Assembly (NCBI GenBank): GCA_947498025.1 | Contig: CANMJR010000031.1 | Coordinates: 1-33,400 of the forward strand | DNA length: 33,400 nucleotides | Source of the DNA: Helicobacteraceae bacterium | Lineage (GTDB): Bacteria > Campylobacterota > Campylobacteria > Campylobacterales > Sulfurimonadaceae | Direction: 5' to 3' | In this document: piece after piece, positions 1-33,400 of the stretch | Layout of the letters: every line of letters starts with the position of its first letter | Numbering within the stretch: position 1 is the stretch's first letter | Notes under the pieces: model-generated | What the model was told of the DNA's origin: nothing | The model's input: only the letters and a program-made list of their open reading frames with translations | The model's database searches: none | Program-made: the position numbers and the translations under genes

Positions 1-8
1 CTAATTAT

Positions 9-40
9 ATAGTACACAATAATATATTGTAATATACTAT
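9..40. repeat. Imperfect dyad, outer copy of the site near the recombinase
   Basis: An AT-rich imperfect inverted repeat begins ATAGTACACAAT and ends in ATACTAT; about 7 of 10 outer bases pair. The same first 11 bases recur at 2749-2759, so related dyads sit on both outer sides of the two ATPase genes. It could be a recombinase binding site, an operator or a chance AT-rich palindrome. Confidence 0.35.
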
Positions 41-109
41 TTGGACTTTATTGAATTACTTGGCACTCTGATAGCACTAAATATGAAAAACTGAGTTTAT
101 TAAGATGAT

Positions 110-137
110 AAATAAAATACTTTAAAGTAATTTATTT
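110..137. repeat. AT-rich inverted repeat downstream of the ATPase pair
   Basis: Two 14-base arms meet without a loop, and 13 of 14 positions are complementary. It lies 45-70 bases beyond the stop codon of the minus-strand ATPase gene. No clear U-tract follows on the minus strand, so a terminator role is only possible. The rest of 1-181 shows no gene. Confidence 0.35.
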
Positions 138-181
138 ACTAAAATTCTAAAAAAAGTACTAAACAGTTATATTTTAGGATT

Positions 182-1378
182 TTAGAGAGTTTTTATAAAT
201 GAAAATAGCCAAAGTGGTATTTTTTTATCATTTGATGTAAAATCTATATCTATAGCTAAGTAACTGTTCTCTAGGTCTTTGACTTGAGAAAATGATTTAT
301 TCTTTCCACCAACTTCAAAAAACTTATTATCTACTATAAAATCACCTATATCACTGTAAAAGATATTATTAAAGCAATTTACAAAGTATGTTTCTCTCAC
401 GACACCAATGTCAAGTTCCAAATCGATTTTATTTGCATAAGAATATAAAATATTAGTATTTGAAAAAAGAAGCTTTTGGGGTTTCTTTGAGATTTTTTGA
501 GATTTTTTGCGCATAGATTTGAAGATACTTGTATTATCAAGTATTTCTAGATAGGTATAGAGAGTAGGTTCACTGACACCAAATTCCCGAGCGAGTGAAG
601 CGACATTAATACTAAAAGGTTTATTAGAAGAGACTACAAAGAAGATAAGCTTCTCAAAAATAGAGATATGAGAGTAATCTATTTTATTCAAAGAGGGAAT
701 ATCTTCATGAATGATTTTATCAAGGGCGTTATAGAGTTTTTGATTAAAGCTCTCAAGCCCCTCTAAATAAAATGGATAAGCTCCATATTTCAGGTAGTCT
801 TTGAAGTGTGCATACAAATCTTCATGAGCAAAAACCAACTCTTTGGAGATGGTGCTGCTATTTGTCAGAACCTCTTCGAATGTGTAGGAACCTAGTTTTA
901 TATTTTTTGTAATCTCAAGATACTCTTTGAAGCTCAGCACCGGCATAGTATGGATGACTAATCTTCTGCTTAAATCATATTTTTCATATAAAATATTGAG
1001 CATAGAGGAGCCACTTATGCGTATGGTTAAATCTGGAAAGCTGTCATAGATGTTTTTGACTTCTTGAGCCCAGTTTTTATATTTGTGGACTTCATCAATG
1101 ACAACAATTCTGCCCCCAAGAGTATAAAACTCATCAACTAAATCATATATCTTTGAATTGGTGAACTCAATATCATCGCCAATCATATAAAGCGCTTTAG
1201 TTGTACTTGTTTTTATGTATTGAAAAAGTAAAGTAGTTTTGCCGACACCTCTTGCTCCCACGAGACCAACCAAACGTTCATTTGAATTTAAGGCATTAAA
1301 AAAGTCATCTCTAATGTAAGTAGTTGCTAATTTAGATAATAATAGCTCTTGTTTTCTGATGAAATAATCTATATTCAT
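182..1378 (-). CDS. AAA-family ATPase with C-terminal DUF4143-like domain (copy 1)
   Basis: This 398-residue protein has a P-loop GARGVGKT at about residues 41-48 and a Walker B strand ending VIDEVH at about 91-98. A conserved SGSSMLNIL segment, sensor-like, follows. The C-terminal third carries a winged-helix-like stretch (SEPTLYTYLEIL) and a conserved FEVGGKNK block, as in the AAA_14/DUF4143 group of ATPases, where the end resembles a nuclease fold. It aligns along its whole length with its upstream neighbour at 1438-2646 and is separated from it by about 60 bases, so the pair looks like a tandem duplication read as one unit. Family members are common in accessory DNA and their biochemical role is poorly defined. 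The function here is unknown; a defence or DNA-transaction role would be inference. Confidence 0.8.
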   Translation of the reverse strand: MNIDYFIRKQELLLSKLATTYIRDDFFNALNSNERLVGLVGARGVGKTTLLFQYIKTSTTKALYMIGDDIEFTNSKIYDLVDEFYTLGGRIVVIDEVHKYKNWAQEVKNIYDSFPDLTIRISGSSMLNILYEKYDLSRRLVIHTMPVLSFKEYLEITKNIKLGSYTFEEVLTNSSTISKELVFAHEDLYAHFKDYLKYGAYPFYLEGLESFNQKLYNALDKIIHEDIPSLNKIDYSHISIFEKLIFFVVSSNKPFSINVASLAREFGVSEPTLYTYLEILDNTSIFKSMRKKSQKISKKPQKLLFSNTNILYSYANKIDLELDIGVVRETYFVNCFNNIFYSDIGDFIVDNKFFEVGGKNKSFSQVKDLENSYLAIDIDFTSNDKKIPLWLFSFIKTL

Positions 1379-1437
1379 ACATAATCCTTAAATAATGTTT
1401 GTTATTATACTGTAAAATCATAAAGTATATTTTATGA

Positions 1438-2646
1438 TTATGCTTGGACAGTTCTTATAAATGAAAATAGCCAAAGAGGTATTTTTCTTTTATTTGTACT
1501 TGTATCAATATCTAGTGCTAAATAGCTATGAGGAGTATCTTTTATTTGTGAAAAGTCTTTATTTTTGCCGCCAACTTCGAATATATAATCATTTACCACA
1601 AAATCTCCAATATCACTGTAATAAATATTTTTAAAGCTGTTCACAAAATATGTTTCTCTGAGCGTACCTATCTCGGTTGGAATGCCTACATCATTCGACA
1701 CTGCATAAAGGAGATTTGTATTTGAGAAAAAAAGTTTTTCCGGCTTGCGAGATTCTTTTTTAGAAAACTTTTTAATAGTTTTAAAAAGACCTGTTTTATT
1801 TAAAATATCCAAATAAGTATAGAGAGTTGGTTCACTGATGCTTAACTCTCTTGCTAAGGAGTCAATAACCACTTTATAAGGTACTTTTGCGGCTACCATT
1901 TTATACATCAGTTTTTTAAATGTATCCAAGCTCTCAAATTTTATTTTATTGGTCGAGGGAATATCTTCATAAATTATTTTTTCAACCGAGTTTAGAAGTT
2001 TGGAATAATAATTTTCTTCATTTTTGCTGCTAAGGAAATAAGGATAGCAACCGGCTTTTAGGTACTCAGTAAATTCTTTGTAGAGCAGGGGATATTTTTG
2101 AGTGAGTGTATAAGATATTTCCGTATGATTTGCTAGTAACTCTTCAAAACTATAAGTCTCTAAAATAACTTCATTTTTTATCTCAAAATACTCTTTGAAG
2201 CTTAGTTTTGCAAGTTCTTTAATTAGGATGCGTCTGCTTAAATCATGACTTTGCATCAAAATATTAAGCATGGAAGAGCCGCTTATGCGTATGATTAGCT
2301 CCGGAAAGAAATCATAGATATTTTTGATATGTCCAGACCACTCTTTGAAACGGTGAACTTCATCTATGACAACAATGCGACCGCCAAGTTTATAAAACTC
2401 CTCAACAATTTCTATAATCCCAAAATTGATTATGCTAATATCATCAGCACTAAAATAGAGTGCTTCATCAAGATTGTATTGTTTCACATACTGCAACAGT
2501 AAAGTAGTTTTTCCGACACCTCTTGCGCCAATGAGTGCAATCAGACGCTCATCAGAGTTAATAAAATGATACTCATCCCTGATGTAAGCAACAGTATCGA
2601 GTGATGAAACTAATCTTCTTTGTTTTTCTTTAAATGAATCTAGCAT
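1438..2646 (-). CDS. AAA-family ATPase with C-terminal DUF4143-like domain (copy 2)
   Basis: This 402-residue paralogue of the 182-1378 protein has P-loop GARGVGKT at about 40-47, Walker B VIDEVH, the same SGSSMLNIL block, a winged-helix-like SEPTLYTYLDIL and a C-terminal FEVGGKNKDF block. Conservation between the copies is strongest in these motifs and at the extreme C-terminus (IPLWLFSFI in both), while the middle differs, so the duplication is not recent. It is the first gene of the minus-strand pair and faces the recombinase gene across a 166-base divergent intergenic region. I see no domain that fixes its job. The tandem arrangement may mean that the two form a hetero-oligomer. Confidence 0.8.
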   Translation of the reverse strand: MLDSFKEKQRRLVSSLDTVAYIRDEYHFINSDERLIALIGARGVGKTTLLLQYVKQYNLDEALYFSADDISIINFGIIEIVEEFYKLGGRIVVIDEVHRFKEWSGHIKNIYDFFPELIIRISGSSMLNILMQSHDLSRRILIKELAKLSFKEYFEIKNEVILETYSFEELLANHTEISYTLTQKYPLLYKEFTEYLKAGCYPYFLSSKNEENYYSKLLNSVEKIIYEDIPSTNKIKFESLDTFKKLMYKMVAAKVPYKVVIDSLARELSISEPTLYTYLDILNKTGLFKTIKKFSKKESRKPEKLFFSNTNLLYAVSNDVGIPTEIGTLRETYFVNSFKNIYYSDIGDFVVNDYIFEVGGKNKDFSQIKDTPHSYLALDIDTSTNKRKIPLWLFSFIRTVQA

Positions 2647-2748
2647 TTTAATACCTTTTTGTAAAAGTATATTTTAACAAAATAGTATAATAAAGTAAAG
2701 TGACTATTTTAATATTTTCATATACCAAATTAAACCATATGAATAAAT

Positions 2749-2779
2749 ATAGTACACAACAAAAAATAGTATGTGCTAT
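2749..2779. promoter_or_regulatory. Dyad overlapping the recombinase promoter
   Basis: The outer ten bases on each side (ATAGTACACA and TATGTGCTAT) are complementary at 8 of 10 positions, with an 11-base A-rich centre. The right arm overlaps a TATAAT hexamer at 2777-2782, a plausible -10 for the recombinase gene starting at 2813. The geometry of two ~10-bp arms around a short centre suits a tyrosine-recombinase core site, and the promoter overlap suits an operator. The left arm is repeated at 9-19. Confidence 0.45.
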
Positions 2780-2812
2780 AATATAAATATTTCCTAAATT
2801 GAGGACTCCAAT

Positions 2813-3736
2813 ATGCCAAAAGACCAACTTTTAATATTTGATAAATGGCAAAAAAGCTTTATAAATGAGAAGAAAGTGCTCAATATGTCAAAAAGTACAA
2901 TCATGAACTATTCCGGTATCTTGGATAAGTTGTATGACTACTATTCTCTTCATGAAGAGATTGCTTTTTACGAGATAGAAAGAGATTTCATTATCTCTTT
3001 TCTTCAAAGCAGAGGAGATATTGCAACAAATACTAAAAATCTTCATATTACAGTCATCAAAAGCTTTTTTACATTTGTATCAACACACAACAAAGAGGGT
3101 ATTGATTTTAGAAGCAAATTTTTAGATTTAAAAGCTAAAGCAAAAAAGAGTGAACCAGAGTATCTCACGAATGAAGAGTACGATATTTTACTCAAACATC
3201 TAAACGCTCCCATCAAACCAAAATCCTTCATCCAATACAGAAACAGACTCACTCTAAAACTACTTCTTTTTACAGGTCTGCGGGCAAGTGAAGTCTTAAG
3301 CATAAAACTACAAGATTTTTTACTTCTAAAAGAAGAGGGCGTTTATAAAATAAAGATACTTGGCAAAGGAAATAAAGAGAGGTTCGTATATATACGAACA
3401 GATACTATAGAGTATGAATTACAATGGATAACACAGTACTATGAAAACACTCCTCAATCCCAAATGAAGAGTTATGAGAACTTTATCAATTTAACTACAA
3501 AGGGCAGGGTGATGCTGCGAGGAGAACTCTACTCTCTCATAGAAAATCTCTTTAAAAAATTAGGTATTAAAAAAAGAGGAGTACACCTCCTTCGCCATAC
3601 CTTTGGTAAAAAGATGGTGCAAAAGAATGTAAACCTCTCAACTATAAAAGAACTTATGAGTCATGAGAATATACAGACGACTATGATTTATGCGCGTAGT
3701 GATGAGGGGAGTATGATTGCTGCTGTGGTTGGGTGA
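2813..3736 (+). CDS. Tyrosine recombinase (Xer/phage integrase family)
   Basis: This 307-residue protein has an N-terminal SAM-like core-binding domain (about 1-110) and a catalytic domain with all expected residues visible: Arg157 in TGLRASE, Lys185 in GKGNKER, His258 and Arg261 in HLLRHTFG, His284 in SHENI, and the nucleophile Tyr293 in MIYAR. The start is supported by GAGGA seven bases upstream and a TATAAT at 2777-2782. Its length fits XerC/XerD/XerH-type recombinases rather than large phage integrases. Campylobacterota are known to use a single XerH with a nearby dif site for dimer resolution in some genera, so it may be chromosomal. It could equally be the integrase of the accessory block around it. 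A dyad immediately upstream is a candidate substrate. Confidence 0.88.
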   Translation: MPKDQLLIFDKWQKSFINEKKVLNMSKSTIMNYSGILDKLYDYYSLHEEIAFYEIERDFIISFLQSRGDIATNTKNLHITVIKSFFTFVSTHNKEGIDFRSKFLDLKAKAKKSEPEYLTNEEYDILLKHLNAPIKPKSFIQYRNRLTLKLLLFTGLRASEVLSIKLQDFLLLKEEGVYKIKILGKGNKERFVYIRTDTIEYELQWITQYYENTPQSQMKSYENFINLTTKGRVMLRGELYSLIENLFKKLGIKKRGVHLLRHTFGKKMVQKNVNLSTIKELMSHENIQTTMIYARSDEGSMIAAVVG

Positions 3737-3861
3737 GAATTTCCACATGCCGGCTTTGAAGGTAAATAAGATACTTTACTTGCTTGGAAATACCTAATAT
3801 TGAATAGAAAAATTTATAAATGAGAGTATTTATGTATGTTAAAACCACTCCGAGTGATGCT

Positions 3862-4251
3862 ATGAAAAAATATTTATTTCTTCTCCTCTTCTTCTTTGTA
3901 TTTTTAAATGGATGTATGGAGAGGGAAATCTATACAGAAATTACACAACCCTCTTTCATCGCTCACCCTCCAGCCGCACTCCACATCGATGATATAAGCG
4001 GTATCCTTAAAAGCGATTTCAAAAATGACTCAAATGCTCTTCTTCATCTAGAAGTTTACACTCATTGCGCCAATTGCACCAATGTCCAAAGCCATTCAAT
4101 AGGAACAGATTTTGACGGGTATATTCGTATTACGGTAAAGGACGTAAACACTACTATAGCCCGTGCTCAAATGGATTACAAGGGTAAAGCCGATGCGCAG
4201 AAAATTCAGCATGTTTACGAGCACCTCATGAAAGAACTCAGATGGAAATAA
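3862..4251 (+). CDS. Small putative lipoprotein
   Basis: I place the start at the second in-frame ATG because the peptide from there is a textbook lipoprotein signal: MKKY, a hydrophobic run rich in Leu and Phe, then the lipobox LNGC. The upstream in-frame ATG at 3820 would add 14 polar residues ahead of the signal. The mature part is about 110 residues, with a CANC pair and no domain that I recognise. It would be anchored in the inner or outer membrane facing the periplasm. It stands alone between the recombinase and the pentapeptide protein. Confidence 0.65.
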   Translation: MKKYLFLLLFFFVFLNGCMEREIYTEITQPSFIAHPPAALHIDDISGILKSDFKNDSNALLHLEVYTHCANCTNVQSHSIGTDFDGYIRITVKDVNTTIARAQMDYKGKADAQKIQHVYEHLMKELRWK

Positions 4252-4351
4252 AAGCTTTCTACGCAACTATAAAATTTCAGTAAAAAGATATAATCTCGTA
4301 ATGATTTTTTAGGATGTAAATGGCATCTATGAATGTGAGAGAAGGATAGAT

Positions 4352-4954
4352 ATGACTGCAATAAAGATTACTGATAACATAGACTGCTTTGCAGAGGAGT
4401 TTAAAAATATTAGTCTTTCTGGCTCCAAGATTCAAAAAGCAGAGTTCGAATCGTGTACATTTGTATCTTGCGACTTTAGTGAAACTTTCTTCTCTTCATG
4501 TAGATTTGTCGAATGCCGTTTTGAGAACTGCAACCTAAGTCTAATGAAACTCACCAATACTAAAATGAGTGATGTTTCATTTGTATCATGTAAAATGATT
4601 GGCATTGATTGGACTATGGCTGATTGGAAAAGCTTACTTAGTGCCGACCCTATAAAATTTACGGAGTGTATTCTAAATGACAGTAACTTCTTAGGCTTAA
4701 CGCTAGAGGGCCTTGTGATGAAAGAGTGCCGCGCGAAAGAGGTTGATTTTCGTAACGCTTCACTCCAAAAAGCTAATTTTTCAGGTACGGATTTCAAGGG
4801 AGCACTATTTGATAACACACACTTGGAATATGCTAATTTTACCGATGCTCAAAACACCCACATCGACATACGAAAAAATCATCTCAAGGGAGCAATCTTC
4901 AGCCGGTATGAAGCTCTGTTTTTGCTTGAAGTAATGGGTATTACATTGGTTTAA
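4352..4954 (+). CDS. Pentapeptide-repeat protein
   Basis: This 200-residue protein has repeated A(D/N)LXX-like pentapeptides: runs such as FESCTFVSCDFSE, FVECRFENCNLS and later LQKANFSGTDFKGALF, in which a hydrophobic residue recurs every fifth position. This pattern forms a right-handed quadrilateral beta helix. Cysteines are frequent in the N-terminal repeats. A GAAGGA ribosome-binding site lies just upstream of ATG 4352. Some family members (Qnr, MfpA) mimic DNA and protect gyrase, but most have no known function, and nothing here points to one. The gene ends about 50 bases before the IS256-family element, so its downstream context may have been changed by that insertion. Confidence 0.8.
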   Translation: MTAIKITDNIDCFAEEFKNISLSGSKIQKAEFESCTFVSCDFSETFFSSCRFVECRFENCNLSLMKLTNTKMSDVSFVSCKMIGIDWTMADWKSLLSADPIKFTECILNDSNFLGLTLEGLVMKECRAKEVDFRNASLQKANFSGTDFKGALFDNTHLEYANFTDAQNTHIDIRKNHLKGAIFSRYEALFLLEVMGITLV

Positions 4955-5001
4955 GATGGTGGAGTAGGGTGCTTACTAAAATTTAGAATTTTTTTCATTC
5001 G

Positions 5002-5009
5002 TTTGAAAG
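5002..5009. repeat. Target-site duplication, left
   Basis: TTTGAAAG directly abuts the left end of the IS256-family element and is repeated exactly at 6321-6328. Eight bases is the usual duplication length for this family. Confidence 0.9.
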
Positions 5010-6320
5010 GGGAGTGTTCACTATTCCGTGTCAGCATCGGATAATTCCTAAAAGTGTATCATAAATTTAAAGCTTTATCGAGTCGTCCATCGAAATGAAT
5101 TGAGAGTTGGGAGACTGTTAAGCTCCAGTTTCTTATTGGCATAGTCCACTTTTTTTGAGCGTTTTGGATACCCATAAAAAGTAATTTCAATAGGCTATCA
5201 TCGTTAGGAAAAGCACCTTTAGTCTTAGTCAAAGTTCTAAACTGGCGATGCACAGATTCAATGATATTTGTTGTGTATATTACGCGTCTAATATCCTCTT
5301 GGTATTTAAAATACACAGATAAATTATCCCATTTATTTCTCCAAGAAGTAAAAACAATAGGATATTTTTTACCCCATTTTTCTTCCAATTTATCCAGTTC
5401 AATCTCAGCTTCTTCTTTCGTAAAAGATTGATACACAGCCTTGAGTTCTTTGGCAAATTGTTTTTGATTGGCGGAGCCAATGAACTTAAGACTATTGCGT
5501 ATTTGATGCACAATGCAGAGTTGAACTTCAGTATTTGGAAATACTGAGTTTATAGCTTCTGGGAAGCCCTTAAGTCCATCAACTGAAGCAATTAGGATAT
5601 CTTTAACGCCACGGTTTTGTAAATCAGTAATAACACTAAGCCAAAACTTTGCACCTTCATTCTCTCCCAGATAAAGCCCTAATATTTCCTTTTTACCATC
5701 TACTCGTACACCAAGTACTGTATAAAAAGCTTTTGAAATATAGCGACCCTCTTCTTTGACTTTGTAGTGAATGGCATCTAAAAATAAGAAGGGATATACC
5801 TCTTCAAGAGGACGAAGTTTCCACTCTTGAATCATTGGTATGATTTTGTCAGTTACTGCGCTTATTGCAGCTTTAGAGAAGCCTACACCATATATCTCTT
5901 CTATATGGTCAGAGATTTGAGTGTAGCTGTTGCCTAATGCATAAAGCGACAACATCTTTTTCTCAATTTCACTCGTCATAGTAGTTTGATTTTTCTTAAC
6001 AATTTCGGGCTCAAAATTACCATTGCGGTCTCTTGGAACATCCAGCTCAAAAGAGCCATGATCACTCTTCATAGTTTTTGAGTTATAGCCATTTTTTCTG
6101 TTTCTTGTGAGGTCTTGTGCGAGGTGGGAATCTATCTCACCTGCAAGTGCAGCTTCCGTAAGTTGTTTGATAAGTGAGCCCAAAGCTCCATCAGCACCGC
6201 CAATACTTTTACCGGCTTTTATATCACGAGCAAATTGCTCTACATCTATTTCTATCTTCATGTGTCATTCCTTGGGTATTTATTATTTTACCCGATTGAC
6301 ACGGAATTATGAACGGTCCC
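5010..6320 (-). mobile_element. Complete IS256-family insertion sequence (1311 bp)
   Basis: The ends are imperfect inverted repeats of about 30 bases. The left begins GGGAGTGTTCACTATTCC and the right, read inward on the other strand, begins GGGACCGTTCATAATTCC; both continue with GTGTCA and then ATCGG after small differences. An exact 8-bp duplication TTTGAAAG flanks the element at 5002-5009 and 6321-6328. A single intact transposase fills the interior. All the parts of a transposition-competent copy are present, which suggests a fairly recent insertion, between the pentapeptide gene and the 3' end of the hyp operon. Confidence 0.92.
5059..6261 (-). CDS. IS256-family (mutator-type) transposase
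   Basis: This 400-residue protein has the usual length for the family. Acidic residues suited to the DDE catalytic triad are visible: Asp in FLFLDAIHYKV (about 163), Asp in IASVDGLKGFP (about 229) and Glu in TTNIIESVHRQFR (about 336). The last lies in the highly conserved mutator signature with the following HRQFRTLTKTKGAFP block. It catalyses cut-out or copy-out transposition of its own element. The frame is open throughout with no internal stop. The start ATG at 6261 lies about 60 bases inside the right inverted repeat. Confidence 0.95.
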   Translation of the reverse strand: MKIEIDVEQFARDIKAGKSIGGADGALGSLIKQLTEAALAGEIDSHLAQDLTRNRKNGYNSKTMKSDHGSFELDVPRDRNGNFEPEIVKKNQTTMTSEIEKKMLSLYALGNSYTQISDHIEEIYGVGFSKAAISAVTDKIIPMIQEWKLRPLEEVYPFLFLDAIHYKVKEEGRYISKAFYTVLGVRVDGKKEILGLYLGENEGAKFWLSVITDLQNRGVKDILIASVDGLKGFPEAINSVFPNTEVQLCIVHQIRNSLKFIGSANQKQFAKELKAVYQSFTKEEAEIELDKLEEKWGKKYPIVFTSWRNKWDNLSVYFKYQEDIRRVIYTTNIIESVHRQFRTLTKTKGAFPNDDSLLKLLFMGIQNAQKKWTMPIRNWSLTVSQLSIHFDGRLDKALNL

Positions 6321-6328
6321 TTTGAAAG
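6321..6328. repeat. Target-site duplication, right
   Basis: TTTGAAAG follows the right terminal repeat immediately and is identical to the copy at 5002-5009. Confidence 0.9.
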
Positions 6329-6433
6329 TTAGTCTAACATGGAGAGAATCTTTTGTTATTCTACATAACGCCTACAATCATTCCAGTTTCTCAAAGAAAA
6401 CTTTATCAGTATTACTACATATTTCTTGCGTAT

Positions 6434-6459
6434 AAACGGAAGTACCTAATATTCCGTTT
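6434..6459. terminator. Hairpin downstream of hypA, possible operon terminator
   Basis: AAACGGAA and TTCCGTTT form a perfect 8-bp stem around a 10-base loop, 35-60 bases beyond the hypA stop codon on the minus strand. No U-tract follows on that strand, so it is a weak terminator candidate. The remaining bases between the IS and hypA show no gene. Confidence 0.35.
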
Positions 6460-6493
6460 TCTAAGGGGGAACCCCATTTATAGGTATTAAATA

Positions 6494-6835
6494 TTACTCT
6501 AACTCTAACTGCATCAAAAACATATCTTCCCCGTCAAGCACATCAAGTTCCGTGCTTTTACATGTAGGACAGCAGTATTGTATCTTTTGCAAAACTGCTT
6601 CATTTGAACAGTTGTTGCACCTGACTAGTATTGGCTGAATATTGATTATCAACTCAGCTTCTTCACAAATTGTTTTTTCTTTAAATGTGTCAAAGGCAGT
6701 TTTTAAAAGCTCTGGCTCGACACCGCTCATCACGCCTATTTTTATTACGACTTTGGTTACTTTTGTAGCGTTGTTTTGTGCGGCGTTCTCTTCACATGAG
6801 TCTAAAAGCGACTGGACTATACTGTATTCATGCAT
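6494..6835 (-). CDS. hypA: Hydrogenase nickel-insertion chaperone HypA
   Basis: This 113-residue protein has the family's normal length and the N-terminal MHE needed for nickel binding through His2. A structural zinc site is made by two CxxC pairs, CNNC at 73-76 and CPTC at 89-92. HypA works with HypB to deliver Ni(II) to the hydrogenase large subunit after the iron unit has been installed. In Campylobacterota such as Helicobacter, HypA can also serve urease, but no urease genes are in view. It is the last gene of the minus-strand maturation operon; its start lies one base beyond the hypX stop, implying translational coupling. The 3' side is bordered by the IS256-family element. Confidence 0.95.
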
Positions 6836-8482
6836 TTATATTTCCTTTAATCTTTGTGGTGTTTGCATAGAACAGACTTTATAAACAAAATCATGTCTCA
6901 GCCTGTGAAACGAACTCTCCTCATTCCAAAATTCAGGATACATTATTTTTAACTCATTCTCTTTGCACTCATCTATAAACTCTCTGTTTTTTTGCAGATA
7001 ATTCTCTTTTTCATATAAAAAATCATCATACGCGTCTTGCGTTATTACCAGTTTATTGGTGAAATCTCTTAATTGCTCAAAATAGTTCTCTTTTTCAAAA
7101 ACTTCATCCACCATATTTATCTCTTTTGCTCTATCGGCATTTATCGGCAGACAACGCTCCAGCAGCTCTTTTGACTTGTGCACACCTACTCTTTTTGGCA
7201 GTGTAAATGTGTGATACTCGCTTCCGCTGAGTCCCAAAGTTTTGTAATGTGGATTTAAAACGACATCTTTACATGTAAGGACATAATCACATGCCAAAGC
7301 CAGAAACACTCCGCCTGCTCCGGCATTTTTATGCAGAGATGCAACCGTGATTACATCATCTGCGAATATGATTGACTTTATCAAATCATTCATGGCATTT
7401 ATGTTGCTCCAGCCGTCTTCACCCTGCTTTTTAGAGTCTTCAAGTATATTTAGATGTATGCCGTTGCTAAAAAAATCCTGCGCGCCGATAAGCACAATCA
7501 CCTTGGCACTCTCTTTTAAATACTCAAACACATACTTTAGCCTGATGCACTGCTCAGAGTGCATAGCACCGTTGTGAAAGTTAAAACATAAATACGCCAC
7601 ATCTCCGTCTTTATGGGAGCTGATTTCATAAAATGTTTTATAGCTCATATCAAAAATAAGAGGAAGCCGCTCTTCTTTAACGCCTTTGATTTTATCTTTT
7701 AAAACATAGGTTGAGGGAAGTTTGAACCTGCCGACTTCTGACATGTGACTTATCCAGACTGCCCCGTCAATCGTGCCGACGCAAATTGCACCGTCTCTTT
7801 TGGCGATTATTTCCTTCGGATTGCCTTTGAGTTTATCTTCTCTCCACGCTCCAAAGAGATAACACTCTATCCCTAAAAACTCATCTTTTACACCAGGAAA
7901 ACTATCGCTTACATGTATCTTTTTTATGATCTCTTGGGTGGTGTCATTTTGCCAATTTATTGCTCTGTCATTTTGGTTCAGGTAATTATGCATCGGCATT
8001 TTAAGTTGAGGAGTAGGCTTGAACTCTTTGGAATCCAAATTTCTAAGCAGCTCTTTTAACGCTTTTGAAGCAGCATCTGCGACTTCGTTTCTATATATGG
8101 AAGCCTTTGTCGTATCTCTCATCTCAAACCTGACCTCGGCGTATATATCTCCGCCGTCAAACTCTTCGTTTGCTCTGAGTATCACAACACCCCACTCTTT
8201 TTTATCTTCCCTCAAAGCGTGGTCGAGCGCATTATGCCCTCTGTCTCCTCTGATTCCTGGATGAAGTATAAAAGTGGGAGTTTTTAAGAATATCTCTTTT
8301 GGAAGATACTTTTTGAGGTAAGGGCAAAAGATGATATCGGGCGCAAACTCCAGAACACTCTGCATCATCGCCTCATTGCTTATCGCATATTGAACCGAAA
8401 CCGAATGATTCATATCTTGAAGCTCACAAAAAACTCTTTGCGTAAGAGAGTTAAATGCCGAAACGATTAAAAGTATTTTCAT
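6836..8482 (-). CDS. hypX: HypX/HoxX: CO-ligand synthesis for [NiFe] hydrogenase
   Basis: This 548-residue protein fuses an N-terminal formyl-tetrahydrofolate-binding/formyltransferase-like half (about 1-190, with HPGIRGDRG at 74-82 as the conserved HxG-type loop) to a C-terminal enoyl-CoA hydratase/isomerase-like half (about 270-480, including NAGAGGVFLALACDYV and the preceding oxyanion-hole region). Characterised HypX takes a formyl group from N10-formyl-THF through formyl-CoA and releases CO for the active-site iron, mainly under oxic conditions. The gene sits between hypE and hypA with gaps of a few bases, so it is part of the maturation operon. Its presence suggests that the hydrogenases are matured when O2 is available. 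It is a less common member of hyp operons, but the domain order is unmistakable. Confidence 0.9.
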   Translation of the reverse strand: MKILLIVSAFNSLTQRVFCELQDMNHSVSVQYAISNEAMMQSVLEFAPDIIFCPYLKKYLPKEIFLKTPTFILHPGIRGDRGHNALDHALREDKKEWGVVILRANEEFDGGDIYAEVRFEMRDTTKASIYRNEVADAASKALKELLRNLDSKEFKPTPQLKMPMHNYLNQNDRAINWQNDTTQEIIKKIHVSDSFPGVKDEFLGIECYLFGAWREDKLKGNPKEIIAKRDGAICVGTIDGAVWISHMSEVGRFKLPSTYVLKDKIKGVKEERLPLIFDMSYKTFYEISSHKDGDVAYLCFNFHNGAMHSEQCIRLKYVFEYLKESAKVIVLIGAQDFFSNGIHLNILEDSKKQGEDGWSNINAMNDLIKSIIFADDVITVASLHKNAGAGGVFLALACDYVLTCKDVVLNPHYKTLGLSGSEYHTFTLPKRVGVHKSKELLERCLPINADRAKEINMVDEVFEKENYFEQLRDFTNKLVITQDAYDDFLYEKENYLQKNREFIDECKENELKIMYPEFWNEESSFHRLRHDFVYKVCSMQTPQRLKEI

Positions 8483-8486
8483 TACT

Positions 8487-9485
8487 TTAGCAAATTCTTG
8501 GAAGCAACTCGCCGCTTGGCGTATCTAAAAATCTTGAAGTTCCCCAACTGCTCTTAAGAATAACTTTTTTCAGATGCGTATCCGTTACTTTACCTATTAT
8601 CGCTGCATTTTTACAACTCTCGAAAGTTTTCAAAATCTCAACTGCTCTTCTCGCATCGTCATGATTTACCGCCAAAACAAAAGTACCCTCATTCGCCAAA
8701 GCAGTCGCTTCAAAACCGAGCATCTCACAAATGCCTTTTACCTCATTGCTGATAGGAATGCTCTCTTCCTCAACTTCTATGCAGATATCTGACTGTCTTG
8801 ACCACTCATTTAAAACAGCGCTCACACCGCCTCTGGTTGCATCTCTCATAGCCGTTATTTTTATGTCTGCATCCAAAAGAGCCTTTACCTGAGGGTAAAG
8901 CGACTCACAATCGCTCTGCAAAGAACTGCTCATCTCGACACCTTCACGGGCTACAAAAATAGCCGCACCATGACAGCCGATATCACGGTTTACAATGATG
9001 ACATCATCCTTTGTTATGTTGTTGGAGCTGATGCCTTTTTTTAAAACTTCACCGATTCCCGTCGTGTTTATGAAAATCTTATCGACACTTCCGCGAGGCA
9101 CAACCTTTGTATCTCCGCTCACGATAATCGCACCGTTAATCTCAAGCTCTTTTTTCATACTTCGCACGATTCTCTCTAAGTCTCGCGTCTCAAATCCCTC
9201 TTCGATGATGACACTGCATGTCAAATATTTCGGCTTTGCACCCATCATAGCAAGGTCGTTACATGTACCGCAGATAGCAAGCTTCCCAATGTCTGCTCCC
9301 GCAAAAAAGAGAGGCGAAACCGTAAAACTATCTGTTGAAAATGCCAACTCTCCGTTATGGATAATAGCCGCATCTTCGCTTTTGTCTAGGATATCGTTTT
9401 TAAAAGCCTTGTAAAAAACTTTAGAGATAAGTTCATTGTTCTCTTCTCCACCGTTTCCATGTGCTAGTGTTATTGTTTTAGTCAT
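8487..9485 (-). CDS. hypE: HypE: thiocarbamate dehydratase for cyanide-ligand synthesis
   Basis: This 332-residue protein has the usual length, begins with the LAHGNGGEENNELI glycine-rich block, and has ATP-binding AIR-synthase-type segments (FSTDSFTVSPLFF, GTCNDLAMMGA, MRDATRGGVSAVLNEW). It ends in the flexible tail PRIC, whose terminal Cys receives the carbamoyl group from HypF and is dehydrated to thiocyanate. All catalytic features look intact. HypE passes CN to the HypC-HypD complex. The gene is now separated from hypD by a roughly 3.1-kb insertion carrying toxin-antitoxin and nuclease genes, although hypD and hypE are usually adjacent. It is followed within a few bases by hypX. Confidence 0.95.
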   Translation of the reverse strand: MTKTITLAHGNGGEENNELISKVFYKAFKNDILDKSEDAAIIHNGELAFSTDSFTVSPLFFAGADIGKLAICGTCNDLAMMGAKPKYLTCSVIIEEGFETRDLERIVRSMKKELEINGAIIVSGDTKVVPRGSVDKIFINTTGIGEVLKKGISSNNITKDDVIIVNRDIGCHGAAIFVAREGVEMSSSLQSDCESLYPQVKALLDADIKITAMRDATRGGVSAVLNEWSRQSDICIEVEEESIPISNEVKGICEMLGFEATALANEGTFVLAVNHDDARRAVEILKTFESCKNAAIIGKVTDTHLKKVILKSSWGTSRFLDTPSGELLPRIC

Positions 9486-9511
9486 CTGTTTTCTCCATTG
9501 TTTTTATTCGC

Positions 9512-10447
9512 TTATATCAGATTTAACTCTTCGCTTATGTCTTTGATGAGTTTGCTTAAAGGGCGTTTGTGTAAGTCGTCATCGCTCACATATCCACATG
9601 TCACAAGTCTCAGTAAATCTTCACGGTTTTTAAATAGCGTTCCTTCATATTTTTGCATAAGTTCGTCTATGTAGCTGTCGTTGTAAATCTCTTTTTTTTG
9701 AATCAACTCGGCAACTATATCTTTATGATTTTCATATAAATTTTTTAAATTAAATACCTCTATATGTTTTTCTACTTTTTCTTTATCTTTTATAGCTTCT
9801 ATATCAAACATCACTCTTTTAGCATCTAAAAAATCTATTTTTTCATCTTTAGCAATAGACTTTATTCCTTTATATCTGAACTTTGCACTCTTATTAAAAC
9901 TCTCTAAATAAGGATAAAAAATATTTTCTCTCTTTGATGATTTTCTTTGATTACATGTCGAGCAACTAGGTACTAAATTGTATAAACTAACTGCAAGATA
10001 GGGATAATCTTTTTTATCAAAAAAGTGGTCAAGTTGGGCTGTTGCTTTTTCTATGTTGTTTTTACTAAAATTAAAAATGTAATTTCGATTGCAATAAGGG
10101 CATACATTGATATTTAACTCTTTTATAAAATTTGCTTTTTTCAATCTTTTATACATCTCTAAAAAGTAATCTTTTTCTTTAGATTTTAGTTCATATCTTT
10201 TTGGATTCTCATCCAAAAATTTGACTAGTTTGTACATATAATCATAATCAGCTTTTATGATTTTTTCAAAAGTTATTTTATCATCAAAATTTTTGAGTTT
10301 TGTTTTTAACAATTTATCTATTATCTTGAATTCTATAGACCAAATAATCTGTTTATCTTTAGTCTTTACTAACTTATTTTCAAATAGTTTTACTACTGAA
10401 TTATAAAAATTATCAACAATGGTTTGAGTTGTATAGATTTTAATCAC
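9512..10447 (-). CDS. ptuB: HNH endonuclease of a Septu-like (PtuB-type) defence pair
   Basis: This 311-residue protein has an HNH/zinc centre visible in its middle: CPYCNRN at 116-122, LDHFFDK at 139-145 (catalytic His141) and YNLVPSCSTCNQRKS at 156-170. The order CxxC, then DH, then N...CxxC-N is characteristic of the retron/Septu-associated HNH family. The N-terminal 110 residues are helical and lysine-rich with no known domain. Its start overlaps the stop of the ATPase gene at 10444-11955 by four bases, so the two are co-translated. In type I Septu the ATPase PtuA and nuclease PtuB form one complex that degrades DNA during phage infection. The assignment rests on this pairing and the HNH pattern; another ATPase-HNH system is possible. 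Confidence 0.75.
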   Translation of the reverse strand: MIKIYTTQTIVDNFYNSVVKLFENKLVKTKDKQIIWSIEFKIIDKLLKTKLKNFDDKITFEKIIKADYDYMYKLVKFLDENPKRYELKSKEKDYFLEMYKRLKKANFIKELNINVCPYCNRNYIFNFSKNNIEKATAQLDHFFDKKDYPYLAVSLYNLVPSCSTCNQRKSSKRENIFYPYLESFNKSAKFRYKGIKSIAKDEKIDFLDAKRVMFDIEAIKDKEKVEKHIEVFNLKNLYENHKDIVAELIQKKEIYNDSYIDELMQKYEGTLFKNREDLLRLVTCGYVSDDDLHKRPLSKLIKDISEELNLI

Positions 10448-11955
10448 TTTTCTAACTCTTCCAATCTTTTTGCCAAATTTTCCATATCAGATTTTATTTT
10501 ATCAATCTCATCAACTTTAGATAATCTTTTACTGTCAAGCATTCTTTGAAGTTGATTTTTTATAACAGGTTCACCAATAATATTTAAAAGTTTTTGAGCT
10601 TCATCATTATCTTTGATGCTTGACTCTTTATCATTGAGATAATTTATAACATCTTCTATCTTACCTTTCGCAAACTCACCCATAAGCCCATCTTCCATAA
10701 AAAAACCGTGAGAAAGTAAAGTGTGGATATTTGCTCCGAAAGTTTCAATCTTAGTTTCATCATTCACATTTTTACAATTACCAGTTTTTTTATCTTTTTC
10801 TAAAAATATGATATTTTTTTTCGATAAATCTGAGAGTAAAAATGGAGAATGAGTTGCAAAAATAAAATGATATTTTTTAGGTATCTTTTGCAGTAAGTTG
10901 ATTATTTCATTTAAATATTGCTTTTGCCATTGAGGATGTAACGCTATCTCTGGCTCATCAAATAAAAATAATAATTCTTCATTTGCATTTATGTAAAAAA
11001 ATATACTTAGAAGTTGAGAAAAAATAACTTTTTCTCCATGACTTAAATGATTATATCTTCTCTCTTTTTCATCAATAAAATCAAATTCAAAATAATGCCA
11101 ATAATCTTTATGAAAATAAATATTTTTTTGTTCTTGAGACATCTTGGATATTTCATATTCTTTCATTGTTGCTACAGTCATGAAAAAAGTTTTGAAATCA
11201 TTTTGTGACAAAGAAGTAGTTGTATTTTGTATTAACAACTCTTTATCACTAAGTATATTAGAATTAACATCTAAGCCTTTTTGCTCAATATAGCAAATCG
11301 ATAAATACTGATGATATAAATCAGTTATTGCTTTTAATATTTTTTCTATTTCATCAGACTTTTTAAAATTAAGTAAAGATATATGTTCTTGAATAAGTTT
11401 GTCATAAGATTTTAATGAAATTTCTACTTTTACTGGTTCATACATAAATGAAGAAATATGAAAAGAGTTCATACTGTCTTGCTTGGCAGAGAGTATATTC
11501 ACAATTCCTTGTTTTTCAAGTGTAAAATAACGTAAATTCGCAGAGCTATAATATCTTGCTCGATGTATTTTTTTATCTGAAACATAATATTTATAAACCA
11601 ATGAACAAATGTCACTAAATACAACTTCTTCGCTAATGGAAGTACTCATCACAATATTGGAGATATACAAAGGCACTTCTTTATGATAAACTAAAACATA
11701 TTTAAATTCATCTAACTCTTGTCCATTATCTGCTAATATTATTTTTTCAAGACATTCTAAAATCCTACTCTTCCCACTCCCATTCTCCCCCACAATAGCA
11801 GTAATATTAATATTTGGAGGAAAGATACTTACATGTTCTTTTTTATCAATAGTTAATTCACCATCTTTATACTTACATGTAAATCTCGGCGAAAAGTTAA
11901 ACCCTTGATTTTTTATATTTTTATACTCTTCTACCCAAAGATATACTAACTCCAC
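10444..11955 (-). CDS. ptuA: AAA/ABC-type ATPase of a Septu-like (PtuA-type) defence pair
   Basis: This 503-residue SMC/OLD-like ATPase has Walker A GENGSGKS at 56-63, an ABC signature LSHGEK at 304-309, Walker B LLFLFDEPE at 328-336 and an H-loop ATHS at 367-370. The long insert between Walker A and the signature is helical and variable, as in PtuA and other defence ATPases. No TOPRIM nuclease domain follows, which argues against a full OLD nuclease; the nuclease is instead the downstream overlapping HNH gene. A coiled-coil-like charged tail occupies about the last 60 residues. It would sense a phage-related cue or ATP level and control its partner nuclease. The gene lies inside the hyp operon on the same strand and is visibly more A+T-rich than hypD or hypE. 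Confidence 0.8.
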   Translation of the reverse strand: MELVYLWVEEYKNIKNQGFNFSPRFTCKYKDGELTIDKKEHVSIFPPNINITAIVGENGSGKSRILECLEKIILADNGQELDEFKYVLVYHKEVPLYISNIVMSTSISEEVVFSDICSLVYKYYVSDKKIHRARYYSSANLRYFTLEKQGIVNILSAKQDSMNSFHISSFMYEPVKVEISLKSYDKLIQEHISLLNFKKSDEIEKILKAITDLYHQYLSICYIEQKGLDVNSNILSDKELLIQNTTTSLSQNDFKTFFMTVATMKEYEISKMSQEQKNIYFHKDYWHYFEFDFIDEKERRYNHLSHGEKVIFSQLLSIFFYINANEELLFLFDEPEIALHPQWQKQYLNEIINLLQKIPKKYHFIFATHSPFLLSDLSKKNIIFLEKDKKTGNCKNVNDETKIETFGANIHTLLSHGFFMEDGLMGEFAKGKIEDVINYLNDKESSIKDNDEAQKLLNIIGEPVIKNQLQRMLDSKRLSKVDEIDKIKSDMENLAKRLEELEK

Positions 11956-12001
11956 AGCTTACCCCTTTCTTTCAATAACAAAATATTATAGATTTCATCT
12001 T

Positions 12002-12289
12002 TCATAATTTAGGCAAATTCTCTCTAAAAATCACCAATATTTCTATCTGCGTGTCAGAAACACTGTAAATTATGGAGTATCCTTGATAGACAAGTTTTCT
12101 GGTGTTTGGGGCGAGTTCTTCGGTGGGTCTTCCTGATTTTGGAAAGTTTGAGAGCGTTTGGATGATGTAGTTTTTCATCTTATCCAAGTACCTGTCGGCT
12201 GCTTCCTCATTTTTAGTTTGTTCAAAAATATATTTTGCCTGTTCCACTAAGTTCAAAACAGCAGTTTTTGAAAAAACTATTTTATGCAC
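12002..12289 (-). CDS. RelE/ParE-family toxin
   Basis: The start is chosen at GTG (12287-12289), which overlaps the antitoxin stop codon; the protein is then about 95 residues beginning MHKIVFSKTA, the normal ParE/RelE length. A longer reading from 12319 is open but would overlap the antitoxin by 38 bases. The fold pattern is typical: an N-terminal strand, two helices (about LNLVEQAKYIFEQ), the LSNFPKSGRPTEEL loop, then KLVYQGYSIIYSV and a final strand IEILVIF. ParE toxins poison gyrase and RelE toxins cleave mRNA on ribosomes; the sequence alone does not separate them well. It is paired with the Phd/YefM-type antitoxin directly upstream and forms part of the island in the hyp operon. Confidence 0.82.
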   Translation of the reverse strand: MHKIVFSKTAVLNLVEQAKYIFEQTKNEEAADRYLDKMKNYIIQTLSNFPKSGRPTEELAPNTRKLVYQGYSIIYSVSDTQIEILVIFRENLPKL

Positions 12290-12536
12290 GATAGGAGTTC
12301 TTTGCTGTCTCAAAAGCATCGTCGATGTCTAAAAAGTCGCCCTTTTGAATCTCTTTTATGGCATTTTGAACATCTTGTTTTATTTTGGCATGTGTGGCAT
12401 TGTATTCATCGAGTGAAATGATGACGACCAACTTGTTGTTTTTCGTCGTCACTATCACCTCTTCATTGTTCTCACACACATCTTCTATGATGCTTTTCAA
12501 ATTATTTCTAGCACTTGTGTAGTTTAACGCCTGCAT
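12282..12536 (-). CDS. Phd/YefM-family antitoxin
   Basis: This 84-residue protein begins MQALNYTSARNNLKSIIEDV and then EEVIVTTKNNKLVVIISLDEYNA, the standard Phd/YefM DNA-binding N-terminal domain. The C-terminal tail (about 55-84) is charged and would wrap the toxin. It precedes and overlaps the RelE/ParE-family toxin. An AAAGG ribosome-binding site and a perfect 7-bp inverted repeat with a -10-like TACAAT lie just upstream, as expected for an autoregulated toxin-antitoxin operon. The pair probably stabilises the inserted defence block or supplements it. Confidence 0.85.
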   Translation of the reverse strand: MQALNYTSARNNLKSIIEDVCENNEEVIVTTKNNKLVVIISLDEYNATHAKIKQDVQNAIKEIQKGDFLDIDDAFETAKNSYRA

Positions 12537-12549
12537 TTTAAAACCTTTT

Positions 12550-12567
12550 ATGACAGAATACTGTCAT
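12550..12567. promoter_or_regulatory. Inverted repeat, probable toxin-antitoxin operator
   Basis: ATGACAG and CTGTCAT form a perfect 7-bp inverted repeat around AATA, 14 bases upstream of the antitoxin ATG on the minus strand. A TACAAT hexamer overlaps its distal edge and could be the -10. Such a site fits autorepression by a Phd/YefM antitoxin. The promoter would read through ptuA, ptuB, hypE, hypX and hypA, since no terminator is visible between them. Confidence 0.6.
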
Positions 12568-12625
12568 TGTAACATATTTCATCTAACTAGCGTTTTTTTT
12601 GGATACTCAAATATTGGTAAGTTTT

Positions 12626-13768
12626 TTATACCAAATTCCCATACTTATAATACGCAGCACACGCGCCCTCTGAGCTTACCATACAGCTTCCAACGGGTGA
12701 AGTCGGTTTACATGCAGTGCCGAAAATGGTACACTCAGGGGGGTTTGCCATGCCTCTTAGGATGTCTCCGCAGATGCAAAGTTTGTGGTCTTCTATCTCG
12801 GCGATTGGAAGAATATCTTTGTATCTTGCCTCTGCATCATACTCTTTAAATTCAGGCTTTAGTTTTAATCCACTTTTTGGGATATTTCCTAAACCTCTCC
12901 ATTTAAAGAGGTCTCTTTTTTCAAAATATTTGTTTATAAGTTCTTGCGCTTTGACGTTTCCATCGTAAGTAACGAGCCGTTTATATTCCACTTCAAGCTC
13001 GCATCTGCCACTTATAAACTGTTTAACTATCATGCTGATTGCCTGCATGACATCAACCGGCTCAAAACCCGAGACAACCACGGGACGGTTATAATCCCTG
13101 GAAAACTCCTCGTAGATTTTACTTCCGCTTATAACACTTACATGTGAGGGTCCTAAAAATGCGTCTATTTTGTTGTTATAACTATCTACATGTATATCTC
13201 TGCTATCTATCAGCTCACGCATTACTTCGGGAACCGTTACATGGTTTATATGAAAAAAGATGTTTTGGATGTTTTGTTTTATGACCGCATCAAGAAGTGC
13301 CGCTGTCATCGGCGTAGTCGTCTCAAATCCTATGGCAAAAAAGATGATTTTTTTAGTTGGATTCTCTTTTGCAATCTTTAGGCATTCTAAAGGAGAATAG
13401 ACAAAACGAACATCTGCACCCTTGCTTCTTGCAGTTTGCAGACTTCCGTTGCTTCCGGGTACTTTTATCATATCGCCTAGAGTCACAAGTATCACATCCG
13501 GCTGCATACTTAAAACATAGGCATGGTCAATTCTCTCTTTTGGCATGATACAAACCGGACAGCCAGGACCGTGGATAAACTTGATGTTTGAGGGCAAAAG
13601 CTGAGGAAGACCGTACTTCATAATAGTATGCGTATGACCGCCGCAGACTTCCATAATGTTTATAGGATTTTTCAGCTTTGCTGCGTCCTCTTTTATGATT
13701 TTTGCATAAGCTTTTATGGTGTCTGCATCTCTAAAATCATCATAAAGATTTTTAAGTTCTAAAGCCAT
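12626..13768 (-). CDS. hypD: HypD: Fe-S scaffold protein for Fe(CN)2CO assembly
   Basis: This 380-residue protein has all HypD signatures: MEVCGGHTHTIMKYGL (about 39-54) and GPGCPVCIMP (about 67-76). The cysteine-rich C-terminal segment binds the [4Fe-4S] cluster (CICGDILRG, NPPECTIFGTACKP, GSCMVSSEGACAAYY). HypD with HypC holds the iron atom while HypE supplies cyanide and a CO source supplies carbonyl. The gene starts two bases after the hypC stop. It is no longer followed by hypE but by the toxin-antitoxin and Septu-like genes, so the maturation operon has been split at this point. Confidence 0.97.
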   Translation of the reverse strand: MALELKNLYDDFRDADTIKAYAKIIKEDAAKLKNPINIMEVCGGHTHTIMKYGLPQLLPSNIKFIHGPGCPVCIMPKERIDHAYVLSMQPDVILVTLGDMIKVPGSNGSLQTARSKGADVRFVYSPLECLKIAKENPTKKIIFFAIGFETTTPMTAALLDAVIKQNIQNIFFHINHVTVPEVMRELIDSRDIHVDSYNNKIDAFLGPSHVSVISGSKIYEEFSRDYNRPVVVSGFEPVDVMQAISMIVKQFISGRCELEVEYKRLVTYDGNVKAQELINKYFEKRDLFKWRGLGNIPKSGLKLKPEFKEYDAEARYKDILPIAEIEDHKLCICGDILRGMANPPECTIFGTACKPTSPVGSCMVSSEGACAAYYKYGNLV

Positions 13769-13769
13769 T

Positions 13770-14060
13770 TTAGACTTCTCTATTTGAACATTCGTCTGCT
13801 TCTAAAATCGCAAGTTGCCTATCCTCTTCGTTCATAGCATCTATAATTTCTCTATAAAGCTCCAAACTCTCCAATGCTTCTTTTTCATCGATTTTGTTCA
13901 TCACAAATCCGATATGCAGAAGTACATAATCGCCTATTTTTATCTCTTCTTCACTCATCAAAGATAAAGAAGCATCTCTTTGCACACCCATAGTATCTAC
14001 CGTTGCTATCTCATTCTCTTTGTCTATTTTTACTACTTTTGAGGGTATTGAAAGGCACAT
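13770..14060 (-). CDS. hypC: HypC/HupF-family hydrogenase maturation chaperone
   Basis: This 96-residue protein begins MCLSIPSKVV, the invariant N-terminus in which Cys2 holds the iron unit, and continues with the small beta-barrel block IATVDTMGVQR and IGDYVLLHIGFVMNKID. HypC binds HypD during ligand assembly and then carries the Fe(CN)2CO unit to the hydrogenase large subunit. The start codon shares one base with the stop codon of hypB, and hypD follows at once, so the three are tightly coupled. The tail after about residue 75 is acidic and slightly long for the family. Confidence 0.96.
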   Translation of the reverse strand: MCLSIPSKVVKIDKENEIATVDTMGVQRDASLSLMSEEEIKIGDYVLLHIGFVMNKIDEKEALESLELYREIIDAMNEEDRQLAILEADECSNREV

Positions 14061-14848
14061 TATCTCATCTCCATTTTAAACTTGATCCACTCGGAAACTT
14101 TTTTTATCGAATTCACTTCTTTTGTGCTGACTTCAAGTATGTCAACACTCGGTTTTAGCTTTCTTGCCATATATTTTTCTTTTTCAATATCATACTCAAA
14201 ATAGGGAAGCAAGTCTGTTTTGGTAAATAAAATCAAATCTGCCTGACGAAACATAACCGGATATTTAGCTATTTTGTCTTCGCCCTCAGGAATACTTACA
14301 AGCACTATGTTTAAGTGGCTTCCGACATCATAACTTGCAGGACAGACGAGATTTCCGACATTCTCTACGAAACATACGTCCATATTGTCCAAATTCATGT
14401 GATGCAGAGCTTTATGAACCATAAATGCGTCCAAATGACAAGCCGAACCTGTTTGAATCTGATGAGCTTCTATTCCTTTTGCTTTTAGTCTATCTGCATC
14501 ACGGCTTGTCTCCAAATCGCCCTCAACAACACCAAATTTAAAATCAGCTAAATCCGACAAACTTTCCAGAAGTGTAGTTTTTCCGCTTCCTGGGCTGCTC
14601 ATAAGGTTTATGCACAGAACACCGTGAGAGTTAAAATGCTCACGATTATGCTGTGCCTCTTGGTCATTTTTATCTAAAATTTTCGTAATTACAGAGATGG
14701 TTTTAGGGTCGTTTAGCTGTGGATTGTCATGCAAATGTTTATGAGTTTTTTGATGTTCATGAGAATCTCCGTGATGATGCTCGTGTGAATGGCTCTCTTT
14801 GTGAGAGTGACTATGTTCTACAATGCTGCAACCGCAATCTTTACACAT
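14060..14848 (-). CDS. hypB: HypB: nickel-binding GTPase
   Basis: This 262-residue protein starts MCKDCGCSI, the high-affinity CxxCGC nickel motif. A histidine-rich stretch of about 35 residues follows (SHSHKESHSHEHHHGDSHEH), which can store nickel. The GTPase domain has P-loop SSPGSGKTTLLE, the metal-site ACHLD, DVCFVENVGN and the guanine-specificity TKTD. HypB gives nickel to HypA or directly to the large subunit in a GTP-dependent way. The His-rich region is longer than in Helicobacter HypB, which suggests a nickel-storage role as in Bradyrhizobium HypB. The gene follows the nickel permease by 37 bases. Confidence 0.97.
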   Translation of the reverse strand: MCKDCGCSIVEHSHSHKESHSHEHHHGDSHEHQKTHKHLHDNPQLNDPKTISVITKILDKNDQEAQHNREHFNSHGVLCINLMSSPGSGKTTLLESLSDLADFKFGVVEGDLETSRDADRLKAKGIEAHQIQTGSACHLDAFMVHKALHHMNLDNMDVCFVENVGNLVCPASYDVGSHLNIVLVSIPEGEDKIAKYPVMFRQADLILFTKTDLLPYFEYDIEKEKYMARKLKPSVDILEVSTKEVNSIKKVSEWIKFKMEMR

Positions 14849-14885
14849 ATTTATATCCTTTATTTTATTTGTTTCTTTCGATTTC

Positions 14886-15527
14886 CTATCCGATTAACAT
14901 GTTAGAGCCGACAGCTACCGAAACGACTCCGGTAGTTGCAAAAACCCTTCTTAAGTTCTGTTTTGTGTTTAGCAGATTTTTATTTATATAGAGTATAACG
15001 ACTCCAAAACTTACAAATATACTCATGACTCCAAGCGTGAAAGCCAAAATCATTACAAAATCAACACTCTCTCCATCGATTACTCCGAGCGTTATAAGCA
15101 TGCCTCTAACTCCGCCTATACCCATCAATGTTCCTATAGTAAAGGCGGAAGCCGTGTCTGCGTCGTCGTGAACATGCTCTTTACCAAAAAAAATATGAAG
15201 ATGCTCTTTGCCCTCATGCATATGTTTTTTCAACCCGATTCTATCTGTGAAAACCATAAACAGAAGATATACGCCGATGCCGATAATCACCAATGACGAG
15301 ATAAGGTCTCCGTATCCTAAAATAGTCTCGCTTATATGATAACTCTCTAATATTTTTGCAAAAACAAAAAGAGATAATCCATGTCCGAGGGCGAAGAGCG
15401 CAGTAATGAGCATTGTTTTCTTTGTGTTTTTGCCGATTGAAAAATCTGCAATAGCCGTAAGATGATCAGGCCCAAAAGCATGCAATACACCGTACCAAAA
15501 AATAAGTAACAATCCGACATTTTCCAT
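14886..15527 (-). CDS. Nickel permease (NiCoT/NicO-like) linked to hydrogenase maturation
   Basis: This 213-residue membrane protein shows about six hydrophobic segments and the signature HAFGPDH at 16-22 (HX4DH), diagnostic for nickel/cobalt permeases. A second conserved GHGLSLF lies in the next helix, and a short His-containing loop (KKHMHEGKEHLHIFFGKEHVH) faces the cytoplasm or periplasm. It would import Ni(II) for the hydrogenases and shares the operon with hypB. It is shorter than classical NiCoT proteins (about 330 residues) and closer in size to NicO/UreH-type permeases. A TGAATA-GG-TATTCA dyad lies just upstream of its start. Confidence 0.85.
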   Translation of the reverse strand: MENVGLLLIFWYGVLHAFGPDHLTAIADFSIGKNTKKTMLITALFALGHGLSLFVFAKILESYHISETILGYGDLISSLVIIGIGVYLLFMVFTDRIGLKKHMHEGKEHLHIFFGKEHVHDDADTASAFTIGTLMGIGGVRGMLITLGVIDGESVDFVMILAFTLGVMSIFVSFGVVILYINKNLLNTKQNLRRVFATTGVVSVAVGSNMLIG

Positions 15528-15544
15528 ACGCTCTCCTCTTATAC

Positions 15545-15558
15545 TGAATAGGTATTCA
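15545..15558. promoter_or_regulatory. Dyad upstream of the nickel permease operon
   Basis: TGAATA and TATTCA are perfect inverted arms around GG, in the divergent region between the permease (-) and the zinc-ribbon protein (+). The arms resemble those of the palindrome at 24770-24783 in front of hydA and the TetR gene, although the spacing differs. It is a possible regulator site. Confidence 0.4.
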
Positions 15559-15626
15559 TATTATATATTTTTAAAGTAAATTTAAAATAAATTTTATACT
15601 TTCTTATATAGTTTCAGGACTATACT

Positions 15627-16301
15627 ATGCTAAAATATGCCATGGAATGTATTTACTGCAATAATAAAAAGTTATATCACTTAAATTCAGGTCAACTTAA
15701 ATGCTCAAACTGCAAAAAAAAGTTCTCTGTAAAAAAAATAGAGAAAGATTTGAAAATTATTGAGTGTTTCTGCAATGATTTGAACATAAATGAAGTAAGT
15801 AAAAAACTTGACATCAACTATGTAACCGTAAAAAAGAGATATGACCTTTTTAGACAGCTCATAGCAAGCCGCTTAGAAGATGAGTTCAAAGATAAAACGG
15901 TCATTGAGTATGATGAGTATATTTACCTTGAAAAAAGCAAAAGAGACATAAAAGAGAATATATTTGATGCACAAAATTTTTTAACATTTCATTATGACAA
16001 CAAAATTTACAACCTGCTTATGCAAAATCTCAACATGTATAAAAATCAGTTTATGGATGATGGAGCGGATGAAGCCTACTTCAAAGAGTTTTCAAAATAT
16101 ATGATGTGTAACAAAATTTCAAAAATACAGAAAAAAGAGAACCTTATAACCAGGTTCTGGATTTTTTTTGAAAAATCTATTTTGAAATATAAGGGAGTAA
16201 GGCACGAGAACTTTTTTTACTACTTGAAAGAGATTGAGTTTAAGTTTAACTACTCCAAAGAGATGCAAGAAAATTTTTTAATAGATTTTTATAAGGAATA
16301 A
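15627..16301 (+). CDS. Zinc-ribbon/HTH protein of transposase-like build, possible regulator
   Basis: This 224-residue protein has an N-terminal zinc ribbon (CIYC at 8-11, CSNC at 26-29) followed by KKKFSV and a helix-turn-helix stretch (LNINEVSKKLDINYVTVKKRYDLF, about 52-75). This layout matches the front of IS1595/InsA-type transposases. The remaining 145 residues are helical and Lys/Phe/Tyr-rich, and I cannot find a DDE catalytic core; the protein is also too short for a full transposase. No terminal repeats flank it. An AGGA lies about eight bases upstream of ATG 15627. The position divergent to the nickel permease suggests a regulator derived from a transposase, but this is inference. 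Confidence 0.6.
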   Translation: MLKYAMECIYCNNKKLYHLNSGQLKCSNCKKKFSVKKIEKDLKIIECFCNDLNINEVSKKLDINYVTVKKRYDLFRQLIASRLEDEFKDKTVIEYDEYIYLEKSKRDIKENIFDAQNFLTFHYDNKIYNLLMQNLNMYKNQFMDDGADEAYFKEFSKYMMCNKISKIQKKENLITRFWIFFEKSILKYKGVRHENFFYYLKEIEFKFNYSKEMQENFLIDFYKE

Positions 16302-16352
16302 ATTAAATTTTATATACTATGTTTAACTTATTTAAAATTATGGAAAATTATT

Positions 16353-17081
16353 ATGACTGAACAAGAAAAACATGATATTTTGCAAAAAGCTAAAAAATGG
16401 TTTAAAGAATCAATAGCAGAAAACCACATTAAAAATACATTGAAACTCTCCGATATCAACCAGTTCAATGTCAACCCATTTTTATTAACATATCTATCAA
16501 ACTTTTTAGAAGGCAATCATGACCCTATTAGTATCGCCAAGGCATTAATATATCCTAGAGTCCTTGGTACATCAATAAGTACATCTTTTGGAACAAATAT
16601 TCAAAAGTTCACATCAACGGTATTATCATCGTATGGTAGTACAACTTCTGGCATAGATATTGAGTTCATTGATATGATTGACGGTGAAAAAAAATATTGT
16701 CAACTTAAATCAGGACCAGAAACAATCAATAAAGATGATGTGGAAACTATAGCTAAACATTTTACTGATGTCATAAATCTATCTAAAGCCAATGGAATAA
16801 AAATAGGTTTTAGTAATTTAATAGTTGGTATTATATATGGAGAAGTGCATGAGATAAACGCACACTACAAAAGAATTTCTAAACAATATCACTACGATAT
16901 TGTTGTTGGAAATGATTTTTGGCATAGATTAACAGGTGATGAAAATTTTTATACTGACCTAATCAAAGCTATTGCAGAGGTAGCAATTCAAGCCGACTTT
17001 AAACACGAACTCGACAGTGTGATCAAAGAACTTTCAAAATCAGAATATATACAAAATTTATCTTCAGAGCTAAATTCTTAA
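16353..17081 (+). CDS. Type II restriction endonuclease, Eco47II/Sau96I-like
   Basis: This 242-residue protein has a PD-(D/E)xK-like core: GSTTSGIDIEF (Asp102) and then KYCQLKSGP (Gln117-Leu-Lys119), a Q-for-E variant seen in several type II enzymes. The conserved LTYLSNFLEGN and FGTNIQKF segments and the overall length resemble the RE_Eco47II family, whose members cut GGNCC-type sites. The cytosine-5 methyltransferase gene 120 bases downstream on the same strand completes the system. The cut site cannot be fixed from sequence alone. The low G+C of both genes and their opposite orientation to the hydrogenase operons suggest acquisition by transfer. Confidence 0.78.
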   Translation: MTEQEKHDILQKAKKWFKESIAENHIKNTLKLSDINQFNVNPFLLTYLSNFLEGNHDPISIAKALIYPRVLGTSISTSFGTNIQKFTSTVLSSYGSTTSGIDIEFIDMIDGEKKYCQLKSGPETINKDDVETIAKHFTDVINLSKANGIKIGFSNLIVGIIYGEVHEINAHYKRISKQYHYDIVVGNDFWHRLTGDENFYTDLIKAIAEVAIQADFKHELDSVIKELSKSEYIQNLSSELNS

Positions 17082-17200
17082 ATAAATATGACATTTTGCA
17101 ATACTCTTTTCAATACAAATATAACTAAAGTATACTATTAACCTAAGAATGCATATGTTATAATAACCATGTATAATGTTGAGTAAGGTGGGTATTTGTT

Positions 17201-18439
17201 TTGATTGGAAGAACTTTTTCATTAAATGAGACGGCGGAAATTTTATCTATTAGTAAAGAGACTTTAAGAAGGTGGGATAACTCCGGCAAGTTAAGGAGTG
17301 TCCGAAATCCTATAAATAATTATAGAGAATATAAACAAAATGATTTAATAATTTTTGAAAATGCAAAGATTCATTTTGATACAAAATCTTATACAAATGT
17401 ATCTTCAACTAAAACATATAAAAGTATTGAATTGTTTGCCGGAGCAGGTGGACTTGCTTTAGGACTTGAAAAAGCAGGGATAAAACATGCTTTATTAAAT
17501 GAGATTGATAAATATGCAGTTCAAACTCTTCAAAAGAATAGACCACATTGGAAAATTGAGGAAGGTGATATAGCTAAAATTGATTTTAAACCTTACAAAG
17601 ATAAAATAGACTTATTAACAGGTGGCTTTCCATGTCAAGCATTTAGTTATGCCGGAAAACGATTGGGTTTTGAAGATACAAGAGGAACTTTATTTTTTGA
17701 ATTTGTAAGAGCACTGCAAGAAACAAATGCACCTGTATTTTTAATAGAGAATGTAAAAGGCTTATTAAGTCATGATAATGGTAAAACTCTACAGACAATG
17801 ATAGATGTTCTTACCAAAGATATGGATTACCACATCTTTAAACCAAAAGTTTTAAAAGCAATTCACTATAGAGTCCCTCAAAAGCGAGAGAGACTAATCA
17901 TAGTCGGTATCAAAAATGATTATAAAGATAAAGTAACTTATAACTATCCTGAACCTCATAAAAAAATATATACCTTAAAAGATGCCTTAAAAAAAGGTGC
18001 ATTATATGATACTGATGTCCTTCCTTCTCCCGGACAAATCTATCCTAAACGAAAAAAAGAAATTTTGGATATAGTACCACCTGGAGGATATTGGAGAAAT
18101 TTACCACTTGATATTCAAAAAGAATATATGCAAAAAAGCTTTTATCTTGGCGGAGGTAAAACCGGGATGGCAAGAAGAATTTCTTGGGATGAACCTAGTT
18201 TAACATTAACTTGCTCACCGGCGCAAAAGCAAACGGAAAGATGTCATCCTGATGAAACTAGACCTTTTCAAATTAGGGAATATGCTAGAATTCAAACTTT
18301 TCCGGACAATTGGATATTTGAAGGTTCACCATCACAACAATACAAGCAGATTGGTAATGCAGTTCCAGTCAATTTGGCAGAAGAAATTGGTTACACCCTT
18401 ATTCAATTATTAAATGACATTTATTCAATTAATAATTGA
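17201..18439 (+). CDS. DNA (cytosine-5) methyltransferase with N-terminal HTH
   Basis: This protein of 412 residues starts at TTG (17201), with AAGGTGGG about eight bases upstream. Residues 1-50 form a MerR/excisionase-like helix-turn-helix (SLNETAEILSISKETLRRWDNSGKL). The methyltransferase domain starts near 75 with motif I ELFAGAGGLALGLE, motif IV GGFPCQAFS (catalytic Cys145), motif VI ENVKG (183-187), motif VIII VPQKRERLIIVG and motif X GNAVPVNLA near the C-terminus. It would methylate cytosine in the site cut by the enzyme upstream. N-terminal HTH domains in such enzymes (for example M.SsoII) can repress their own operon, and a rare start codon would limit expression. The fused HTH may therefore replace a separate controller protein. 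Confidence 0.9.
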   Translation: MIGRTFSLNETAEILSISKETLRRWDNSGKLRSVRNPINNYREYKQNDLIIFENAKIHFDTKSYTNVSSTKTYKSIELFAGAGGLALGLEKAGIKHALLNEIDKYAVQTLQKNRPHWKIEEGDIAKIDFKPYKDKIDLLTGGFPCQAFSYAGKRLGFEDTRGTLFFEFVRALQETNAPVFLIENVKGLLSHDNGKTLQTMIDVLTKDMDYHIFKPKVLKAIHYRVPQKRERLIIVGIKNDYKDKVTYNYPEPHKKIYTLKDALKKGALYDTDVLPSPGQIYPKRKKEILDIVPPGGYWRNLPLDIQKEYMQKSFYLGGGKTGMARRISWDEPSLTLTCSPAQKQTERCHPDETRPFQIREYARIQTFPDNWIFEGSPSQQYKQIGNAVPVNLAEEIGYTLIQLLNDIYSINN

Positions 18440-18442
18440 ATA
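18422..18442. terminator. Inverted repeat across the methyltransferase stop codon
   Basis: TATTCAATT and AATTGAATA are perfect 9-bp arms around AAT, overlapping the methyltransferase stop and lying just beyond the hypF remnant's stop on the other strand. It may be a weak bidirectional terminator between converging genes, but the stem is A+T-rich and no strong U-tract follows. Confidence 0.4.
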
Positions 18443-18456
18443 TTCTTCAAAAGCTG

Positions 18457-18897
18457 CTTATACGTTAACATAAAGATTGTAAAGCATAATAAGTCTCCCC
18501 AAAGCTATTCCGCTGTCATTGGTAGCCTTTTCTTGCTGAAAGTAGCACTTAATTTTCTCTTGTTTTAACTCTTGACATGTAAGCTCAAGCAGGATTCTGT
18601 TTTGAAAAACTTCGCCGCTTAAAATCACTTCAAGTTTTTTCGTTTTGAGATATCTATTATAATTTTTACGAGCGTATTTACTAACATGAAGTTTAGTTCT
18701 TTTTTTCCGGCTTGCTCTTTAACATGTACTCTGTTATTTTTATCTCAATTACGCCCTCTTTTATTGCGTAATCAAAATATTTTTCTATGTTTTTGTGACA
18801 AAACCCGCGAGTTTGAAATCTAGTGCCGACTTATAAACAAAAGGACGAAATCCAACATCTTGGACTTGTCCTTTTATAAGATATTTGTATCTTCTTA
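18457..18897 (-). pseudogene. hypF: hypF remnant (carbamoyltransferase), internally deleted and frameshifted
   Basis: Reading the minus strand from just after hydE gives an acylphosphatase-domain start (YLIKGQVQDVGFRPFVYK) ending at a TAG (18785-18787). Another frame then gives YFDYAIKEGVIEIKI, the next GAA...LVNTLVKIIIDISKRKNL, and a last frame VILSGEVFQNRILLELTC then ATNDSGIALGRLIMLYN up to a TAA at 18457. These match the extreme N-terminus and the last ~145 residues of HypF in order. HypF is normally about 750 residues, so roughly 1.7 kb (zinc fingers, YrdC-like domain and most of the Kae1-like domain) is missing, and at least three frameshifts are present. HypF makes the carbamoyl group for the cyanide ligands. 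The 5' end overlaps hydE; no ordinary start codon is in frame. Its position after hydE is where an intact hypF would be expected. Confidence 0.88.
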
Positions 18898-20562
18898 AAG
18901 CAATTCATTTCCGCCATATAAAATATTTTTTCCATCTACGGGCAACTCTTTATTGAAGTATAACTTATGATTTACAAAAACTTCTTTGCTAAGTTTGCTA
19001 AAAAGATGTCTATTTTGTAAAAGTGAACCCGTTACAACCACCGCGTCACTCTTCATCTCCTCTTTTATCTCATCAAGCTGTGATGAGATAAACTCCACAA
19101 AACTCTCAATAACTCCGTAACTAAGCGTAAGCTGATCAACCTTCGCCAGTTTAAAACTCATCGCAGTTCTGATTGTCATCAAGGGATCCAAATAAACCTT
19201 GTTCTTAATACTTTTTAGTTTATAGTCTATGCGAGGTCCTTTTGTTCCCAAAAATGAACTCGCGCTCTCTTCAAGAATTTTTGCAGACTTGGCAAGACTT
19301 CTCTCTTTGGAGTAACCTAAAATGATAGAAACTAAACCCCAAAGTTTGTAAACGTTAAACTCTTTTTCATCAAATACTATGGCAGATATTATTTCAAAAT
19401 GCTGTGGAAATTTGTCTTTAAAGTTCTCTACAAGCTTCTTTCCTGTGTCATTTGTGTTTACTATGGAATCAAGCACATCTTTTATTGAGCTGAAGTTAAA
19501 TGCAAATGAGAGATACTCAATAGTACCGAATTTTTTAGAGTAAACTAAAATGTCATTGTGGTACTCTTTGGAGATATTTACGCCTGCTACGGTTTTTTCA
19601 AGCAGATAATGCTCTTTTATAACCGAGAAAAAAGCCCCGATATGTGGAATCAAAGTTTTATTTTCAAGATTATTGTACGGCAGACCTTTTTCGCCTTTTA
19701 GTATGGCGATATGATTATCACCTACTACAACCTCGATTGGCTCCGACTCTTTTTTGTACTCCACCAAATCAAACCTAACATCAAAAGGAAGTTTCTCTTT
19801 TGTAATAAAAATAAAGTTGATTCCGAGTTTGTTAAGCTCGCTGAGCAAAAGATGCGAAACAAAATCATCAGGGAGTTTAAAACGGATAAGCTCATCTGTA
19901 ACATCTTCAAAATCCATTTTAAATTTAATGTTCGTCTTTAACTTTACAAAAGGTTTCTCGATAGCCCCCATTGCTGCAATTTCACTATTTGTAGCGTTTG
20001 TGTAGTGTGCTACCGTTCCCAAAGCATGACAGAGAATATCAAAATCAACGCCGTTAAACTTTTTACCCTGCATGCCAAGGAAATATTTTCCGTAAAAAGT
20101 GTTTACTTCAACTACCGAACCATCGCTTATTGATTTTGCAAGATTTACAAAATTCTCCTTATAGCTCTTTTTTTCACCCACAACCGAGTATCCGCAGACT
20201 TCACACTCATGAAAAATATTGTAATAGTTCTCATTTGATTCATCCATAACTTCACCTAAACATTGCGGACAAAAAGGGATATCAGGTTTTGGCTCATTGA
20301 CTAAAACAAAAGAGCCTTCGGGTATCTCATCTACGACTTTGACATTTGTTTCATGTAAAAAAATCGAGTGAGGCAGTTCTAGCGATAATTTATCTGCAAA
20401 ACGCTCCAATTCGTCACTCTCATCTGATTCAACATACAAAAATAGTTCGTCACCGTCTCTTAGTATTTTTGATTTCAATGAAAACTGTTTTACTGTTCTT
20501 TCAATTATTTTTTTATAAACCAAAGATGAAGACAAATAGTTGAATGAAAATTCCAAAATCAT
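18895..20562 (-). CDS. hydE: HydE: HypF-like hydrogenase-associated protein
   Basis: This 555-residue protein is the last of the five genes in the Wolinella-type hydABCDE order. It resembles a degenerate HypF: a zinc-finger-like pair CPQC (98-101) and CEVC (120-123), a middle region alignable with the YrdC-like part, and a C-terminal VVVTGSLLQNRHLF (about 508-521) that mirrors the HypF VILSGGVFQNR block. The HypF HHHAH metal motif is not visible, nor is the acylphosphatase VQGVGFRP, so carbamoyltransferase activity is unlikely. In Wolinella and Helicobacter, hydE is linked to hydrogenase activity but its biochemical role is not settled. The start overlaps the hydD stop by four bases. Confidence 0.85.
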   Translation of the reverse strand: MILEFSFNYLSSSLVYKKIIERTVKQFSLKSKILRDGDELFLYVESDESDELERFADKLSLELPHSIFLHETNVKVVDEIPEGSFVLVNEPKPDIPFCPQCLGEVMDESNENYYNIFHECEVCGYSVVGEKKSYKENFVNLAKSISDGSVVEVNTFYGKYFLGMQGKKFNGVDFDILCHALGTVAHYTNATNSEIAAMGAIEKPFVKLKTNIKFKMDFEDVTDELIRFKLPDDFVSHLLLSELNKLGINFIFITKEKLPFDVRFDLVEYKKESEPIEVVVGDNHIAILKGEKGLPYNNLENKTLIPHIGAFFSVIKEHYLLEKTVAGVNISKEYHNDILVYSKKFGTIEYLSFAFNFSSIKDVLDSIVNTNDTGKKLVENFKDKFPQHFEIISAIVFDEKEFNVYKLWGLVSIILGYSKERSLAKSAKILEESASSFLGTKGPRIDYKLKSIKNKVYLDPLMTIRTAMSFKLAKVDQLTLSYGVIESFVEFISSQLDEIKEEMKSDAVVVTGSLLQNRHLFSKLSKEVFVNHKLYFNKELPVDGKNILYGGNELL

Positions 20563-21104
20563 AGAGTGCCCTTTAAATAGGTGTATTTTGAAACTTCTTC
20601 TAAGGATATATTATTTTTTATTGAAACATTAACTCCAAAATCTTCGATATATTTGATAATGACCCGTTCCATGGTATGACTCGCTTTTAAGACTTCCTCA
20701 GTCATTGAAAAGGTGCTGTTTTCTCCGATTACATAAGGAATGACACCCACTATTTTAGTTGGAGGCAAATCGCCTAGCATCTCAATCATCTGCAGCGTCT
20801 GAAGCATTTCAACCTCATGCGCACTGCCGTTCCATGTTATACACTCTGGCACATCATTGAAATCAAAACTGTACACATCACCTATATTTCCATCTATCAC
20901 ATTTACACAATCTATCAGTAAAACATTGTCATATTCTGTAATAATAGGTATCAGTCTCTGCGCCAATGTTCCGCCGTCAAGGACATCTACAACATGTTTA
21001 CTTGACACAAATTCATACTTTTCATCAATTAAATTTGCCAGATGCGCACCAATGCCCTCATCTCCAAAAAGAATGTTACCGATTCCAAGAACTAAAATTT
21101 TCAT
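20559..21104 (-). CDS. hydD: HydD: hydrogenase maturation endopeptidase
   Basis: This 181-residue protein of the HyaD/HybD/HupD family begins with VLGIGNILFGDEGIGAH, in which Glu16 is one nickel-probing ligand. The other two are likely Asp65 in LLIDCVN and His96 in GSAHEVEM. The conserved DGGTL block (43-47) is present. The protease removes the C-terminal peptide of HydB after His554 once nickel is bound, allowing the active site to close. It lies 17 bases after hydC and overlaps hydE, consistent with one hydABCDE transcript. Confidence 0.93.
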   Translation of the reverse strand: MKILVLGIGNILFGDEGIGAHLANLIDEKYEFVSSKHVVDVLDGGTLAQRLIPIITEYDNVLLIDCVNVIDGNIGDVYSFDFNDVPECITWNGSAHEVEMLQTLQMIEMLGDLPPTKIVGVIPYVIGENSTFSMTEEVLKASHTMERVIIKYIEDFGVNVSIKNNISLEEVSKYTYLKGTL

Positions 21105-21121
21105 AAGAATCCTTTACTACA

Positions 21122-21823
21122 CTAGTGTTTTTTATGCCATTTCATTCCGCTAAAAATTGCATCTATCGTACCTTCTTTACCAAAAATAGCATTATATACT
21201 GCCATATATACATGTCCGAGTATAAATAAAATAACACCCCACATTAGTACATGATGCAGTTGTCTTACAAAAGCAAGACCTCCTAACATAACCTCTATTG
21301 ATCTCATCGGCTCATACAAAAATCCGCCTAAGCTTTCATGATATACATGTATATAAAGGATAAGACCTGTTGTAATTAATCCAAATACCATAATGTAAAA
21401 TCCTACATATGCCAAAAACTGCATAGGATTATATATGCCGCTTAATTTTGGGTGTTTGCATATAAGTAAATAATACCCGATTTGCTGAATCCAAATTTTT
21501 ATGTCAAAAACATCTTTTAAAGCTTTTCTCTCTTCTTGATGTTTTTTTCCAAATAAAAAAAGATAGCTTTTTAGAAGAATTACTGATATTAATACAAACC
21601 CAAAGATTATATGCCAACTTCTAAAAAGTGCATACATAAAGTTTGTGGGTTCTGCACTTGGTACAGGAGTTATAATAGGCACTGCTATATAAAATCCTGT
21701 CGCAATCAGCACCACTATCGACAAAGCTCTAACCCAATGCTGTAATCTATAGAGTGCCGAAAATTCCATCTCTTGTTTTGTACAATTTTCTTCTTGCGAA
21801 GTTTTTTCATATGTGATATTCAT
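21122..21823 (-). CDS. hydC: HydC: cytochrome b subunit of membrane-bound hydrogenase
   Basis: I set the start at ATG 21823 (MNITYEK), because a strong AGGAGG lies just upstream after the hydB stop; an in-frame start at 21850 would overlap hydB. The protein of 233 residues has four main hydrophobic helices, with candidate haem b ligands in LQHWVRAL, RSWHIIFG, YIHVYHES and LHHVLMWG. It anchors HydAB to the membrane and passes electrons from H2 to menaquinone. Its neighbours hydB and hydD fix its identity. In Wolinella the matching subunit is a di-haem quinone reductase. Confidence 0.93.
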   Translation of the reverse strand: MNITYEKTSQEENCTKQEMEFSALYRLQHWVRALSIVVLIATGFYIAVPIITPVPSAEPTNFMYALFRSWHIIFGFVLISVILLKSYLFLFGKKHQEERKALKDVFDIKIWIQQIGYYLLICKHPKLSGIYNPMQFLAYVGFYIMVFGLITTGLILYIHVYHESLGGFLYEPMRSIEVMLGGLAFVRQLHHVLMWGVILFILGHVYMAVYNAIFGKEGTIDAIFSGMKWHKKH

Positions 21824-21837
21824 AATATTACCTCCTT

Positions 21838-23571
21838 TTATACGCTGCATCCGCCATAGAGTGGATCTATTTTATATTCACTCAGTGTTTTGCCCTTTGT
21901 GTCCATAACATGTACAGCACATGCAATACATGGATCATAAGAGTGAATAATCCTGATTATCTCAAGCGGCTGTGTTAAGTCTTGTATTTTAAGACCGATT
22001 AAATCAGCTTCGTAAGGTCCTTTTGCACCTTTAGCATCCATTGGTCCTGCATTCCAAGTTGAAGGAACAACTGCTTGATAATTTTCAACAACACCGTTTT
22101 TAATTCTAATCCAGTGGCTAAGCATTCCTCTTGGAACATCACCTATGCCTCTGCCTTTATATTCTTTGTCTTTATCTATAGTGTACGTTGCACAAGTTTC
22201 TTGATCAACTTTCAGGTTTTCAATCAAATTATTAAAAGCTACAAGTGCATTGTCTGCAATAAGTTTCGCCTGCAACATTCGCCCTGCTGTTCTTCCCAGA
22301 GTTGAAAAAAGAGCCGCTGCAGGAACACCTGTTTTAGCCAGAAAATCATTTACTACTTTTACCGCTTTTTTGTTTCCTTTTGCATAACTGACTAACATAC
22401 ATGCTAAAGGACCGACTTCCATAGGCTCGCCTTTGTATCTTGGCGATTTAATCCAGCTGTACTTCTCTTTTTCGTTTATCATTTTCGAATGAACCATTTT
22501 GCCATCTGGTCCTACGGTATCGCCATCAATAAAACCTGTATAGTTTGGATTTGTTGTACCGTCATAAGGGTGTTGCGGCGCATTATCTTTATACCAGGAG
22601 TGAGTAGCCTCTTCAGTTATCATATCTTCATCAATCTCAAAAACCTTACTAAGGTCTCCGTTCATAATAATTCCGCTTTCAAAAAGATAGTCATTTCTGC
22701 CAACCATCATATCTTGATGTGCCATAAAATTTTTGACACCCATAGGCTTCATAACCGAAGGCTCAGTTTTATACATCTCTGCCGCCATTACAATATCTGC
22801 ATAGTAAGCGTTGTTTACAAAATCTGCTATTTCTTGATACTTCACTAAGTATTCACCCATTCTTGCCGGATTTAAAAGATCCATAACACAAGTAACTCCG
22901 CCGACTGCCAAGCTTTGAGGATGCGGATTTTTACCGCCGAAGATTGCCATCATCTGTGCTACCGTTCTTTGAATTTCAAGTGCCTTTAGGTAGTGTGAAA
23001 GCGCAATAAGATTTTGTTCAGGTGTGAGTCTGAATGTTTTGTGTCCCCAGTATGCATTGGCAAAAGGTCCAAGTCCTTGAGGATTTTTGGCAAATTTTGC
23101 TACTTTTTCTTTTACTTTTTTAAGCTCATTTTCGCCGGTACCAATCGGATTGTCTGTATATTGAAATGCCAACTTGCTCGCTTTTGCTTCATCGGCTGAG
23201 AGTGCTGAGACGATATCAACCCAGTCAACACCGTGAAGATGATAAAAATGAACAACATGGTCATGTAAAAAAAGAGCCGCATTCATAAGGGTTCTTACCA
23301 GTTCCGCATTGTAAGGAATTTTAATACCAAGTGCATCTTCTACAGCCATTGTACTTTTTAAATAGTGCGAGTATGTACAAACGCCGCAAATTCTCTGCAT
23401 CATAAGCGGTATATTTCTCGGATCACGACCTTTAGCTATTACCTCAAGACCTCTCCATAGAGTTGAAGAGACAAAAGCATCCTGAACTACTCCGTCATCT
23501 CCAACAATTACTTCGGCTCTTAAATGTCCTTCTATTCTTGTTATTGGATCTACTATTACTCTTTTTGACAT
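21838..23571 (-). CDS. hydB: HydB: [NiFe]-hydrogenase large subunit (group 1)
   Basis: This 577-residue protein has the N-terminal nickel motif RICGVCTYSH (60-69; Cys62 and Cys65) and the C-terminal DPCIACAVH (546-554; Cys548 and Cys551). It is followed by a 23-residue tail, VMDTKGKTLSEYK..., that HydD would cut off after His554. TRIEGHLR near residue 11 is the other family hallmark. It holds the Ni-Fe(CN)2CO site that splits H2, on the periplasmic side after co-export with HydA. It sits 10 bases after hydA and matches the Wolinella/Helicobacter uptake hydrogenase in length. Every expected ligand is present. Confidence 0.97.
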   Translation of the reverse strand: MSKRVIVDPITRIEGHLRAEVIVGDDGVVQDAFVSSTLWRGLEVIAKGRDPRNIPLMMQRICGVCTYSHYLKSTMAVEDALGIKIPYNAELVRTLMNAALFLHDHVVHFYHLHGVDWVDIVSALSADEAKASKLAFQYTDNPIGTGENELKKVKEKVAKFAKNPQGLGPFANAYWGHKTFRLTPEQNLIALSHYLKALEIQRTVAQMMAIFGGKNPHPQSLAVGGVTCVMDLLNPARMGEYLVKYQEIADFVNNAYYADIVMAAEMYKTEPSVMKPMGVKNFMAHQDMMVGRNDYLFESGIIMNGDLSKVFEIDEDMITEEATHSWYKDNAPQHPYDGTTNPNYTGFIDGDTVGPDGKMVHSKMINEKEKYSWIKSPRYKGEPMEVGPLACMLVSYAKGNKKAVKVVNDFLAKTGVPAAALFSTLGRTAGRMLQAKLIADNALVAFNNLIENLKVDQETCATYTIDKDKEYKGRGIGDVPRGMLSHWIRIKNGVVENYQAVVPSTWNAGPMDAKGAKGPYEADLIGLKIQDLTQPLEIIRIIHSYDPCIACAVHVMDTKGKTLSEYKIDPLYGGCSV

Positions 23572-23581
23572 TTTGAACTCC

Positions 23582-24736
23582 TTATTCTTTTGGGTTTTTA
23601 ACTGATGATATCGCCGCGTGTGCCGCTATACCGATCGCAGTAACAGTAAGTAATCCTAATCCGATTTTATCTGCTGTTGCATCGGCACCGAGTCCTCCAA
23701 ATACAGTATGATAAAGTCTATCGCCAAGCGGTTCATGAACGATTCCCATTTTATCCCAGAAATCAGGCTCACTGCATCCCATACAGCCATGTCCTGCTTG
23801 AACAGGCCAAGATGTACCCTGATTAAACTTCTGTTTTGAGCAGTTGTTAAATGTGTACGGTCCTTTACAGCCTACTTTATAAAGACAGTAACCCTCTTTT
23901 GCACCTTCATCTCCAAACTCTTCCACAAATTCACCTGCGTCAAATCTTCCTCTTCTCTCACATGCATCATGGATTCTGAGTCCGTAAGCCCATTTTGGTC
24001 TATTGTAGGCATCAAGAGCAGGAAGAGTTCCGTATAAAATAAAGTGCAATAGCGTTCCAACAATATTGCTCTCACTCGGAGGGCATCCCGGTACATTTAT
24101 AACCGGTCTGTCTGTTACATTGCTGAGCGCCGTTGCATTTGTAGGATTTGGATATGCCGCTTGTACACCTCCAAAAGACGAACAAGTACCGATAGCAAAA
24201 ATTGCGGCAGCATTTGCAGAAGCTTCCTTCGCACTTTGCTCGCCCGTTTTACCGTGAGCACCGACTGTTAAAAAATAATCACTCTGACCGTGAGGAATTC
24301 CGCCTTCAACCATCAAAATATATCTGCCTTTATATTTTTCCATGGCATGTTCTAAATTTTGCTCAGCCTGCCAACCTGCAGCTGCCATTATCGTTTCATG
24401 ATATTCTAGTGATATATAGTCAAATATCAGACTGTCAATACTCGGGGTCGCTGATCTTAGTAAAGATTCACTGCACCCTGTACATTCAGCCATATGCAAC
24501 CAAACTAAAGGAAGTCTGTCAGCCATTTCAGCTGCCTTGGCGACTAATGGGGTAAAGCTTGCCGGCAACATTAACATAGATGTCATCGCTCCAGCCCAAC
24601 CCATAAACTCTCTTCTGGAAAAACCTTTCTCTTCAATTAACTTTGAGATTGATACTTCATCATCAAGCTTAGGTAAATTTGATAACTCATCCAGCCTAGA
24701 AGACAATTTGTTAAACAAACTATTATTATTCTTCAT
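23582..24736 (-). CDS. hydA: HydA: [NiFe]-hydrogenase small subunit with Tat signal
   Basis: This 384-residue protein has a twin-arginine signal (SRREFMGWAG at about 39-48, then a hydrophobic stretch to VAKAA), so the folded HydAB pair is exported by Tat. Cluster ligands are visible: ECTGCSES and GTCSSFGG plus PGCPPSES for the proximal [4Fe-4S], then CERRGRF, GYCLYKVGCKGP and NNCSKQKFNQG for the distal and medial clusters, and GCMGCSEPDFWD. A C-terminal hydrophobic helix (about 355-375) anchors it to the membrane beside HydC. The proximal ligand set is the standard, not the O2-tolerant six-Cys one. AAGGGAG precedes the ATG at 24736, and the gene leads the operon. Confidence 0.96.
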   Translation of the reverse strand: MKNNNSLFNKLSSRLDELSNLPKLDDEVSISKLIEEKGFSRREFMGWAGAMTSMLMLPASFTPLVAKAAEMADRLPLVWLHMAECTGCSESLLRSATPSIDSLIFDYISLEYHETIMAAAGWQAEQNLEHAMEKYKGRYILMVEGGIPHGQSDYFLTVGAHGKTGEQSAKEASANAAAIFAIGTCSSFGGVQAAYPNPTNATALSNVTDRPVINVPGCPPSESNIVGTLLHFILYGTLPALDAYNRPKWAYGLRIHDACERRGRFDAGEFVEEFGDEGAKEGYCLYKVGCKGPYTFNNCSKQKFNQGTSWPVQAGHGCMGCSEPDFWDKMGIVHEPLGDRLYHTVFGGLGADATADKIGLGLLTVTAIGIAAHAAISSVKNPKE

Positions 24737-24769
24737 AATACACTCCCTTAATTTTTAATTACAACATAA

Positions 24770-24783
24770 AATGAATATTCATT
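24770..24783. promoter_or_regulatory. Palindrome between hydA and the TetR gene, probable TetR operator
   Basis: AATGAATATTCATT is a perfect 14-base palindrome in the divergent region, about 35 bases upstream of the hydA ATG. The right side continues CA, giving a shape like the TGAATGAnnnnTCATTCA sites of several TetR-family repressors. Position and symmetry suggest that the adjacent TetR protein controls hydABCDE from here. Confidence 0.55.
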
Positions 24784-24918
24784 CAGAAATAGTATATGAA
24801 TAAAACTTAAACTATAGTTAATCACAAACAAATAGAAATATAACTTTTTGTGATTTATTGACTGCCTAGTTTAGTAATCCGTTTGACAGTACAAATTTTG
24901 GTTAAAATATTTTTACAG

Positions 24919-24944
24919 TATAATTTTATTGTAACTTTAGGAGA
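24919..24944 (+). promoter_or_regulatory. -10 box and ribosome-binding site for the TetR gene
   Basis: TATAAT at 24919-24924 is a good -10 without a clear -35, as is common in Campylobacterota. AGGAGA at 24939-24944 lies seven bases before the TTG at 24952, which decides that start over the upstream TTG at 24883. Confidence 0.5.
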
Positions 24945-24951
24945 GAATATT

Positions 24952-25542
24952 TTGTTGGATAAAAAACAGTTAAAAAAAGAGCAGATAATGCAATCCGCTC
25001 TGGAACTATTTGCCTCTAAAGGGTTTTACAGTACCACAATACCGGATATTGCCCTTTCACTGAAAATGAGTGTAGGCAATATGTACAACTATTTTAAATC
25101 CAAGGATGTTCTTGCGCGAGAAATCATACAGTATATCTCCGCATATCTTGGGGGAAAATTAAGAAAAATTAATGAAGAAGATATATCAACTAAAGAAAAA
25201 ACAAGAAAAATTATAGAAGTCTATTTTAAAACAGCCTCTTTAAAACCGGAGATGATAGACTATTTTTTGAGAATATATCTCTCAAACCGCGAAGTATTTA
25301 AAGATGGCTGCGAAGGAATGCTCTGTGTCAATGAGTTTGTAACGGAGATAATGATTTACTTTGAAGAGGGTGTCAAATGTGGAGATTTGAGAGAGCAGGA
25401 TTTTTTCAGCGCATTTGGTCTTTTTATGGGCTATCTTGGCGGCATGGTTTTTTTAAAAGGTGAAAATGTTTTGCCAAAAGATTTAAATAATTATGTAGAT
25501 GATATAGCATTTAATATTTATAAAGCATTGAGTGCAGAGTAG
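24952..25542 (+). CDS. TetR/AcrR-family transcriptional regulator
   Basis: The start is taken at TTG 24952, which has AGGAGA seven bases upstream; the longer reading from TTG 24883 would overlap the promoter. The protein is then 196 residues, normal for the family. The N-terminal HTH is clear: EQIMQSALELFASKGFYSTTIPDIALSLKMSVGNMYNYFKSKD, with the typical VGNMYNYF recognition helix. The rest is a helical ligand-binding domain with no family-level clue. It is divergent from hydA and three bases upstream of the second hydrogenase, so it most likely controls one or both hydrogenases. The 24770-24783 palindrome is a candidate site. The inducer is unknown. Confidence 0.88.
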   Translation: MLDKKQLKKEQIMQSALELFASKGFYSTTIPDIALSLKMSVGNMYNYFKSKDVLAREIIQYISAYLGGKLRKINEEDISTKEKTRKIIEVYFKTASLKPEMIDYFLRIYLSNREVFKDGCEGMLCVNEFVTEIMIYFEEGVKCGDLREQDFFSAFGLFMGYLGGMVFLKGENVLPKDLNNYVDDIAFNIYKALSAE

Positions 25543-25544
25543 TT

Positions 25545-26426
25545 ATGAAAAAGAAAATGAGAGTATTATGGCTCAGCGCAATCGCTTGCAACGGCAATAC
25601 CCACTCATTTTTAAACTATCCGTATATAGAACAATTTTTAGATGATTTTGAGTTTATTTATCACCCGGTGATAGATTCTCATTACACGCTTGAAGATATC
25701 GTTTCAAAAAAAATACCTTGTGATGTTTTACTGATTGAGGGCGCAATCTCAAAAGAGTTTAAAAGAGTCGATGTCTCTGTTGTCGATATAATCGAAAAAT
25801 ATTCCAAAATAGTCCAAAAAATAGTCACAGTCGGTACATGTGCAACTTTTGGCGGAATTTTTAGAGAGAGCGGTTATGAAGAAACTTCCGGAATGCATTT
25901 TGACCAAGACAAACCATCACAAAAATTTCAGGACTTGATTGATAAAACTATATCTGTCTCAGGATGTCCTGTTCATCCCGAAGTTTTGGTAAACACCCTT
26001 TACGCCATTAAAAAAGAAGCTATATTAAAACTGGACAACTTTTTAAGACCAAAAGAGTTTTATGCATATACAATTCATAACGGCTGTACGAGAAACGAAT
26101 ATTTTGAATACAAAGTGGATAACCACCGTTTTGGAGAGTTGGAGGGATGTATGTTTTACGATCACGGCTGTCAAGCGCCGTTTACCCACGGAAGCTGTAA
26201 CAAAGTGCTGTGGAATGAAGTAAACTCAAAAACCAGAGCAGGGCTATCGTGCATGGGTTGTACGGAACCTACCTTTCCAAAACAAAATCTTTTCAGTACG
26301 AAAAAAAATATGGCAATACCTGAAAATCTCCCCGTTGGTGTGGGCAAAAGAGTCTATCTTACTTTAGCAGGTATTTCTAAAGCATTTAAAATTGATAGAT
26401 TAGAAAAGAAGCTGTTTGATGATTAA
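25545..26426 (+). CDS. hupS: Second [NiFe]-hydrogenase small subunit (group 2-like, cytoplasmic)
   Basis: This 293-residue protein has no Tat signal or membrane helix, so it stays in the cytoplasm. The proximal-cluster motif reads ACNGNTHSFLN (from about residue 14), with Asn18 in place of the second Cys of the usual CxGC. The same CxGNTxSFLN form occurs in cyanobacterial HupS. Further ligands: GTCATFGG, SGCPVHPE, HNGCTRNEYFE, EGCMFYDHGCQAPFTHGSCNKVLWN and LSCMGCTEPTFP. It is therefore a group 2-like uptake or H2-sensing small subunit rather than a membrane respiratory one. It follows the TetR gene by two bases and overlaps the large-subunit gene. Confidence 0.9.
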   Translation: MKKKMRVLWLSAIACNGNTHSFLNYPYIEQFLDDFEFIYHPVIDSHYTLEDIVSKKIPCDVLLIEGAISKEFKRVDVSVVDIIEKYSKIVQKIVTVGTCATFGGIFRESGYEETSGMHFDQDKPSQKFQDLIDKTISVSGCPVHPEVLVNTLYAIKKEAILKLDNFLRPKEFYAYTIHNGCTRNEYFEYKVDNHRFGELEGCMFYDHGCQAPFTHGSCNKVLWNEVNSKTRAGLSCMGCTEPTFPKQNLFSTKKNMAIPENLPVGVGKRVYLTLAGISKAFKIDRLEKKLFDD

Positions 26427-27678
26427 ACTAATAGAAAAAATAGAGGGCGAGGCGAAACTCAACTTTAATTTTAAAGAGGGCAAGATTGATTTTGTTGACA
26501 TAGAGTTTATGTCGACAAGAAATATTGAAAATATTTTAAAAGGCAAGAATGCTTTTGATGCGCTTGTAATAAATCCAAGAGTCTGCGGAATTTGCGGTCA
26601 TGCTCATCTTATAGCTACCGTTCAGGCCTTAGAGAGTTGCTATGATAATTTGAAGCTTTCAAACAAGGCGAAGATTATAAGAGAATTAACGCTTAGTTTT
26701 GAGCTTATCCAAAACCATTTTAAGTGGTTTTATCTCACAATGCTACCTCTTTTTGGGCATAAACAGCAGATATTAAAAGCTACGTATCCTTCTCAGCTTA
26801 TGGGAAAAGCCATTGCACTCTTCGGTGGACAGTATCCGCATACTTCTTACGCAGTTGTCGGCGGGGTGGTTTGTGAAATAACAGAGATGGATATTATAAA
26901 ACTGCAACTTTATATAGCCCAGACAGTCAAGTTTGTGGAAGATAATCTTGTAAAAACAGAAAGTGAGAATTTTTTAACATGTAAAGATGCGGATGCTCTT
27001 TTGGATTATGAGGGAGATTTGCCTGACATACTGAGACAGATAAAAAAAGATGGGTTTTTAGAGCATGGAAAAAGTTATGACAGATTTATATCTTTTGGGC
27101 AGAACAGCTACTTTAAAAAAGGCAAATCGCTAAAAACAAAAGTAATTCACAATATTTCCGTATTACATGTCAAAGAGTCTGAAATGCCTTCATCGTTTGC
27201 AAAAAATGTAAGCTTTAAAGATAAATATTACGAAGTAGGTCCACTCGCTCGTGCTATGGTGAACAAAACACCGCTTGTAACAGATGCTCATAAAAAATAC
27301 GGCGACAGTATCTTTAGCAGAATACTAGCAAGAGTATGTGAGATATCCCAACTTTTACAACACTCAAAAAAACTTATTAAAGATTTAGATTTAAGTGAAG
27401 AGTCATATATTGAACCATCTATTGACATATCAAAACTAAGTTCCAGCGGATATTCTGCCGTAGAAGCTGCGCGCGGCACTCTTATCCATAAAGTTGAGAT
27501 AGAAAACGGAATGATAAAAAATTATGAGATTATTACGCCGACACAATGGAATCTAAGCGGCGGCACGAAAGAGAAGCAGGGAGTTTCACAAAAAGCCATG
27601 GTTGGTTTAAGCGATGTTAAAACTGCCGAACTTGTTTTCAAATCATTTGATGTTTGTTCCGTCTGCACTACCCAATAA
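26419..27678 (+). CDS. hupL: Second [NiFe]-hydrogenase large subunit, 3' end altered by IS junction
   Basis: The start is ATG 26419, overlapping the small-subunit stop, giving 419 residues. The N-terminal ligand motif RVCGICGHAH (54-63) is intact. The C-terminal motif reads FDVCSVCTTQ and stops: the nickel cysteines Cys413 and Cys416 are present, but Pro is replaced by Val and the usual terminal His is Gln. The final codons coincide with the start of the IS3-family remnant, whose coding frame on the other strand begins at 27668. Sensor-type group 2 large subunits end near this motif without a cleaved tail, so only one or a few residues may have been lost. If the family member normally has a tail, the whole tail is gone. 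Activity is uncertain. Confidence 0.85.
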   Translation: MIKLIEKIEGEAKLNFNFKEGKIDFVDIEFMSTRNIENILKGKNAFDALVINPRVCGICGHAHLIATVQALESCYDNLKLSNKAKIIRELTLSFELIQNHFKWFYLTMLPLFGHKQQILKATYPSQLMGKAIALFGGQYPHTSYAVVGGVVCEITEMDIIKLQLYIAQTVKFVEDNLVKTESENFLTCKDADALLDYEGDLPDILRQIKKDGFLEHGKSYDRFISFGQNSYFKKGKSLKTKVIHNISVLHVKESEMPSSFAKNVSFKDKYYEVGPLARAMVNKTPLVTDAHKKYGDSIFSRILARVCEISQLLQHSKKLIKDLDLSEESYIEPSIDISKLSSSGYSAVEAARGTLIHKVEIENGMIKNYEIITPTQWNLSGGTKEKQGVSQKAMVGLSDVKTAELVFKSFDVCSVCTTQ

Positions 27679-28141
27679 TTTTTCTTGAATATAAATCAAT
27701 CACCGTTGCAAGATAGAGCCATCCTTCATTTGTAGGAATATAGGTTATATCACCCACATATTTAGTGTTTGGCAATGAGGTATGAAAATTTCTATTTAGA
27801 AGGTTTGGTGCAATCGGTAGAATATGGTTAGAATCGCTAGTGCTAACTTTAAATCTTCGTTTCGTTTTTACAACTAGGTTCAAATCTTGCATTATGTTTT
27901 TGATCCTTCTTCTTGAAGCTATAAAGCCATATAGCTGAATCAACTTATCCTTGATACGCCTTGTACCATAGGTTTGACGAGATTATACAAACATTATCTC
28001 AATGAGTTCATTTAATTTCTCATCAACTTTTTTAACGATGCATCCAGTGATAATAACTGATCTTAACAACTCCAAAAATTCTACACATGAACTCTATATT
28101 GAAACTCTTTTTATGCTCATATATCCATGCATATTTCACAG
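27668..28141 (-). pseudogene. IS3-family transposase OrfB, truncated and frameshifted
   Basis: From a GTG at 28141 the minus strand reads VKYAWIYEHKKSFNIEFMCRIFGV...SYYHW, the usual start of an IS3-group OrfB. Stop codons and frame changes follow, and then an open stretch (27943 to 27668) carries RRRIKNIMQDLNL, YVGDITYIPT (first catalytic Asp) and ATVIDLYSRKIIG (second Asp). The reading ends at that point, so the last third of the integrase core with the catalytic Glu is absent. The element end is lost and fused to the hydrogenase large-subunit gene. Confidence 0.85.
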
Positions 28142-28189
28142 AGTTCACCCTCAGTGGGTACCGAGTCTTTTGCGAAATATGCTGCCGCC

Positions 28190-28502
28190 ATTTTTATTCT
28201 AAACCTTGTTATGGTTTAGAACACTCTCTTGCTTTAAAAGCTTATTCTCCGCTCTGAGCCTTCTGTTCTCATCTTCAGCCGTCTCTTTAGATGTTGATTT
28301 TTGCTCATATTTCGGCTATCAACTTTTATATTATTTGCTTTTTTATACTCTCAAGGGGCACCTCGTGCTCTCTAATCCAGTTGTATAAAGTCTTTGGATT
28401 GATATCTCAATCTGCCGCTATTTTTAGTGCTGATTGCTCACCATTCATTGCAAGTTGAACTGTTGAATCTCTAAACTCTTTCGTGTATTGACTATTTCTC
28501 AT
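28190..28502 (-). pseudogene. IS3-family OrfA remnant
   Basis: From ATG 28502 the minus strand reads MRNSQYTKEFRDSTVQLAMNG...ALKIAAD, then an in-frame TGA, then DINPKTLYNWIREH and further stops. This is the HTH protein of IS3-group elements (KEFR...VQLAMNG, then TLYNWI) disrupted by nonsense changes. Confidence 0.75.
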
Positions 28503-28652
28503 TTTTGCTTCACCTATTCATTTGTGTTTTAACTCAAAATATTTGAATATTTTTTGTATGAATTAGTGTAGCCGGATCACGTTTTAGTGACGCTAGATGT
28601 GACACCATAAAGTTATAATCAAAAAAGTCATATCAAAATATGAGGATACAAT

Positions 28653-29723
28653 ATGGAAAACGTGCTAGCAACATCATCATTAGAGCTCCAAAATATTAAG
28701 AGTTTACTCTCTCGAGATATTCCGACATATAGACAAGCTTATAGTGATAGAACATCGTGGATAATGGCTTGTTTGTCTGAGCTAGCCTATGTTAAATTTA
28801 ATGAACCGATAATTAGCAAAAACAATGAAAGACTTGTAAAAACAGTGTCAGAACTTATTGATGAAAATAAAGCATCTTCATTATCTAAATTAATTTATTT
28901 GCTAGATTATGATAATGAAAAAGAAAAAGAAAAATTGAAATATAATTTAGACATTTTGAATATGAAAATAGAAAAATTATTTGATAGTAACGGAACCCAA
29001 GCTATGTTGGTGTCAAATAATAAATTTTATGTTCTTGCATTTAGAGGAACGGAAGCTACCAGTATCGCAGATATAAAGTCTGACATGAGAGCTTCAACAA
29101 TACATTGTGAGACAGGTGGGAAAATACATGAAGGTTTCAGCGATGCTTTTTCAGAGGTACACATTGAAATACAAGAATATATTAATAGTTTAGAAGAAAA
29201 AAAACCTTTATTTATAACTGGACATAGTTTAGGAGCAGCGTTAGCAACTGTAGCAACTAAAAAATTAAACTTTTCACATGGAATTGCAGCATGTTATACC
29301 TATGGTTCTCCAAGAGTTGGTGATGAGGAATGGGTAGCCAATATCAAAACACCTATTTATAGATTAGTCAACTCCGCTGATCCAGTAACCATGCTACCCC
29401 CTGGGGCAGATCTAATTAATTTATTCGCTCGGTTATTTAAATTTTTACCATATATTGGAAAGTCGATTAGCATAATTTTACTATCAAAATTTGGAGGCTA
29501 TTATCATGCGGGAGACATGAGATTTTTAACAGATATCAGTGATGATAAATATGAAGATGAAGAACTTTTATATTCAGTTAGCTTCCCACGCAGAATTAAA
29601 GCATATTTAACCAATTTAGCCTCATTCAAAAATATTCCAAAAGACCATTCTATCACTGCATATAGAAAAAAATTAAACTTTATAGCTTCAGATAAAAATT
29701 TATTGAATGGAAAAAGCGAATGA
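28653..29723 (+). CDS. Class 3 lipase (alpha/beta hydrolase)
   Basis: This 356-residue protein has the lipase_3 pattern: LAFRGTEA (128-135, oxyanion region), the nucleophile elbow GHSLGAALA (Ser192), catalytic Asp243 in NSADPVTMLPP, and His285 in YYHAGDMRF. No signal peptide is visible, so it is cytoplasmic or exported by a specialised route. A hydrophobic patch (about 257-278) after the Asp may be a lid or membrane contact. The next gene overlaps its stop by four bases and encodes a lipoprotein, and a small acidic protein follows. Lipase_3 proteins hydrolyse acylglycerols or phospholipids; some serve as antibacterial effectors whose immunity partners are lipoproteins. That role here is inference. 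Confidence 0.82.
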   Translation: MENVLATSSLELQNIKSLLSRDIPTYRQAYSDRTSWIMACLSELAYVKFNEPIISKNNERLVKTVSELIDENKASSLSKLIYLLDYDNEKEKEKLKYNLDILNMKIEKLFDSNGTQAMLVSNNKFYVLAFRGTEATSIADIKSDMRASTIHCETGGKIHEGFSDAFSEVHIEIQEYINSLEEKKPLFITGHSLGAALATVATKKLNFSHGIAACYTYGSPRVGDEEWVANIKTPIYRLVNSADPVTMLPPGADLINLFARLFKFLPYIGKSISIILLSKFGGYYHAGDMRFLTDISDDKYEDEELLYSVSFPRRIKAYLTNLASFKNIPKDHSITAYRKKLNFIASDKNLLNGKSE

Positions 29724-30373
29724 GGTTGAAAAAGCTAGGATTTTTAATTGTTTTATTTTTATTTGTAGGTTGTGCTTCTATACCACCTGAAGCACCGGAA
29801 TTATCTACTGAACTTGGGAAAAGAATTTTAGCAATTGAAGAATCAAACATTAAACTATTAAATAAATTCTTTGATCAAAAAAGAGAAGAAGTAGATAAGT
29901 TTATAGAGAATGAATGGATTCCGGAATTTGCAGAAAATATTTTTTCTAATGAAAAAATTTCAAGAGATTGGGATGTGATAGTTAATGAGAACAATAAAAA
30001 AGATAGGTTAACCTTTATAATAAAACTAGGTTCTAAACTACAAAAGAAGATAAACGATAAGCGTTTAGAACTTATTAAACCACTGGATCTGTTAGAGAGA
30101 ACAATAGAAAAAGCGATAAGAATGGAATATAGCCAAGCTAAGGCTATAAACAACAGTATAAGTAGTTTATTGTTATCAGCATCTAATGTTATTGAAAACA
30201 GAAATAGATACTTAGAGATGGTTGGTATTACTGACGGTAAAATAGGAAAAGTAATTGATAAAACTGATGATATTGTTTCAGAGTTGCTGGATAAAGGTAA
30301 CGATGTATCAGATAAAGCTGATAAGGCTAAAGCTTTTATTAGTAGTGTAAAATCTCTTAGAGATTCAATTTAA
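29720..30373 (+). CDS. Coiled-coil lipoprotein, partner of the lipase
   Basis: This 217-residue protein has a clear lipoprotein signal: MRLKK, a hydrophobic run and the lipobox FVGC, followed by ASIPPEAPEL. The mature part is highly charged and helical, with heptad-like spacing through most of its length, and has no domain that I recognise. Its ATG overlaps the lipase stop, so the two are probably translated together. It would sit on the periplasmic face of a membrane. In effector-immunity pairs with phospholipases the immunity protein is often a lipoprotein, which makes this arrangement notable. It may equally be a structural or secretion partner. Confidence 0.72.
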   Translation: MRLKKLGFLIVLFLFVGCASIPPEAPELSTELGKRILAIEESNIKLLNKFFDQKREEVDKFIENEWIPEFAENIFSNEKISRDWDVIVNENNKKDRLTFIIKLGSKLQKKINDKRLELIKPLDLLERTIEKAIRMEYSQAKAINNSISSLLLSASNVIENRNRYLEMVGITDGKIGKVIDKTDDIVSELLDKGNDVSDKADKAKAFISSVKSLRDSI

Positions 30374-30390
30374 AAAATAAAGGATGAGAA

Positions 30391-30675
30391 ATGCCAATAG
30401 ACTGGGATAATTTTGATAGTAATGTAGATACAAGTATAGAGCAGTCTGCAAATGCAACTGATAATAAGCTTGCATCAAAAATTTCTTCAATTACACAAAT
30501 GACTGATGATGAAGTAAAAGAGTTATTTCCAAATCCGGCTGATGTGAAAAAATTAACAGAATTAATGCAAATTGTTCAATCAGCAGATGATAGAAACAAT
30601 AAAATAAATAAAATTGTCTCAAATGCAGAAGAATTTGGAGGTGTCGTTCTAACTTTATTAGGAAAATTCGCATAA
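30391..30675 (+). CDS. Small acidic hypothetical protein, third gene of the lipase cassette
   Basis: This 94-residue protein is rich in Asp, Asn and Ser, with an acidic N-terminus (MPIDWDNFDSNVD), a helical middle (DEVKELFPNPADVKKLTELMQ) and a hydrophobic C-terminal segment (GGVVLTLLGKFA). No signal peptide or known domain is visible. It starts 17 bases after the lipoprotein gene with AAGGA upstream, so it belongs to the same transcript. It could be an inhibitor, a chaperone of the lipase or an unrelated peptide. Confidence 0.6.
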   Translation: MPIDWDNFDSNVDTSIEQSANATDNKLASKISSITQMTDDEVKELFPNPADVKKLTELMQIVQSADDRNNKINKIVSNAEEFGGVVLTLLGKFA

Positions 30676-31261
30676 AAATACTTGTAATAAACAAAGAACA
30701 TAATGAGATGCTCTCCTTGGCAGAACCTTTTTGCTCAACGCAAGATTTTTTATCGTTATGCTCAAAAAATGGAGTATCTTATAGGAAAATATTTTTATCT
30801 TCGACCTAGAAGATAAAGGAAATTAAACCTTCGTTAGACTGTAATTTGTTACTACTCAAAACTATTTTTTGAGTGTTTTTATATTTATAGTAAATTTTTG
30901 TACTTCGAATTCAAATAGCAGTGGTAAAAATATACACACCTCTGAACCCATATGCAACACTTCTGCAAATCATAAAACAGTGAAAAAATCAATAAAAACA
31001 ATCATAAATATATCTAAGAAATTGATGCTTAGTTTCTTTAGCGCACACTGGTATAAGTCATTTTGGTTTAAGTGTGACATTTTCTGTGACGGCAATTGAG
31101 TAATATGTTACATATAAATCTTATGTTAATACAATTTTTTGCTTTATTTAAAGTTGATTGAGTTTAACAAAAGGTCAATAATTCGTTTATGGTAAATCGT
31201 TACATTCAAGATTAGCAAGAGATGCTAAATTTTAAATCAACTAATAGTACAAAGGGAAAAC
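30676..31261. other. 586-base intergenic region between two accessory cassettes
   Basis: No convincing gene lies here; the open frame at about 30869-31099 has no ribosome-binding site and reads as composition noise or an old gene fragment. Two hairpins occur: a 9-bp stem at 30794-30817 without a U-tract, and a terminator-like one at 30854-30880. An AAAGGG just before 31262 is the ribosome-binding site of the next gene. Confidence 0.5.
30854..30880 (+). terminator. Rho-independent terminator candidate
   Basis: ACTCAAAA and TTTTGAGT form a perfect 8-bp stem around CTATT, followed by GTTTTT. It would end transcription from the lipase cassette, although it lies about 180 bases after the last gene. 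The stem is A+T-rich and therefore moderate in strength. Confidence 0.55.
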
Positions 31262-31756
31262 ATGCCGACTTTTAATAATCAAGCAACACAAAAAATAGTT
31301 GATTTTATTATTGAGATTGGCATTTCTGTTCATAAAGAGTTGATAAATGAAAAAACATTTCTTCCGGGTGTTCTTGTAAAAAATGGTGGATTAGCAGTCG
31401 ATGAAGATAAATTGTGTTTTCCAGGTGATCTTTTACATGAAGCGGGACATTTAGCAACACTTCTTCCTGAAAAAAGAGCAACTGTTTATAATGATGTAAG
31501 CAAAAATCCGGGAGATGAAATAGTCACTTTAGCATGGTCATACGCAGCAGCTATATCTCTCGATATTAATCCAAAGATAGTCTTTCATGATAATGGTTAT
31601 AAGGGAGACTCAAAGTGGCTTGTAGAACATTATCAAGGTGGTGGAGAGATGGGTGTACCACTTATAGAGCGGATGAATCTTACTTACTCCAAAAAACGTG
31701 CAGAACAAGAAAATGAAAAACCATTTCCAATGATGAGACAGTGGTTAAGAGCATAA
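31262..31756 (+). CDS. Putative HEAGH zinc metalloprotein
   Basis: This 164-residue protein has a single HExxH motif, HEAGH at 59-63, inside a predicted helix (FPGDLLHEAGHLAT). That is the metal-binding signature of zincin-type peptidases. A third ligand is not certain; later candidates are Glu88 (PGDEIV) and His109 or His122. The C-terminal half carries FHDNGYKGDSKWLVEHYQGGG and a short basic tail. There is no signal peptide. It is followed directly by a 2-oxoglutarate oxygenase gene, and the two may form one operon with the membrane protein beyond. The protein may be a small peptidase or a metal-binding partner; I do not recognise the family. Confidence 0.65.
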   Translation: MPTFNNQATQKIVDFIIEIGISVHKELINEKTFLPGVLVKNGGLAVDEDKLCFPGDLLHEAGHLATLLPEKRATVYNDVSKNPGDEIVTLAWSYAAAISLDINPKIVFHDNGYKGDSKWLVEHYQGGGEMGVPLIERMNLTYSKKRAEQENEKPFPMMRQWLRA

Positions 31757-31758
31757 GA

Positions 31759-32469
31759 ATGAGAAGAAATCAAACTTTTTTAAAGTTGCCATTCGAGTTT
31801 GATGTGACTAAATTGACCTATGATTTAGCTTCTGTTTCATCTGATGAATGGGTAAATCATCCAAACACAAGTGCATATGATGGCTTATGGCTTATCTCCT
31901 CGCTTACTTCAACAGACGGTACTACTCAACAGATTGTAGCATTTGAAAATCAAGAGTACCACGATACAGCGCTACTTAAAAAAACTTCTTACATAAAGAG
32001 TGTTGTAGAAACATTTCAAACAAAAATAGAGGCTGTACGCTTCATGAAGCTAGGTGCAAATTCTACAATTAAAGAACATACTGATAGAGGATCTTGCTTT
32101 GATGATGGATATGCACGTATCCATATTCCTATAACTACAAACAGTGATGTAGCATTCATACTGAATGGCATAAAAACAAAAATGGATGTAGGTAAATGTT
32201 ACTACATAGATGCAGATGCTCCACACAGCGTGGTTAATTTAGGACATAGCGACAGAGTTCATCTTTTAATAGATTGTCACATAAATGAGTGGATGAAAGA
32301 TATATTTAAAAAAGCAGGATTTATAGAAACTGTTTATAAATATAGAAGCAAAGATGTCACAGATGAAAATGTTGATGATATTATCGCCTCTTTTAAAGCT
32401 ATGAATACAGAAGTTTCATTAAAAATGGCGCAAGAACTTGAAGATAAAAAGGATTTTAATGTTTCTTAA
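31759..32469 (+). CDS. 2-Oxoglutarate/Fe(II) hydroxylase, aspartyl/asparaginyl beta-hydroxylase-like
   Basis: ATG 31759 lies just after the previous stop; an in-frame GTG at 31741 would overlap that gene. Counting from 31759, the 236-residue protein has a double-stranded beta-helix core with iron ligands His107 and Asp109 in KEHTDR, His156 in DAPHSVVN, and Arg166 in SDRVHLLID as the likely 2-oxoglutarate anchor. The spacing matches the Asp_Arg_Hydrox family, which includes protein beta-hydroxylases and bacterial proline hydroxylases. The C-terminal 60 residues are helical (DDIIASFKAM...). It would hydroxylate a protein or free amino acid; the substrate is unknown. Its place between a HEAGH protein and a membrane protein is unusual to me. 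Confidence 0.78.
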   Translation: MRRNQTFLKLPFEFDVTKLTYDLASVSSDEWVNHPNTSAYDGLWLISSLTSTDGTTQQIVAFENQEYHDTALLKKTSYIKSVVETFQTKIEAVRFMKLGANSTIKEHTDRGSCFDDGYARIHIPITTNSDVAFILNGIKTKMDVGKCYYIDADAPHSVVNLGHSDRVHLLIDCHINEWMKDIFKKAGFIETVYKYRSKDVTDENVDDIIASFKAMNTEVSLKMAQELEDKKDFNVS

Positions 32470-33397
32470 TCAAATTGTTTTGTCAGAGTGTAACGCAATG
32501 GTTAAATATGCATGGGGGTCTGGTTTAAAAGTACCCGATGAGATAGTTGAAAATATTCAAAAGTGTGAATATGAGATACACGTAACTGACGATTCTATAC
32601 AACAAAAGGACTCGAATTTATCTGAGTGCATTGTTTTGCTAAATAAAACACATTATCAGCTTAGTAAAATTGTGGCGCCTGCGAAACCAAATACATTAGC
32701 ATTGTTTGACAAAGAAAACAAAGATAAATTTTTCATATCTTTAGGACCTGTTCCCTTAGTTCGTCGTATGATGGTAATTGCAATTTTGTCTTTAATTGCA
32801 TTGATTGGGCTGAGCGCATCCACATATGTTAATGGAGATCCTAAATCATTTGGACTAACCACTAATTCCGGCGTATCGTTACTGGTTAATCAACTTTTTT
32901 TAATGAGTGCCGCATCAATTGGGACATCATTTGCAGCTCTATTTCAAGTAAATGATTATATTAAAAATGCAACATATAATCCAATGTATGAATCAACATA
33001 TTGGGTGCGGTTTGTTTTAGGATTATTAGCAGGAACTATGTTGGCTACACTTATTCCAATAGAAAATATTGGAGATGCAAATAGTACGACTTACGGATTT
33101 GGTCAACCGCTCTTATCTCTTATAGGTGGATTTTCTGCATCAGTTGTATTTCGTATATTAACAAGGTTGACTACAGCTATTGAGTCGATTTTTAAAGGTG
33201 ATATAAAAGAGATTCTTGCTTCTAATGAAATCACAAACAACATGAAAATTAAACAACAAAACATTCAAGCAAAACTACAGCTACTCAGTCAGCTTAAAAA
33301 TCTTCAAAGCAAGATGAATTCAGGAAGTGATACAAAAGCATTGATTGATGAACTCAATAAGATACAAAATCAGTTATTGAATGATGATGAAAAATAA
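32459..33397 (+). CDS. Membrane protein with C-terminal coiled coil
   Basis: ATG 32459 is chosen because AAAGG lies six bases upstream; an in-frame TTG at 32438 is also open. The gene overlaps the hydroxylase stop by 11 bases. The 312-residue protein has a soluble N-terminal domain (about 1-95), then about four hydrophobic helices (near 100-122, 140-158, 180-200 and 214-232) and a C-terminal region of about 65 polar residues with coiled-coil spacing (MKIKQQNIQAKLQLLSQLKN, then LIDELNKIQNQLL). No family is recognised. Tight coupling to the hydroxylase suggests a shared task, perhaps as substrate or membrane anchor. The reading frame ends just before the window edge. Confidence 0.68.
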   Translation: MFLNQIVLSECNAMVKYAWGSGLKVPDEIVENIQKCEYEIHVTDDSIQQKDSNLSECIVLLNKTHYQLSKIVAPAKPNTLALFDKENKDKFFISLGPVPLVRRMMVIAILSLIALIGLSASTYVNGDPKSFGLTTNSGVSLLVNQLFLMSAASIGTSFAALFQVNDYIKNATYNPMYESTYWVRFVLGLLAGTMLATLIPIENIGDANSTTYGFGQPLLSLIGGFSASVVFRILTRLTTAIESIFKGDIKEILASNEITNNMKIKQQNIQAKLQLLSQLKNLQSKMNSGSDTKALIDELNKIQNQLLNDDEK

Positions 33398-33400
33398 TTT

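Follow-up and report, generated by a model that had tools for sequence, protein, structure and literature searches.

The window analyzed here is the whole of contig C31, a stretch of 33,400 bases in a 2.93-Mb draft assembly of 102 contigs whose completeness is given as 99.82% and contamination as 2.29%. The source is in all likelihood a Sulfurimonas. It carries the genes hydABCDE for a [NiFe] hydrogenase, a remnant of hypF, a type II restriction-modification pair, a set of hyp genes and a second [NiFe] hydrogenase, with mobile-element genes bounding this region on both sides (Table 1). The gene lying next to the hypF remnant is called hydE here. The membrane protein encoded upstream of hypB had no Pfam match and is a possible nickel transporter, and it occupies the same place in relatives. 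The gene order and the position of hypF are those of the Sulfurimonas hydABCDE-hypF-hypBCD-hypE(X)-hypA cluster, from which the window differs in that its hypF is broken and in that obgE is found on another contig, C13, rather than on C31.

Table 1. Features of the window, with coordinates counted from its first base
Feature	Coordinates	Strand	Basis or remark
hydA, B, C, D, E, hydrogenase maturation and structural genes	24736 down to 18895	-	window C31
hydA, [NiFe] hydrogenase small subunit	23582..24736	-	Pfam NiFe_hyd_SSU_C and Oxidored_q6
hydB, [NiFe] hydrogenase large subunit	21838..23571	-	hydrogenase large-subunit model match
hydC, cytochrome b subunit	21122..21850	-	Pfam Ni_hydr_CYTB
hydD, hydrogenase maturation protease	20559..21104	-	Pfam HycI
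hydE, intact, 555 aa, distant HypF-like protein	18895..20562	-	HypF_C_2, 28.9 bits
hypF pseudogene, 5' part, about codons 1-35, acylphosphatase domain	18796..18897	-	tblastn, orthologue alignment
hypF pseudogene, 3' part, about the last 100 codons, several frames	18480..18795	-	tblastn, orthologue alignment
DNA cytosine methylase, type II restriction-modification pair	17201..18439	+	about 40 bases from hypF remnant
Restriction endonuclease, EcoO109I family	16353..17081	+	Pfam family match
Membrane protein, possible nickel transporter	14886..15527	-	nickel/cobalt efflux family, weak (18.8 bits against a cut-off of 195)
hypB	14060-14848	-	family match
hypC	13770-14060	-	family match
hypD	12626-13768	-	family match
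hypE	8487-9485	-	family match
hypX	6836-8482	-	family match
hypA	6494-6835	-	family match
Second [NiFe] hydrogenase (small subunit 25545-26426, large subunit 26416-27678)	25545..27678	+	model matches
IS256-type transposase gene	5059-6261		bounds hydrogenase region
Integrase-core fragment	27668-27943		bounds hydrogenase region

We compared the place after hydE in the 10 relatives' loci with the nearest hydE, 8 from Sulfurimonas and 2 from Helicobacteraceae, all of them metagenome-assembled; loci with weak HydE-like matches were omitted from the count. A full-length hypF follows hydE in seven (L037, L039, L040, L042, L043, L045, L046), hypF is open to the contig end in two (L038, L041), and one contig is too short, the position of hypF lying beyond it (L044). 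A broken hypF was seen in none of the 10. In relatives the end of hydE overlaps the start of hypF, and in L039 hypF lies after an insert of about 1.8 kb that contains another long frame.

The window has a hypF pseudogene in this place, at about 18480-18897 on the minus strand and directly after hydE. A tblastn search of the assembly with its own intact HypF (described below) returned, besides the intact gene, four ordered pieces on the minus strand of C31 between 18488 and 18892. These correspond to HypF residues 3-39 (18782-18892, E 5e-5), 631-671 (18678-18800, E 0.002), 660-720 (18532-18714, E 4e-6) and 683-735 (18488-18646, E 8e-11), so that about the first 35 and the last 100 codons are retained. 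To the four nearest orthologues (L037, L038, L042 and the 5' part of L041), protein identity of the pieces in register is 68-94%, with values down to 46% for other orthologues. At the DNA level, identity is 82-88% to L009, L037, L038, L041 and L042, and 71-83% over longer pieces to L039, L040 and L043. The start codon has been lost (TTG to TTA), a conserved glycine in the acylphosphatase loop is replaced by aspartate (VQGVGF to VQDVGF), and three single-base deletions are each seen against all four orthologues compared. The joint of a large internal deletion, near 18795/18796, changes the reading frame. No single open frame carrying all HypF domains exists at 18480-18897; what is found there is both ends of the gene in order, in the relatives' position for hypF and with disabling changes. 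An earlier note on this DNA had described a decayed hypF with readable N- and C-terminal parts, and the tblastn pieces, orthologue alignment and lesions bear this out. Its large deletion is also real, although the size of about 1.7 kb given there should be nearer 1.8 kb (1,803-1,810 nt, the range depending on the orthologue used and on the assignment of a shared base). As for the remainder of the maturation set, which the note called complete, hypA, X, E, D, C, B and hydD in the window all have open frames and match the families expected of them.

In a draft of 102 contigs, a gap of 1.8 kb might reflect collapse during assembly of a gene that is whole in the cell, and the note had named assembly error as what would refute the decay. 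The lost start codon, the missense change in the conserved glycine and the three further single-base deletions all lie outside the large deletion, which makes such an error unlikely, and we regard a collapsed but whole gene as very improbable. The restriction-modification pair offers another conceivable cause, insertion into hypF with loss of the interior, as the end of the methylase gene lies only about 40 bases from the remnant. However, L040 has this pair, at 95% and 92% identity, directly after an intact hypF, and the deletion is internal to the gene with both ends kept. Insertion as the cause is thus largely refuted, and we give it hardly any weight.

The loss of hypF looks recent. In comparisons of the remnant's tail with four orthologues, 22 of 40, 22 of 42, 31 of 53 and 17 of 33 mismatches fall at third codon positions, while the six orthologue pairs have 17-27 of 31-44. 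The third-position share is therefore 52-58% for the remnant versus 55-67% among orthologues, slightly lower in the remnant, and a share so little reduced would point to a gene that stopped being read not long ago.

The assembly was searched for an intact HypF, and one full-length copy was found at C13:45543-47774, encoding 743 aa with no stop. It is the sole match to the HypF_C profile in the genome at E up to 0.001 and has Pfam matches to Acylphosphatase, two zf-HYPF, YrdC-like, HypF_C and HypF_C_2. It scores 740 bits against TIGR00143, well above the cut-off of 466 (466.1), and residues 6-737 align to the solved HypF structure 3vth. The translation carries GHHLAHIYA (HHxxH, which we take to be the Kae1-like metal motif), SGGVFQN (SGG) and NDGGIALGQ (NDGG). 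The gene is part of a second set on C13 comprising hypF, hypB, hypC, hypD, hypE and hypA near obgE, together with a maturation protease and a possible nickel transporter as in the window. C13 showed no hydrogenase structural subunit and no hypX. HypX, which provides the CO ligand from formyl-tetrahydrofolate, is thus present in the window set and absent from that of C13. C13 also encodes the one ObgE of full length in the assembly, the three other matches being partial, with identities of 33-43%; this argues for C13 as a part of this genome. Four genes in the assembly matched the hydrogenase large-subunit model, two each from the window and from C3; the second C3 gene scores better against the Complex1_49kDa model (181 versus 42 bits) and, judged by these scores, may be of the group-4 type. 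Both HypE copies, in the window and on C13, end in LLPRIC and have kept the C-terminal cysteine, the acceptor of the carbamoyl group from HypF according to PMC12134894.

The earlier note had left three ways out: that another hypF exists, that neither hydrogenase of the window can mature, or that cyanide is made in some other way. The full-length HypF on C13, with all its domains and the HHxxH motif, answers to the first. The intact HypF and the two HypE copies with their C-terminal cysteine give no support to the second or to the third, and a separate route to cyanide was rejected on these grounds. With an intact hypF elsewhere in the assembly, the remnant looks like a spare gene that has decayed in the ordinary way, rather than a sign of a new way to make the enzyme, and what seemed to be an exception to the HypF requirement of [NiFe] hydrogenases would disappear.

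HydE has to be considered as a substitute for the HypF step in the window hydrogenases, since it has weak matches to HypF_C_2 and to TIGR00143. Its score against the latter, 31.6 bits, falls far short of the equivalog cut-off of 466.1, it matches none of the acylphosphatase, zf-HYPF, YrdC and HypF_C models at E up to 0.001, and in relatives it normally neighbors an intact hypF. We consider takeover by HydE scarcely credible. That the window hydrogenases obtain the activated carbamoyl group by way of HydE or another protein, their HypE being left unserved by HypF from C13, seems to us highly improbable as well. From its sequence, HydE looks like a degenerate relative of HypF.

The two hyp sets appear to have different histories. 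In five of the six genomes compared (G012, G032, G025, G021 and G004), hyp genes are found near obgE-proB-fmt-birA-parA, with another hydrogenase between the hyp genes and obgE in G004; G016 has no hyp gene in 12 kb around obgE. The C13 set lies near the same obgE neighbors as in the relatives. We used five housekeeping proteins beside the C13 set as a yardstick, and these are 75.4-78.7% identical to those of the six relatives. Pairs of relatives whose housekeeping proteins are 75-79% identical (G012-G032, G012-G025 and G012-G016) have hyp proteins that are 80-85% identical, and for G012-G004 the values are 86.5% and 94.6%. The C13 set fits this yardstick (81.6% to G012) and the window set does not, since its HypB, HypC and HypD together are 94.5% identical to L042, 93.4% to G012 and 92.8% to G004 versus 82.4% to C13. 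In small, unrooted trees with inner supports down to 31, C13 groups with G016 in both the hyp (support 99) and the housekeeping (97) data, and the window set groups with L042 (support 87). By these sequence comparisons, the window set is nearer to the sets of other lineages than the housekeeping genes would predict, which suggests that the window cluster was probably acquired by transfer and that its hypF was redundant; the alternative would be mis-binning of the contig.

A contig from a different, co-sampled Sulfurimonas strain placed in the assembly by mistake would also meet every relationship used to argue for transfer. The window coincides exactly with one contig and has genes similar to those found in other lineages, and contamination is given as 2.29%. 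Its G+C content of 34.16% is just under the lowest of 22 own stretches longer than 15 kb (34.17-37.7%), and its transposase gene and transposase fragment are unmatched in the 443,927 own bases compared. The only window matches in those bases (E up to 1e-8) are the C13 hyp genes, the C3 hydrogenase genes and an ATPase/HNH relative on C1. On the other hand, an acquired cluster would give the same appearance. Tetranucleotide distances to the genome's own centroid (11.4 and 9.1 for the two halves of the window, 7.9 for its hyd part, versus 5.1-9.7 for the 22 own stretches) have little power, same-genus relatives giving 7.9-11.7. A Sulfurimonas paralvinellae plasmid has an annotated hypF beside a protein weakly resembling HydE, and hyp genes thus occur on extra elements in the genus. 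We judge mis-binning unlikely, although it is the chief caveat on our reading. A plasmid origin of the window was also considered and rejected: megablast of positions 5000-28000 against a plasmid collection returned one record, whose best place covered 6% of the query at 80% in the IS256 transposase stretch, and tblastn of HydE against plasmids found one plasmid at 22% identity.

The reading that we prefer, and hold to be quite probable, is that the remnant comes from a redundant hypF, broken not long ago, in a cluster acquired by a genome that has the C13 set. A hydrogenase-plus-hyp cluster would have come from another Sulfurimonas lineage into a recipient whose chromosome carried its own hyp set beforehand, in the customary place close to obgE. 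As one of two hypF genes, the window copy would have been free to decay, losing its start codon, 1.8 kb of its interior and single bases. HypF from C13 would then carbamoylate the C-terminal cysteine of each HypE, including, we infer, that of the window, and most likely it acts in trans to provide cyanide ligands for the [NiFe] hydrogenases of the genome. The direction of transfer and the order of these events are likewise inferred. It would give a naturally occurring example of maturation genes probably mixed after gene transfer, with one HypF serving the HypE of two lineages. Among the papers listed for hypF in Sulfurimonas, Campylobacterota, Wolinella HydE, C. necator and pseudogenes, no title named this case.

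Duplication of hyp genes in Cupriavidus necator was reportedly described by Wolf et al. in 1998. The duplicated genes of C. necator H16 include a hyp set with a reduced HypF, the HypF1 there keeping one of three domains, and the canonical HypF of Escherichia coli takes over the function of HypF1 in a heterologous system, as stated in PMC9100943. By analogy, this replacement would support action of the C13 HypF on the window HypE. Unlike the window hypF, which has no usable frame, HypF1 is still a protein and may work at higher oxygen (PMC9100943).

We surveyed 60 genomes, the present one (G000) counted in, and found a HypF match in 43 and a HypC match in 37. Two hyp sets also occur in G021, where two HypF matches are full-length and two contigs carry hypE, hypX and hypA; in the hypC search of the 60 genomes, only G000 had two copies. 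HypC without a HypF match was seen in two genomes, G013 and G040, and a search with HypF_C at E up to 1 gave nothing in either. G013 is 88% complete and its hyp contig ends inside hypB. G040 (L073, L074, L077), of the same order and 99% complete, has hydABCD, a hydE-like gene (28% identical), hypB, hypC and hypD, with the nickel-transporter-like gene directly after the hydE-like gene, and a protein search at E up to 1e-5 found no HypF. This assembly has about 170 contigs, so that a gap can explain the missing HypF; the alternative is a true absence. For the question of hydrogenase maturation without HypF, G040 is more promising than the window.

Two places in these clusters vary in content. 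Between hypF and the nickel-transporter-like gene (window 15627-18439; L040 11902-14127; also L037 and L042) there is a restriction-modification pair, a 224-aa protein without a Pfam match, both, or nothing. After hypD, a PDC-M62/Septu-like ATPase and HNH pair is found in the window (9512-11955) and in L043 (14983-17561), and a 232-aa protein without a Pfam match and a histidine phosphatase are found on C13 (L002 16326-17524) and in G004 (L071 1594-2754). In the window, hypD is separated from the ATPase/HNH pair by a gene for a ParE-type toxin (12002-12319), to which a gene in G004 (L071) is 91% identical. The window hydC is 57% identical to that of L037, though the hydB genes of the two are 98% identical, and it is 77% identical to the partial hydC of L046; going by these identities, hydC has perhaps been replaced by recombination.
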